DNA of 53,915 nucleotides. Source: Gemmatimonadota bacterium (lineage in GTDB: Bacteria; Gemmatimonadota; Gemmatimonadetes; Longimicrobiales; Gaopeijiaceae). The position numbers and the translations under genes were made by a program. The stretch's first letter is position 1; each line of letters opens with the position of its first letter. The notes beneath the pieces were generated by a model. It had not been told where the DNA came from. It made no database searches and worked only from the letters and a program-made list of their open reading frames with translations. The stretch covers positions 1 through 53,915 of the forward strand of contig JAJDVT010000073.1 in assembly GCA_022826005.1 (NCBI GenBank), in the 5' to 3' direction. Below, in pieces: positions 1 to 53,915 of this stretch.

Positions 1-259
1 TGCCGCTCTGGCCCCGGCCAACCGGCGTATATCAGGAGGATTCACCGTCGAAGCGAACCTCGGGCGACCCCTCATCCCTCGGCTCACGCAGAACAACGAA
101 AACCCTACCTTGACAGAGGGCCCTTCCATATCAGCAGGCCGTGAATGGACCGGCGCGAGCACGGAGAGCGGCGAGGTGCCTGCGTGGCGAAGCCGCGTCG
201 CACCGTGGCCGGGTACGGGCTCCGGGGATCGGTCGGTGCAGGAGTCGCAGGGGGTGTAG
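1..259. other. intergenic region at the left edge
   Basis: I see no convincing coding sequence here. Positions 134-200 hold a degenerate copy of a dispersed repeat (separate entry). The rest has no recognisable promoter, terminator or RNA gene. It lies just downstream of the minus-strand glycosyltransferase that stops at 260. Confidence 0.5.
134..200 (+). repeat. degenerate copy of a dispersed non-coding repeat
   Basis: Positions 134-180 align without gaps to 37099-37145 at 38 of 47 bases, and resemblance continues weakly to about 200. The most conserved part is the 3' half, with GCGAGCAC and GAGAGCGGCGAGG shared. The first 17 bases correspond to the left terminal inverted repeat of the element at 37099-37345. 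No right terminal repeat or AT-rich core is visible here, so this looks like a one-ended or decayed copy. Confidence 0.55.
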
Positions 260-988
260 CTAGAGCTTGCCCAGAAGATCCAGGATGCGGAGCCGCCAGA
301 CGCGCCAAACGGCCTCGATGATGATGCTTCTGGACATCTTCGATTCCCCGCTGTCCCGTTCCGTGAAGATGATCGGCACTTCACACAGCGTGAAGCCCGC
401 GCGCCACGCACGCAGCTTCAGCTCGATCTGGAAGCTGTAGCCGTTCGACTCGATCCGGTCGAGGCCGATGGCTTCGATGACCCGCCTGCGAAACGCGTTG
501 AATCCGCCTGTGGCGTCGTTCACCGGCAGGCGGGTGATGATTCGGGCGTACCAGGACCCGAACAGGCTGATGAGCAGACGGGACATCGGCCAGTTCACCA
601 CCGTGATGCGGCCGCCGACGTACCGGGACCCCACCGCCACGTCGGCCCCGTCCAGCGCTGCGACGAGCTGGGGCAACATGTCGGGCGGGTGGGACAGATC
701 CGCGTCCATCTCGATCAGGATGTCGAAATCCCCCTCGAGTCCACGGCGGAGTCCGGCGACGTAGGCGGCACCCAGGCCCATCTTGCCGGCCCGGTGCAAC
801 ACGTCGACCCGGTCGCTCCCGGCCGCGAGCTCGTCGGCCACCCTGCCCGTCCCGTCGGGGGAATTGTCGTCCACCACCAATACGTGGAAGCGATTCCCCT
901 GCGCCAGAATCAGCGGCACGACCCGCGGAAGGCTCTCGCGCTCGTTGTAGGTGGGTACGATGACCAGCACGCGGGCGGCCGGGTTCAT
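260..988 (-). CDS. family 2 glycosyltransferase, polyprenol-phosphate sugar synthase (DPM1-like)
   Basis: A 242-residue soluble GT2 protein of the dolichol-phosphate mannose synthase type. It probably moves a sugar from a nucleotide-sugar onto polyprenyl phosphate at the inner face of the cytoplasmic membrane. Visible motifs are the N-terminal VPTYNE, VVDDNSPDGT at 38-47 and the metal-binding DAD in EMDADLSHPP near 93-102; the C-terminal ERDSGESKMS is typical of the family. There is no C-terminal membrane domain, so it is the short form. Its ATG overlaps the stop of the upstream gene by four bases, and it is the last gene of a three-gene set with a flippase-like protein and a YfhO protein. 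The family is clear; the sugar is unknown. Confidence 0.88.
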   Translation of the reverse strand: MNPAARVLVIVPTYNERESLPRVVPLILAQGNRFHVLVVDDNSPDGTGRVADELAAGSDRVDVLHRAGKMGLGAAYVAGLRRGLEGDFDILIEMDADLSHPPDMLPQLVAALDGADVAVGSRYVGGRITVVNWPMSRLLISLFGSWYARIITRLPVNDATGGFNAFRRRVIEAIGLDRIESNGYSFQIELKLRAWRAGFTLCEVPIIFTERDSGESKMSRSIIIEAVWRVWRLRILDLLGKL

Positions 989-2001
989 GACGCCTCTGCC
1001 GTGGAGTCACCCTGTGGGGCCGGCGCAGCCGGGCGGACCGGCGGCTTCGCCGGCCCCGGTTTCCGCAGGAGCATTGCGCCGGCCACCGCTGCGCTGAACT
1101 CGGCGCCGGTGAGCCAGACGCGCTGTAGTGCGGCCAGCACGAAGGCGGGCGAGGGTCCCAGGGTTGGGGTAAGCAGAAACACCAGCGAGCCTTCGCGGAC
1201 GCCGATGCCGGCGGGCGCAAAGATCGCGATGTAACCGGCCAGATAGGCGGCTGCGAAGGCCGTCGAAGCGAACCATAGTGGAATCTGCATCCCCAGGCCG
1301 AGTCCCAGGCACTTGAACGCGACACCAAGGAGGAGCCAGTTGACGACGTAGGCGGGAAGCCACCTCAAGAGGCGCCATCCCCCTGTGGCGGGGACTTCGC
1401 TGTCGTGCCCGAGCCGCCGGAAAACCCAGCGCATCAGGGCCCCCGCCCCGCCCAGACCGAGGAAGCCGACCATGGCCAGAACCGCGCCGATCCCGGCGAG
1501 AAGACTCCAAACCTCCGCGGGATAGGCCCCGTATACGACCCACCCCCCCAGGAGGGCTGCCGCCGTCAGGTTCAGAACCTGTGCGACGATTGCCGCGCCG
1601 GTCGCTCGAACCCCCGACAAGCCGGCGCGGCGGGCGAGAACGGCCACTCCGGCCAGCTGGGCCACCTTGGTGGGGATGTACCGGCCCAGATTCGCGACGA
1701 GCAGCATGGCGGCGGCCTGCATGATCGGGGGCGGCGACTCCCCGAGGGCCGCCATCACCCGCGACCACAGCGCGGCCGCCATGGCGAAGGTGCCCAGGAG
1801 GAGGAGCAGCGAGACCGCCAGCCATGGCACGTCCAACTCCACCACGGTCCAGTCGACGGTCCGGGCCTCCGCCAACGTGAACCCCGCGCCGCGCAGAATC
1901 AGCCAGGTTACGCCGACGGTGAGCACCACCTTGGCGGCCAGCAGCCACCATCGCCGAGCGCCCGTGCGGCCGGGTTTCGTGTCTTCCCGGGGGGACGTCA
2001 T
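985..2001 (-). CDS. flippase-like integral membrane protein (lysylphosphatidylglycerol synthase TM-region family)
   Basis: A 338-residue polytopic membrane protein of the UPF0104 / LPG-synthase transmembrane family. Members are hydrophobic multi-helix proteins, some of which move lipid or lipid-linked substrates. About eight hydrophobic segments are visible, with the family-typical AANLGRYIPTKVAQL near the second third and GIGVREGSLVFLL towards the end. The frame is open further upstream, but the start at 2001 is chosen because its ATG overlaps the preceding TGA (ATGA, 1998-2001) and the first residues (MTSPRED) lead into the first helix after a basic stretch. The next gene overlaps its stop in the same way. 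Its setting between YfhO and a GT2 suggests a role in lipid-linked sugar traffic, which is inference. Confidence 0.8.
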   Translation of the reverse strand: MTSPREDTKPGRTGARRWWLLAAKVVLTVGVTWLILRGAGFTLAEARTVDWTVVELDVPWLAVSLLLLLGTFAMAAALWSRVMAALGESPPPIMQAAAMLLVANLGRYIPTKVAQLAGVAVLARRAGLSGVRATGAAIVAQVLNLTAAALLGGWVVYGAYPAEVWSLLAGIGAVLAMVGFLGLGGAGALMRWVFRRLGHDSEVPATGGWRLLRWLPAYVVNWLLLGVAFKCLGLGLGMQIPLWFASTAFAAAYLAGYIAIFAPAGIGVREGSLVFLLTPTLGPSPAFVLAALQRVWLTGAEFSAAVAGAMLLRKPGPAKPPVRPAAPAPQGDSTAEAS

Positions 2002-4469
2002 CCGGCGCCGTGCCTGCCCCGCAACCGGTCGGCAAGGCCATGCAGCCAGGGGGAGGCCAGGAGCAGCAGGGTCACAGCCGCGGCCGCCACGCTGATGAGG
2101 AGCGCACTTCGCACCGTCGGCGCAGTGAAGCGCAGGGTCACGGTGTGCTCCCCTGCCGCCGGGATCCTTACTGCCTGCAGGGTGAGGTTCACGCGTCGGA
2201 CCTCGGCGGGTTGCCCGTTGACTTCCGCGAGCCACCCGGGGAACCAGTTCTCCGAAATGACCAGCAGGGCGGGACCGGTGGTCTGCACCTTCAACGCTCG
2301 CGTGTCCGGTTCGAAGACGGTCCACTCGACCGGAGCCGCGCCCCTGCCGCCGACCTCCTCACCGAGGGCCGGCGGCGCCGCCAGGATCGCCTCCCGCGCG
2401 GGATCGAAGTCGGGTGCCAGGATCCGGGCCAGCGCGGCGTCATCGTCCTCCATGACGACCACCTCCTCCGCGATCCACGCGCGGTCCAGCCCCGGGTAGC
2501 CGTAGACGGCCTCGTCGCCGTAGCCGGTGCGCGCCGTGCTCACCGGCTGAGCGCCCGCGGGGAGGTTCCCCGACAGCACCACGTACTTGACGTTCATCAT
2601 CCGGAGGACGTTGGAGTTTGCGGTGTTGGCCCCCTGGGACTGGCTGCCCTGAAGACCGAGCAGCTTGCGATAGCGCGCCAGATCGTTGGGATGGTGACCG
2701 GCGACGATGTCGAGGCCGTACATCGCGAGATCGACGTTCTGGTCGTTGGTACCTCCATTGCGAAGGTCCGCAACCCGGAAGGGGGCTTCCGGCCCCTCGT
2801 CACGCCGTTGCTCCAGGAAGCGCGTATTCGCGGTGGGGGCCGCCCAGGCGTGGAAATCCCACATGCCGATGAAGGGCCGGTCGATCCGGCCCAGGTCGAT
2901 CGCGACGAGGACGGTGAGGGCGATCATCGCCGCCCTGAGGGGGATTCTCCCTGCCATCGCGGCCCACACCGCCGCACAGGTGAGGGCGCCCACGAACAGC
3001 GCGATCGCGAAGCCTCGGGTGATGAACGGAGCCGCCGCGGCGAGGGCGGCGAGCTTGCGGTCGCCGGCTTCCGGGTAGAGCGCAGTCGTCCAGAAGTCGG
3101 CCAGCATGCCGCCAGCCTGCAGAAGCAGCCCCAGCAGGAGCAACCCGAGGAAGCCCAGGAGCACCCGTCCCCGTCCGTCCCCCAGGAACCTGCCCGGCGA
3201 CGGCGACTTCCGCACCAGATCGTCAACACCCAGCGCGAACAGGGTGACGGCACCGAAATTCACCAGGAAGGCCGCGATCGCCGGAACACGAAACAGGGAC
3301 ATCCCGGGCACGACTTCGTAGAAAACGCGCCAGACCGGCGTGTGCGTGCCGAGCGCAAAGAGAAGCCACACGACTCCCATCCCGCCCATGAACCACCTCA
3401 ATCCCCTTCGGCGCCGCCCGAACAGCCCGAAGAGCGCCAGAATCAGCACGGACACGCCGATGTATTCGTGGTTGAGCTTGATGGAGTTCCTGCCCCAGTA
3501 GGTTCCCTGGGCCCAGTCCGCGTCGGCGCCCGAATTCCCCACGAATTCGGGGACCGCCAGCGCGACGACCTCTTCAGGGTGATAGGACCACGAACTGGAA
3601 TAGGCGATGGCCTCTTCGGGGGTGGTCTCCACGGTCGTGGCGACGCGGCGCGAATACTCGCCGACGTACTGGAAGGCCGGGAGCAGCTGGAACGTTGTGA
3701 GCCCGGCCCCAAGGATCGAACTGCCGAGAAACGCGCCCAGGACGAGGCTTGCGCGGAGGAGGCGCCGCCTCCGCCCGGCCGCCTCCCCTGCCCTCCACAT
3801 CTGAACCGTGCGGAAGACGGCGTAGGCACCCACCGACCCGAAGAGGTAGTACGCGGTCTGGAGCTGGGGCGTCAGAATGGTCAGCGCGACCGCGCCCGCG
3901 AGCCCCGCGGCCGTTCGCCCGCACGGCTTCTTCAGGACGGACTCCGCCGCCCAGAAGACCAGGGGCGTTAGCGCGGCCACCATGAGCTTCCCGTCGTTGC
4001 CGCCGAGCGTCAGCGTGACCATGACCGGCGCCATCAGCCAGGCCAGCCCCCCCAGCGTGGCGGCCGGGCGCCCAAGGCCCAGGCTGCGAGCCCACCCGTA
4101 CATGAAGAAGCCCCCGCCGAGCACATGCAGGACCAGCTTCCACCCGAGGGCGCGGTAGGTGTCGGTCAGGAAATAGAGAAGGCTGGTCGGGTAGATCGCG
4201 TCCCCTCCGGAGAGGGCCTCGAACATCGGCACCCCCCCGAGAAGGCGCGGGGCCCACAGAGGGAGGTCACCGGCCGTGAACTGCTCGGCCAGGAAGGCGC
4301 GGCCCATGTACCCCAGGGCCAGCGTGTCCGCGCCGTACAGCATCTGGTCGGAGAAGATGAAGTCGGCAAAGAGGATGATGGTTGCGAGCAGAAAGAGCCC
4401 CGCAGTCAGCCAGAGCGGCACCTGGAGCTCGTCTCCGACCGACCGACCGGAACTGCCTGGATGCCGCAT
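1998..4469 (-). CDS. YfhO-family membrane protein
   Basis: An 823-residue membrane protein with around a dozen hydrophobic segments and a C-terminal soluble part of about 250 residues, the layout of YfhO-like GT-C-fold proteins. Characterised relatives in Firmicutes transfer a sugar from a polyprenyl-phosphate carrier to a surface polymer outside the membrane. Early residues FADFIFSDQMLYGAD and the later NLTLQAVRIPAAGEHTVTLRF near the end are typical. The start at 4469 is preferred over an open-frame extension to 4619 because AGGGAGA lies about ten bases before the ATG and the protein then starts shortly before the first helix. It is the first gene of a tightly coupled three-gene operon. The acceptor is unknown. 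Confidence 0.82.
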   Translation of the reverse strand: MRHPGSSGRSVGDELQVPLWLTAGLFLLATIILFADFIFSDQMLYGADTLALGYMGRAFLAEQFTAGDLPLWAPRLLGGVPMFEALSGGDAIYPTSLLYFLTDTYRALGWKLVLHVLGGGFFMYGWARSLGLGRPAATLGGLAWLMAPVMVTLTLGGNDGKLMVAALTPLVFWAAESVLKKPCGRTAAGLAGAVALTILTPQLQTAYYLFGSVGAYAVFRTVQMWRAGEAAGRRRRLLRASLVLGAFLGSSILGAGLTTFQLLPAFQYVGEYSRRVATTVETTPEEAIAYSSSWSYHPEEVVALAVPEFVGNSGADADWAQGTYWGRNSIKLNHEYIGVSVLILALFGLFGRRRRGLRWFMGGMGVVWLLFALGTHTPVWRVFYEVVPGMSLFRVPAIAAFLVNFGAVTLFALGVDDLVRKSPSPGRFLGDGRGRVLLGFLGLLLLGLLLQAGGMLADFWTTALYPEAGDRKLAALAAAAPFITRGFAIALFVGALTCAAVWAAMAGRIPLRAAMIALTVLVAIDLGRIDRPFIGMWDFHAWAAPTANTRFLEQRRDEGPEAPFRVADLRNGGTNDQNVDLAMYGLDIVAGHHPNDLARYRKLLGLQGSQSQGANTANSNVLRMMNVKYVVLSGNLPAGAQPVSTARTGYGDEAVYGYPGLDRAWIAEEVVVMEDDDAALARILAPDFDPAREAILAAPPALGEEVGGRGAAPVEWTVFEPDTRALKVQTTGPALLVISENWFPGWLAEVNGQPAEVRRVNLTLQAVRIPAAGEHTVTLRFTAPTVRSALLISVAAAAVTLLLLASPWLHGLADRLRGRHGAG

Positions 4470-4638
4470 CGTCTGGTTCTCCCTGCTGTTCCTGGTTGTC
4501 CCAGCCGGTGACGGGCCGGGTTTCGGGTGGGCGGGCGCGTGGCCCGACACGGAGGATTGGGGTCGCTCCCGCAAGGACGGACGCACGAATACGGTATCCC
4601 GGTTGCAGCGGCGATTCAAGCCGGGTGGTGCCGGCCCA

Positions 4639-4668
4639 TTGTTGCCGCCGAAAGGTTTGGATTATCCT
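4639..4668 (+). promoter_or_regulatory. candidate sigma-70 promoter for the MaoC-FkbH operon
   Basis: TTGTTG at 4639-4644 and TATCCT at 4663-4668 are separated by 18 bases, in an AT-rich patch of a GC-rich divergent intergenic region. The distance to the MaoC ATG at 4727 fits an ordinary leader. Judged by eye only. Confidence 0.35.
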
Positions 4669-4726
4669 TTTTACTGAGACCCTCACTACCTACCGCGCGC
4701 AGAGGGCGGAGCCGCGACACCAGCGA

Positions 4727-5170
4727 ATGACCCCCAAGTTGCAGGTCAATGACCTCCGAACGTCCAGGCTTACCGTGGACGAGGCGTCGATGCGAGCATT
4801 CGCGGAATTGTCGGGAGACACCAACCCGATCCACGTCGACGGGGACAGCGCGCGCGGGTCCGGCTTTCCGAGACGGGTTGCGTACGCAGGTCTTCTTCTC
4901 GCAGAGGTCAGCCGAATCATCGGAACCCGCATTCCGGGGCCGGGGTCTCTCTGTGTCTCGTACCAGTTCGACTTCAAGGCTCCCGTGCTCGTAGGCGAAT
5001 CGGTCCTGTTCGAAGTCACCGTCACCCACTACTCGGAGGCGGCGCGCGTGGCGCTCCTTGGATTCGTCGTCCGCCGGGAGCACGATCAGGAAATCGCGAT
5101 GGAGGGCTCGGCGACGGTCCGTATGCCGGTCGGCGACGGGTACGGGGATCACCTGGCCGCCGACGGCTGA
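4727..5170 (+). CDS. MaoC-like (R)-specific enoyl hydratase / hot-dog domain protein
   Basis: A 147-residue single hot-dog protein of the MaoC dehydratase family, which hydrates 2-enoyl thioesters. The catalytic signature is clear: SGDTNPIH (Asp and His of the dyad) followed by a Gly-rich stretch and the YAGLL helix. The ATG at 4727 gives the usual family length; the frame is open further upstream but has no plausible start there. It is eight bases before the FkbH-like gene, so co-transcription with FkbH, an acyl carrier protein and an acyltransferase is very likely. That suggests an acyl-ACP or acyl-CoA substrate in this cassette rather than general fatty-acid degradation; this is inference. 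Confidence 0.85.
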   Translation: MTPKLQVNDLRTSRLTVDEASMRAFAELSGDTNPIHVDGDSARGSGFPRRVAYAGLLLAEVSRIIGTRIPGPGSLCVSYQFDFKAPVLVGESVLFEVTVTHYSEAARVALLGFVVRREHDQEIAMEGSATVRMPVGDGYGDHLAADG

Positions 5171-5178
5171 AGCGCACG

Positions 5179-7023
5179 ATGGCCTCTTCGGAACCCGCAC
5201 GGCCCACGCGAGCCGGATACTGGAGCGAGCGCCTGCACAGGGCGGCTGCCAGGCTCGCCTCCAACCCGTCGCATGCCAGTGCGCACGAGGCCTACAATGC
5301 CGGCATGGAGGCGCCGGCCACGGTGGAGGGGTTCGTCTCCCTCAAATGCGCCGTCCTGCGAAATGTGACGGTGGAGCCGTGGCTGCCGGAGTTGTATGGC
5401 GCCCTCCTGCGGCGCGGCATCCACGCGAGGTTCCTGCTCGGCGACTACGCGGTCTACGAACGCTACGCGTCCGCTCCCTCCGACCTGGGGACTCCCACGC
5501 CGGATTGCTTCCTCGTCTGTCTGGACGCCGGGGTCCTTGCGGGCGACGCGCGCCACGATCCTCCGGCGGATATGGCAAACGCGGTGCTAGGGCGCATTTC
5601 GGGGATCGTGGGCGGCCTGGTCGAACGCACCAGCGCGAGCGTCGTCGTCACCAACCTGGCGCCGGAGCCGCATCCGGTTCACTCGGTGCATGGTGACCAG
5701 GATCCAGGAGGGTGGCCACACCTTCGCAGGACGGTGAACGCGGAGCTGACGGCCGCCCTGTCCGCGGAGCCGCGGGTATCGATTCTGGACATGGACCGGA
5801 TCGTCGGCGAGTTCGGGGCTTCCCGGGCATACGACACGCGCATGTACATGACCGCGGCCAGTCCCTTCGCGGTCGACTTCCTGCCGCACCTGGGGCGGGC
5901 GTTTGCCGCGACGGTCGCGGCCGCCGTCCTGTCTCCGAAGAAGTGTGTTGTCGTCGACTGCGACAATACGCTGTGGGGAGGCATCCTGGGCGAAGACGGC
6001 CCGGAAGGAGTCGCGATCGGGACGGACTACCCCGGGTCCGCGTACCGCGGGTTTCAGCTGTTCCTGGCCGGGCTCGCACGCAGGGGATTCCTCCTGGCCC
6101 TGAACAGCAAGAACAACGAGAGCGACGTGCTGTCGTTCATGCAGGACCGCCCGGAGATGGTCCTGCGGCCCGCCGATTTCGCGGCCTGCCGGATCAACTG
6201 GGAGGACAAGGCCGCCAACCTTGCGGAGCTCGCCCGGGAGCTGAACATCGGGCTCGATGCGATGGTCTTCATCGACGACAGCCCCTTCGAGTGTGAACGC
6301 GTGAAATCGGCGCTGCCGGAGGTTCAGGTTGAACGATTCCCCGCCAACCCCCTTGATATCCCGCGATATGTGTCCGCTATCCAGGGAGTCGAGCGGCTCA
6401 GCGTCGGGAAGGACGACCTTGCCCGCACAGAGTCCATCCGCGCCAACGCGAGCCGCGAGAGGCTCAGGAGGGGGGCTCCCGATCTGGATTCATTCCTCCG
6501 CAGCCTTTCGATCAGGCTGACGATCGCCCGGCAGGACCGGACCGCGGTACGACGGATCAGTGAACTCTGCCGGCGCACCAACCAGTTCAACCTGACGACC
6601 AGGAGATACGGAGTGGGCGACATCGAACGCCTCATGGACGAAGGCTTCGTCTACACCATGAGCATGAGGGACCGATTCTCGGACTATGGGACGATCGGCG
6701 TCGCCATCGTCGATACGGGTTCCGGGGAACGCTGGGAGATCGACTCCTTCATGTTGAGTTGCCGGGCATTCGGACGCAGGGTCGAAGTGGTGTTGCTCGA
6801 TGCGCTGCTGGAGGACGCCGGAGCGGCGGGCGTGCGGTCGGTCGGTGCCCGCCATATTGCCACCGAACGGAACGGAATGACACGCGACTTCTTTCCTGAG
6901 CACGGGTTCGCCGAAACGGAGGCGTCGGACGGCGAGACCCGGTTCGAGATCCGGACCGGCGCGGCCGCCGGACGTCGGCCGGAGGGTATCTGCGAGGTGC
7001 GGCGAGTGGAGTCTCCGGAATGA
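5179..7023 (+). CDS. FkbH-like HAD-superfamily protein
   Basis: A 614-residue protein of the long FkbH type. Residues 1-250 form an N-terminal region that in relatives resembles an SGNH-type fold. A HAD domain follows from about 255, with the nucleophile motif DCDNT near 259-263 and the family-typical LWGGILGEDG. A C-terminal GNAT-like region spans about 455-580 (TNQFNLTTRRY, then DRFSDYGTIGV). Known FkbH proteins dephosphorylate 1,3-bisphosphoglycerate and load the glyceryl unit onto an acyl carrier protein. Here the stop overlaps the start of an ACP gene by four bases, strong support for that partnership. The neighbours are a deacetylase-like protein and a hexapeptide acyltransferase instead of a polyketide synthase, so the final acceptor may be a glycan. 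Confidence 0.88.
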   Translation: MASSEPARPTRAGYWSERLHRAAARLASNPSHASAHEAYNAGMEAPATVEGFVSLKCAVLRNVTVEPWLPELYGALLRRGIHARFLLGDYAVYERYASAPSDLGTPTPDCFLVCLDAGVLAGDARHDPPADMANAVLGRISGIVGGLVERTSASVVVTNLAPEPHPVHSVHGDQDPGGWPHLRRTVNAELTAALSAEPRVSILDMDRIVGEFGASRAYDTRMYMTAASPFAVDFLPHLGRAFAATVAAAVLSPKKCVVVDCDNTLWGGILGEDGPEGVAIGTDYPGSAYRGFQLFLAGLARRGFLLALNSKNNESDVLSFMQDRPEMVLRPADFAACRINWEDKAANLAELARELNIGLDAMVFIDDSPFECERVKSALPEVQVERFPANPLDIPRYVSAIQGVERLSVGKDDLARTESIRANASRERLRRGAPDLDSFLRSLSIRLTIARQDRTAVRRISELCRRTNQFNLTTRRYGVGDIERLMDEGFVYTMSMRDRFSDYGTIGVAIVDTGSGERWEIDSFMLSCRAFGRRVEVVLLDALLEDAGAAGVRSVGARHIATERNGMTRDFFPEHGFAETEASDGETRFEIRTGAAAGRRPEGICEVRRVESPE

Positions 7024-7253
7024 GCGATAACACGGAAGCGACTCTGGAGAGGATCTTTCGGAGTGTGCTCAAGGTACATCCGGATGAGGACGTGGCTTCG
7101 GTGTCGGTCGAGTCGCATGGCTGGGACTCGGTCGCCCACCTGAATCTGATCCTCGCCGTCGAACAGGAGTTCCGGTTCATGATGACGCCGGAGGAGGCGT
7201 CCGCGGCGAATTCCTTCCGAGCGATGCTGGACCTGGTGAACAGCCGGCGATGA
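7020..7253 (+). CDS. dedicated acyl carrier protein
   Basis: A 77-residue acyl carrier protein with the phosphopantetheine attachment serine at position 37 in the motif GWDSVAHLNLI (the housekeeping ACP at 31628-31870 has [11 protein letters not shown]). The protein is acidic and fits a four-helix ACP. Its ATG lies inside the end of the FkbH-like gene (ATGA at 7020-7023), so the two should be translated in a fixed ratio. Clearly distinct from the fatty-acid AcpP encoded elsewhere in the window, it probably carries the group made by FkbH. Confidence 0.9.
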   Translation: MSDNTEATLERIFRSVLKVHPDEDVASVSVESHGWDSVAHLNLILAVEQEFRFMMTPEEASAANSFRAMLDLVNSRR

Positions 7254-7257
7254 GAAG

Positions 7258-8151
7258 GTGAGTACCGGGCGCAGCCGCGGTGTATTCGCACTTCGCTTCG
7301 ACGTGGATTCCGTAACCTGCCTCGAGCGCGGGGTTCCCACCCTGCTGAGGCTGGGCGAGCGCCACGGCGTACGTTTCACCTTCTTCGTGAACATGGGCCG
7401 CAGCTTCAGCTGGCGGCACACGGTCACTCGCGCGCTCAGGTCGAGGCGCACCAGGGCGACAGGTGAAGACGCCGGCCCCTCGCCCGCGAACAAGCTGTCG
7501 GCGGCGGCGAAGCTCGGACGGGGCGGCGTGCTGAAGACCGTGCTGATGAACCCGCGGCTGGGATGGCGCTATCGCCCAACCCTGGATGGCCTTTTTGAAG
7601 AGGGACACGAACTGGGACTGCACGGCGGCTCCAATCACGCCACCTGGCAGTACGCCCTCGATGAACTCGGCGAAGATGGTCTGGAGAGGCACGTCCGCCT
7701 GTCCTTCGCGGCCTTCCGGGATCGATACGGGCAGCCGAGCGGCTTCGCCAGCCCGGGCTTTCGCTACAACGAGGCGGTGCTGGACCTCATGGACAGGGAA
7801 GGCTTCAAGTACGCCTCGGACATGCCCGGGGAGCGGCCCTTCCGTCCACCCCGTCCCGGCGCGAGGCGCCGCTACGCGCACTTCCAGGTCCCGGTGAACG
7901 TGATCGGAGAGGGCAGTGTTCCCATGATCGAGCAGGGTGTCGCCCTTGGCCGGTCCAGTGCCCGCATTGTGCGGGACGCGGTGGAGCGGATCCACGAGCG
8001 GCAGTTTGCGCTGATGTACGGACATCCCTACGTCGAGGGCGTGCATTGGCGCCTTCTGGACGCCATTCTCACGGAGCTGACGGGCGACTACGAAGTCGTC
8101 ACCGTCGCCGAGTACCTGAGGCGCTGGAAGGAGACGGCAGACCATGGGTAA
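7258..8151 (+). CDS. polysaccharide deacetylase-like protein (NodB-homology fold)
   Basis: A 297-residue protein resembling NodB-homology deacetylases. The first motif is RFDVDS with Asp15 and Asp17. A second metal-site candidate is His122 and His127 in GLHGGSNH, spaced one residue wider than in the textbook H-S/T-x-x-H motif. SPGFRYNE and a C-terminal MYGHPYVEG match later motifs. It starts with GTG at 7258, four bases after the ACP stop, with GAGAAG just upstream. No signal peptide is evident, so it probably acts in the cytoplasm on a glycan precursor. The next gene starts inside its last codons. Substrate unknown. Confidence 0.75.
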   Translation: MSTGRSRGVFALRFDVDSVTCLERGVPTLLRLGERHGVRFTFFVNMGRSFSWRHTVTRALRSRRTRATGEDAGPSPANKLSAAAKLGRGGVLKTVLMNPRLGWRYRPTLDGLFEEGHELGLHGGSNHATWQYALDELGEDGLERHVRLSFAAFRDRYGQPSGFASPGFRYNEAVLDLMDREGFKYASDMPGERPFRPPRPGARRRYAHFQVPVNVIGEGSVPMIEQGVALGRSSARIVRDAVERIHERQFALMYGHPYVEGVHWRLLDAILTELTGDYEVVTVAEYLRRWKETADHG

Positions 8152-8605
8152 GGTCATTCGGTACCTGGCTTCCATGCTGCCGATCGGCCAGGGATTGCGT
8201 GCGCGTCTTTACGGCGTGAGCGGGCTCCGGGTCGGAGCGCTGACGATCATCGATCGGAATGTGCAAGTCACCAGGCCCGACATGGTCACGATTGGCTCGC
8301 GCGTCACGATCTGCAACGCGGTCTCGATCCTGGGGGAGGTGACGGCCGTACACTCCCGGCTGGAAACGGCGTACAGCCTGCGCAAGACGGAAGCGGTCGT
8401 GATCGAGGACGACGCCTACATCGGCGTCAAGGCAACGATCCTGCCGGGGGTCCGGATCGGGCGAATGGCCACGGTCGGGGCGAATACCCTTGTGATCGCC
8501 GATGTGCCGGACTACGGTGTCGTGCTGGGTGTCCCGGGGCGGGTCATGATGATTCGTCCCCACGGGGAGGATGCGGTCGCCGAAAGCGGCAGCGGTGGTT
8601 CATGA
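8144..8605 (+). CDS. left-handed beta-helix (hexapeptide) acyltransferase
   Basis: A 153-residue protein with hexapeptide-repeat character (VRPDMVTIGSRV-like coils, then VVIEDDAYIGVKATILPGVRIG and VGANTLVIADVPDYGVVLGVPGRV), the pattern of WcaF/serine acetyltransferase-type acyltransferases. These trimers transfer acetyl or other acyl groups from CoA or ACP donors to sugars or amines. Its ATG overlaps the end of the deacetylase-like gene by eight bases. As the last gene of the MaoC-FkbH-ACP operon it is the obvious candidate for moving the ACP-bound group to a sugar, but a normal acetyl-CoA enzyme is equally possible from sequence alone. Confidence 0.8.
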   Translation: MGKVIRYLASMLPIGQGLRARLYGVSGLRVGALTIIDRNVQVTRPDMVTIGSRVTICNAVSILGEVTAVHSRLETAYSLRKTEAVVIEDDAYIGVKATILPGVRIGRMATVGANTLVIADVPDYGVVLGVPGRVMMIRPHGEDAVAESGSGGS

Positions 8606-8678
8606 ACCGGGGAAGACGAGAATGATCGATCCGCACCGCGGGTCGACGGATATGGCCAACCAGGCAAGGAGTCTGCAA

Positions 8679-8762
8679 ATGCCCTTCCGGAACTGCCGGT
8701 ACGTCGTTGCGGCTGTGGTCCTGGCCACTGCGTGCACCCTGCGACACGGCCAGGGGGGGTGA
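8679..8762 (+). CDS. candidate 27-residue lipoprotein-like small ORF
   Basis: A short frame starts at ATG 8679 with an AGGAG ribosome-binding sequence about eight bases upstream. It encodes a basic N-terminus, a hydrophobic VVAAVVLATA stretch and a cysteine at position 19, followed by only nine residues. This looks like a minimal lipoprotein signal with almost no mature part, a layout reminiscent of entericidin-type peptides. It follows the acyltransferase and faces a convergent methyltransferase. A chance frame in GC-rich DNA is the main alternative. Confidence 0.3.
   Translation: MPFRNCRYVVAAVVLATACTLRHGQGG
8720..8754. terminator. possible hairpin between convergent genes
   Basis: CCTGGCC at 8720-8726 pairs with GGCCAGG at 8748-8754 across a 21-base loop, between the plus-strand acyltransferase and the minus-strand methyltransferase. 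There is no T-tract, so termination is only a guess from position. Confidence 0.25.
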
Positions 8763-8776
8763 CGGAACGCGACGCG

Positions 8777-9631
8777 CTAGGGAAACCCCACGGCCAGCCG
8801 GGTCCCCTGGATCGCATGAACTTTCATCTCGTCCGCGAATTCGTCTACGGCCCGGCTGACATCCTCCAGCATGCCATAGTCGTGCCACACGATCACTCCG
8901 CCGGGCCGCACCACGCGTAGCGCGTTGCGCGTGTCGGCCAAGGCGTATTCGTAGGTGTGGCATCCATCGATCAGGATGAAGTCGAAGGGCGAGAACTCGT
9001 CCCAGTCGAACTGGGCGGAGTCTCCCCACAGCTGCCTGACCTTCCCGGCGTACCGCGACCCGATGAACTGCCTCCCAGTGTGGTGACCTGGTGCGGCGTT
9101 GTCGTGAATGTCCGGCACCTCCAGCCCGAAGGTCCCGCCCCAGCCGGGCGGCAGATCGAGCGTGTACACGCGGGCGTCCGCAGGTGCGTTCGCGGCAAGG
9201 TTGACGGTCGTGTTGCCCTCGAAGGTGCCGATCTCGAGCACGCGCCGGGGCTTGAGCGTGCGAACCATTGCTCCGATGGCCATCACCTCGGACGGGCTCA
9301 TTGACAGCAGGGGTTCCCGGTCGAAACAGCTGACGATCCGGACATCGGTGGACTCGATCCCCGGAAACACCGCATTCATCGGTTCCCGCTTCAGCTTCCC
9401 GAACGACCAGCGGATTGACCGGCGGAACTCGGGGTCCGGCGTTCGGGGCGCGAACGGCCCGTAACGCGGCCACAGCATCTTCCACGCCGTGATCGGGTTG
9501 CGGGCGCTCTTGGAGACGGCGTTCTTCAGGCGGCGGAGAATCTGGATTACACGGTTTCCTCCCCTGGCCTTTCGGCCTGACCAGACTGTGCGCGCTTCGC
9601 CCTCAGGTTTCGGTGTGCTGTCGACGGGCAC
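8777..9631 (-). CDS. class I SAM-dependent methyltransferase (Methyltransf_24 type)
   Basis: About 284 residues. The SAM-binding motif VLEIGTFEGNTT is followed by ARVYTLDLPP, and the later FDFILIDGCHTYEY and LRVVRPGGVIVWHDY match small-molecule or sugar methyltransferases of this type. The frame is open to an ATG at 9751, but the extra N-terminus is low in complexity and would translate across the AT-rich dyad at 9727-9755. I chose GTG 9631 because GGAGGGGAAGGGA precedes it. The gene faces the MaoC-FkbH operon and sits next to surface-glycan genes, so methylation of a glycan or secondary product is plausible. Substrate unknown; exact start uncertain. Confidence 0.72.
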   Translation of the reverse strand: MPVDSTPKPEGEARTVWSGRKARGGNRVIQILRRLKNAVSKSARNPITAWKMLWPRYGPFAPRTPDPEFRRSIRWSFGKLKREPMNAVFPGIESTDVRIVSCFDREPLLSMSPSEVMAIGAMVRTLKPRRVLEIGTFEGNTTVNLAANAPADARVYTLDLPPGWGGTFGLEVPDIHDNAAPGHHTGRQFIGSRYAGKVRQLWGDSAQFDWDEFSPFDFILIDGCHTYEYALADTRNALRVVRPGGVIVWHDYGMLEDVSRAVDEFADEMKVHAIQGTRLAVGFP

Positions 9632-9726
9632 AGGTCCCTTCCCCTCCGGTCTTGAAGCAGATGTGGCCTGATGCCCCGATTTCTTCGGCTGACACGCCGG
9701 CCATCTTGCTGTTGGTTGTCTTGTAT

Positions 9727-9755
9727 ACATGACATAATGTAAAGCAAACATTACA
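9727..9755. promoter_or_regulatory. AT-rich operator-like motif, copy 1
   Basis: ACATGACATAATGTAA at 9727-9742 is identical over 16 bases to 37239-37254. In both places it ends in a dyad TGTAA-N8-TTACA (here 9738-9742 and 9751-9755) with unrelated spacer bases. A conserved half-site pattern with a variable spacer in GC-rich DNA is what a dimeric repressor site looks like. It is about 100 bases upstream of the likely methyltransferase start, so it may control that gene. The regulator is not identifiable here. Confidence 0.5.
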
Positions 9756-9766
9756 ATAGTGCACCA

Positions 9767-10870
9767 TCACCCCGCCCCCAACTCCTCATACACCTCCAGG
9801 TGCCGGTCGACCAGGCGTTCGTTGCTCCACCGCGTCACCACGTTGCGGCGCCCGGCCGCGCCCCGCTCGGCGAGTCCGTCCGCCGACAGCAGTGCGAGCA
9901 CCTTCTCCGCCAGCCCCCCGGGGTCGCCGGGCGGGAAGAGCCCGCCCACCGGGTCGCCGACGATCTGGGGCAGCCCCCCCACCGCCGACGCCGCCACCGG
10001 GAGGCCGCACGCCATGCACTCGAGCGCCGCCACCGAGGTGGCCTCCATCAGCGAGGGGAAGATCGCCAGATCCGCCGAGCACAGCAGCCCCGGCATCTCG
10101 GCGTGGGGCCGCGCACCGAGGAACTCGATCCGCCCGGCCACGCCGAGTTCGCGCGCGAGGCCTTCCAGCATCTCGCGGTCCGGGCCGTCGCCCACGACGA
10201 TGGCTTCGACATCGGCCCGTGCGGTGATCAGGGGCATCGCCCGCACGAAGAACTCGACGCCGTTCTTGGGGAAGAGCCGTCTGGGGACCACCAGGCGCCA
10301 GCGCCGCTCCCCGCGGGGGTGCGTGCCGGGAACCGGCCGGAAGATGCCGGTCTCCACCCCGTTCACCAGGACCTCCACGGAGATCGAGGGGCCCAGGGCC
10401 TCGCCCACATCGGCGATCTCCCTGCTGGCCGCGAAATTGTAGTCGCTGAGCTCGATCAGCTTGCCGAGCGCGGGGGCGGTGAGGGGGTTGGCGGCGAGCC
10501 GCAGGAAGTGCGAGGTGTGGAGCGTGCAGACCAGTGGGGTGCCGCTTCCGGCCAGCGCCAGCGAGCAGGGCAGGATCGAGGGGAAGGCCTGGGCGTGGAC
10601 GACGTCGGCCTCCTGCACCGCCGCGCGCGTGCGCGGGGTCGACCCGGCCGCGTGAACGAACCATCCCCACGGGGTCCGTGCCGGCAACGGGGTGCGGTAG
10701 ACGCAGATACCGTCCATCTCCTCGAACGCGGGGAGCCCGGGCTGCGAGAGCGACGTCACGACCGTGACCCGGTGCCCGCGCCGGACCAGCCCCCGGCACA
10801 GGTAGTGCACATGGCTCTCCAGCCCCCCGACCTCGGGCGGAAAGTACACGCAGTGCTGAACGATCTTCAC
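9767..10870 (-). CDS. family 4 glycosyltransferase
   Basis: A 367-residue GT4 (GT-B fold) glycosyltransferase. The N-terminal acceptor domain starts MKIVQHCVYFPPEVGGLESHV, and the C-terminal donor domain has the nucleotide-sugar signature PSLMEATSVAALECMACGLPVAA with the E-x7-E glutamates, then GGLPQIVGD. It begins with GTG at 10870, overlapping the TGA of the UDP-GlcNAc 2-epimerase gene by four bases. With that epimerase and the GT2 upstream it probably builds a surface polysaccharide or glycolipid, acting in the cytoplasm at the membrane. Donor and acceptor unknown. Confidence 0.88.
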   Translation of the reverse strand: MKIVQHCVYFPPEVGGLESHVHYLCRGLVRRGHRVTVVTSLSQPGLPAFEEMDGICVYRTPLPARTPWGWFVHAAGSTPRTRAAVQEADVVHAQAFPSILPCSLALAGSGTPLVCTLHTSHFLRLAANPLTAPALGKLIELSDYNFAASREIADVGEALGPSISVEVLVNGVETGIFRPVPGTHPRGERRWRLVVPRRLFPKNGVEFFVRAMPLITARADVEAIVVGDGPDREMLEGLARELGVAGRIEFLGARPHAEMPGLLCSADLAIFPSLMEATSVAALECMACGLPVAASAVGGLPQIVGDPVGGLFPPGDPGGLAEKVLALLSADGLAERGAAGRRNVVTRWSNERLVDRHLEVYEELGAG

Positions 10871-12030
10871 GCTCCCGCCCAGTCCGGCATCTCGCGCGGC
10901 GACCCGGTCAGCGCGGCCATGAGCACATCGGCGATGCGCTCGCCCGCCCGCCCATCCCCGTAGGGATTGCGCACCGGCGGGCCCCCGTCGCCCCCCGCCA
11001 GCCTCCGCGCGGCCTCCGCCACGATGCGGCCGGGATCCGTGCCCACCAGGGTGGCCGCCCGCGCCTCCACGGCCTCGGGGCGCTCGGTGACCTCCCGGAG
11101 CACCAGCGTGTGGACCTCGAAGGTCGGTGCCTCCTCCTGGATCCCCCCGGAATCGGTCAGGACCAGGCTGGCGCGGCGCAGGACGGCGAGCAGGTCGCCG
11201 TAGCTCAGCGGGTCGACCAGGTGGATGCGCGGCCGCGCCCCCAGGATGCGCCGGGCGGGCCCCAGAACCCGCGGATTGGGGTGCACCGGGTAGACGATCT
11301 CGACATCCGGGAAGCGTTCCGCGATCTCGGCCACCGCACGGAAGACGCCCTCGAGCGGGGTGCCGAACGACTCGCGCCGGTGCGCCGTGAGGAGGACGAG
11401 GCGCCGCGGGGAGGTCGGAGCCAGGGCGTCCAGAAGCCGCGCAACCCGGGCGTCCTCCACCGCCGGCGGACGTTCACGCACCTCCAGGAGGGCGTCGACA
11501 ACGGTGTTGCCGGTGACGAAAATGCGCTCCGGTTCGACCCCCTCCGCCGCAAGGTTGGCCGCGGCCGCGGGCGTCGGCGCGAAGCAGAAATCGGAGATCG
11601 TGTCGGTCATGCGGCGCAGCATCTCCTCCGGGAATGGCGACCACTTGCGGCGGCTGCGCAGCCCCGCCTCGACGTGGGCCAGCCTGCCCTGCTGAAAGAA
11701 GGTCACCAGCCCCGCAAAGAAGACCGTGGCCGTGTCGCCCTGGACGATCGTCACATCCGGGCGGAAGTCCGCGGCGACCCCGCGCAGGCCGTCCATGCAG
11801 GCATGGCCGATGTCGTAGAGGCTCTGCCCCGGTTTCATGAGTTCGAGGTCGTAGTCCGCCTCCAGGCCGAAGACGGCGAGCACCTGGCCGACCATGTCCG
11901 TGTGCTGGCCGGTGAGCGCGAGCCTGTGAGTGCAGCCGCCCTTCCGGCCCAGCGCCCGGACTACCGGAGCCATCTTGATCGCCTCGGGGCGCGTGCCGAC
12001 CACGGAGAGGATCCGGGGCGTCCCGCTCAC
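10867..12030 (-). CDS. wecB: UDP-N-acetylglucosamine 2-epimerase (non-hydrolysing)
   Basis: A 387-residue enzyme of the WecB/MnaA family, which interconverts UDP-GlcNAc and UDP-ManNAc in the cytoplasm. Family marks are GTRPEAIKMAPV at the N-terminus, VQGDTATVFFAGL, HVEAGLRS, VTGNTVVDAL, LTAHRRESFG and LTDSGGIQEEAP. The open frame runs on to 12792, but GTG at 12030 overlaps the upstream TGA by four bases and gives the family's normal length. No UDP-ManNAc dehydrogenase lies beside it, so ManNAc itself may be used by the adjacent glycosyltransferases. Confidence 0.93.
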   Translation of the reverse strand: MSGTPRILSVVGTRPEAIKMAPVVRALGRKGGCTHRLALTGQHTDMVGQVLAVFGLEADYDLELMKPGQSLYDIGHACMDGLRGVAADFRPDVTIVQGDTATVFFAGLVTFFQQGRLAHVEAGLRSRRKWSPFPEEMLRRMTDTISDFCFAPTPAAAANLAAEGVEPERIFVTGNTVVDALLEVRERPPAVEDARVARLLDALAPTSPRRLVLLTAHRRESFGTPLEGVFRAVAEIAERFPDVEIVYPVHPNPRVLGPARRILGARPRIHLVDPLSYGDLLAVLRRASLVLTDSGGIQEEAPTFEVHTLVLREVTERPEAVEARAATLVGTDPGRIVAEAARRLAGGDGGPPVRNPYGDGRAGERIADVLMAALTGSPREMPDWAGA

Positions 12031-13073
12031 CCGGCCTCCCGCCCGCCGTTCGCCCCGCCCGCACGCTCGCGGCGCAGTGCATCGAGCTCGTCGTGCACCG
12101 AAGAGATCATCTCGCCGAGGAACCCGGCCAGGAAGCAGAGCACCCCCACAGTGACGAGCAGCACCACAAGATAGAGGAGCGGCCGGAACCCCAGGCCCAT
12201 CGCGTACCGCAGATAGAGCGCGACAAGTCCCGCCGTCCCGCCCGCCACCATCAGCAGCAGTCCCGGGATCCCGAATGCCACCATCGGCTTGCGCGAGAAG
12301 CGGAGCTGGAACCAGACGGCCACCAGGTCGAGCACGCCCCCCACCACCCTGCTCTTGCCGGAGTACTTCGCTTCCCCCGCCCGTCGGGGGTGCAGCTCGA
12401 TGTCGATCTCGGTCACGCTGAAGCCCTTCTTGTGCGCGAGCACCACGAAGAAGCGGTGCCAGTCGTGCCGCAGCCGCACGGCGCGGAGCACATCGGCCCG
12501 GAACGCCTTCATGGAGTTGAGGTCGCTCACCGGCACCCGGAAGATCATCCGGCTCAGCGCGTTGTAGATCGACGACACGGCCCGCTTGTCGTACCGCCCC
12601 ACCTTTCTGCCCGTGACGATGTCCCATCCTTCCCCCAGCTTGTCGAGAAAGCGGGGAATCTCGGCCGGCAGGTGCTGCAGGTCGGCGTCGAAGAGGACGA
12701 GGTGCTTCCGGCGGGTCGCCTCCGCGGCGGTGAGCAGAGCTTCCGTCTTGCCGAGGTTGACGCGATGCCTCAGGACCCGAAGCCGGTCCCACCCTCCCGC
12801 CTGTTCCTCGGCCAGGGCCGCAGTGCCGTCGCTCGATCCGTCGTCCACCAGCACGATTTCGCCCTCCAGGCCGTATTCCTTGAAGGCGGCGCGCAGTTCC
12901 GGGATCAGGTGCGGGATGTTGGGCGCTTCGTTGTAGGCCGGGACCACCAGCGCGAAATCGCTGTAGACCCCGGCTCTGTGCGGCGGGTCCGCACTTCGCG
13001 AAAGTGCTGCTCCGGCGCCGTCGCCGGCCACCTCGCCGCCGCCGCCAACGCCCTTCCCCGCCCTGCTAGACAC
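12027..13073 (-). CDS. family 2 glycosyltransferase with C-terminal membrane helices
   Basis: A 348-residue GT2 protein of the DPM1/GtrB type. The catalytic domain has VVPAYNEAPNI, VLVDDGSSDGT and FDADLQHLP; two strong hydrophobic helices follow near residues 250-330, then a basic tail. Such enzymes make polyprenyl-phosphate sugars or transfer to lipid-linked acceptors at the inner membrane. Its first eight bases overlap the end of rpoN, so it is the first of three glycan genes in the same transcription direction as the LPS block. The first 30 residues are Gly/Ala-rich and not conserved in type, so a start slightly downstream is possible. Confidence 0.85.
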   Translation of the reverse strand: MSSRAGKGVGGGGEVAGDGAGAALSRSADPPHRAGVYSDFALVVPAYNEAPNIPHLIPELRAAFKEYGLEGEIVLVDDGSSDGTAALAEEQAGGWDRLRVLRHRVNLGKTEALLTAAEATRRKHLVLFDADLQHLPAEIPRFLDKLGEGWDIVTGRKVGRYDKRAVSSIYNALSRMIFRVPVSDLNSMKAFRADVLRAVRLRHDWHRFFVVLAHKKGFSVTEIDIELHPRRAGEAKYSGKSRVVGGVLDLVAVWFQLRFSRKPMVAFGIPGLLLMVAGGTAGLVALYLRYAMGLGFRPLLYLVVLLVTVGVLCFLAGFLGEMISSVHDELDALRRERAGGANGGREAG

Positions 13074-14571
13074 GCTTCCGCATCCGCGCCGGAACGATCC
13101 CGAGCTGGTCGCGGTACTTCGCCACGGTGCGCCTCGCGATCTTCACGCCCTCGCTCTTCAGCAGGTTCACGATGGCCTGGTCGGTCAGGGGGCGCCGGGG
13201 GTCCTCGCTCTCCACGAGGCTCTTGATCTTCGCCTGCACACCCCGGGTCGAGATGTCGGAGCCTGTGACGGTCGGAAGTCCTCCGGAAAAGAAGAACTTG
13301 AGCGGGTAGGTGCCGGTGGGGGTCTGGACGTACTTCTCGTTGGTGACCCGGGAAACCGTGGACTCGGCCATCCCGATGTGCTGGGCCACCTCCTTCAGCG
13401 TCAGCGGCTTCAGGTGCTGCACGCCCCGCTCGAAGAAACGCTGCTGCCTGGCCACGATGTACCGCATCACCCGCAGCATCGTCTGCCGCCGCTGTTCGAT
13501 CATCTGAATGAGCCACTGCGCCGCATTCATCCGGTTCGCGATGAACTCCTTGCTCTCCCCGTCGAAGGTGGAACGTTTCGCCGCCACCTCCCTGTATGTC
13601 TGCGACAGCCGCAGCCTGGGAAGCCCCGTGTCGTTCACGAAGACCATGTAGTCACCCCCGACGCGATCCACGATGAGGTCCGGAATGACGTATTGGTCCG
13701 GGCTCGACGCGTACTGCCGGCCGGGACGGGGGTCCAGCGTCGCAACCTCGTCGGCGACCTTCTGCACCTCGGCGACCGATATGCCGCGCGCGCGCGCAAC
13801 ATCCGTCCACCTGTGATTGAGGAGATCGTCGAGGTGTTCGGTGACGATCTGAAACGCCAACGAGTCCTCGCGTCCCTCGCGGGCCAGCTGGATGCACAGA
13901 CATTCCCCCAGGTCGCGGGCTCCGACACCCGGCGGGTCCAGGGACTGCACCACGCGCAGGACGGACTCGATCTCCTCCGTCGTGTGGGGCGCGAAGAGCG
14001 CCTCCAGTTCCTCCAGCCCGGTCGCGCGCGCCTCCTCGTCCTCGATCTCTTCAGCCTCGGCGAGGGCCACGTCGCGGACGGTTTCGCGTGCGCTGTTCAG
14101 ACCGTCGGCCACGTCGTCGAGGGAACACGACAGAAGTCCGTCGTCGTCGATGTTCCCGATGATCTCGGTTGCGATCCAGCGCTGCCGTTCGTCGAGGTCG
14201 GCCAGCGCGACCTGCTCCTCCAGGAAGTCATGCAGGTGGCGCCTCTCGACCGCGGGGGGCTGATAGTACTCGCGCGGCTCGTAGCGCTCGCGGCTTCCGC
14301 CCACATCGAATCCATCCAGGAGGATTTCGTCCCAGTCCATTTCGTCCTCGGATTCCTCCTGGCCCTCCTCGTCCACCTGGATGTCCTCCTCCTCGTCCGG
14401 CTCCGAAAGCTCGAGGAAGGGGTTCTCGGAGAGCTCCTGCTCCATTCGGGTCTGGAGCTCGAGGAGCGGCATGTAGATCAGGTCCATCGCCTGGTAGAGG
14501 CGGGGGTTGGGCGTGGCGTCCTGGCGGATCCGGGCGCCCTGGTATATGCCGGACCTGATTGCGCTGCTCAC
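13066..14571 (-). CDS. rpoN: RNA polymerase sigma-54 factor
   Basis: A 501-residue sigma-54. Region I is Gln/Leu-rich (MDLIYMPLLELQTRMEQELSENPFLEL), then comes a long acidic region II (EEDIQVDEEGQEESEDEMD), then the core-binding and DNA-binding parts. The RpoN box ARRTVAKYR lies at 479-487. It directs transcription that needs enhancer-binding ATPases. It is seven bases downstream of lptB, the common rpoN position after LPS transport genes. I found no convincing -24/-12 promoter in the window, so its targets lie elsewhere or are too divergent to see by eye. Confidence 0.96.
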   Translation of the reverse strand: MSSAIRSGIYQGARIRQDATPNPRLYQAMDLIYMPLLELQTRMEQELSENPFLELSEPDEEEDIQVDEEGQEESEDEMDWDEILLDGFDVGGSRERYEPREYYQPPAVERRHLHDFLEEQVALADLDERQRWIATEIIGNIDDDGLLSCSLDDVADGLNSARETVRDVALAEAEEIEDEEARATGLEELEALFAPHTTEEIESVLRVVQSLDPPGVGARDLGECLCIQLAREGREDSLAFQIVTEHLDDLLNHRWTDVARARGISVAEVQKVADEVATLDPRPGRQYASSPDQYVIPDLIVDRVGGDYMVFVNDTGLPRLRLSQTYREVAAKRSTFDGESKEFIANRMNAAQWLIQMIEQRRQTMLRVMRYIVARQQRFFERGVQHLKPLTLKEVAQHIGMAESTVSRVTNEKYVQTPTGTYPLKFFFSGGLPTVTGSDISTRGVQAKIKSLVESEDPRRPLTDQAIVNLLKSEGVKIARRTVAKYRDQLGIVPARMRKRV

Positions 14572-14578
14572 GGCAGGA

Positions 14579-15442
14579 TCATCCGGCCGGGGACGGGTAC
14601 CTTGCCCTCATTCGCGCGGTGAGGGTCCGGCCCAGGTAGAGGTGAGCGACCTCGTCGTTCCACACCAGTTCGGAGACCGTTCCCGAGACCCGGATACGGC
14701 CGTCGTGCATGATGCACGCCCGGTCCACGATCTCGAGCGTCTGCTCGACGTTGTGATCCGATATGATGACGCCGATGTTCCGGGTGCCGAGCTGCGATAC
14801 GATCTCCTGGATGTCCTGCACGGCGATGGGGTCGATGCCGGCGAACGGCTCGTCGAGGAGCATGAACTTGGGCCGCTGCACCAGGGCCCTGGTGATCTCC
14901 AGCCTCCGCCGCTCGCCGCCCGACAGCGAAAAGGCCTTGTTGTCGCGCAGGTGTCCGATCGACAGTTCACCCAGGAGTTCCTCCAGCCGCTCCTGGCGCT
15001 CTGCGCGGGCCAGGTCGAGCGTCTCCAGGATCGCCATGACGTTCTGGGCGACGGTAAGCCGCCGGAACACGGAGGGTTCCTGTGCGAGGTAGCCCACCCC
15101 CATCCTGGCCCGCCTGTACATCGGGACGCCCGTGAGTTCGGCGTCGTCCAGGTACACCTTGCCGTGATCGGCCGCGATCAGTCCGACGAGCATGTAGAAG
15201 GTGGTGGTCTTCCCCGCCCCGTTGGGTCCGAGGAGGCCGACGACCTCGCCCTGCCTGACCTCGATGTCCACGTCCGCAACGACCCGCCGCTTCCTGTAAA
15301 TCTTCGTAAGGTCCACGCCGCGCAACGTGGAGTCGGTGTCCGGGGCGTGAAAGGCACCGTGCTCCGGGCCGGGGTCTCCCGGCGCCGTGGTTTCGGGTGC
15401 CGGGCCGGCCACCGGCGTGGGCTGCGATGTGTCTCCGGTCAT
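14579..15442 (-). CDS. lptB: LPS export ABC transporter ATP-binding protein
   Basis: A 287-residue ABC ATPase that powers lipopolysaccharide extraction by LptFG at the inner membrane. It shows Walker [11 protein letters not shown], signature [11 protein letters not shown], Walker [13 protein letters not shown] and the LptB-typical [12 protein letters not shown]. An N-terminal Pro/Thr-rich extension of about 40 residues precedes the ABC domain. ATG 15442 overlaps the upstream stop (ATGA) and is preferred over the much longer open frame. lptF and lptG are not in the window. Confidence 0.93.
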
Positions 15443-17460
15443 CGCCGCCTTCTTCGGGAGCTCGCCCCGGTTGTGGGGACCGGCGCCCGGCCGGGCATCG
15501 CCATGGCTGATCCCGCGGCCGCGGCCTGTGGCTTCGGGGGTCCGGTGGCCCGCGCCACCGTGTGCGGATTCGTCGTGTCCACGCCCGCCGTGTCCGGCTT
15601 TGCCGCGGTCGTGTCCACGGCGGCCGAATCCAGCCTGGACCCCGCCGAGTCCACGACTGTGGAGTCCGCCACTGCAGAGTCCGGTGGCTGCGGCTCGAAG
15701 TGCCATCCCTCGGTCTGGCCCACGACATCCATGTTCACGACCTCTCGCCCGTCCAGGTGGATGGTGATCGTTTCCCCCTCCACTAAGTGTACAGCCGGTC
15801 GGGTCTCCGCGCCGTCCCCGGTCGTGTCGCCGGGGAACATCCGGTAGAGGCTCCGTGCCCGGCCGCTACCGGTCAGCGTCTCCAGGCGCACCCCTGCACC
15901 GGGAGGGGGCGGTTCGGCGGCGGCCCCGCTGTCGGACGGCTGCGCCGGCCCGAAGCGGGCGATGATGGTGTCCCCCACTATCCAGTCGCGGCGGAGGATG
16001 TCCGGCAGGTCCCCGGTGCGGAGCGAATCGTCTTCCGTTGACTCGGCCCGCCCATCGCCCACGGCCACCACCTCGTCGAGTCGCTGTCCCGGCGACTTCA
16101 CCTCGATGGAGTCTCCTGTGAGACGGAAGTCCTGGGCCACCACGACGGGGCGCGGGAGGGAATCGGGAGCGGCCTCCGCGTCATCGCCCGGAGAGTCCCG
16201 GCCGGCAAGATTGCGCGCACGTTCCGCGTCGCCGGGCGAGAGTCCCCGCGTGTCGATCTGCGGCTCCTCGTCGCCATCCGGCAGGGGCGGCACCTCGGCG
16301 AGCGCCACCAGCCGGTCAACGTTTCCGCCCTCGATGAAGAGCCGGATGGCGGGCGCGCGCATGTCGACCTGCTCGCCCGTGAGGCGCGCATCCCCCCGCG
16401 CAACGATCTCTTCGTTGCGGGAACCGGAAGGGGTGACGGTGATGGTCGCCCCCGTCAGCCTGTAGCCACGGCTCTCGAATTGCGCATCGCCGAGCACCAG
16501 CATCATGCCCGCTTCCTGGTCGTAGTCAAGCGAATCTCCGAAGGCCTGGAGAGAGTCCCGCAGGATGCTGACCTCGCCACCCGCGCGGAAGTACCGGCGT
16601 CCCTCGAAGTGAAAGCGTTCCGCGCTGATGTCGTACGGCACCGGCGGAAGGGTGTCGGCAGGTTCGGCGGCGTCCGCCGGGGAATCCGAAGCCGCCTCTG
16701 ACTCGGGAGTCCCGGGGGCTTCCTCCTCCGGCGGCGGACCGGCCTGTCCGGAATCGGGTTCGGGGGGTTCCGCAGCCTGTCCGGAATCGGGCCCCGGGGG
16801 TTCCTCGGCCTGTCCGGAATCGGGTTCGGGGGGTTCCTCGACCTGTCCGCTGTCCTGGCCCGCAGGGTCGGCGACACCCTGTTCGCCCTCCGTCGGGGGT
16901 TCCTCCGGCGCAGGCGCGGGCGAAACGAAAAACGTCGCTCGCGGGCTGCCGTCATATACGAACATCTTGTCGAGCGCGCGGAATTCGGATGCCTGGTCGT
17001 AGATGAGGTTGTCTCCCCGGATCACGGTGCCGCTGGCCCGGTCGGTGACCACCACGCCGGACCGCGCCGTGAGGCGCCTGAAGCTGCTGAAGTAGGTGGC
17101 GGAATCGGCGCGCAGCTCGGTATCCGGGTCTTCGAAGATGACGCTGCCGTACAGCTGAACCTGGTTGTCGGATTCGAACACCACCGCCGAGTCGGCGCGG
17201 ACACGCGTGCCGTCCGAGCACCGGTAGTCCACGCCTCCCGAGGCAAAATGCCGGTATTCCGAGGGCCCGAAGCGCGCGTCGTAGCGCTGGCTGTGGGTGT
17301 AGCCGCCCACGCTCACCAGCCGGCAGTCAGGCTGTTGCCCGTCCGGCGCAGGGGCGAGCAGCGCGGTCACGAACACCATCCGGACTCCCCGGCGAACGGC
17401 GGTTCGAACCGTCCCCGGCGGAGGATTGAACTCCGGAGCTCCCCTCAGGATTCGTCGCAT
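15439..17460 (-). CDS. large OstA/LptA-like periplasmic LPS transport protein
   Basis: A 673-residue protein with OstA-type beta-jellyroll strands ([45 protein letters not shown]) in both the N-terminal third and the middle. Such domains form the periplasmic bridge that carries LPS. It is about three times the length of classic LptA. The two OstA-like parts are separated by an acidic, Pro-rich segment with an 11-residue tandem repeat, and the C-terminus is Ala/Asp/Thr-rich and probably disordered. No outer-membrane barrel is visible, so this is not LptD. The start at 17460 overlaps the lptC-like gene by 16 bases; a hydrophobic stretch near residues 28-40 may be its signal peptide. Confidence 0.75.
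16743..16855. repeat. 33-bp tandem repeat inside the OstA/LptA-like gene
   Basis: Three 33-bp units (16743-16775, 16776-16808, 16809-16841) and a partial fourth are nearly identical in DNA. Each encodes an 11-residue acidic unit of the type [11 protein letters not shown]. High DNA identity points to recent expansion, so length variation between strains is likely. Confidence 0.85.
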
Positions 17461-18023
17461 CCGCCTTCCTTCGGTGCGTCGATCCTGAGGTCGTTGAAGG
17501 ACAGATCGGTCTGGAATCCGTCGCCTGTGACCCGGCATCCTCCCCGCTCCATGCGCACGGGCACATGCGTCCAGATCCGGTCCGCCTCCAGGTCGAAGAA
17601 GAGCTCCTCGGCCTCGATCTCGCGGGCCTCGTTCAGTTCGTCGGCGGGAACGCTGAGCAGCGCACTGCCATATGCCCACAACTCCTGGCTGACTTCGCTC
17701 ATCCTTCCCGCGTCGGCGGTCACGGTGCCCTTCGCCCGGCCCCGTTCGTCGAAGAGAGTCAGCGTGAGACCGTAGATCCGCTGGTGCGTCGAGTCCTGCC
17801 ACATGTAGACGGTGTCGGCGTCGAGCATCCCTTCCTGGATACCGTCCCGGGTGAAGTTGATCGAGATGTTGTAGAGGACGTTGTCGGCGGCAATCTCCTC
17901 CAGTTCGGTCAGCGGCCCCTCTTCGCCACCGGTCGTACAACCCGCAGCCGCCGGGAGCAGGGAAAGGCAGAGGAACCCAGGCCAGGCAAGCCTGCGGGTC
18001 CCGGGGGGTCGGCAAGTCTCCAT
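17445..18023 (-). CDS. lptC: LptC-like lipoprotein
   Basis: A 192-residue protein with a lipoprotein signal (LSLLPAAAGC, lipidated Cys29) followed by an LptC-type domain: DNVLYNISINFTRDGIQEGMLDADTVYM, then repeated short strands ending in RVTGDGFQTDLSFNDLRI. LptC receives LPS from LptBFG and hands it to LptA. The classic E. coli protein has a membrane anchor, whereas this one looks lipidated, a form seen in other phyla. ATG 18023 shares one base with the kdsD stop. The open frame extends upstream through kdsD and is not used. Confidence 0.8.
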   Translation of the reverse strand: METCRPPGTRRLAWPGFLCLSLLPAAAGCTTGGEEGPLTELEEIAADNVLYNISINFTRDGIQEGMLDADTVYMWQDSTHQRIYGLTLTLFDERGRAKGTVTADAGRMSEVSQELWAYGSALLSVPADELNEAREIEAEELFFDLEADRIWTHVPVRMERGGCRVTGDGFQTDLSFNDLRIDAPKEGGCDES

Positions 18024-19027
18024 CAGATCACTCCGGCTCGCAGAAGGTCGTGCAGGTGGACGATGCCCTCCAGGCCCGAGTCGCCAACGACCGGCAGGGC
18101 CATCACGCCGTATTCCTCCATGCGGCGCAGTGCCGTGGCGCCCAGTTCGTCGGGGCGGGCGATCCTGGGCGTGCGGGTCATGAAGGCGGAGACGGCGACG
18201 CCGAGGAAGTCGTCCGTGCGTTCCATCAGGCGGGCGACATCCCCGGCGGTGACCACGCCCACGAGCGCGTTGGCACGGTCGATGACCGGCACCGTCCCCC
18301 GCATGCGGGCCAGCGGCACGATCACGTCCCGTACCGTAGCCTCCCCCTGCACGGCGGGGTAGTCCTCGGCCACCATCACGTCGCATACCCGCAGGGTCAG
18401 GCGGCGTCCCAGCGAGCCGCCCGGGTGGAGGCGAGCGAAGTCGGCCGGGCGGAATCCCCGGCGGCGCAGCAGCGCCACCGCCAGCGCGTCGCCCATGGCA
18501 AGGGTCGCGGTGGTGGACGAAGTCGGTGCCAGGTCCATCGGACAGGCTTCCCCGGCGACGCCGCAGTCGAGCACGGCGGCGGCGCGCCTGGCCAGCGGCG
18601 ACCCGGTGTCGCCCACCAGCGCCACCACCGGCAGGCCGCGGAGTTCGGCGAAGGCCAGCAGGCCCGTCAGCTCTTCCGTGGCGCCGCTCCTGGAGAGCAG
18701 GACCAGGACGCTGCCGGGGCTCGCGATCCCCACGTCGCCGTGCAGCCCGTCGACCGGGTGCAGGAAGACTGCCGGCGTGCCGGTCGAGGTCAGGGTGGCG
18801 GCCACCTTGCGCGCGATCAGTCCGGACTTCCCCACGCCTGACAGGACCACCATCCCGTCCCGGGAGCAGATCAGGTCCACGGCGCGCAGGAACCCGTCCC
18901 CGAGGCGGGGGCCCAGCGCGGCAACCGCCTCGGCTTCCATGCGGAGCACGCGGCGCGCCTCGCCCAGGACCTTCTCGCTTCCGGCCACGGGCTGCACCTC
19001 AGCCGCCGCGCTCGCGACAGTATTCAT
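18023..19027 (-). CDS. kdsD: arabinose-5-phosphate isomerase
   Basis: A 334-residue KpsF/KdsD-type enzyme: an N-terminal SIS domain (SGVGKSGLIARKVAATLTSTG, then HGDVG and LLSRSGATEEL) and two C-terminal CBS domains (DVMVAEDYPAV, then PVIDRANALVGVVTAGDVARL). It converts ribulose-5-phosphate to arabinose-5-phosphate, the first step towards KDO. It overlaps kdsC upstream by 29 bases if the first ATG is used; a later start would still keep the SIS domain. It belongs to the KDO/LPS operon. Confidence 0.93.
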   Translation of the reverse strand: MNTVASAAAEVQPVAGSEKVLGEARRVLRMEAEAVAALGPRLGDGFLRAVDLICSRDGMVVLSGVGKSGLIARKVAATLTSTGTPAVFLHPVDGLHGDVGIASPGSVLVLLSRSGATEELTGLLAFAELRGLPVVALVGDTGSPLARRAAAVLDCGVAGEACPMDLAPTSSTTATLAMGDALAVALLRRRGFRPADFARLHPGGSLGRRLTLRVCDVMVAEDYPAVQGEATVRDVIVPLARMRGTVPVIDRANALVGVVTAGDVARLMERTDDFLGVAVSAFMTRTPRIARPDELGATALRRMEEYGVMALPVVGDSGLEGIVHLHDLLRAGVI

Positions 19028-19565
19028 CGACCAGTCCAGTCCATTCTCCGCGGGCCCGCAGCAGCGCCTCGACGAACTCGCGCACCGCGCCGCGCCCGCC
19101 CTCCTTCGTACTCTGCCAGACGGCGGCGCGGCGCACTTCCGCCGTCCCGTTGGCCACCGTGGCGGGCAGACCCGCGCGCTGCATCAGCGGCAGGTCGGCC
19201 AGGTCGTCTCCCAGCACGGCGACCTCCGTCCATTCCAGTCCCCCGGCATCCAGCAGCTCCTGCAGGATGGGGATCTTGCGCGCGCCGCCATCCTGGAACA
19301 CGTCCTGCACTCCGAGTTCGGCGGCCCGGATCGCGGTGGCCCCGGAGACCCTCCCCGAGATCATCGCGACCTGCACCTCCGACTTTTGCAAGATCCTGAT
19401 ACCGAGTCCGTCCTGCACGTTGAACCGCTTGAGTTCGACGGTCGTGCCATCGGCCGTGGCTCCCATGTATACCCCGCCATCGGTCATCACGCCATCGATG
19501 TCGAATACGACCAGCCGGATCCGCCGTGCGGTTGCCCGCGGAATCTCCATCGCTTGAAGACTCAC
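18999..19565 (-). CDS. kdsC: KDO-8-phosphate phosphatase
   Basis: A 188-residue HAD phosphatase that releases phosphate from KDO-8-P. The catalytic motif FDIDGVMTDG carries Asp22 and Asp24; ISGR and LGDDLADLPLM are the later HAD motifs. It has the short KdsC form with no cap domain. GTG 19565 is chosen because it overlaps the kdsA stop by four bases and GGGGGGAG lies about eight bases upstream; ATG 19550 is the alternative. It sits between kdsA and kdsD, so three KDO steps are contiguous. Confidence 0.92.
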   Translation of the reverse strand: MSLQAMEIPRATARRIRLVVFDIDGVMTDGGVYMGATADGTTVELKRFNVQDGLGIRILQKSEVQVAMISGRVSGATAIRAAELGVQDVFQDGGARKIPILQELLDAGGLEWTEVAVLGDDLADLPLMQRAGLPATVANGTAEVRRAAVWQSTKEGGRGAVREFVEALLRARGEWTGLVDEYCRERGG

Positions 19566-20368
19566 CCGGCCGTCTCCCCCCCGAGGGCCCGGCGAATCGC
19601 CACCACGTCGCGCAGCACGGAAGGCAGGCCGCCCAGCGGCAGCATGTTGGACCCGTCTGACGGCGCCCCGGCGGGGTCGGGGTGGACCTCCAGAAAGAGG
19701 CCGTCGCAGCCGGCGGCCACCGCGCCCCGCACGAGCGCGCGGATGTGCTCGGGTGCTCCCCCGGTCGATCCGTCGACCGCGGCGCCCGGCGTCTGCACCG
19801 AGTGCGTCCCGTCGAATATGACCGGCACCCCGGCGGCCTCGCGCACGCGCGCGAAGTTGCGCAGGTCCACCACGAGGTCGCCGTAGCCGAACGAGGTGCC
19901 GCGCTCGGTCACCATGACCCGGGTGGCGCCCCCGGCCCGCACCTTCTCTACCGCACCGGCCATCGCGGCCGGCGACATCCACTGTCCCTTCTTCACATTC
20001 ACCGCCCTGCCGGTCTCCCCGGCCGCCACCAGCAGCGAGGTCTGGCGGCACAGGAATGCGGGGATCTGCAGCACGTCGGCTACTTCGGCCACCGGGGCCG
20101 CCTGCGCCGCCTCGTGAATGTCGGTCAGGACGGGAAGGCCGGTCTCTTCCCGCACGGCGCGGAGCAACTCGAGGCCGCGGGCCATCCCCGGCCCCCTCGC
20201 CGACCCCAGCCGCGACCGGTTGGCCTTGTCGAAGGATGCCTTGAACACCGCGGGCAGCCCGGCCTCGCGCGCGGCGGCCGCCACTCCCCGGGCGACGGTC
20301 AGGTTGAGCTCCTCGTCCTGCAGGACGCACGGACCCGATATGAGGGTGAACGATTCCAGGTCCGGCAA
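19562..20368 (-). CDS. kdsA: 3-deoxy-8-phosphooctulonate synthase
   Basis: A 268-residue enzyme condensing arabinose-5-phosphate with phosphoenolpyruvate to KDO-8-P. Marks are LISGPCVLQDE, KASFDKANRSR, DIHE, IPAFLCRQT, NVKKGQWMSP and FDGTHSVQ. In this family a Cys in the GPCV stretch usually indicates the metal-dependent class. The start is TTG at 20368. The pyrG stop is six bases upstream, and the kdsC start overlaps its stop. Confidence 0.95.
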   Translation of the reverse strand: MPDLESFTLISGPCVLQDEELNLTVARGVAAAAREAGLPAVFKASFDKANRSRLGSARGPGMARGLELLRAVREETGLPVLTDIHEAAQAAPVAEVADVLQIPAFLCRQTSLLVAAGETGRAVNVKKGQWMSPAAMAGAVEKVRAGGATRVMVTERGTSFGYGDLVVDLRNFARVREAAGVPVIFDGTHSVQTPGAAVDGSTGGAPEHIRALVRGAVAAGCDGLFLEVHPDPAGAPSDGSNMLPLGGLPSVLRDVVAIRRALGGETAG

Positions 20369-20374
20369 CGCGCT

Positions 20375-22867
<2,493 letters not shown>

Positions 22868-22917
22868 TCACGGGGCTGCGGAACAACGATAGGGCCGTGA
22901 CATTCACGGACCTGAAG

Positions 22918-23511
22918 CTACCCCCGCGAGGTGTGGGCGGCAAGCGTGAGAAAGTTCTCCAGAAGCTGCCGTCCCCCCTCCGTGAACCAGGACTCCGGAT
23001 GGAACTGGACGCCCCAGATGGGGTGGCGCCGGTGTCGCATTCCCTGGATGGCGCCCGCGTCGGCGGGGTCTGCGCTCCATGCGATGGCGACGAGTTCTTC
23101 CGGAAGGTCGGGGGCGGTCACCAGCGAGTGGTAGCGTGTGACCTGCATCGGCGAGGAGATCCCGGCGAAGAGGGCGTCGCCGTCGTGCACCACCTGCGAG
23201 GTCTTGCCGTGGACGGCTCTGGCGGCCCGGATCGTCCGGCCGCCGAAGGCCTCGCCGATCGACTGGTGGCCGAGGCACACGCCGAGCACGGGCATGACGG
23301 GACCCAGCTCCCGGATCGCCTCGACACTGATTCCTGCCTCGGCCGGGGTGCAGGGCCCCGGGGATACCACCAGACGGGTCACCCCCGCGCTCCTGAGGTC
23401 GCCGGGAGTCGTCTCGTCGTTGCGGTACACGCGGGGGCGCTCACCCAGGTCGCCGAGGATCTGGACAAGGTTCCAGGTGAAGGAGTCGTAGTTGTCTATG
23501 ATCGCCAGCAT
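22918..23511 (-). CDS. pabA: anthranilate / aminodeoxychorismate synthase glutaminase subunit
   Basis: A 197-residue class I glutamine amidotransferase of the TrpG/PabA family. It starts MLAIIDNYDSFTWNLVQ; the nucleophile is Cys79 in GVCLGHQS, with His171 and Glu173 in FHPES. It supplies ammonia to a chorismate-using partner for tryptophan or folate synthesis. No trpE or pabB lies nearby, so the two roles cannot be told apart and the subunit may serve both. The ATG at 23511 begins the conserved region; the longer open frame to 23592 has no family support. Confidence 0.88.
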   Translation of the reverse strand: MLAIIDNYDSFTWNLVQILGDLGERPRVYRNDETTPGDLRSAGVTRLVVSPGPCTPAEAGISVEAIRELGPVMPVLGVCLGHQSIGEAFGGRTIRAARAVHGKTSQVVHDGDALFAGISSPMQVTRYHSLVTAPDLPEELVAIAWSADPADAGAIQGMRHRRHPIWGVQFHPESWFTEGGRQLLENFLTLAAHTSRG

Positions 23512-23596
23512 GGGTCTCCGGGTGTCCGGTCCGTGACGGGGCCTCAGGGCCGGCCTGCTCCCGCCGCGGCGGATGTGCCGGATGAACGCCACCCGA

Positions 23597-23602
23597 TATA
23601 AT
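23597..23602 (+). promoter_or_regulatory. perfect -10 box of the zinc-ribbon gene, near-leaderless
   Basis: TATAAT at 23597-23602 is the exact consensus in GC-rich DNA, with no clear -35 box. Transcription would begin around 23609, only about 7 to 13 bases before the two candidate ATGs (23616 and 23622), so the message would be almost leaderless. Confidence 0.5.
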
Positions 23603-23615
23603 ATGGTCAGGAACC

Positions 23616-24650
23616 ATGAGCATGTACCGACGATGCCTCGTCTGCGACCACGAATTCGCGGCCAACGATGCGCTTGAGCACCTGGATCGGGGGCGCAAGA
23701 TCGCCTGCGACCCCGAGAAGGGACGCCTCTGGCTGATCTGCCGTGCCTGCTCGCGCTGGTCGCTCGTCCCCATCGAGTCGCGCTGGGAGGCTCTCGAAGA
23801 ACTCGAGAAACTGGTTCGGGACCAGGCGCGGGTCCTTTCGCGCACGGACAATGTGGCGCTGATGCGGGCCGGCCCCCTGGAGATCGTGCGCGTCGGGCGG
23901 GCCCAGCTCCGCGAGGAGGCCTGGTGGCGCTACGGCCGGGAGCTGAGGCAGCGCCGGGAGAGGTTCAAGAAGCTGTCGACCGCCGGAACCGTCGGCGCGG
24001 CGGCCGCCATCGCCGGCGGATGGGCGACCGGCGGAATCGGCTTCGTGGGGGCCTGGCTGGTCTGGGACAACGCCCCCAAGCTGGTCACCAGCGGTGCCCG
24101 CTGGCTGCGATTCGGAGGCACGGCCTGGCGGGGCAAGGGCGAGTGCATGCGCTGCGGACGACAGATCGACCGGGTCCGCTATTCGGAGCGTGGCGGTCTG
24201 GTGCTTACGGCCGAGGAGGAATCGCCCGGACTGATCGTCGCCTGCCTTCGGTGCGACCAGGCAAGGGACAGCGGCCTGCTGCTAACGGGACAGGAGGCCA
24301 ACCGCACGCTACGCAAGGTGTTGGGCTACCATCACTTCGCCGGTGCATCGGAGCGCCGGGTGGACAAGGCGGTGGGCCTGATCGAGGCGTCCGGGGGACC
24401 GGAGCGGCTGCCCTCTCGGATCTTGAAGCGCAACCGTCCCCTCGGCGACATGGGCCAGGTCGGCCGGGTCGCGCTGGAGATCGCGGTGCACGAGGAGACG
24501 GAAAGGCGGCTGCTGGCCATGGAGCTGGCGGAGTTGGAGGCTCACTGGCGCCGCGAGGAGGAGCTGGCCAGCATCATGGACGGCGAGTTGACGCCTCTTC
24601 CGCTAATGGATTCGTTTCGCCGCCGGATTACGGGTGGCCGGTCGTGGTAG
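23616..24650 (+). CDS. unrecognised protein with two zinc ribbons and a central hydrophobic segment
   Basis: A 344-residue protein I cannot assign. Residues 7-55 hold a first zinc-ribbon candidate (CLVC, then CRAC). A hydrophobic Gly/Ala-rich stretch near 124-155 (AAAAIAGGWATGGIGFVGAWLVW) could be a membrane hairpin. A second ribbon (CMRC, then CLRC) follows near 178-213. The C-terminal third is charged and helical. A second ATG at 23622 has better spacing to the CAGGA ribosome-binding sequence and may be the true start. It is transcribed alone from a strong -10 box, divergent from pabA and convergent with nadE. A membrane-associated sensor or nucleic-acid-binding protein is conceivable, but nothing shows it. 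Confidence 0.72.
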   Translation: MSMYRRCLVCDHEFAANDALEHLDRGRKIACDPEKGRLWLICRACSRWSLVPIESRWEALEELEKLVRDQARVLSRTDNVALMRAGPLEIVRVGRAQLREEAWWRYGRELRQRRERFKKLSTAGTVGAAAAIAGGWATGGIGFVGAWLVWDNAPKLVTSGARWLRFGGTAWRGKGECMRCGRQIDRVRYSERGGLVLTAEEESPGLIVACLRCDQARDSGLLLTGQEANRTLRKVLGYHHFAGASERRVDKAVGLIEASGGPERLPSRILKRNRPLGDMGQVGRVALEIAVHEETERRLLAMELAELEAHWRREEELASIMDGELTPLPLMDSFRRRITGGRSW

Positions 24651-24670
24651 CCTGGCTTGGTCTAGCTTGG

Positions 24671-24688
24671 CTGAATCAAGTTATTCAG
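24671..24688. terminator. bidirectional hairpin between convergent genes
   Basis: CTGAAT (24671-24676) and ATTCAG (24683-24688) form a six-base stem with a six-base loop in an AT-rich patch between the zinc-ribbon gene and nadE. The right arm includes the nadE stop codon. Weak stem, so low confidence. Confidence 0.35.
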
Positions 24689-26484
24689 TAGTCGACCGGG
24701 CGCAGGTAGGATTCCCCGATTGCCGTCTCCGAGAGGAGCGCGACGGTCGGCAGGCGCCGCTTCCAGTGTGTCGAGGAGAGGCGCTTCCACACGATTCGCA
24801 CCTCCTTCCGGTCGAAGCCGCGCCGGGCCAGGGAAGCGGGATCGTGGCCCCGCAGGAGTTGGTGCAGGATCGGGTCGGCGCGGTGGTAGGAGATTCCGAG
24901 TTCGTCCTCGTCGTGAACTCCGCGGACTAGATCGGCGCTGGCGGGCTTGTCGACGATCGTCGCGGGGACCCCCAGGTGCCGCGCCAGATCCCACACCTGG
25001 GTCTTGAGAAGGTCGCCCAGGGGATTGATCGGCGGTGAATCGTCGGCGTGCCAGGTGTAGTAGCCGAGGAGACGCTCACTCTTGTTCCCCGTACCCAGGG
25101 GAAGGGCGTCGAGCCGGGCCGACTGATCGAAGAGGATGACCGACCGCAGCCGGGCCGCCAGGTTCCCCCTTCTGTTGGGCGTGACGCCGGACTCGTGTTC
25201 GTCGACATAGGCGTCCACGGCACCGGTGATCGACAGAGTCCGCAGCCGGGCCCCTGCCGCCTCGATCGCGAGCCGGGCATGCTCCAGGCTCTCGGGGCTG
25301 GACGTGGCGTACGGGAGGCGAAAGCCGTGGACGTTCTCCGGTCCCAGGGCCCTGCACGCCAGGAAGAGCGATACGGCGGAGTCCACCCCCCCGGAGACTC
25401 CGATCACCACCCGCTTGAAGCCCCGCCGCCGCACGACCTCGTCGCGTATGAACTCGACGAGGGCCAGCTCCACGAGGCCGGGATCGATGGCGATCGCCCT
25501 AAGGTCGGAGTCATCCGGGCGAGTCGGGGGCTGCAGCCGGCCCCGGGACGGTGTTCGCTTCGCTCCGGACGGCCGCTCCGGCCGCTCCGGCCGCCGGCCT
25601 TCGCTTCCGCTCGCCGACTGCTCTCCCGCCCAGGCCCGGTCCAGCGAGGTGCGCAGCCGCGGCAGCGCGTTGGCGAGGTCGCCGAGCAGGGGCGATTCCT
25701 GGCGGATCCGCAGGATGTCGCCGATGTCTACCGTGACGCAGGTCGTCGCCTCCGCGAACAGTGGCCCTCGCTTCATGAGGGAACCGTCGGGGGCCCAGGC
25801 GGAAGACCCGCCGGCGAAGAGCTTTCCGCCTTCCGAACCCGCGAGATGGGCCAGGAGGACGAAGACCCCGTGTTCCTTGGCAGTGCGGGCGGCGATCCGG
25901 TCCCATTCATCCAGGTTGGCCGGGAGCGGTGACGCGGGACCGAAGCCCCGCGCCGGAGACGCGCACCCGCTCAGCACGAGCTCCGCGCCGTCGAGCGCCA
26001 GGATCGAGGGGGTGAGGGAGTGCCACAGATCCTCGCAGATCAGCATTCCCATCCTGCCGAAGCGGGTGTCGAAGGCGCGCACCTCACGGCCCGGCTCCAC
26101 GAAGCGCCCCTCCTCGAAGAGCCCGTAGGTCGGGAGGAACACCTTGCGGTGGACGTGGACGATCCCGTACCGGTCTCCGGCCGGCGTCAGGTAGGCCATG
26201 CTGTTGTAGACCCCGCGGCGGCCGCGTTCGTAGAATCCGAGCACCAGGTCGCACCCCGTGTCCTCCGGCGGCGTTCCCAGGGCCTCGACCAGTTCGTGGC
26301 GCGCCAGGGCCACCTCCCTCGCCGCGCCCTCCACGAAGTACCCGGACAGCACCGTTTCCGGAAAGACGGCCAGATCCACAGCGGACGGGAGCGCCTCGGT
26401 GACCGCGGCGATGTTGGCGCCCACATCCCCCTTCCTGGGCTTCAGCTGGCAGAGGGCGACGCGAAGGGATGGACCGCTGCTCAT
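24685..26484 (-). CDS. nadE: glutamine-dependent NAD+ synthetase
   Basis: A 599-residue two-domain enzyme converting nicotinate adenine dinucleotide to NAD+. The N-terminal nitrilase-type glutaminase has the Glu-Lys-Cys triad in FPETVLSGY, HRKVFLPTYG and LICEDLW. The C-terminal ATP-pyrophosphatase domain has GVSGGVDSAVSLF, then LGTGNKSERLLGYYTWHADDS-type residues near the active site. The domains are joined by a charged Arg/Pro/Ser-rich linker near 310-350 that is probably disordered. The start at 26484 (MSSGPSLRVALCQ) puts the nitrilase domain at the N-terminus; ATG 26559 is an alternative. Confidence 0.93.
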   Translation of the reverse strand: MSSGPSLRVALCQLKPRKGDVGANIAAVTEALPSAVDLAVFPETVLSGYFVEGAAREVALARHELVEALGTPPEDTGCDLVLGFYERGRRGVYNSMAYLTPAGDRYGIVHVHRKVFLPTYGLFEEGRFVEPGREVRAFDTRFGRMGMLICEDLWHSLTPSILALDGAELVLSGCASPARGFGPASPLPANLDEWDRIAARTAKEHGVFVLLAHLAGSEGGKLFAGGSSAWAPDGSLMKRGPLFAEATTCVTVDIGDILRIRQESPLLGDLANALPRLRTSLDRAWAGEQSASGSEGRRPERPERPSGAKRTPSRGRLQPPTRPDDSDLRAIAIDPGLVELALVEFIRDEVVRRRGFKRVVIGVSGGVDSAVSLFLACRALGPENVHGFRLPYATSSPESLEHARLAIEAAGARLRTLSITGAVDAYVDEHESGVTPNRRGNLAARLRSVILFDQSARLDALPLGTGNKSERLLGYYTWHADDSPPINPLGDLLKTQVWDLARHLGVPATIVDKPASADLVRGVHDEDELGISYHRADPILHQLLRGHDPASLARRGFDRKEVRIVWKRLSSTHWKRRLPTVALLSETAIGESYLRPVDY

Positions 26485-26598
26485 GGAGCGTATCCGGATG
26501 GCCTTGGTCTTGGGAGGCTGGCGGTCGGGGGTGGCCCCGATTGGCGGACTTCGTTCCATTATCTGACAGGTTCCGCAATTCCGAAAGAGCGATCACCG

Positions 26599-28209
26599 AT
26601 GTCCAGAATAGTCCGCTACCTCTGTCTCAGTTCCGCACTTGCCGTCCTGGCGGCGCCTCTCACCGCCCAGAATCCGCGCACGGGCGGCGGGGATCCGGGT
26701 GGAATCGACCCCGGGAGCGAGGGTGCCCGGATCTTTCTCCAGGCGCTCGAGAGAATCTCACGCCACCACGTTTCCGCCCCGGGGGACTCGACGCTGTGGG
26801 AGCTGGCCATCCAGGGGCTGATCGAAAAGCTGGACGACCCCTACGCCACCGTCCTTACCGAGGAGGAATACGGGCAGTTCACCGAGACCAACACGGGCAA
26901 CTACGCGGGCATCGGCGTTCAGATCACCAATCTCGGTTCGCGCGTGACCGTAACGGCCGTGTTCCGCGACACCCCCGCCGACGGCGTGGGGATGCTCGTC
27001 GGCGACGAGATCGTGTGGGTGGAGGGGCACGACGCGCGTGACTGGACGATCGACGTGGCCCGCGACTCGATCAGGGGCGAGCCCGGGTCGGTGGTCAACA
27101 TCAGGGTTGAGCGCGACGGCTACGCCGAGCCCATTCCCTTCGCAATCACGCGCGCCAACGTGCACGTACCCGCCATTCAGTCGAGCTGGGCCGGGGAGGG
27201 AATCGCCCTCTTCGGCATCGACCGGATCGCACGCGCGGTGGCGGACGAGCTGGACACCGCGCTGCAGGAATACCGGGATGCCGACGCGCTGATCATCGAC
27301 TTCCGGAGCAATCCCGGTGGCCTGCTGGACGAGTCGCTCAGAGTCTCCGACCTCTTCCTTGCCCCGAACCAGGCCATCGCGAGCGTTTCCGGCGCGCTCT
27401 CACCGGATGCCGGAGGTGAAATCCAGACCCAGGCCTGGAGTGCCCGGAGCCCGCCGCGCATGTCCGAAACCCCCATCATCATCCTGGTGGACGGCTTCAC
27501 GGCCTCCGCCGCCGAGATCATCGCGGGGGCGCTTCAGGACCACGACCGGGCGGTCGTGATCGGGGAGCGTACCTTCGGCAAGGGCTCTGTTCAGACCCTG
27601 TATCCGCTGCCGGCCGGACGCCAGCTGCGGATCACGACCGGATCGTGGTACACGCCGCTGGGGCGGTCGCTTCAGCGTGCGCGCCATCATGACGGGACGC
27701 CCGTACCGGAGACCGAGGAGGATCTTGGCTGGGTCGAGACCGCGTCGGGACGGCGGCTGCGGACCGGCGGGGGCGTCTTCCCGGATCTCGTGGTCGAGCA
27801 GGATCCGCCGAAGCCGGAAGAGCTTGCGCTGCTGAACCAGGCGGCCGAGCTGGAGGTACCGATCGGCGTCATGGTCCGCGAGTACGCGCTGGACCTGGCG
27901 ACGGAGGCACTCCGCAACGGCGTGATCGAGCGCCTGCCCTCCTCCGCCTTCGATGCACTGGCACACAGCTTCGTCGAGCTTGGCATGGACGCGGAGGTCG
28001 TCCAGAACGCGGTGGCGAGGGAGTACCTGGACCGGTGGACCCAGCTGCGCTACCTCTACCGCGCCGACGAGCGGGAGCTGTACCTGGAGGTGCTGGCAGA
28101 GGAGGACCGGGTGCTCGCCGAAGCGCTGCGGCTGGCCCGCGGGTCCGGCACCCGGGCCGAACTGTTCGCGATGGTGGACCGGGCGGGAGCGCAGTCACCG
28201 GGCAGGTAG
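26599..28209 (+). CDS. S41 family C-terminal processing peptidase
   Basis: A 536-residue exported protease: signal peptide ending near LAAPLTAQ, then a PDZ domain (about 110-195, GIGVQITNLGS to VNIRVERDG) and an S41 domain. The catalytic Ser303 in FTASAAEI and Lys328 in TFGKGSVQ are 25 residues apart, the spacing of the Tsp/CtpA serine-lysine dyad. Such enzymes act in the periplasm and trim or degrade proteins from unstructured C-termini. The last 120 residues are a helical extension with no assigned role. It is divergent from nadE and convergent with xerD. It could be one of several paralogues, so I give no symbol. Confidence 0.9.
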   Translation: MSRIVRYLCLSSALAVLAAPLTAQNPRTGGGDPGGIDPGSEGARIFLQALERISRHHVSAPGDSTLWELAIQGLIEKLDDPYATVLTEEEYGQFTETNTGNYAGIGVQITNLGSRVTVTAVFRDTPADGVGMLVGDEIVWVEGHDARDWTIDVARDSIRGEPGSVVNIRVERDGYAEPIPFAITRANVHVPAIQSSWAGEGIALFGIDRIARAVADELDTALQEYRDADALIIDFRSNPGGLLDESLRVSDLFLAPNQAIASVSGALSPDAGGEIQTQAWSARSPPRMSETPIIILVDGFTASAAEIIAGALQDHDRAVVIGERTFGKGSVQTLYPLPAGRQLRITTGSWYTPLGRSLQRARHHDGTPVPETEEDLGWVETASGRRLRTGGGVFPDLVVEQDPPKPEELALLNQAAELEVPIGVMVREYALDLATEALRNGVIERLPSSAFDALAHSFVELGMDAEVVQNAVAREYLDRWTQLRYLYRADERELYLEVLAEEDRVLAEALRLARGSGTRAELFAMVDRAGAQSPGR

Positions 28210-28219
28210 CGCAGCTACC
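28205..28219. terminator. perfect palindrome holding both stop codons of convergent genes
   Basis: GGTAGC (28205-28210) and GCTACC (28214-28219) form a perfect six-base stem with a three-base loop. The TAG stop of the S41 peptidase gene lies in the left arm and the TAG of xerD in the right arm, with only five bases between the genes. It may slow or stop transcription from both sides, but there is no T-tract. Confidence 0.45.
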
Positions 28220-29165
28220 GTGGCTCCCCGCTGCGCGGGTGGTAGCGCCGGTGGGTCTCGCGCAGGTACTCCCGGTCGAGGTGCGTGTAGATTTGGGTCG
28301 TGGAGATGTCTGCGTGACCGAGCATCTCCTGGACAGCGGCCAGGTCAGCGCCTCCCTCGAGCATGTGGGTGGCGCAGGAGTGGCGCAGCGTGTGTGGTGA
28401 GATCCGCCTATCGATCCCGGCCCGCTCCGCCGCACGCGAGACGATCGTCCATACCGACATGCGGCCGAGAGGCGTGCCCCGCTGGTTGAGGAACATCGCC
28501 CCCTTCCCCCTCCCGCCTGCCCGGTCGAGTTCCGGGCGCACGGCGGCGAGGTAGCGCTCCACCGCCTTCAGCGCGGCCTTCCCGACGGGCACGAGGCGCT
28601 CCCTGCCCCCCTTGCCGAAGACCATGCAGCACTGGTCGTGCGGGTCGAGGTCGGCCAGCGACAGGCCGGCAAGTTCGCTCACTCGCATTCCCGTCGCGTA
28701 CAGGACTTCGAGCACCGCCCGGTCCCTCCAGTAGACCCTTGAGTCCGGGTCGACCGCCTCGACCACTCGCACGGCCTCGTCGCGTGTCAGGAACTCGGGG
28801 AGCTTCCTTGCCATGGCTGGCCGGTCCATGCGGTCGGAAGGGTCGTCGGCCACGATCTCCTCTCCCGCCAGGAAGCGGAAGAATGCGCGCAGCGCCGACT
28901 GTGCCCTCCGGATCGAGACCGGTGCCCGGCCCTCGGCGTGCAAATGGGCCATGTAGTTGCGAAGGGTCAGGTGATCGACATCGCGCGGGCCTGCCACGTC
29001 GCCGCGTTCCTCCAGGTAGTCGAGGAACCGCCTCAGGTCGCTCCGGTAGGCCTCGCAGCTGCGCGGCCGCAGGCCCCGCTCCAGCGCCAGGTAGTCGAGG
29101 AACGGCTCCAGGTGGTACCGCCGCTCCAGTGCGCTGCGCTTCGATTCCCGCGGCATTTTGTCCAT
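28215..29165 (-). CDS. xerD: tyrosine recombinase, XerD type
   Basis: A 316-residue XerC/D-family recombinase that resolves chromosome dimers at dif with its partner and FtsK. It has an N-terminal SAM-like core-binding domain (about 15-105) and a catalytic domain with Arg161 (TGMRVSEL), Lys185, His258 and Arg261 (HTLRH), His284 (LGH) and the nucleophile Tyr293. The complete set, the family-normal length and the housekeeping neighbourhood argue for a chromosomal Xer and against a phage integrase. It is the last gene downstream of the fatty-acid operon, seven bases from the DedA gene. XerC cannot be fully excluded. Confidence 0.88.
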   Translation of the reverse strand: MDKMPRESKRSALERRYHLEPFLDYLALERGLRPRSCEAYRSDLRRFLDYLEERGDVAGPRDVDHLTLRNYMAHLHAEGRAPVSIRRAQSALRAFFRFLAGEEIVADDPSDRMDRPAMARKLPEFLTRDEAVRVVEAVDPDSRVYWRDRAVLEVLYATGMRVSELAGLSLADLDPHDQCCMVFGKGGRERLVPVGKAALKAVERYLAAVRPELDRAGGRGKGAMFLNQRGTPLGRMSVWTIVSRAAERAGIDRRISPHTLRHSCATHMLEGGADLAAVQEMLGHADISTTQIYTHLDREYLRETHRRYHPRSGEPR

Positions 29166-29171
29166 GGGCCG

Positions 29172-29783
29172 CTAGTCCGCCGCGCGCCGCCGGGCACGCC
29201 ACCAGAGCCACGCCAGCACCGCGGCCAGGGCCACCGACACCACCAGAAGCCACCGCTGCGTCTGGGCGACCCCGCCCATTACGGCCTCCAGGTTGTCGCC
29301 GGCGAGGAACCCCAGCCGCACGAGGACACCGTACCAGATCGCCGACGCAACGGTCAGCGGCGGCACGACCCGCACCCAACCCAGACCGGCCACTCCGGCG
29401 AACACCGGCACAAGCGCCCGGAAGCCGGGAAAGAACCGGCCCGCGAAGATTGCCGCCACCCCCCATCGGCTGTAGAAGGCCTCCAGCCGGTCCCACTGCC
29501 CGTCCGGGATCAGTCGCCGCCCGCGTCCGGTGCGGAAGAAATCCCGCCCGTATCGCCTGCCGAGCGCATATACCGCGACCGCCCCGGCCACGTTGAAGAA
29601 CCAGACGACCGCGAAGACCCCGCCCGCACTGAGCGTCCCCAGCCCCGCCACGAAGCCCCCGGCCACGATGAAGGTGTCGGCAGGGATTGCCGGAACGATG
29701 TTCTCCACCACGGCGCCGGCCGCCAGAACGGCGTAGACCACGGGAGGCGGCAGTTCGGTCAGCAGCGTGAGCGCCTCTTCCAT
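29172..29783 (-). CDS. DedA family membrane protein
   Basis: A 203-residue polytopic DedA/SNARE-associated protein. The family signature is visible as ENIVPAIPADTFIVAGGF near residues 27-45 and GRFFPGFRALVPVFAGVAG near 110-130, with hydrophobic helices around them and a basic C-terminus. DedA proteins are linked to membrane homeostasis and to recycling of lipid carriers such as undecaprenyl phosphate. It lies 19 bases downstream of ispF, whose pathway makes the precursors of that carrier. ATG 29783 is chosen; the longer open frame begins with a charged non-family stretch. Confidence 0.88.
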   Translation of the reverse strand: MEEALTLLTELPPPVVYAVLAAGAVVENIVPAIPADTFIVAGGFVAGLGTLSAGGVFAVVWFFNVAGAVAVYALGRRYGRDFFRTGRGRRLIPDGQWDRLEAFYSRWGVAAIFAGRFFPGFRALVPVFAGVAGLGWVRVVPPLTVASAIWYGVLVRLGFLAGDNLEAVMGGVAQTQRWLLVVSVALAAVLAWLWWRARRRAAD

Positions 29784-29802
29784 GGTCGGCTCGGCGGCCC
29801 GT

Positions 29803-30300
29803 TCAGCCGCTCCCCCCCTCCAGCGCGGCGACGGCGCAAACGGCGATACCCTCGCCCCGTCCAATCCATCCCATCCCTTCGTTGCTCTTCCCCTTCACCG
29901 ACACGGACTCCGCCCCCACCCCCAGCCGCCCCGCCAGCGCGGCTCGCATCTCGGCGGCCCGCGGACCGATCCGCGGCCGCTCGCAGATCACCGTCACATC
30001 CACGTTCCCCACCCGCCACCCCGCCCCGCGCAGCAGCTCCACCGCGCGCGACAGCAGCTCCATCGAGTCGGCGTCGCGCCAGGCCTCCTCGCCCGGGGGG
30101 AAGTGCGTGCCGATGTCGCCCAGACACGCGGCCCCCAGCAGCGCGTCGATCACCGCATGCGCGACGGCGTCCGCATCGGAGAAGCCGCGCAGCCCGGGGG
30201 CTTCGGGGAAGTGCACGCCGCCGAGCACCAGGGGGCGATCCGGGTCGAAGCGGTGGGAATCGTAGCCGATCCCGACGCGGAAAGCCGGCGCGGCGCCCAA
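29803..30300 (-). CDS. ispF: 2-C-methyl-D-erythritol 2,4-cyclodiphosphate synthase
   Basis: A 165-residue enzyme of the MEP isoprenoid pathway that cyclises CDP-ME 2-phosphate. Metal-binding Asp13 and His15 lie in GIGYDSHRF, followed by VLGGVHFP, SDADAVAHAVIDALLGA, DIGTHFPP and the C-terminal VKGKSNEGMGWIGRGEGI. The start is TTG at 30300. It follows fabF by about 30 bases in the same direction; ispD is not adjacent as it often is in other bacteria. Confidence 0.95.
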   Translation of the reverse strand: MGAAPAFRVGIGYDSHRFDPDRPLVLGGVHFPEAPGLRGFSDADAVAHAVIDALLGAACLGDIGTHFPPGEEAWRDADSMELLSRAVELLRGAGWRVGNVDVTVICERPRIGPRAAEMRAALAGRLGVGAESVSVKGKSNEGMGWIGRGEGIAVCAVAALEGGSG

Positions 30301-30330
30301 CTACCGACCCGTGGCGGCCCGCCCCACGCG

Positions 30331-31584
30331 CTACTCCCCGTACTTCCGGATCGCCAGGCACACGTTGTGACCGCCGAAGCCGAAGGAGTTGTTCAGGGCG
30401 ACGGTGACCGGGCGCTCGATCGGGCCGGCGTGCGCGTACTCCAGGTCGCAGTCGTCGTCGGGGGTGGAGAAGTTGATGGTAGGCGGGATCACGCCGGTGC
30501 GGCAGGCGAGCACGCAGACGACCGTTTCGACCGCGCCGGCCGCGCCCAGCAGGTGGCCGGTCATCGACTTGGTGGATCCGACGACGATGTCGTAGGCGCG
30601 GGGACCGAGCAGCGCCTTGATCGCCCCGGTCTCGGCGCGGTCGTTCAGCGGGGTGGAGGTGCCGTGGGCGTTGATGTAGTCGACGTCGTCCGGGCCGAGG
30701 CCGGCGTCCTTGAGCGCGATTCGCATGGCGCTGAGGGCCCCTTCCCCGCCCGGGAGCGGCGCGGTCATGTGGTGCGCGTCTCCGGTGGGGCCGTAGCCGG
30801 CCACCTCGCCCAGGATCTCCACGCCGCGGGCCCGGGCGCGCTCCATCTCCTCCAGCACGACGCAGCCGGCGCCCTCGCCGATCACGAAGCCGTCGCGCGT
30901 GGCGTCGAAGGGGCGGCTGGCGCCCTGGGGGTCGTCGTTGCGGGTCGAAAGCGCCTTCATGGCCGCGAACCCAGCGACCGAAATCGGCGCGACCGCGGCT
31001 TCGGCCCCGCCCGCGACCATAAGCTCGGCCCGCCCCTCCCGGATGTACCGGGCCGCATCGCCGATCGCGTGCGCGCTAGAGGCGCAGGCGGACACGGTGG
31101 CGTAGTTGGGCCCGCGCAGCCCATACCTGATCGAGACCAGGCCCGAGACGATATCCGGGATCAGCATGGGGATCAGGAAGGGGCTGACGCGGCGCGGGCC
31201 CCGGTCGAAGAGCGTGCGGCAGTTGTTCTCCAGCGTGGTAATCCCGCCGATGCCGCTCCCGATGAGGACCCCGAAGGCGTATGGGTCGCAGCCGGGCGGC
31301 GGTCCCGAGAGTCCGGCCGACTCCATGGCCTGTACCGCCGCGGCGACGCCGAACTGCGCGTAGCGGTCGCACCTGCGCGCCTCCTTCCGGCCCATCCAGC
31401 CCAGGGGGTCGAAGTCCTTCACCTCGCAGGCAATGCGTGCGGTGAACTCCCCGGCGTCGAAGAGCGTGATGGGCCCTCCGCCAGGGGTGCCGGCAACGAG
31501 CGCGTCCCAGCCGGACTGCACATCGGCCCCGACCGGCGTCACCATCCCCATTCCGGTGATGGCGACCCTCCGCCCATCGCTCAT
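30331..31584 (-). CDS. fabF: beta-ketoacyl-ACP synthase II
   Basis: A 417-residue elongating ketoacyl-ACP synthase of type II fatty-acid synthesis. The catalytic Cys is in VSACASSAHAIGDA, with the two active-site His residues in NAHGTSTPLND and NNSFGFGGHN; the start reads RRVAITGMGMVTPVG. It is 43 bases downstream of acpP, the standard acpP-fabF arrangement. The longer open frame upstream would run over the acpP end and is not used. Confidence 0.96.
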   Translation of the reverse strand: MSDGRRVAITGMGMVTPVGADVQSGWDALVAGTPGGGPITLFDAGEFTARIACEVKDFDPLGWMGRKEARRCDRYAQFGVAAAVQAMESAGLSGPPPGCDPYAFGVLIGSGIGGITTLENNCRTLFDRGPRRVSPFLIPMLIPDIVSGLVSIRYGLRGPNYATVSACASSAHAIGDAARYIREGRAELMVAGGAEAAVAPISVAGFAAMKALSTRNDDPQGASRPFDATRDGFVIGEGAGCVVLEEMERARARGVEILGEVAGYGPTGDAHHMTAPLPGGEGALSAMRIALKDAGLGPDDVDYINAHGTSTPLNDRAETGAIKALLGPRAYDIVVGSTKSMTGHLLGAAGAVETVVCVLACRTGVIPPTINFSTPDDDCDLEYAHAGPIERPVTVALNNSFGFGGHNVCLAIRKYGE

Positions 31585-31627
31585 GGCGCTAGTCTGCGGG
31601 CGCCGTGGGGACCGCTGCCACTTTCCC

Positions 31628-31870
31628 TCAGGACTCCGACTGCTGCTCGATGTAGACGACGGCGTCCCCGACGGTGCGCATCTTCTCGGCATCCTCGTCG
31701 GGGATGTCGATTCCGAACTCTTCCTCGAATGCCATGATGAGCTCTACGGTATCGAGAGAATCCGCCCCGAGGTCGTCGACGAACGACGCATCCGTGGTGA
31801 CCTTGTCGGCCTCGACGCCGAGCTCGTCGATGATGATTTCCTTGACCCTCGCTTCCGCGGTGTCGGACAT
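31628..31870 (-). CDS. acpP: acyl carrier protein (fatty-acid synthesis)
   Basis: An 80-residue acidic acyl carrier protein with the phosphopantetheine Ser38 in [19 protein letters not shown], the canonical AcpP motif. It shuttles the growing acyl chain among the Fab enzymes and to lipid A and phospholipid synthesis. It sits between fabG and fabF. It should be distinguished from the second, specialised ACP at 7020-7253. Confidence 0.97.
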
Positions 31871-31954
31871 GCTGGTTTTCTCCGTGGGTGTGGTGCTGCT
31901 GGTGTGGCTCTGCCGTGTTGCCGGCATTCTGTCTTCGGGGTGCGCGGACCCGCC

Positions 31955-32767
31955 CTACATCGTCATGCCTCCGTCTACCGCAATGACCTGGCCGGTAATA
32001 TAACGCGCCTCCGGTCCGGCCAGAAACCGGACCACCCCGGCCACGTCGCCGGGTTCGCCGAGTCTATCCAGAGGGATCCGCCGCCTGAGGTCCGCGGCCG
32101 CCGCCTCGCCCAGCGCGGCGGTCATGTCCGTCCGGATGAACCCCGGGGCGACGGCGTTGCAACGGACGTTGCGCGACGCGAGTTCCCGGGCTACCGACCG
32201 GGTAAGCCCGTGCAGCCCCGCCTTGGAGGCCGCGTAGTTGGCCTGGCCGGCGTTCCCGATGAGGCCTATGACCGAAGAGATGTTGACGATCGACCCGTCC
32301 CGGCGCTTCATCATCCCGCGGGTGACCGCGCGGATCATGTTGAAGGCGCCCCCGAGATTGGTGGACAGGACCTGTGACCACTCTTCGTCGCGCATCCGCA
32401 GCAGGAGGTTGTCACGGGTGACACCCGCGTTGTTGACCAGGACGGCAACGGGTCCGAGCGACTTCTCCACCTCGCGCACCGCTGCCCTGCATGCGGTGGA
32501 ATCCGACACATCGCAGGAGTGCGCGACATGTCCATCCCCTTCAAGGGAAGCCGCGGCCGCGGCCGCCCGCTCCCCGTTGAGCGCAAGGACCGCCACCCTG
32601 GCGCCCGCGCCCGCAAGCTCGGCGGACACCGCCAGGCCGATCCCCCGCGATCCCCCCGTGACGACCGCCACCAAACCGGCCAGCTCCCGGGTGCCGGCTG
32701 CTTTCGTTCCACCGCGTTCGCCGTTGTCCGCGGGCACCAGGCCGGCGGACTCCCCCGCTTCCGTCAT
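31955..32767 (-). CDS. fabG: 3-oxoacyl-ACP reductase
   Basis: A 270-residue short-chain dehydrogenase that reduces 3-oxoacyl-ACP with NADPH. The Rossmann motif TGGSRGIG lies at 37-44, followed by NNAG, NISSV and the catalytic YAASKAG, ending IAVDGGM. It has an N-terminal extension of about 28 residues rich in Gly, Glu and Thr that ordinary FabG lacks; the ATG at 32767 overlaps the fabD stop (ATGA) and supports the long form, although an internal start is possible. Confidence 0.93.
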   Translation of the reverse strand: MTEAGESAGLVPADNGERGGTKAAGTRELAGLVAVVTGGSRGIGLAVSAELAGAGARVAVLALNGERAAAAAASLEGDGHVAHSCDVSDSTACRAAVREVEKSLGPVAVLVNNAGVTRDNLLLRMRDEEWSQVLSTNLGGAFNMIRAVTRGMMKRRDGSIVNISSVIGLIGNAGQANYAASKAGLHGLTRSVARELASRNVRCNAVAPGFIRTDMTAALGEAAAADLRRRIPLDRLGEPGDVAGVVRFLAGPEARYITGQVIAVDGGMTM

Positions 32768-33696
32768 ATGGCTGACTCCATCTGATCGATCGATTCCGGG
32801 GTGCCGAGGGAAACCGTAGGCACGCCCCTCGCATTCCTCCGGTTGAGGCCCGCAAGAACCCTGCCCGGCCCGAGTTCGGCGAAACGCTCCACGCCCAGGG
32901 CGCGCATCCGGCCGACGCACTCCATCCAGCGGACCGGCGCCGTGAGCTGCCGCACCAGGAGTTCCCGGATGCGCCGGGGCTCCTCCACGGGCGCTGCCGT
33001 GACATTCGACACGACCGGGAACTCCGGCCTGTGAAAGGCCGTTTGCTCCAGCGCCTCGCGGAACGCCTCGGCGGCCGGACCCATGAGCGGCGAATGGAAG
33101 GCCGCCGACACCTTCAGCTCCACCACGCGCCTGGCCCCCATCTTCTTCGCCTGGCAGGATATCCGCTCGATGGCGCCCGCCTCGCCGCTCACGACCACCT
33201 GGCCCGGCGCGTTGAGGTTCGCAGGCACGACGATCATGCCGGCGGCGGCCGTGCCCTCGCACAGCCCGGTGATCGCGCCCTCGTCCAGGCCGAGCACGGC
33301 GGCCATGGTGCCCGGGGTGGTGTCGCCCGCCCGCGCCATCAGTTCGCCGCGCAGCCTCACCGCGCGCAGGCCGTCGGCGAAGGACCAGGTGCCGGCCGCG
33401 CCGTGAGCCGAGAGTTCGCCCAGCGAATGCCCCGAGGCGGCCGCGACCGGCCCGAGCCGCTCCCGGACCACCCGGTAGACGGCGAGCGAGTGGACGTACA
33501 GCGCGGGCTGGGCGTTCTCCGTCGCGGTGAGCACCTCCAGGGGGCCCTCCCAGGCGAGCCGGGACAGCGGGAACCCCAGAGCGTCGTCCGCCTCCTCGAA
33601 GGTCTCCCGGGCCGCGAGGAAGCGCCCGGCCAGCCCGCGTCCCATCCCCACATGCTGCGATCCCTGTCCCGGGAACAGCAGTCCCAGCTTCCTCAA
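32764..33696 (-). CDS. fabD: malonyl-CoA:ACP transacylase
   Basis: A 310-residue acyltransferase that loads malonyl groups onto ACP. It shows LLFPGQGSQHVGMG at the N-terminus, the active Ser91 in GHSLGE, and AFHSPLM carrying the catalytic His. The start is TTG at 33696. It lies between fabH and fabG in the canonical operon and overlaps fabG by four bases. Confidence 0.96.
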   Translation of the reverse strand: MRKLGLLFPGQGSQHVGMGRGLAGRFLAARETFEEADDALGFPLSRLAWEGPLEVLTATENAQPALYVHSLAVYRVVRERLGPVAAASGHSLGELSAHGAAGTWSFADGLRAVRLRGELMARAGDTTPGTMAAVLGLDEGAITGLCEGTAAAGMIVVPANLNAPGQVVVSGEAGAIERISCQAKKMGARRVVELKVSAAFHSPLMGPAAEAFREALEQTAFHRPEFPVVSNVTAAPVEEPRRIRELLVRQLTAPVRWMECVGRMRALGVERFAELGPGRVLAGLNRRNARGVPTVSLGTPESIDQMESAI

Positions 33697-33741
33697 GGGC
33701 TCATCTCGGTGCGTACCGCCTGCCGGTCCGATTCGCCCGTC

Positions 33742-34737
33742 CTACCAGCGCACGAGGGTGGCGCCCCATGTGAGCCCCGCTCCGAACGCCGTCATCAGCA
33801 CCACCGATCCGGCTGCGATCAATCCCTGCTCGATCGCCTCGTCCAGCCCCACCGGGATCGTCGCCGAGGAGATGTTCCCGTAGTGGTGAAGGTTGACGAA
33901 AACCCTGTCCATCGGGATTCCCGCATACCTGGCCGTCGACTCGATAATCCGGATGTTGGCCTGGTGCGGTACCAGGATGTCGACCTCGTCGGCAGTGAGC
34001 CCGGCGTCCCTGATCACCTTCCTGCCCGCGGTAGCCATGGATTTGACCGCCGCCTTGAAGATCTCCGGCCCGGACATCTCCAGCATGTGCTCCTGGTTGT
34101 GAAGGCGCTCCGGAGTCAGGGGGAGCGCCCCTCCGCCCGCGCGCCGGATCAGGAGCGGTGCGAGGTCTCCGTTGGAGCTGTGGTGGGTGGACAGCACTCC
34201 CTCCCCGTTCTGCGAACGCTGGATCACCGCCGCGCCCGCCCCGTCGCCGAAGAGGATGCAGGACGAGCGGTCCTCCCAGTTGGTGATCACCGACATCTTC
34301 TCGGTGGCCACCAGCAGGACCGTCTCGGCCTGTCCGGCGGCAATGTGCCCCTCCGCGACGGAGAGAGCATAGAGGAACCCCGTGCAGGCTGCCTGCAGGT
34401 CGTAGGCGTAGCAGCGGCGGGAGGCCCCGATGACAGCCTGGATCTCGCAGGCGGTGGAGGGCAGCAGCCGGTCGGGGGTCGCGGTGGTGACGATCAGCAC
34501 GTCGACGTCGGCCGGTGTGAGCCCCGCCTTCTCCAAGGCCCGGTTTGCAGCCTGCTCCCCCATCTCTACGACGCCCATCTCCGGCGGCGCAATCCGGCGC
34601 TCCCGAATGCCCGTCCGCTCGCGGATCCACGCGTCGCTGGTGTCGACCATGCGCTCGAGCTCGGCGTTCGTCAGCACGTTGTCCGGGAGGAACCGGGCGG
34701 TTGCCGCGATGCTTGCCAGGGGATTCCTTGTCTTCAT
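33742..34737 (-). CDS. fabH: beta-ketoacyl-ACP synthase III
   Basis: A 331-residue initiating ketoacyl-ACP synthase. The catalytic Cys118 lies in LQAACTGFLYAL, the His in VPHQANIRIIE and the Asn in HHYGNISSATIP. It condenses an acyl-CoA primer with malonyl-ACP. ATG 34737 overlaps the plsX stop by four bases; the open frame continues to 34860 without family similarity. Primer preference (straight or branched) cannot be read from the sequence by eye. Confidence 0.95.
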   Translation of the reverse strand: MKTRNPLASIAATARFLPDNVLTNAELERMVDTSDAWIRERTGIRERRIAPPEMGVVEMGEQAANRALEKAGLTPADVDVLIVTTATPDRLLPSTACEIQAVIGASRRCYAYDLQAACTGFLYALSVAEGHIAAGQAETVLLVATEKMSVITNWEDRSSCILFGDGAGAAVIQRSQNGEGVLSTHHSSNGDLAPLLIRRAGGGALPLTPERLHNQEHMLEMSGPEIFKAAVKSMATAGRKVIRDAGLTADEVDILVPHQANIRIIESTARYAGIPMDRVFVNLHHYGNISSATIPVGLDEAIEQGLIAAGSVVLMTAFGAGLTWGATLVRW

Positions 34738-35714
34738 CCGTTTCCAACCTGTCCGGCTTCGAGGTCGCGGGCCATGTGTGAAACCATGCGGCTGTCGACC
34801 GCTCGCTTGGCCACGCCGACGGCCTCCTTGATCGCCTTTGGCGACGAGGAACCGTGACAAACGATGCTCACGCCGTTGACGCCCAGCAAGGGGACGCCTC
34901 CGTACTCCGCGTAGTCGAATCCACGAAACAGCTCATCCAGCCCCGGGTCAAGACAGTCTTCCTCGAGCCGGGCCCGCACGGTCCCGGTCAGGAAGGACGC
35001 GGTCGACTCGTAGAACTTGAGCAGGATATTGCCGATGAAACCGTCGCAGACGAGCACGTCGCAGCTGTGGCGGATGATGTCCCGTCCTTCCACGTTGCCG
35101 ACAAAGTCGAGGTCGCTCTCGGCCAGGAGACGATGCGCGGCCTGCACCGCTTCCGTTCCCTTCAGCTCCTCGGAACCGACGTTCAACAGCCCGATGGCGG
35201 GGCGCTCGATCCCCGCCACGTCGTGCATGTAGATTGCGCCGAGCCGGGCGAACTGGAAGAGCTGCTGCGGCTTGCAGTCGACGTTGGCGCCGGAGTCCAC
35301 CACCAGCGTAGTCCCGCGGGCGGTTGGAAACGGGGTGCCGAGGGTGGGGCGGTCGACGCCCGCCAGAGCCCGCAGGGTGAGTTGGGAGGCCGCCATGACC
35401 GCCCCGGTCGAGCCCGCCGAGACGAAGGCGTCGGCCTCCCCCGACTTCTGGAGCTCGAGGCCCAGATTGATGGAAGAGCGCGGAGTCCGCCGCAGCGCGG
35501 AAATCGGTGATTCGTCCGGAGCGATGCGGTCCGGGGTGTGCACCACGGTGATGCGGTCCTGCCCGGAGAAGCGCTCGAGCCGACTCGAAATCAGCGCTTC
35601 GTCGCCGACAAGCAGGACTTTCACCTCCGGATCGTCCCGGACAGCCGCCACGGCACCCGCGACCTCGCTGTCGGGGGCATGGTCGGTTCCCATCGCGTCC
35701 AGTGCGATCCGCAT
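34734..35714 (-). CDS. plsX: phosphate acyltransferase PlsX
   Basis: A 326-residue enzyme making acyl-phosphate from acyl-ACP for PlsY, the link between fatty-acid and phospholipid synthesis. It begins MRIALDAMGTDHAPDSEV and contains SAGSTGAVMAAS, DSGANVDCKP and FDYAEYGGVPLLGVNG, all family marks. ATG 35714 is preferred to 35744 because it starts the conserved sequence. It follows rpmF by about 60 bases. Confidence 0.96.
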   Translation of the reverse strand: MRIALDAMGTDHAPDSEVAGAVAAVRDDPEVKVLLVGDEALISSRLERFSGQDRITVVHTPDRIAPDESPISALRRTPRSSINLGLELQKSGEADAFVSAGSTGAVMAASQLTLRALAGVDRPTLGTPFPTARGTTLVVDSGANVDCKPQQLFQFARLGAIYMHDVAGIERPAIGLLNVGSEELKGTEAVQAAHRLLAESDLDFVGNVEGRDIIRHSCDVLVCDGFIGNILLKFYESTASFLTGTVRARLEEDCLDPGLDELFRGFDYAEYGGVPLLGVNGVSIVCHGSSSPKAIKEAVGVAKRAVDSRMVSHMARDLEAGQVGNG

Positions 35715-35773
35715 CGGCACTATTCCGTGATAGCCCCTGGACAAATCCGCGCCGGCACCGGAGCGGACGCTGG

Positions 35774-35956
35774 CTACTCTTCCTCTACTTCGTAGATCTG
35801 CTGGCCTCTGTACATCCCCGACGTAGGGCAGACCCTGTGACGCAGCTGCGGGTCTCCGGTGCGGGAGCAGGTTCCGAGCGCAGGCTCGGCAACCTTATCG
35901 TGTGTGCGGCGCTTCCGCTTCCGCTGCCTGGAAACCCGTCTCTTGGGAACCGCCAT
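35774..35956 (-). CDS. rpmF: 50S ribosomal protein L32
   Basis: A 60-residue L32: MAVPKRRVSRQRKRKRRTH is diagnostic. Zinc-binding L32 proteins have two CxxC pairs; here only Cys30 and Cys43 remain, so the zinc site appears half lost. Its first 62 bases overlap the end of the yceD gene in another frame. Order yceD-rpmF-plsX is the usual bacterial arrangement. Confidence 0.95.
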   Translation of the reverse strand: MAVPKRRVSRQRKRKRRTHDKVAEPALGTCSRTGDPQLRHRVCPTSGMYRGQQIYEVEEE

Positions 35957-36476
35957 CGTTCTCTTCCTGGTTTGTTTGCAGAACCTTCAAGGCCGCCCAG
36001 CGCGGATCCATGGGGCCCAGCCCATTCGGCTCGCTCCTGTATTCCCTTGCCGGGGAGCCGCACCGTGTGCAGCGCCCGTCTTCCTCACCGGCGGTGTAGT
36101 ACCGCGGTGCTTCCAGCACGATCTCTTCCCGGATCGCGTCCCGCAGGTCCAGAACCGTTTCCCGCCCGTCGATGACGCGCACATCGGGATCCGGGGCCTC
36201 CCAGCTGTCGTCCGGCGTGAACAACAGCGTAAGTGACCGCTCCACCGCAACTTGCAGATCGTCGAGGCAGCGGCCGCACTCATAGACGAGCGGCGCCCGC
36301 CACGAGCCCTGCACGACGATCCCGCCACCAGCAGCGAGCGACGCGCTACCCTGGACCTCGACCGGGCCCGCGAACCTGAGCCCGCAGCCGTCCCAAAGCT
36401 CGGAGTCCGGACCGATCGATCCCGTCAGGGGTTGTGTGCCGCACTGCCGCAAGCGCAGTAGATCTATCTGCACCAT
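35895..36476 (-). CDS. yceD: YceD / DUF177 family protein
   Basis: A 193-residue DUF177 protein, the usual partner upstream of rpmF. In relatives it is tied to 23S rRNA or ribosome assembly, but its mechanism is not settled. It has a central ECGRC pair and a later RCTRC pair that could bind zinc, then the family-typical DPRWAALKVL. After that point the protein runs about 24 residues longer and overlaps rpmF by 62 bases. It is the first gene of the fatty-acid operon. The start ATG at 36476 lies within a dyad and almost at the predicted transcription start. Confidence 0.88.
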   Translation of the reverse strand: MVQIDLLRLRQCGTQPLTGSIGPDSELWDGCGLRFAGPVEVQGSASLAAGGGIVVQGSWRAPLVYECGRCLDDLQVAVERSLTLLFTPDDSWEAPDPDVRVIDGRETVLDLRDAIREEIVLEAPRYYTAGEEDGRCTRCGSPAREYRSEPNGLGPMDPRWAALKVLQTNQEENDGGSQETGFQAAEAEAPHTR

Positions 36477-36482
36477 AGATCT
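36460..36482. promoter_or_regulatory. dyad operator candidate over the start codon of the fatty-acid operon
   Basis: AGATCTAT (36460-36467) and ATAGATCT (36475-36482) form a perfect 8-7-8 inverted repeat. It covers the yceD start codon (36474-36476) and the predicted transcription start just downstream of the -10 box. The position is ideal for a repressor of the whole yceD-rpmF-plsX-fab operon. It does not match the FapR or FadR consensus I know. An RNA hairpin at the 5' end is an alternative reading. Confidence 0.6.
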
Positions 36483-36484
36483 CT

Positions 36485-36514
36485 ATAATACCAGAAAAGG
36501 TGTCTCTACCGCAA
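36485..36514 (-). promoter_or_regulatory. promoter of the yceD-rpmF-plsX-fab operon
   Basis: On the minus strand TTGCGG (36509-36514) and TATTAT (36485-36490) are separated by 18 bases, with TGG before the -10 box (extended -10). Transcription would begin at about 36476-36478, so the yceD message is close to leaderless. The -35 overlaps the end of ndk. Confidence 0.55.
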
Positions 36515-36922
36515 CAGCTCCTCCCCAGCGAAGAAGAATCCGATCTCGCGGCGGGCGTTGTCGTCGGAATCCGATCCGTGGATGGCGTTGCGCTCCTTCG
36601 ATTCGGCGTACAGCCGGCGCACGGTTCCCTCGGCCGCTGCGGCCGGGTCCGTCGCCCCGATCTCCCGCCGCAGCTTCGCCACCGCGTCCGGCGCCTCGAG
36701 CGCCATGGGGATGCAGGGGCCCGAGGTCATGAAGGCGACCAGCGATGCGAAGAAGGGGCGCTCCCGGTGCACGTAATAGAACGAGCGGGCCTGCGCGGTC
36801 GTCATCGTGAGCATGCGGAGCGCGCGCACGCGGAACCCGGCGGATTCCAGGTGCGCGATGATCTTCCCGGCCGCTCCGCCTGCGGTCGCGTCGGGCTTGA
36901 TGATGGCCAGGGTGTGGTTCAT
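36506..36922 (-). CDS. ndk: nucleoside diphosphate kinase
   Basis: A 138-residue kinase exchanging the terminal phosphate among nucleoside triphosphates and diphosphates. It starts MNHTLAIIKPDA and has the phosphohistidine His115 in NAIHGSDSDDNARREI. The C-terminus is slightly shorter than in E. coli. It lies upstream of the fatty-acid operon promoter in the same direction and downstream of a non-coding repeat region. Confidence 0.96.
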   Translation of the reverse strand: MNHTLAIIKPDATAGGAAGKIIAHLESAGFRVRALRMLTMTTAQARSFYYVHRERPFFASLVAFMTSGPCIPMALEAPDAVAKLRREIGATDPAAAAEGTVRRLYAESKERNAIHGSDSDDNARREIGFFFAGEELLR

Positions 36923-37170
36923 GTGCTGAAGGTCGAGGGTTGAAGTGGAAGGAAAGGGACGAAGACGTCGGCGTAACGGAACCGAAAACGGCGCCGTGAG
37001 TCAACCGCGGCCTCAGCGGGCGAGCCGGTAGCATTGCCTCCCGAATGCAGAGGGGAATCACTCTCGTTGGCACGCGAACTTCCGGGACGGGACACTTAGC
37101 AGTCCGTGGATAAAGCACCGCGAGCACCGAGAGCGGCGAGGCGCCGGGCTGGCAAGGCGCGACGAGAGGG

Positions 37171-37187
37171 GAATAGCAGAGCTATTC
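37171..37187. repeat. hairpin core of the repeat element
   Basis: GAATAGC (37171-37177) and GCTATTC (37181-37187) form a perfect seven-base stem around AGA. Flanking GAGGG and GCCCGAGGAGCAACGCAG resemble the surroundings of widespread REP-like palindromes built on a similar GAATAGC/GCTATTC core, a comparison made from memory. Confidence 0.6.
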
Positions 37188-37238
37188 GCCCGAGGAGCAA
37201 CGCAGAGTGGAGCCTTGGAGTGGCAAAATGTACAGTGG

Positions 37239-37267
37239 ACATGACATAATGTAATGTGTACCTTACA
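37239..37267. promoter_or_regulatory. AT-rich operator-like motif, copy 2
   Basis: ACATGACATAATGTAA at 37239-37254 equals 9727-9742 base for base, and the dyad TGTAA-N8-TTACA (37250-37254 and 37263-37267) is kept with a different spacer. It lies inside the MITE-like element, so the element may carry a regulatory site between the porin gene and ndk. Confidence 0.5.
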
Positions 37268-37359
37268 GCGTGGACAGGTGAGGCGAAGCGGCCAGCGCGG
37301 ATGCATCGCCGCTCGAATGCCGGGGGGATTTTGTCCACGGGCTGCCCGGCCAGCCGGCG

Positions 37360-38415
37360 CTAGAAGAAGGTGAACGCCTGGAACTTCAGCGACCAATGCC
37401 TCTCGTCGCCTGACCGGTATAGGTCGAGATTCACGGAGATTCCGTTACGGCCCGCGGCATAGACCATGAAGCCGGGAGTCACTACCGTACCCGCAACCCT
37501 CTCCGGGCCCTCCGCGCCGGAGTCCGCCCAGCTGACGCGGACAAGTGGCTCGATGCCCGCCAGCCCAGTCTCGGCCGGCAGTTCGCGGTACCAGAACGCC
37601 ATGAGCTGATAGGTCGAGAAGCTCGCGTTGTCGTTCAGCTTCCAGTTTCGTCCGCGCAGCCCGTTGACGATCAGGTGCGGCCCCTGCCGCCAGGTCCCGT
37701 ACTCCAACTCCACGCCCAGGGCGGGAACATTCATCGTTTCGCCCTTGGAGTTCAGGGTCTCGTCCAGGGCCAGGTAGCCGGACACACGGGTGTTCGCCGG
37801 CAAATACGCCGAAACCCTGCCCGAAATGGATTTCGTGGTGTTGACATCCTTCCTGCCCAGCCCCTCGCCGTTCGTGAGCGTGACCCGGTAGCCGAGGTGA
37901 CGCCCCGCGAAGCGCCCGGTCATCAGCACACCGGGTTCATAGTTGTCGAGGCCGAGGGCTCCGGTGAACTGGCCGAAGGAGCAGACGCCGCCCACGCCGG
38001 GGCAGTGATCGACCCCGGTGACCCGGCCGTTGCGCTCGATCACGGGGAGGTCCGAGTTGGCCACCAGCCAGAAGTAGGACATGCCCCGCTTGAACTGCCC
38101 GATCTGGACCTGGAAGGCGTCGGACGGCTTGAGTTCCAGGTAGGCTTCCAGAACGGCGGAGCCCTGGGCGTCGAACTGGACGCGTCCGCCCACGCGGTCG
38201 TTCAAGCTGCCGTCCATCGTCACCCAGGCCCTCCTGACGAAGAACGTCCCCGGCTGCCCTTCTACGCTGGGCGCCTCGAACTGAACCTGCACCCGCCCTC
38301 CCAGTACCACGCTGGAGCCGGGGCGGGCGCGGATCTCCTGGGCGCCGAGCGTCGCCGCGCCAACCGGAATTGTCGCAAGAACCAGGGCAATTGTCGCTAG
38401 TGATCGATCGCTCAT
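37360..38415 (-). CDS. phosphate-selective porin O/P-like outer-membrane protein
   Basis: A 351-residue exported protein with a signal peptide ending near ATLGAQ, then a beta-barrel pattern. Early residues VVLGGRVQVQFEA and FFVRRAWVTMDGSLNDRVGGRVQFD are typical of OprO/P-like porins, and the protein ends in an aromatic residue (KFQAFTFF), the usual outer-membrane insertion signal. ATG 38415 gives a normal signal peptide. It is divergent from the ammonium transporter gene with a palindrome between them. Substrate is not readable from sequence. Confidence 0.78.
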   Translation of the reverse strand: MSDRSLATIALVLATIPVGAATLGAQEIRARPGSSVVLGGRVQVQFEAPSVEGQPGTFFVRRAWVTMDGSLNDRVGGRVQFDAQGSAVLEAYLELKPSDAFQVQIGQFKRGMSYFWLVANSDLPVIERNGRVTGVDHCPGVGGVCSFGQFTGALGLDNYEPGVLMTGRFAGRHLGYRVTLTNGEGLGRKDVNTTKSISGRVSAYLPANTRVSGYLALDETLNSKGETMNVPALGVELEYGTWRQGPHLIVNGLRGRNWKLNDNASFSTYQLMAFWYRELPAETGLAGIEPLVRVSWADSGAEGPERVAGTVVTPGFMVYAAGRNGISVNLDLYRSGDERHWSLKFQAFTFF

Positions 38416-38762
38416 CCGGTGACTCTCCCTCGGGTTGGGGGCGGCCTGTCTTCTGACACGAACATCCAGGACGAATCCATTCGTCATGGGCATGGTTAGG
38501 GCACTCGCAGGGGACAGAGCCAAAGTGAAGGATGCAATGGCACTCGCGTCAAGTCCGGGCCAGGCTTCGGCAGCGGGTCGCCTGCTTCTTGCGTGGCCCT
38601 TGGCGAAGCCACATTCTGATGGCCGTGACCAATAACCTGAGCATTCCCCGGACGACGTGCGGCGGACCCGGATACCCGGCCAGCCGGCGAGAGGCCGCTG
38701 GGCCGTCGGCGACGCGCCGACAACTCGCGAAAACCACTCCTTTCCCACCCACCGGAGCCACC
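38416..38762. other. 347-bp divergent intergenic region between porin and amt
   Basis: No gene seen. It holds the palindrome at 38470-38485 and, just before amt, a CCGGAG ribosome-binding sequence. TGGCAC occurs near 38539, but the matching TTGC of a sigma-54 promoter is absent, so no -24/-12 site is called. Confidence 0.6.
38470..38485. promoter_or_regulatory. palindrome between porin and ammonium transporter genes
   Basis: GACGAAT (38470-38476) and ATTCGTC (38479-38485) form a perfect inverted repeat around CC. It lies 55 bases upstream of the porin start and 278 upstream of amt, a plausible operator for the porin gene. The binding protein is unknown. Confidence 0.45.
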
Positions 38763-40178
38763 ATGAGACCACACAGACCCCGCAGGAGAGACAACCGACA
38801 CCCCCACCGGTTCGGACGCGCCGCCTGGGCCGCAGTGCTCGCGCTGGGCGTCCTCGCGATCTGGCCCGCGGCGGCGGCCGCCCAGAACACCGCGGCCGAA
38901 ACCGGCTTCGTCCTCAACACCTACTCCTTCCTGGTGTGGGGGGCGCTGGTCATGTGGATGTGCGCCGGCTTCACCATGCTGGAGTCCGGATCGGTCCGCT
39001 CCAAGAACGCGTCGATGATCTGCCTCAAGAACATCGGACTCTACTCGATCGCCGGACTGGCCTACTACATCATCGGCTACGGGTTGATGTACACCGACGT
39101 GGGCGGAGGCGTCATCGGGAAGCTCAACCTCTTCTACGGTCCGTCGGCCGACGAGATTGCGCTCCTGGACGGGAACGAGGGGGCGATGGGCGCCGTGCTG
39201 GAAAACGGCTACTCCGTCACCTCGGACTGGTTCTTCCAGATGGTCTTCGTCGCCACCACGGCATCGATCATATCCGGGGCGCTGGCGGAGCGGGTCAACC
39301 TCTGGGCCTTCTTCGCCTTCACCGCCGTCCTCACCGGGGTGATCTACCCGGTAGTGGGAGCGTGGACCTGGGGAGAGGGCTGGCTCAACGTGATGGGCTT
39401 CCAGGACTTCGCCGGGTCGACCATCGTGCACTCGACCGGAGGCTGGGCGGCGCTGGCGGGCCTGATCGTGGTCGGGCCGCGCTGGGGCAAGTTCCGCAAG
39501 GACGGCACGGTCAAGTCCACGCCGCCCTCCAACATCCCCGGCGTTACGCTCGGCGTCTTCATTCTGTGGCTCGGCTGGTTCGGGTTCAACGGGGGGTCGG
39601 TGCTGGCCCTCGACGGGGCGGCCAACGCGGTGCTCATGAGCAACGTCCTGGTCAACACCAACCTGGCCGCGGCGGCGGGAGTCATCACGGCCATCCTGGT
39701 GTCCAAGCCCATCCTCGGCCGCATCGACCTCTTCGCGGGACTCAACGGAGCGATCTCGGGACTGGTGGCCATCACCGCCGGACCCGACATCGTTGACGCA
39801 CGCATGGCGATCGCAATCGGCGCGATCGGGGCGCTGATCTGCACCGCGGGCCTGAAGATCCTGGAACGCTTCCGGGTGGACGACGTGGTCGGCGCCGTGC
39901 CGGCCCACCTCTTCGCCGGAATCTGGGGCACGCTGGCCGTGAGCTTCGGCGACTGGGACAAACTGGGCGTGCAGGCGCTCGGAATCGTGAGCATCGGCGC
40001 CTTCGTGTTCACCGTATCGTGGATCCTCTGGACCGTGCTCGACAAGACGATGGGGGCGCGAGTCTCCCGAGACGTGGAGGAGATGGGTCAGGATGCGGCC
40101 GAGCTGGGCATCGACGCCTACCCCGAGTTCGTGCTGATGGTCGATCCGGACGACGGCAGCGACTACCGCGATCCGTAA
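38763..40178 (+). CDS. amt: ammonium transporter
   Basis: A 471-residue Amt/Rh-family channel with a signal-like N-terminus (LAIWPAAAAAQ) and about eleven hydrophobic helices. Family marks are FVLNTYSFLVWGALVMWMCAGFTMLE, SIISGALAERVN, DFAGSTIVHSTGG with the first pore His and VPAHLFAGIWG with the second. The cytoplasmic tail (MGQDAAELGIDAYPEF) fits a GlnK-gated form, but no glnK is nearby. It precedes the ATP-grasp gene by 37 bases on the same strand, so co-transcription is likely. Confidence 0.94.
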   Translation: MRPHRPRRRDNRHPHRFGRAAWAAVLALGVLAIWPAAAAAQNTAAETGFVLNTYSFLVWGALVMWMCAGFTMLESGSVRSKNASMICLKNIGLYSIAGLAYYIIGYGLMYTDVGGGVIGKLNLFYGPSADEIALLDGNEGAMGAVLENGYSVTSDWFFQMVFVATTASIISGALAERVNLWAFFAFTAVLTGVIYPVVGAWTWGEGWLNVMGFQDFAGSTIVHSTGGWAALAGLIVVGPRWGKFRKDGTVKSTPPSNIPGVTLGVFILWLGWFGFNGGSVLALDGAANAVLMSNVLVNTNLAAAAGVITAILVSKPILGRIDLFAGLNGAISGLVAITAGPDIVDARMAIAIGAIGALICTAGLKILERFRVDDVVGAVPAHLFAGIWGTLAVSFGDWDKLGVQALGIVSIGAFVFTVSWILWTVLDKTMGARVSRDVEEMGQDAAELGIDAYPEFVLMVDPDDGSDYRDP

Positions 40179-40215
40179 GGGAGCCGGGCGCACCCCCCTG
40201 GAAAGGCGCGAGCCA

Positions 40216-41748
40216 TTGCCCGACTCGATAGCGACATCGCTCGACGAGCGCTTCGGCGACCAGCCCCGGACCTGCGCTGCCGGGTCCGGGGCGTTCGCCC
40301 ACTACGAGCTGGATCCTGGGATCTACGACGAGATGTTCCACCGCGACGGCTCGCCCCGCTCGGCCTGCCGCCGACTGGGGGACATGCTGGCGCGGGCATC
40401 GCCGGAGGACCTGGCTGCGCTGCAGGACGGGGTGGCCCGCCGCTTCCTCCACGAGGGGATCACCTTCACCGTGCTCGGCCGCGCCGAGATGTCCGAGCAC
40501 ATCATCCCGATCGACTGCGTCCCGCGCGTGCTCAGCGCCCAGGAGTGGGATCACGTCGACCGGGGCCTCAGGCAGCGCATCACCGCGCTGAACCTCTTCC
40601 TGGAGGACATCTACCACGAGGGGCGCTCGCTGCGTGACGGCGTGGTGCCGGCCGACCTCGTGCTGGGCTGTCCCCAGTACCGGGCCCAGATGCGGGGACT
40701 CAGGGTGCCGCACGGCGCATACGTATCCGTGTGCGGGACGGACGTGGTGCGCACCGGGGACGGTTTCGCGGTGCTGGAGGATAATCTGCGCGTGCCGTCG
40801 GGCGTGTCCTACATGCTGGCGTGCCGGGCGGCCATGAAGCAGGCCTACCCGCGGCTCTACCGCGCCCACGGGGTCCGCGAGATCGCGGGCTACCCGGAGG
40901 ACCTCTATGCGACCCTGGCGTCGTTGGGCTCGTGGGGGCGTACCCCCCGGGTGGCGGTGCTGACGCCGGGCCGCTACAACTCCGCCTACTACGAGCATGC
41001 GTTCCTGGCCGGCGAGATGGGGGCGATGCTCGCCGAGGGACGCGACCTGGTGGTCCACGACGCAGTCCTGTATGTACGGACGGTGGCCGGGCTGAAGCGG
41101 ATCGACGTCGTGTACCGCCGCATCGACGACGATTTCCTGGACCCGGTGACCTTCCGCGAGGACTCGGTGCTGGGCGTGCCCGGGCTCTTCGAGGCCTACC
41201 GCGCGGGGAACGTCGTGATCGCGAACGCCCCGGGCACGGGGGTGGCCGACGACAAGGCGGTCTACGCCTACGTGCCCGGGATCATTCGCTACTTCCTGGA
41301 CGAGGAGCCGATCCTGGCCAACGTCGAGACGCACTTCTGCCGTGAGCCGGACGGGCTCGCGTACACCATCGACCATATCGAGGACCTGGTCGTGAAGGAG
41401 GTAGGGGGGTCGGGGGGATACGGGATGCTGGTCGGTTGCCACGCGTCCGCCTCCGAGCGAGGGGAGTTCATCGCTCGGCTGCGGGCCGACCCGGCCAACT
41501 ACATCTCGCAGCCGGTGCTGGCGCTCTCCCGGGCGGGCTGCTTCGTGGACGGACGGCTCGAGCCGCGGCATGTGGATCTGCGCCCGTTCGTGCTGCGGGG
41601 CCGCGACGAGATCCGGATCGTCCCGGGCGGGCTCTGCCGGGTGGCCCTGCGCAAGGGGGGACTGGTGGTGAACTCGAGCCAGGGCGGGGGGTGCAAGGAC
41701 CTGTGGATCCTGCGCGGCGAGGGGGAAGAGGGGGAGACGGAGCGATGA
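40216..41748 (+). CDS. circularly permuted type 2 ATP-grasp protein
   Basis: A 510-residue protein of the DUF404/DUF407 ATP-grasp type. Visible blocks are ELDPGIYDEMF, HEGITFTVLGR, LEDNLRVPSGVSYML, VLTPGRYNSAYYEHAFLA, VYRRIDDDFLDP, GTGVADDKAVYAYVP, HVDLRPFVL and the C-terminal VVNSSQGGGCKDLWIL. ATP-grasp enzymes activate a carboxylate and join it to an amine; comparative genomics has proposed amide-bond synthesis for this group, with unknown substrates. It begins with TTG at 40216 and its stop overlaps the start of the alpha-E gene (ATGA). The trio that follows is conserved across many bacteria. Confidence 0.92.
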   Translation: MPDSIATSLDERFGDQPRTCAAGSGAFAHYELDPGIYDEMFHRDGSPRSACRRLGDMLARASPEDLAALQDGVARRFLHEGITFTVLGRAEMSEHIIPIDCVPRVLSAQEWDHVDRGLRQRITALNLFLEDIYHEGRSLRDGVVPADLVLGCPQYRAQMRGLRVPHGAYVSVCGTDVVRTGDGFAVLEDNLRVPSGVSYMLACRAAMKQAYPRLYRAHGVREIAGYPEDLYATLASLGSWGRTPRVAVLTPGRYNSAYYEHAFLAGEMGAMLAEGRDLVVHDAVLYVRTVAGLKRIDVVYRRIDDDFLDPVTFREDSVLGVPGLFEAYRAGNVVIANAPGTGVADDKAVYAYVPGIIRYFLDEEPILANVETHFCREPDGLAYTIDHIEDLVVKEVGGSGGYGMLVGCHASASERGEFIARLRADPANYISQPVLALSRAGCFVDGRLEPRHVDLRPFVLRGRDEIRIVPGGLCRVALRKGGLVVNSSQGGGCKDLWILRGEGEEGETER

Positions 41749-42743
41749 TGCTGGCGCGGGCCGCCGCCGACTTCTACTGGATGGGACGATACCTCGAGCG
41801 CGCCGAGCAAACCGCGCGACTGCTGGACCACCAGCTCAACCGGCTGGTCGACACGCCGGCCCGCGAACTCGCGCACGGCTGGCGGGTTCTCTATGAAGCC
41901 GTCGGCCTCGCTCCACCCTCCGTCCCGGGGGATGCTGACGAGGCCGAAGCCTTTCTGATCGCCGACGCGTATACGCTGGCCGGGGCGCTGGTCGAGGACG
42001 AGACCCGGTCGAATTCCATCATTTCCCAATGGGCGCACGCGAGAGAGAACGCCAAGCAGCTCAGGCCGTGGCTTCCGGTACCGGTCTGGACCAGCCTCAA
42101 CCGGGGCTACCTGTGGATGCGCGACAGCGACTTCGCGGCGGCGTGGGCCCTGGGACCTCCCACCCTGGTCCGCGACGCAATCGACCGCCTCCGGCAGCTC
42201 GCCGGCGTGGCGGACGCGATGATGCCCCGCGACGACGCCTGGCGCTTCCTGGAGCTGGGCCGGTTCGTGGAGCGCATTCAGCACCATGCGGTGCTCCTGG
42301 ACACCTGGGATGCACTCGGCCCGTTGCCGGGTGCCAGCACCTCCCTCTGGTGGGGAGACCTCCTGCGGGTGTGCGGCGCCTACGAGTTCTACTGCCGCAG
42401 CCGGTCCATGGTCGTGCGCAGGGAATCCGTGCTCGCGTTCCTGGTGCGCAACCCGGAACTCCCCAGGTCGCTTCGCTTCGCGGTGCACCGGATCGGGGAG
42501 CTGTTGTCGGGAATCGACCCCGCCGGCGCCCGCTATCCCCTGGCGCCCCCCCAACGCATGGCTCTGCACCTTGCCGCGGCCGTCGAGATGGACCCGCACG
42601 GGGACGAATCCCGCCGGGAGGGCGATGGCGGAGCGGATGGAGGGGACTCCTTCGGCACGCTCCTGCGGGACAGTCTCACTCTGCACGACCTCGTCATGGC
42701 CGCGTACGTTGACTATCCCGTCGAAGAGGGGCTGCCTTCATGA
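41745..42743 (+). CDS. alpha-E domain protein
   Basis: A 332-residue mostly helical protein of the alpha-E family, which almost always accompanies the permuted ATP-grasp gene. The start MLARAAADFYWMGRYLERAEQTAR carries the family signature, and ARENAKQLR and LGRFVERIQHHAVLLDT follow. No catalytic motif is known; a structural or substrate-holding role in the amide-forming system is usually proposed. Its ATG overlaps the ATP-grasp stop, and its own stop overlaps the transglutaminase gene start by four bases. Confidence 0.9.
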   Translation: MMLARAAADFYWMGRYLERAEQTARLLDHQLNRLVDTPARELAHGWRVLYEAVGLAPPSVPGDADEAEAFLIADAYTLAGALVEDETRSNSIISQWAHARENAKQLRPWLPVPVWTSLNRGYLWMRDSDFAAAWALGPPTLVRDAIDRLRQLAGVADAMMPRDDAWRFLELGRFVERIQHHAVLLDTWDALGPLPGASTSLWWGDLLRVCGAYEFYCRSRSMVVRRESVLAFLVRNPELPRSLRFAVHRIGELLSGIDPAGARYPLAPPQRMALHLAAAVEMDPHGDESRREGDGGADGGDSFGTLLRDSLTLHDLVMAAYVDYPVEEGLPS

Positions 42744-43726
42744 CCGCGGTCCACGGCATAGAACACGCGCTCGAGTACAGGTACGAGGTACCCGTGCGGG
42801 GATCCGTGATGACGGTGTTCCTCCGTCCCCGCGAGAGCAGCCGCCAGACCCTGGAGCACTTCTCGCTCGATACGGATCCGCCCGGGGCAGTGCGCGGATT
42901 CACGGACGGCTTCGGAAACCGGGGTCACTTCTTCACCCGCCACCTCCCCCACGGGTCGCTCCGCATATCGGCCCGGTCGAGGGTACGGGTTACCGGGACC
43001 GCGCCGCTTCCCGGCGCTGTCCGCTCCGGCTCGCGGGATGTCCCCGGCGTAACCGCAGGCGTGCCCGAACTGCAACTGATGCTTCAGCCGAGCCGATTCG
43101 TCCGCCCCGGCTCCACCGCGCTGGCCAGCTTTCTGTCCACTCAAGGGATCGAGCGGGGGAATGACCTCCTGCGCAGTTTGCGCACTCTGGCTTCCCGGCT
43201 GTTCGAGATCTTCGAGTACGCACCAGGAGCCACCACGGCCGACTCGCCCATCGACCGCATCCTCGAGACCGGCAGGGGCGTCTGCCAGGACTATACTCAT
43301 ATAATGGCCTCGATCGCCCGGCGATGGGGGATTCCCGCGCGCTACGTCTCGGGGTACCTCGCGCCGGACGGGGACCGGGGCACCGGGCCGGGCGAGAGTC
43401 ACGCCTGGGTGGAGTGCTGGCTCCCCGAGCCGGGATGGGTCGGCTTCGATCCGGCCAACGACTGTGTGTGCGACGACCGGCACGTGCGCGTGGCAGTCGG
43501 CCGGGACTACGCCGACGTTCCCCCGTCCCGGGGAATCTTCCAGGGATGCGCGGTCTCCACGCTGGTCACCCGGGTGGCGATCACACGAGACGAATCCGGG
43601 CGCAGGGCCGACGCGCCCTTCGACCTACTCGAAAACTCCAACCAAAGGAGCGCAAAACCATGCGATTCCATCACCATTTCTTCCACCCCCGCAGCTTCCT
43701 CTGGCTCCCGCTTGCCCTGGGTCTAG
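42740..43726 (+). CDS. transglutaminase-like cysteine peptidase/amidase family protein
   Basis: A 328-residue cytoplasmic protein with a bacterial transglutaminase-like N-terminal beta region and the papain-like triad Cys182 (GVCQDYTH), His221 (ESHAWVE) and Asp237 (GFDPAN). It is the third member of the ATP-grasp/alpha-E/transglutaminase set; such proteins may hydrolyse or exchange the amide bonds that the ATP-grasp enzyme forms. Its last 22 residues are Ser/Pro-rich, unlike the family, and are encoded across the start of the next gene (67-base overlap), so the functional protein may end near SGRRADAPFDLLE. Confidence 0.9.
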   Translation: MTAVHGIEHALEYRYEVPVRGSVMTVFLRPRESSRQTLEHFSLDTDPPGAVRGFTDGFGNRGHFFTRHLPHGSLRISARSRVRVTGTAPLPGAVRSGSRDVPGVTAGVPELQLMLQPSRFVRPGSTALASFLSTQGIERGNDLLRSLRTLASRLFEIFEYAPGATTADSPIDRILETGRGVCQDYTHIMASIARRWGIPARYVSGYLAPDGDRGTGPGESHAWVECWLPEPGWVGFDPANDCVCDDRHVRVAVGRDYADVPPSRGIFQGCAVSTLVTRVAITRDESGRRADAPFDLLENSNQRSAKPCDSITISSTPAASSGSRLPWV

Positions 43727-44385
43727 CGGCACCCGCCGGACCGGCCAGCAGCCAGTCCGCCTCGATCGGCGCCGACGTGGTCAGCCGCTACGTCTGGCGC
43801 GGCGCCGACTTCGGCGAGTCGATGGCTGTGCAACCCGCGTTGACCTTCGCCTTCGGGAACCTCGAAGTGGGGGCGTGGGGCTCCTATTCCATTTCCAGGT
43901 CCGGCGCGGGAGCGAACGAGAACGACCTCTGGGCCTCGTACACGGTCTCCACCGACAACGGCGCGTCCTTCACGCTCGGATTCACCGACTACTACTTCCC
44001 CTCGCCGGATGCGGCACACGGTTTCCGCAATGCCGATGCCCATACGCTGGAGATTTCCCTGGGAGTGACCGGTCCCGAGAGCTTCCCGGTATCCCTTTAC
44101 GGCGGCATGCTCGTCCATGGCGACGACGACAGCTCGGTCTACCTCGAGGCGAGCCTTCCGGTCACCGCGGTGGAAGGGGTGGATCTGGGGCTGGTGGCCG
44201 GGATGACGGCCGGGGAAAGCGGATTCTACAAAACTGATGGCGCGGCTCTGATCAATCTCGGGGTCTCCGCCGGCTCGGAGATCGAGATCACGAATTCTTT
44301 TGCGCTTCCCGTGAGCGTCTCGTGGATCGTGAATCCGGACATGGACCGGTCGTTCCTGGTGTTCGGCATGAGCCTGGCGCCGTAA
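43660..44385 (+). CDS. TorF-like putative porin
   Basis: A 241-residue exported protein: His-rich start, hydrophobic signal to about ASSQ, then SIGADVVSRYVWRGADFGESMAVQPALTF, the signature of the TorF (Gcw_chp) putative porins. Alternating strands and a short C-terminal LVFGMSLAP suggest an outer-membrane barrel. The ATG at 43660 has AAAGGAG at 43644-43650. It overlaps the end of the transglutaminase-like gene by 67 bases. It may let the substrate or product of the neighbouring system, or ammonium, cross the outer membrane; this is inference from position. Confidence 0.78.
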   Translation: MRFHHHFFHPRSFLWLPLALGLAAPAGPASSQSASIGADVVSRYVWRGADFGESMAVQPALTFAFGNLEVGAWGSYSISRSGAGANENDLWASYTVSTDNGASFTLGFTDYYFPSPDAAHGFRNADAHTLEISLGVTGPESFPVSLYGGMLVHGDDDSSVYLEASLPVTAVEGVDLGLVAGMTAGESGFYKTDGAALINLGVSAGSEIEITNSFALPVSVSWIVNPDMDRSFLVFGMSLAP

Positions 44386-44427
44386 GGAGTCGTTGGGCCC
44401 GTCCGGCATCCCGGGCAGACCCGTTGG

Positions 44428-45963
44428 TCATAACCGACGGTGATCCTGCACCAGGGACTTCAGCAACCCTGCGATCATGAGCAGCAGCACGACGCTCACG
44501 GGCAGGGCGGCGGCCATCGCGGCGGTCTGCAGGGCCTGAAGGCCATCGGCGAGCAGCAGCACGGCGGCCACCACCCCTATTCCCAGGCCCCAGACGATGC
44601 GGAAGCGGCGCGGGGGATGGGCGTCCCCCATGCTCAATAGCGTGGTGATGACCAGCGTGCCGGAGTCCGAGGATGTAACAAACCACGTCGCAAGCAGGAG
44701 GGTGGCCAGGGCGGACATGGTCCAGGTCAGCCAGCCGATGTCGCTCAACCGGTCGATGGTCCCGTAGAGCGCGGCCTCGTAGCTCCCGTCCCGCACCAGA
44801 TCGATGATCCCGGCGGTGCCGGCGCCGCCCGCCGCGTTGAGCTCCAGGTGGATGGCGTTGCCGCCGAAGATCCCGATCCACACCAGCGCCAGGGCGGTCG
44901 GGACAAGCAACACGCCCACGACGAATTCGCGCAGGGTGCGCCCGCGCGAGATGCGGGCGATGAACATGCCGACGAAGGGCGCCCACGAGATCCACCATCC
45001 CCAGTAGAAGATGGTCCAGATGTTCTGCCAGGCGGCGTGCCCCGGATCATCGGCGATCCAGAACCCCATGGGCAGTGCGTGCCACAGGTATTCTCCGAAG
45101 GAAGTGGCGACGAATCCCGGCAGCCACGTACCGGGGCCGAGGAAGAGGAAACAGCCCAGCAGGATGATGCTCAGTACGATGTTCCACTCCGACAGGATGC
45201 GGATCCCGCGGCTCACGCCGGATACGGCGGATAGCGTGGCCGCGAGCGAGATTGCCGCGATCAGCACAACCTGCGTGACGATCCCCGGATCCACGCCGGC
45301 CAGGAAGTTGAGTCCGGCGGCCATCTGGCTGACGCCGAGCCCCAGGGTGGTCGCGATCCCGAAAACCCCGCCGAACACCGCCAGCAGGTCCACCGTGTCG
45401 CCGACGGGCCCGTAGATCCGGTCGCCGATCAAGGGATGCAGGGCGGACCGCAACGTCAGCGGCAGCTTCCTGCGGAACCCGAAATAGGCCAGGCACAGCC
45501 CGACCAGGACGTAGACGGCCCAGCCGTGCAGGCCCCAGTGGAAGAACACGACCCGCATGGCGTGGGCGGCGCGCCGCTCGTCCAGGGACACGGCGCCGGC
45601 GAGGTCGGCCAGGGGATTGTTCGGGTAGCCCGCGCTCTGGCTGTTGTCGAAGTAGAAAAGGGGTTCGGAGATTGAGAAGAAGAGCAGCCCGATCCCCACA
45701 CCCGCGGAAAACAGCATGGCGAGCCAGGAGGACGTGCGGAATTCCGGCCTGGAATCGTCGTCGCCGAGCCGGATCCTTCCGAAGCGGCTGCACGCCAGGC
45801 AAAGGCAGGCGAAGAGGCAGGCGCAGACGGCCAGGATGTAGTACCAGTCCAGCGTCCCTTCGATCCAGCCACGGATGCGCCCGAAGGCGGCGCCCGCGGC
45901 GTCCACGTCCCGGATGGCGACGAGGACGAAAACCAGGACGAAGCCCTTGGCGGCGAGTGCCAT
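44428..45963 (-). CDS. BCCT family betaine/carnitine/choline-type transporter
   Basis: A membrane protein of at least 511 residues with twelve hydrophobic helices. Family marks are ISEPLFYFDNS, the FFHWGLHGWAVYVLVGLCLAYF helix and the tryptophan-rich WGWWISWAPFVGMFIARISRGRTLREF. BCCT carriers import trimethylated ammonium compounds such as glycine betaine with Na+ or H+. ATG 45963 is listed, but an in-frame TTG at 46032 would add KGLNPT, which resembles the usual BCCT N-terminus, so the true start may be there. Convergent with the TorF-like porin gene. Confidence 0.9.
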   Translation of the reverse strand: MALAAKGFVLVFVLVAIRDVDAAGAAFGRIRGWIEGTLDWYYILAVCACLFACLCLACSRFGRIRLGDDDSRPEFRTSSWLAMLFSAGVGIGLLFFSISEPLFYFDNSQSAGYPNNPLADLAGAVSLDERRAAHAMRVVFFHWGLHGWAVYVLVGLCLAYFGFRRKLPLTLRSALHPLIGDRIYGPVGDTVDLLAVFGGVFGIATTLGLGVSQMAAGLNFLAGVDPGIVTQVVLIAAISLAATLSAVSGVSRGIRILSEWNIVLSIILLGCFLFLGPGTWLPGFVATSFGEYLWHALPMGFWIADDPGHAAWQNIWTIFYWGWWISWAPFVGMFIARISRGRTLREFVVGVLLVPTALALVWIGIFGGNAIHLELNAAGGAGTAGIIDLVRDGSYEAALYGTIDRLSDIGWLTWTMSALATLLLATWFVTSSDSGTLVITTLLSMGDAHPPRRFRIVWGLGIGVVAAVLLLADGLQALQTAAMAAALPVSVVLLLMIAGLLKSLVQDHRRL

Positions 45964-46060
45964 GGTGGGATTCAGCCCCTTCCACGGCCCATCCTTCGCC
46001 CGGGCCCGCCGGTGTCGCGCGTCGCTCGTCAACTGGACGCCCGGGTCGGTCGCCGTGCCG

Positions 46061-46642
46061 CTAACGCCGCAGTCCGGATTCGCCCGACCCGGAGACTTCG
46101 AACCCGATCCACATCCCCGTGACCGCAGTGGCCGGGACCGCACAGACGAGCGCGTACTCGCCGGCCTCCGAGGCGACGAACGTGATGCTCTCGGTTCCGT
46201 CGGCAGGCGCGGTTGCCTCCGACATCGAGGTGGCGTTGGAGGTGACGGCACCGTCGAACACGGGCGAGGCGTCCTCGAAGATGGGCGGGTAGCTCGCCGC
46301 TGTTGCGAGCACCCCGATGCTGTGGTAGTGGACGGGATCCCGATTCTCGAAGTTGACCGTGACGGTGTATCCGACGGGAACCACGACGGTGGCCTCGCCG
46401 TTCGCGTAGCCATGGAAGTTCCAGCGGTTGTTCGCGTCGGTCGCGCCCGCTACGAGGGTGACGGAGACCGTACGCGCAGCGTCGTCCACCGAGATCCAGT
46501 CCGCGGGCATCGCTTCCGAACCCGCAGGGTCCGGCGGCGTGGCGGGGTCGGGCGCGGATCCGGGTTGGTCGCCATCCTCACCGCTCCCGCATCCGAGGAG
46601 AGCGGCGGCGCACAGCGTCAATACCGTTGATTGAGTCGACAT
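46061..46642 (-). CDS. cupredoxin-like (sulfocyanin-type) lipoprotein with a missing copper ligand
   Basis: A 193-residue lipoprotein (LLGC, lipidated Cys18) with a Pro/Asp-rich linker and a cupredoxin domain from about 58 to 185. WNFHGYANGEATVVVPVGY and NRDPVHYHSIGVL with His107 give the first copper-site block. The C-terminal block reads CAVPATAVTGMW: Cys167 and Met177 are kept, but the position of the second histidine (normally CxVPGHAxxGMW) is Thr172. Without it a normal blue copper site is unlikely. It is adjacent to a thioredoxin-like lipoprotein gene, only two bases downstream. Confidence 0.82.
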   Translation of the reverse strand: MSTQSTVLTLCAAALLGCGSGEDGDQPGSAPDPATPPDPAGSEAMPADWISVDDAARTVSVTLVAGATDANNRWNFHGYANGEATVVVPVGYTVTVNFENRDPVHYHSIGVLATAASYPPIFEDASPVFDGAVTSNATSMSEATAPADGTESITFVASEAGEYALVCAVPATAVTGMWIGFEVSGSGESGLRR

Positions 46643-46644
46643 CC

Positions 46645-48876
46645 CTATTCCCCCTCGTCCTCGCGCAGCGCCTCTACGCGCCACGAGAATTCCTCGTCGA
46701 GCTTCAGCGCCGTGCCGACCTGAACGAACTGGACGTAGCCGTCGCGGTCGACGAACCACGTGGTGGGCCAGGCTCTGACGGCGGCGCGTTCGGCGTAGCC
46801 GTCGTCGACCAGCACCGTGAAGTCGTAGTTGTTCTTCGAGAGGAAGTCCTCGATGATCTCGTTCGTTTCGTCGTTGCTGATCGAGAATACCTGCACTTCC
46901 GGGTCTTCCCGGTAGCGTTCGTCGAACTCCTGGTACTCGGGCAGCTCGACGATACAGGGGCCACACCACGTCCCCCAGAAATGCAGCACCGCGACCTTGC
47001 CCTCCAGGTCCGCCGAGTTGACCATCTCGCCGTCCAGCCGCGCGAGTTCGAACGGCTCGTACGTGTCGGCTGTCTCCACGCGCGACTCCAGGATGCGCTC
47101 GTGCCGCCGGACCCGGTCCCGTTCGTCGAGCGTCGCGAGGTACTCCTCGATCCCCTCGCGGCTCCCGTTGCGGCGCTCGTACAGCGCCTCCAGAGCAGTC
47201 TCATTCGGATTCTCGCCGCGGCTGGCTCCGAATCCGGCGATGTAGGAATCTTCGGCCTGGTCCAGCCAGGCGGTCGCGGCCTCGCCGTCCCCGTTCTCAT
47301 TGGCGTCGGCGGCCAACTGCTCGTACACCTGCCCGAGATGGTATCTCGCGTTCCGGTCGTAGGCCGAGATGGCCAGCGCCCGTTCCAGCGTGTGACGCCC
47401 GTCTTCCGTGCGGCCGGCCTTGAAATGGGCCCAGCCGATCACGTCGTAGATGCCGCTGAGAGTACCCCGGAGGGCATCATCCCACTCGCCCTCGGTATCG
47501 AAGAAGCTGCGTGCACCCTCCAGGTTCTCGAATACCCGGGGTGCACCTGCACGTATGATATCGGCTGCTTCCAGGGGGTACGGCGTGTGATCGATCATGG
47601 CCAGCGGGGCGCTCCCGAACGTGATGTGGGGATTCAGGCGTTCGTACTCCGCCATGCCGCGGATGGCCTCCGCCAGCTCCTCGGCCGGGACGGGGTCCAT
47701 CGACCTGAGCGCAGAGAACAGGTTGAGGTAGGCCTCGCCCTTGAAGCTGTCGTCGTAGAGCCCTCCGGCCAGGTAGTCGTTTACGGCGTCCCGGATGGCT
47801 TCTTGCTGGGCGCGGTATTCGGGGGAGTCCCTGCCGTGCTCGTCGAAGACGTCCGAGAGCTCTTCGCGCGCCGCGCGCATCTCGTTGCGGCGCACCCACG
47901 ACGCGTGATAGCCGTCGGGGTCGATTTCCACGATCCGGGCGTCGAGTTCGGCCGCTCGCTCCTCGTCCTCCATCTGCCGGTACATGGAAGCCATGCTCTG
48001 CAGGCCCTCGACGGTTTCCGGGCTCGCGTCACGGTATGCCGCCATGCTGGCTTCCACGGCTGGACGCCGCTCCTCCCGGGGGAGGATGTCCGACATCCAC
48101 AGACCACGCCAGTGCTGCCCCCGCACCTCCGCCGATCCCGGCGCCAGTTCGAGAGCCGCCTCCATCAGGGAGGTCCACTCGTCCATGTGGCGGTCGTTGT
48201 ACGCTTCGTTCGCGAGCCTCGTGTATCCGAGCACATGGTCCGGGAACCGTTCCTTGAAATCCGCCCATGTCGCCCGCATGGAGTCCGCCCAGGTCGGATC
48301 TTCCAGCTCATAGCGGGCCTGCGACTCGATCTCGGCCTCCATGCGCAGGACCTCCGGCCATCCGCGGGTCTCTTCGTCGAGTGATGCGAGGAATTCGCGC
48401 GCCGCCTCGAAATCGGCCCGCATGAGCGCCCGCAGGTAGAGGAAGGCGAACTCCGGCTGTGGCGAGGCCTCCCACGCCCCGCGGACGATTTCGTGCGCGG
48501 TCTCCGCCTCGCCGGCAGCGAAATGTGCGTAGGCCCTGGTGTAGAGACCCCAGGGATTCTCGGGATCGTCGGCCAGGATCGCGTCAGCCTGCTCGTGCAC
48601 CTCCCTGGAGAACCCCCAGCCGACGAGCTGGTAGGCATAGAGCGCGCGCAGTTCCGCGTCGTGCGGCGCGCGGGCGACCCACTCGTCGCCGAAGAGCTTG
48701 CCGGCTTCGAAGGTGCGGAGCCGCCGGTGGTCCCGAAGCTCGGCCTTCGCGGCGTCGAGTTCCTCGGGGGTGTGGTCGGCAGGCGCGCCGCCGCCCTCGC
48801 AGGCGCCAAGGACCAGGAGAACCCCGACGAATAGTAGTCCGATTCTGCGACGGGATGGACGGGAACGCTGCGGCAT
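46645..48876 (-). CDS. TPR-containing thioredoxin-like (TlpA-type) lipoprotein
   Basis: A 743-residue lipoprotein with lipobox LVLGAC (Cys26). Residues 30-590 are helical and acidic with TPR-like repeats (for example AYAHFAAGEAETAHEIVRGAWEASPQ and AHFKAGRTEDGRHTLERAL). The C-terminal TlpA/thioredoxin domain from about 600 has the redox site WCGPC at 637-641 and the cis-Pro in AWPTTWFVD. It should act as a periplasmic or surface thiol reductant or bridge former, with the TPR part holding partners. ATG 48876 is chosen because GGAGGTG lies six bases before it. A TATAGG -10-like sequence lies at 48919-48924. Partners and substrate unknown. Confidence 0.85.
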   Translation of the reverse strand: MPQRSRPSRRRIGLLFVGVLLVLGACEGGGAPADHTPEELDAAKAELRDHRRLRTFEAGKLFGDEWVARAPHDAELRALYAYQLVGWGFSREVHEQADAILADDPENPWGLYTRAYAHFAAGEAETAHEIVRGAWEASPQPEFAFLYLRALMRADFEAAREFLASLDEETRGWPEVLRMEAEIESQARYELEDPTWADSMRATWADFKERFPDHVLGYTRLANEAYNDRHMDEWTSLMEAALELAPGSAEVRGQHWRGLWMSDILPREERRPAVEASMAAYRDASPETVEGLQSMASMYRQMEDEERAAELDARIVEIDPDGYHASWVRRNEMRAAREELSDVFDEHGRDSPEYRAQQEAIRDAVNDYLAGGLYDDSFKGEAYLNLFSALRSMDPVPAEELAEAIRGMAEYERLNPHITFGSAPLAMIDHTPYPLEAADIIRAGAPRVFENLEGARSFFDTEGEWDDALRGTLSGIYDVIGWAHFKAGRTEDGRHTLERALAISAYDRNARYHLGQVYEQLAADANENGDGEAATAWLDQAEDSYIAGFGASRGENPNETALEALYERRNGSREGIEEYLATLDERDRVRRHERILESRVETADTYEPFELARLDGEMVNSADLEGKVAVLHFWGTWCGPCIVELPEYQEFDERYREDPEVQVFSISNDETNEIIEDFLSKNNYDFTVLVDDGYAERAAVRAWPTTWFVDRDGYVQFVQVGTALKLDEEFSWRVEALREDEGE

Positions 48877-49017
48877 CGCGCACCTCCGGGACAGGGGAAT
48901 GCAACTCGGCGACTTAAACCTATATGATGCGCGAGTCTCACGAGAAAGGTTCCTCGCCCGAGCGCGCCCGCGCGTCGTCGCGACTCTCGTGCTCTGCACC
49001 AGCACGTTGCGCAGACG

Positions 49018-50313
49018 TCAGTTCGCCGGCGGGCTTGCTACCTTCCCGGCGAAGAGGATGGTGCCCGACAGGCGCTCCCGGATGAAGAAGAGGAAGGGCC
49101 GGTCGGCGCGAACGGCCGGAGGGGCGCTTTCCACCACCGTGACCGCGGTCGCGGCGGCCGCCTCGGTGCCTTCTTCGTTGACCTCCACCCAGGACTTCTG
49201 CTTCACGCTGGATATCCGCAGGCCGCCGACCGGCGAGAGTCTTGAGAGATCCGCCCGATGATCGAAGGCGTCGACCATGCCCAGGGCGGCCAGGTCGTCG
49301 TTCAACTTGCGTTCGTAGGCCATGCGGAAGCGCGGGAGGAAGACTTCGATATCGGTTTCGCGGAAGCTGTCCGCGAGATCCTGCCAATCCGCGGCGTCGA
49401 GGGATGCGGCGAGGTCGTCCACGCTCACGTCCGGCTGTGGAACGAGGACGGTCATGGAAAACGCGCGGCCCCCGTACGGCAGGTCCACGGCCTGGAACCG
49501 GCCGTTCTCCCGGTAGGGGAGGTCTCGCCGCATGGTCATGAGCGGCACCGTTTGCGTGGACCCGTTGTCGAGGTGGAAGGGTTCGTTTCGCGTGTCGGAC
49601 GGTTCGAACCGGAAGGTCCAGGGGCCCTTGAAGTAGATCGCGTTGATCAGATACATGACGACATCGCCGGGAATCACGGCGGGAACGATGTCCTCGATTC
49701 GGCCCCTCGTCGCGTCCTGGACCCAACCGTTGATCCGGCCGGACGCGGAAGGATTCGCGAAATCGAGCTCCGCCACCTCGGCGTCGAAGGTCTCGCGCAC
49801 GGCGGCCAGGAAGTCCGCGTGTACCGGGAAGCCCTGGCGGGTCCAGACGGAGTTCCCCACCGCGGTCTCCACCGAGGGATCGAGGCCGACGAGAAGCTCC
49901 AGCAGGGACTCGTAGGCGGCGTTGATCTCTTCCTCGGCGAGGCCCCCGAACCCCAGCACGTCGCGCATCTGGCTCCAGGTCTCGCCCGCGGCTCCGTTCA
50001 TCGTCATTCCGAGCGCCATGGACGCCGAGAGAGGCGAAAGGAAGAGGTTTTCGCCGGGGCGGCTGGCCTGCGCGAGGAGGCCGAAGGCGAACTGGTTGCT
50101 CGCCCCGATTACTTCGACCTCCGCGGCGCTCAAGGCACGCGGTAGCCGAGTGATCTCGTCCACGCCGTCGGACGGACCGGTGGGCAACCATCCGCATCCG
50201 GCTGTGGCGAGCAGGAGCAGGGTCCCGGGAATGGAGAAGCCGAGGCGGACCGCGGCCGCAGGGGCGAGGTCGGGCGGATATGGAGGTTCAGGTCTGGTCA
50301 TTGCCGTTCCCAA
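49018..50313 (-). CDS. serpin-family protease inhibitor, lipoprotein
   Basis: A 431-residue serpin with an N-terminal lipoprotein signal (LLLLATAGC, Cys40), so probably anchored on the outer membrane. Serpin blocks are clear: NQFAFGLLAQ, NLFLSPLSASMALGMTMNGA, INGWVQDATRGRI, NAIYFKGPW and the C-terminal RPFLFFIRE. The hinge of the reactive loop at 380-389 (EEGTEAAAAT) is the small-residue type of inhibitory serpins. Aligning the C-terminal side (SxPP) puts P1-P1' at Glu395-Ser396, one residue earlier than in alpha-1-antitrypsin. Bacterial serpins are uncommon. The true start may be the second ATG, four codons in. Confidence 0.92.
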   Translation of the reverse strand: MGTAMTRPEPPYPPDLAPAAAVRLGFSIPGTLLLLATAGCGWLPTGPSDGVDEITRLPRALSAAEVEVIGASNQFAFGLLAQASRPGENLFLSPLSASMALGMTMNGAAGETWSQMRDVLGFGGLAEEEINAAYESLLELLVGLDPSVETAVGNSVWTRQGFPVHADFLAAVRETFDAEVAELDFANPSASGRINGWVQDATRGRIEDIVPAVIPGDVVMYLINAIYFKGPWTFRFEPSDTRNEPFHLDNGSTQTVPLMTMRRDLPYRENGRFQAVDLPYGGRAFSMTVLVPQPDVSVDDLAASLDAADWQDLADSFRETDIEVFLPRFRMAYERKLNDDLAALGMVDAFDHRADLSRLSPVGGLRISSVKQKSWVEVNEEGTEAAAATAVTVVESAPPAVRADRPFLFFIRERLSGTILFAGKVASPPAN

Positions 50314-50466
50314 TCGTCCATTGAACGGTAGCCCGGCGGGGGGGCGGGGTCCAGCGGACCGCGACTATTGCCGGTGAAACGGGTGATGGCTAGCGTATAT
50401 CCGAAGGTTCTCGAACTTGCCCGTGCAGCGCTGGAGTTCACATGTCTACGTTCGTGATGGTTCGTC

Positions 50467-50945
50467 GTGTCCAGGTACCGGACACCCAGGCGTGCGGACC
50501 TCTCACAGCACTTCCTGCGGAGCAGGTCGCTTGCGGCCAGCCTGATCGCCCAGGCTCCCGTCCAACGAAACGATCTGGTCGTCGAGATCGGACCGGGCCG
50601 TGGTATCCTCACTCGAGAACTGGCGCGCCGTTGCCGTGAGGTCGTAGCGGTAGAGTTCGACGGAGCGCTGTCCGAGGCGCTTCGCACGCGCTTCCTGAGC
50701 GACGACCGCGTCACGATCGTGAGATCCGACTTCCTGCGTTTTCGGCTGCCCGGTGTCCCCTACAAGGTCGTGGGAAACATTCCGTTCAATCTGACCGCGG
50801 CCATCGTCCGGCGGCTGGTCCAGGCCGATTCTCCGCCGCAGGACGCCTGGCTCGTGGTCCAGCGCGAAGCGGCCGAACGGTTTGCCGGCAGCCCCCATTC
50901 GCGCGAGACCCTGCGATCGCTGCTGCTCAAGCCATGGTGGCAGAA
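50467..50945 (+). pseudogene. truncated Erm/KsgA-type rRNA adenine methyltransferase
   Basis: The first 159 codons encode the SAM-binding half of an rRNA adenine N6-methyltransferase: LSQHFLRSRSLAASLIA, VVEIGPGRGILTREL, VAVEFDGAL, the catalytic NIPFNLTAAIVRRL and the helical SRETLRSLLLKPWW. Family resemblance then stops abruptly at about 50943, and the following codons are simply the antisense of an integrase gene region. The RNA-binding C-terminal part is missing and is not found elsewhere in the window. The start is GTG 50467. It is probably inactive. Such enzymes protect ribosomes from macrolide-type drugs or act as housekeeping dimethyltransferases; the C-terminal loss prevents a firm choice. 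Confidence 0.75.
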
Positions 50946-50983
50946 GCCTCCAATCTGTGATCCTGTTGTGAGGGTGTCACTTA

Positions 50984-51007
50984 CGGGATTCGGAGATCCG
51001 ATTCCCG
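50984..51007. repeat. inverted repeat downstream of the integrase gene
   Basis: The 24 bases fold as CGGGA, T-T mismatch, TCGG, loop AGAT, CCGA, T-T mismatch, TCCCG. It lies 36 bases past the integrase stop and 40 bases inside the methyltransferase breakpoint. It could be the integrase terminator or part of the attachment region. Confidence 0.5.
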
Positions 51008-51042
51008 CTGTTCGGTTCCCGCTGATTGGATCAGACGCCACC

Positions 51043-52191
51043 CTACCGGGGACGGCTGTCCAGACCCGTCCTGAGCTGTACTTCGTCGGTGTGCTGGTAA
51101 CACCGGAGGACGGTCTGGGCCTCCTTCCAGCCACCGAGATCGCAGAGCACCTTGAGGGGCAGGCCCATGAGGTCGGTCGCGAACTTCCGCCGCAGCGAGT
51201 GCCAGCCTCTCCCGCGTTTGGGCTCCAGCCCCGCCCGCCTCTCGGCGGACTTCCACCAGGCGGCCGCCTGCGGGCGGCGGACGCACATCGAGGGATCCCG
51301 CGGCGTGGACAGCACCGGCGTGTCTCCGGCCCCGCGACTGTGGCTCCGCGCCTCCTCCAAGGCTCGGATCGCCTCGGCGGTGACGGGCGTTCGGTGCTCG
51401 TATCCAGTCTTCTCGTGCTCGGCGCGCCAGAGGATGGTCTGGTCCTCGAAGTCGATGTCGCACCAGCGGAGCTTGCGGATGGCACCGATGCGGTGCCCGG
51501 TCTCGTGTGCGAGCACGAGAGCCACGCGAAAGCGCCAGTCGATTTCGGCGGATACCCGGAGCAGGGCCTCGTATTCTGCCTGAGAGAGCACCACCCGGGT
51601 CGGGTTCTTCTCCCTGGGCACCCTCAGGCCCTTCAAAGGGTTGGAGTCGAGGAGAAGCCCTCCCGCCTCGTTCCGCGACCGTGCGGCCCAGTTCAGGACC
51701 GCCAACAGGAACCTCAGGTTCCGCTCGACCGTGCGGTCGGACACAGGAAGGCCGCTCAGTCCGCACCTGCCCTCCCGCCGCGCCCGGATGAACCGGTCCC
51801 AGTCACGCTGGGAAAGTGTTGCGGGCTTCCGGTCCTTTCCGAAGAACCGGAGGAACATCTCCGATGCCGCCTGGTCGTATTTCTGGGAGCGCTCGCCCTT
51901 GGTGGGCGTAACCTCCTCACCGTAGATGTCAAGAAGCCCTCCCAGCGTGAGCGGCTCGGGCTCGGCTTCCGCGTTGCTGTTGGGCGCGTCGATGAACCCT
52001 GCGGCGAACTGATCCGCCTGCCTCTTCGCGCGCGCCCAGTCGCGGTGCTTGAGCGACCGGGTGCGCCTGCGCCCGTTCTCTCGCCACTCGATCTGGAAGA
52101 TGCCGGTCCTCGGGTCGGGGAACACCCTCACCCGGTTCCGGCCCCATTCGCCGGCGCCGTAGGAGCGCCGGCTTCGTTTCGTGCGTGCCAT
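51043..52191 (-). CDS. tyrosine recombinase / integrase
   Basis: A 382-residue phage-type integrase. A basic N-terminus and a beta arm-binding region (RVFPDPRTGIFQIEWRENGRRRTRSL) precede a core-binding domain (about 85-185) and a catalytic domain with Arg234, Lys261, His331 and Arg334 (HSLRR), Trp355 in GGW (replacing the usual His) and the nucleophile Tyr365. All catalytic positions are filled, so it may be active. ATG 52191 has GAGAGGGGAA about seven bases upstream; the longer open frame is not protein-like. It is transcribed towards the broken methyltransferase gene, as expected for an integrase beside its attachment site. Confidence 0.9.
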   Translation of the reverse strand: MARTKRSRRSYGAGEWGRNRVRVFPDPRTGIFQIEWRENGRRRTRSLKHRDWARAKRQADQFAAGFIDAPNSNAEAEPEPLTLGGLLDIYGEEVTPTKGERSQKYDQAASEMFLRFFGKDRKPATLSQRDWDRFIRARREGRCGLSGLPVSDRTVERNLRFLLAVLNWAARSRNEAGGLLLDSNPLKGLRVPREKNPTRVVLSQAEYEALLRVSAEIDWRFRVALVLAHETGHRIGAIRKLRWCDIDFEDQTILWRAEHEKTGYEHRTPVTAEAIRALEEARSHSRGAGDTPVLSTPRDPSMCVRRPQAAAWWKSAERRAGLEPKRGRGWHSLRRKFATDLMGLPLKVLCDLGGWKEAQTVLRCYQHTDEVQLRTGLDSRPR

Positions 52192-52517
52192 CGTTCGATT
52201 CCCCTCTCGATTGATGGACTGCACGATCTGCGCAACGGAATCTCGCTTGACGACGGCGGCTTGACCAGTGCGGCATCCGTCCCGGTAGCGTCTCGCAAGC
52301 GATGGAGGAGCACCTGCCGGAGGCCGTTTCGCATCCGGGATCGCACCGGACGCCCTGGGACCATGGCCCGCGGACGCGACTTGACGGCGTCGAAGGCGCT
52401 CTCCCGATTTCTCTCGCCAGTCACCATCAGCCCTTGCTCCCCACCACTGAGTCCGGGTCCTTCCGCAGGAGCGGCTACCCCGATGTACAGCAAGGCCCGC
52501 GACCAACGGCGAACCCG
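52192..52517. other. 326-bp region between integrase and the divergent unknown gene
   Basis: The only open frames are not protein-like. I see no clear promoter pair or operator; TTGACG occurs near 52255 and again near 52380 without a matching -10 box. It may hold the regulatory region of the element. Confidence 0.4.
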
Positions 52518-53264
52518 ATGATCGACCATCTGAAGGGGCGTGAGAAGGCGCTGGAGCCGTTCGGCCTGACAGGCCGCCGCGCCGAGTGGGTCGCCTTGGT
52601 GAGCCTGCACGGCGGCGTGTTCACCCGCACGCAGCTTTCGGCATGGCTTGGGGTCAGCCGGTTCACGGCGCTCCGGTTCGTACAGGCCCTGCGGGACCGA
52701 AGGCTGGCCGCCGAGGAGACGGTCGGAGACCTGAGGGTCTGCCGGATCTGCGCGCGCGGCATCTACCGGGCATTGGGCGCCGATGGCGTTCGCCTCCGGA
52801 GGATTACCTCGCCCGAGATGGCCCTGCGCCGCCTGCTCTCGTTCGACTACGTGATCGAGCACACCGGCCTGCCCTGGCTGCCCACCGAGCCGGAGAAGGT
52901 CGCCGCGTTCGAGGCGCTCGGCATCGGCCGCTCGCTCCTGCCCGCCCGGGTCTACCGGGGCGCCGCCGACGGCGCGCGGCGGTACTTCCCCCGCGGGATG
53001 CCCATGGCGCTGGACTCAAGCGGCGCCGTGTTCGTCCACGCCGATCCCGGCTATGACACCGTGACGGCGCTCCACTCGTGGCGGGATCGGCACCTCACGC
53101 TATGGGGAGAACTAGTGAACCTCGTATGGATCCGTCCACCCGCCGGACCGATCAATGTGGGAAAGGGCCGGGGTCATCCTTATCGGGTATGGCAGCTTCA
53201 CGCGCTCCGCTCCTCATCCCCAGCGCCCCCCTTCTACGATCTCCCGCGGCGGTCCAGCCGGTAG
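52518..53264 (+). CDS. unrecognised protein with N-terminal winged-helix-like region
   Basis: A 248-residue frame starting MIDHLKGREKALEPFGL. Residues 20-75 (WVALVSLHGGVFTRTQLSAWLGVSRFTALRFVQALRDRRL) look like a winged-helix or replication-relaxation-type DNA-binding region. The middle is Arg-rich and mixed, with PRGMPMALDSSGAVFVHADPG. From about residue 200 (GELVN onwards) the sequence loses coherence and runs into the convergent propeller gene by 31 bases, so the end may be truncated. I cannot assign a function; beside an integrase it may be an accessory gene of the mobile element. Confidence 0.55.
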   Translation: MIDHLKGREKALEPFGLTGRRAEWVALVSLHGGVFTRTQLSAWLGVSRFTALRFVQALRDRRLAAEETVGDLRVCRICARGIYRALGADGVRLRRITSPEMALRRLLSFDYVIEHTGLPWLPTEPEKVAAFEALGIGRSLLPARVYRGAADGARRYFPRGMPMALDSSGAVFVHADPGYDTVTALHSWRDRHLTLWGELVNLVWIRPPAGPINVGKGRGHPYRVWQLHALRSSSPAPPFYDLPRRSSR

Positions 53265-53915
53265 CGTTCCACGGACTCGACGCCGGTGTCGTGGTTCACC
53301 TGGCGAGCGAGGATGAAGTCCTCCCCGATCCAGAAGGTGCCCGGTGCCGGCACGTGGACCGTCCCCAGCCAGCGCCCGTCCGGACTGAACACGCTGAACC
53401 CGCTCGTGTCACCCCGGTGGGGCGAGCGGTCCAGGATCCAGAGGAAGCCCTCCGAGTCCACCGTCATGCCCTTGATGATCGGATGTTGGCGCGGCGGTAG
53501 CTCCGCGGCCACCCGTTCCCACTTGCGCCAGTCGCGGAGCGGGTTCAGCTCCTCTGCGAACGCCCGCCACCCCTCGTAATCCTCGTCCGTGACCGGGACC
53601 GGATCGACCGAGCGTCGCAGGATCCGCTGGAGCACACCGGTCGCGGAGAACTGGTGGACCTCGTAGCTGTCGTTGTTGGTGACGTACGCCGACAGCGGCG
53701 CCCCGCCGAACGTCCGCATGGCACTGGTCGCGAAGGGCACGCCGGAGTACAGGTTGTCCCCCCCCACGGAGGATAGCGTCTCCAGCTCGTCCCACCAGCC
53801 GCCGAACCGGTGGACCGAGTACGCGGAGTCGATCCTGACGAAGCCTATCGGCGCCCTGTAGACCACCCCGGACCGATCCGGCCGGGCCCATTCGACCTGG
53901 TGCACCGACATCCCG
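53234..53915 (-). CDS. beta-propeller-like (six-bladed / NHL-type) protein, 5' end beyond the window
   Basis: At least 225 residues of a longer protein; the frame stays open to the right edge. Repeated strands such as YSVHRFGGWW, YEVHQFSATGVLQRILR, MTVDSEGFLWILDR and FSVFSPDGRWLGTVHVPA, with the spacing of a six-bladed propeller, suggest a secreted or periplasmic NHL/6-bladed repeat protein. Such proteins are common in soil and marine bacteria with unknown roles. It ends with TAG at 53234 and converges on the winged-helix-like gene. No catalytic motif seen. Confidence 0.7.
   Translation of the reverse strand, partial: GMSVHQVEWARPDRSGVVYRAPIGFVRIDSAYSVHRFGGWWDELETLSSVGGDNLYSGVPFATSAMRTFGGAPLSAYVTNNDSYEVHQFSATGVLQRILRRSVDPVPVTDEDYEGWRAFAEELNPLRDWRKWERVAAELPPRQHPIIKGMTVDSEGFLWILDRSPHRGDTSGFSVFSPDGRWLGTVHVPAPGTFWIGEDFILARQVNHDTGVESVERYRLDRRGRS

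Follow-up and report, generated by a model that had tools for sequence, protein, structure and literature searches.

Glyceryl-ACP is made by FkbH-like enzymes together with acyl carrier proteins (ACPs) (PMC7489565). The methoxymalonyl-ACP and tetronate pathways share an FkbH-like enzyme with its catalytic residues, a stand-alone ACP and an O-methyltransferase with a gene cassette identified here in a stretch of Gemmatimonadota DNA of 53,915 nucleotides (contig JAJDVT010000073.1; hereafter, the window). Unlike those pathways, the cassette lacks dehydrogenases, a FabH-like protein and a polyketide synthase, is accompanied by glycan acceptor genes and has an optional MaoC-like gene instead.

The Arn (Ara4N) and NaxD (GalN) lipid A pathways likewise have an ArnC-like GT2, an ArnD-like deacylase, a GT-C-type membrane protein and a setting in an LPS operon. 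In the operon described here the deacylase and the GT2 lie far under the ArnD and ArnC cut-offs, a YfhO-like protein replaces ArnT and no ArnEF was seen; the amine is predicted to be re-acylated, whereas it is left free in the Arn and NaxD pathways. A GT2 with a C-terminal membrane part and a YfhO-like GT-C are also found in the CsbB-GtcA-YfhO system of multi-component transmembrane glycosylation, in which the place of the LPG_synthase_TM protein seen here is taken by the GtrA flippase and there is no counterpart of the putative acyl-exchange cassette.

Glyceramido and dimethylglyceryl sugars are known in bacterial glycans (PMC11130364, PMC3068675). PglB2 of Neisseria (GATDH) and Cj1295 of Campylobacter (dimethylglyceryl-pseudaminic acid) likewise decorate a bacterial surface amino sugar with glyceryl or its methylated form; the former relies on an ATP-grasp domain, the latter belongs to a different protein type, and the passages on the two describe no FkbH. 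Open-licence literature on FkbH and O-antigen, on glyceric acid and polysaccharide, and on HAD-IIIC proteins yielded no glycan pathway, which is a weak negative. The parts of the cassette are already known; their combination seems to be undescribed.

Organisation of the cassette

Five genes on the forward strand (Table 1) follow the order MaoC, FkbH, ACP, deacetylase and acyltransferase that a sequence-only reading had given, with spacings of -8 to +8 bases. The four-base overlap of the fkbH and ACP genes noted in that reading is exact; a gap of four bases separates the ACP and deacetylase genes, and the deacetylase and transferase genes overlap by eight bases. All five have orthologs in relatives and are under purifying selection (dN/dS 0.09-0.29 for each), and are thus not chance open reading frames. 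As the same reading had stated, no polyketide synthase occurs among the window genes searched. The two dehydrogenases of the methoxymalonyl-ACP pathway were also found neither in the window cassette nor among the conserved cassette genes of relatives.

Table 1. Genes of the cassette and of the operon that surrounds it, with positions in the window
Product	Position	Strand	Evidence	Remark
DPM1-like GT2 glycosyltransferase	260..988	-	Pfam Glycos_transf_2 109.9 bits	
LPG_synthase_TM family membrane protein	985..2001	-	Pfam PF03706 47.0 bits	Possible flippase or accessory
YfhO-like membrane protein	1998..4469	-	Pfam YfhO 35.6 bits	Proposed GT-C; flank of insertion site
MaoC-like (R)-hydratase	4727..5170	+	Pfam MaoC_dehydratas 57.2 bits (cut-off 27)	Optional cassette member
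FkbH-like HAD-IIIC acyltransferase/phosphatase	5179..7023	+	TIGR01686 283.9 bits (curated cut-off 146.65); Pfam FkbH_N 33.6 bits (cut-off 27)	Proposed ACP loader
Stand-alone acyl carrier protein	7020..7253	+	Pfam PP-binding 24.8 bits (cut-off 20.8)	Phosphopantetheine serine in WDS
ArnD-like CE4 deacylase	7258..8151	+	Pfam Polysacc_deac_1 24.3 bits (cut-off 23.1); best NCBIfam model ArnD, below cut-off	GTG start
Left-handed beta-helix (hexapeptide) acyltransferase	8144..8605	+	Pfam Hexapep PF00132 30.4 bits (cut-off 27)	
Class I SAM O-methyltransferase	8777..9631	-	Methyltransf_24 70.1 bits; Methyltransf_3 23.9 bits	Start codon uncertain
GT4 glycosyltransferase	9767..10870	-	Pfam	Core operon; other flank of insertion site
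WecB, UDP-GlcNAc 2-epimerase	10867..12030	-	TIGR00236 400.8 bits (cut-off 210.15)	Core operon
ArnC-like GT2	12027..13031	-	Best NCBIfam model ArnC, 102.7 bits (cut-off 529)	Core operon

The proposal of a five-gene unit holds for FkbH, ACP, deacetylase and transferase, but MaoC is optional and the convergent O-methyltransferase gene had been missed. The latter is present in 10 of the 12 cassette genomes and in none of the 109 other genomes of the family. MaoC is intact in eight of 13 cassettes, with its GDTNPIH catalytic motif invariant in eight orthologs; it is absent or decayed in the other five, one of which retains a fragment, and this rules it out as an essential step. In the genus, FkbH, ACP, deacetylase, transferase and O-methyltransferase are one cassette of which MaoC is not a core member. 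In several relatives the transferase gene is followed downstream by one for an LRR lipoprotein, of which the window holds no convincing trace; it is hence not counted as part of the cassette.

Host operon and distribution

Throughout the genus the insertion site of the cassette lies in a conserved Kdo/Lpt/glycosyltransferase operon, between the GT4 gene and the YfhO-like GT-C gene. In cassette-free relatives GT4 adjoins YfhO (33 bp apart in the complete genome G017, for example), and the YfhO-like gene is present in all 23 genus genomes. The operon runs on into sigma-54, lptB, LptC, kdsD-, kdsC-, kdsA- and kdsB-like genes. The surface-sugar setting reported earlier is borne out and can be refined: ArnC-like GT2 and YfhO-like GT-C genes accompany the Kdo/Lpt genes in this operon. 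By its sequence match, WecB shows a predicted supply of N-acetylhexosamine. The core GT2 is proposed to be a polyprenyl-phosphate sugar synthase; the ArnC model spans its residues 26-318, nearly the whole protein, at a score below the equivalog cut-off. A flippase role for the LPG_synthase_TM protein is a guess.

Of 121 genomes in the family, 12 carry FkbH, ACP, deacetylase and transferase together; searches with the deacetylase and with the transferase recovered the same 12, in which close FkbH relatives were also found. The neighbourhood comparison that the earlier reading had proposed for FkbH, ACP and hexapeptide transferase thus found them inherited as one block with the deacylase. The cassette is missing from 13 of the 23 genus genomes, and the core-gene tree of the genus needs at least four gain or loss events, which indicates that its genes move as a unit. 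On these sequence comparisons it is apparently a removable, swappable acyl-exchange block within the LPS operon of some Gemmatimonadota.

Proposed pathway

We give even chances to the reading that this is an optional acyl-exchange cassette in an LPS/Kdo-linked glycosylation operon, which deacylates an amino sugar and re-acylates it from an ACP. The re-acylating group is probably glycerate, possibly O-methylated; we infer its glyceryl identity, as well as the sugar and the acceptor of the pathway. The core ArnC-like GT2, WecB and GT4 would build a lipid-linked glycan with an N-acetylhexosamine, from which the ArnD-like deacylase would strip the N-acyl group on the cytoplasmic side. By analogy with FkbH biochemistry, FkbH would take glyceryl phosphate from 1,3-bisphosphoglycerate and dephosphorylate it, giving glyceryl-ACP. 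The O-methyltransferase may methylate the ACP-borne acyl group, and the hexapeptide transferase would pass this group on to the amine that the deacylase has exposed. The sugar, once modified, would be flipped, and the YfhO-like GT-C would attach it on the outer side of the cell. Deacetylation followed by ACP-borne acyl transfer had been suggested before: the glycan setting and the joint presence of deacylase, ACP loader and acyltransferase in one block agree with it, while the deacetylase is refined to an ArnD-like enzyme and MaoC is not part of the core.

More tentatively, and somewhat short of an even prospect, the locus may encode a new way of making amino sugars of the glyceramido type, possibly O-methylated, in which a lipid-linked N-acetyl sugar undergoes ArnD-like deacetylation and re-acylation from glyceryl-ACP, encoded by a swappable LPS cassette with a formyl-installing counterpart elsewhere.

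The ArnD-like deacylase and its probable substrate

ArnD is the best NCBIfam model for the deacetylase at 63.9 bits, far under the equivalog cut-off of 382, and identity as an ArnD ortholog is ruled out. For its AlphaFold model (pLDDT 86.4), both Foldseek and VIA-align ranked ArnD (8t0j) first (Z 26.5; next 22.9). The CE4 catalytic Asp and the metal-binding Asp and His residues are present (D15, D17, H122 and H127, all invariant), and no signal peptide is visible in the protein. ArnD is a lipid-linked aminosugar deformylase whose substrate is an Und-P-linked sugar; as the deacetylase is ArnD-like, its likely substrate is a polyprenyl-phosphate-linked or otherwise lipid-linked sugar. From sequence and model, the proposed role of the enzyme is to expose the amino group of such a lipid-linked amino sugar.

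Relatives of the deacetylase in other phyla lie beside GT4 and WecB genes or beside GT2, WecB and LPG_synthase_TM-type genes. In another genus, g7, and on one Woesebacteria contig, a formyltransferase-like gene instead follows the ArnD-like one. A scan of genome contigs with two short motifs, which was not exhaustive, found no FkbH match at ArnD-like loci outside Gemmatimonadota, and no plasmid match to the deacetylase was found. Since these relatives occur without FkbH, the more ancient role may have been deacylation by itself.

The commonest layout outside the genus, GT4-ArnD-like-WecB, and the best NCBIfam model for the GT4 (BshA, 99.0 bits) favour a variant of the main reading with another substrate, namely the HexNAc of a GT4/WecB-built glycan. 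The exchange would then act on a glycolipid or a lipid-linked oligosaccharide, resembling an MshA/MshB or BshA/BshB pathway with a subsequent acylation step. This variant is a possible but less likely one, as the deacylase is nearest to ArnD in both fold and sequence and an ArnC-like GT2 lies within the same operon.

The hexapeptide transferase

The catalytic histidine usual for LbH acyltransferases is absent from the transferase. No His is invariant across 12 orthologs; in the HMMER alignment the catalytic-His column holds an invariant Thr67, and the nearby H70 varies (H/N/S). Confidence in the structural model is too low to settle the geometry (mean pLDDT 59.2). The activity may therefore be unusual or absent, and the proposed transfer of the ACP-borne acyl group to a free amine is a prediction from sequence.

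Many of the best relatives of the protein (NCBIfam, PDB) are O-acetyltransferases, and FkbH-ACP genes adjoin MBOAT and acyltransferase genes in Sinorhizobium meliloti pSymB and on a Rhodobacteraceae plasmid. Both points are consistent with O-acylation of a glycan hydroxyl, the deacylase acting separately so that one cassette would hold two independent decorations. Such an arrangement is unlikely: deacylase and transferase always co-occur, their genes overlap in the window, and the formyltransferase-like partner of the deacylase elsewhere belongs to an amine-acting class. Still less likely is a non-catalytic hexapeptide protein, with the cassette either decaying or leaving a free amine that would make the surface cationic, like GalN or Ara4N. 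The missing His and the broken deacetylase gene in two of 13 cassettes (G070 and the second copy of G125) would suit it, but the transferase (dN/dS 0.09-0.14) and FkbH (about 0.2) are under purifying selection.

FkbH, ACP and related loci

The catalytic residues of FkbH are intact (DxDNT, K, DD and the invariant Cys of SCR), and D260, D262, K344, D366, D367 and C528 are invariant among 24 homologs, two of which are Streptomyces proteins whose loci include polyketide synthase/KAS III genes. In the ACP the serine is intact and WDS is invariant in 13 orthologs. FkbH is proposed, by analogy, to load glyceryl from 1,3-bisphosphoglycerate onto the ACP, and it could instead load another acyl phosphate. 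The nearest non-cassette FkbH is encoded in a cluster that also holds PglD-like N-acyltransferase and Bac_transf genes.

A small-molecule (secondary metabolite) pathway located in the LPS operon by chance is very improbable: FkbH, ACP and O-methyltransferase do resemble methoxymalonyl-ACP formation, but the cassettes lack a polyketide synthase and both methoxymalonyl-ACP dehydrogenases, the insertion is fixed inside the Kdo/glycosyltransferase operon, and the cassette FkbH groups with a glycan-cluster homolog, apart from the two Streptomyces proteins. A polyketide or tetronate pathway is ruled out, as the cassettes have no PKS, FabH-like protein or dehydrogenase.

Should deacylation and re-acylation from the ACP indeed take place at this locus, the glyceryl-ACP chemistry of polyketides would extend to surface-glycan assembly, N-glyceryl amino sugars would arise by an enzymatic route other than the Neisseria ATP-grasp one, and the acyl groups of an LPS-linked sugar would be exchanged as an evolutionary cassette. 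The uniqueness implied earlier for FkbH with ACP in the absence of a polyketide synthase was overstated: the same pairing, beside genes for surface-polysaccharide acyltransferases, occurs in other Gemmatimonadota and in rhizobia. The cassette also draws attention to many FkbH-ACP pairs next to glycan acyltransferases whose annotation goes no further than 'HAD-IIIC family phosphatase'.

Organisation and co-inheritance of the cassette

The sequence-only reading had described positions 4727-8605 as a compact five-gene operon, and the run was borne out in its coordinates and family matches (Table). Gaps or overlaps between successive genes are of eight bases or fewer, all five Pfam scores lie over the cut-off (some by a small margin), and dN/dS values against orthologs from three or four related genomes were 0.09-0.29 for all five genes.

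Table. Cassette genes identified in the window
Gene	Position	Orientation	Evidence
MaoC-like	4727-5170	co-directional with the other four	Pfam match over cut-off
FkbH-like	5179-7023	co-directional	Pfam match; passes the curated NCBIfam FkbH model
ACP	7020-7253	co-directional	Pfam match over cut-off
CE4-type deacetylase	7258-8151	co-directional	Pfam match over cut-off
Hexapeptide acyltransferase	8144-8605	co-directional	Pfam match over cut-off
Methyltransferase	8777-9631	strand opposite to the five-gene run	in 10 of the 12 cassette genomes and 0 of the other 109

The window spans an entire contig, and the related genomes carry the names Gemmatimonadetes or Gemmatimonadota. The hexapeptide transferase is present in 12 of the 121 genomes of the family, and the deacetylase (at least 50% identity) and close relatives of FkbH (50-100% identity) were found in the same 12, with the three genes near one another in each. 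The ACP occurs in exactly the ten genus genomes carrying the other cassette genes. The tabulated methyltransferase was identified in 10 of the 12 cassette genomes and in none of the other 109 family genomes; the two lacking it are G014, whose contig ends just past the cassette, and G035, which is rearranged. This joint gain and loss is the strongest evidence that the cassette genes form one functional unit. Of the five genes first proposed as a unit, FkbH, ACP, deacetylase and transferase are indeed co-inherited, but MaoC is not a constant member: eight of the 13 cassettes have it intact, one has a fragment and four lack it. In three relatives a second, different methyltransferase gene (L046 8591-9427) lies 5' of FkbH; two genomes without the cassette have it too. 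Several relatives possess a leucine-rich-repeat lipoprotein-like gene directly 3' of the hexapeptide gene (L042 12384-13145, L038 19056-19826), which is absent from the window.

Insertion site

The core block of the genus has the order lptA-like, lptB, rpoN, GT2, wecB, GT4, YfhO-like, LPG_synthase_TM-like and DPM1-like, with YfhO found in all 23 genomes. In the window it extends into genes of Kdo synthesis and LPS export: LptC, kdsD-like (SIS+CBS), kdsC-like (HAD), kdsA-like (DAHP synthase family), CTP synthase and kdsB-like. GT4 and YfhO flank the cassette, which is on the strand opposite to the core block. Among the 13 cassette-free genomes of the genus, nine have GT4 and YfhO as direct neighbours, with 33 bp between them in complete genome G017. 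In three, complete genome G002 among them, a lone methyltransferase stands between the two genes, and in the remaining one the contig ends at the site. At least four gains or losses of the cassette are required by a tree built from six core genes, although several of the assemblies are fragmented and metagenome-derived and some core-gene rows of the tree are incomplete. The two cassette-free genomes keeping the second methyltransferase nest within a cassette-bearing clade. The site appears to be a hotspot for genes of glycan modification, since an unrelated class I methyltransferase occupies it in two cassette-free genomes (L062 10409-11119, L063 7545-8255). The core operon of G091 is rearranged (L039 6499-19998), so that YfhO flanks the cassette on one side and the other side has no more than a fragment of the YfhO N-terminus (17933-18208).

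The deacetylase and its partners

The best NCBIfam model for the deacetylase is ArnD, but at 63.9 bits the protein falls far short of the cut-off (382) and so is not an ArnD ortholog. ArnD (8t0j) is the sole strong PDB match of the family profile (65.5 bits), and searches with the AlphaFold model (pLDDT 86.4, pTM 0.87) likewise placed ArnD first in Foldseek (E 2e-13) and VIA-align (Z 26.5 over 240 residues, rmsd 2.5; next 22.9). Residues D15, D17, H122 and H127, the Asp and His expected for CE4 catalysis, are invariant, and the N-terminus appeared by eye to be without a signal peptide. Two of the 13 copies are broken: that of G070 is split between frames (L042 11008-11900) and that of the second cassette of G125 has an internal deletion (L041 2741-3371), the neighbouring genes being open in both. 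The substrate of ArnD is an undecaprenyl-phosphate-linked sugar. NaxD, functionally similar to ArnD, also acts on undecaprenyl-phosphate-linked sugars (PMC10927774). ArnC is the best model across nearly the whole length of the GT2 protein (12027-13031), and the layout here, with GT2 and a YfhO-like membrane protein, is similar to that of multi-component transmembrane glycosylation systems (reviewed in PMC8035078).

The same operon in another genus, g7, contains an ArnD-like relative with 34-35% identity, placed between wecB and GT4. The gene after it is formyltransferase-like (Formyl_trans_N, 40.3 bits), and there is no FkbH, ACP or hexapeptide gene at that locus. The same ArnD-like and formyltransferase-like pairing occurs on a Woesebacteria contig. 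Relatives of the deacetylase also stand in a GT4-deacetylase-wecB order in Gemmatimonadales and Woeseiaceae, and with GT2, wecB-like and LPG_synthase_TM-type genes (the last judged by eye from sequence) in Pseudomonas, Hahella and Sumerlaeia. The most economical interpretation is a deacetylase that exposes an amine for re-acylation by varying partners, a formyl group being added in one setting and an ACP-borne group in the second. ArnC-like, formyltransferase-like, ArnD-like and hexapeptide-like genes lie close by one another in another Gemmatimonadota family (L112 4323-9060, L113, L115), perhaps as a true Arn-type cluster.

FkbH in glycan settings

The HAD motifs of FkbH are all conserved in 24 homologs, as is the invariant Cys528; two of these homologs come from Streptomyces loci that also contain polyketide synthase or KAS III genes. 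In the FkbH tree the cassette proteins stand next to an FkbH of another Gemmatimonadota genome (support 96/94), and the genes around that FkbH encode a glyoxalase-like protein, a PglD-like N-acyltransferase and an initial sugar transferase. Another FkbH-ACP pair adjoins a hexapeptide transferase and a polysaccharide flippase, and one in Niveispirillum adjoins a WcbI-family gene. On Sinorhizobium meliloti pSymB (L105 5657-10692) the pair adjoins MBOAT and VOC-family genes with capsule export genes near, and on a Rhodobacteraceae plasmid (L106 7059-12846) MBOAT, acyltransferase and VOC-family genes; these two apparently represent a second type of FkbH-glycan cluster, for O-acylation. FkbH is therefore recurrent in glycan settings, and its association with surface-sugar genes, though real, is not peculiar to the window.

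Proposed pathway

WecB and the core transferases would supply a lipid-linked N-acetylhexosamine glycan, from which the ArnD-like enzyme would remove the acetyl group. FkbH would charge the ACP, probably with glyceryl; we infer this loading from polyketide and tetronate pathways, where it is established or proposed to proceed from 1,3-bisphosphoglycerate (PMC7489565, PMC3679948). The methyltransferase may O-methylate the ACP-borne group, as its relatives are O-methyltransferases. The hexapeptide protein would then transfer this group, and the GT-C protein would deliver the sugar to the outer surface, perhaps to LPS. Products of this kind have chemical precedent: PglB2, through an ATP-grasp domain, makes a glyceramido-acetamido-trideoxyhexose in Neisseria (PMC11130364), and dimethylglyceryl pseudaminic acid of Campylobacter depends on Cj1295 (PMC3068675). 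No FkbH is mentioned for either one in the passages cited.

The main reason for caution is the hexapeptide protein, which has no invariant histidine among its orthologs: in a HMMER alignment the catalytic column of LacA-type enzymes is Thr67, and H70 close by varies among H, N and S. It may still be active, since some LbH N-acyltransferases, such as QdtC, reportedly need no protein base. The earlier proposal that an ACP-borne group is put on a deacetylated amino sugar is partly supported, and extended by the cassette behaviour, the likeness to ArnD and the methyltransferase. The acyl group, sugar and acceptor are all putative. The enzyme families are known; their combination is apparently undescribed, no description having been found in the open-licence papers searched.

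Other genes in the window

An ammonium transporter gene (38835-40178) immediately precedes a row of genes for circularly permuted ATP-grasp, Alpha-E and transglutaminase-like proteins (40216-43726). A phage-type integrase gene (51043-52191) is located close to the contig end.
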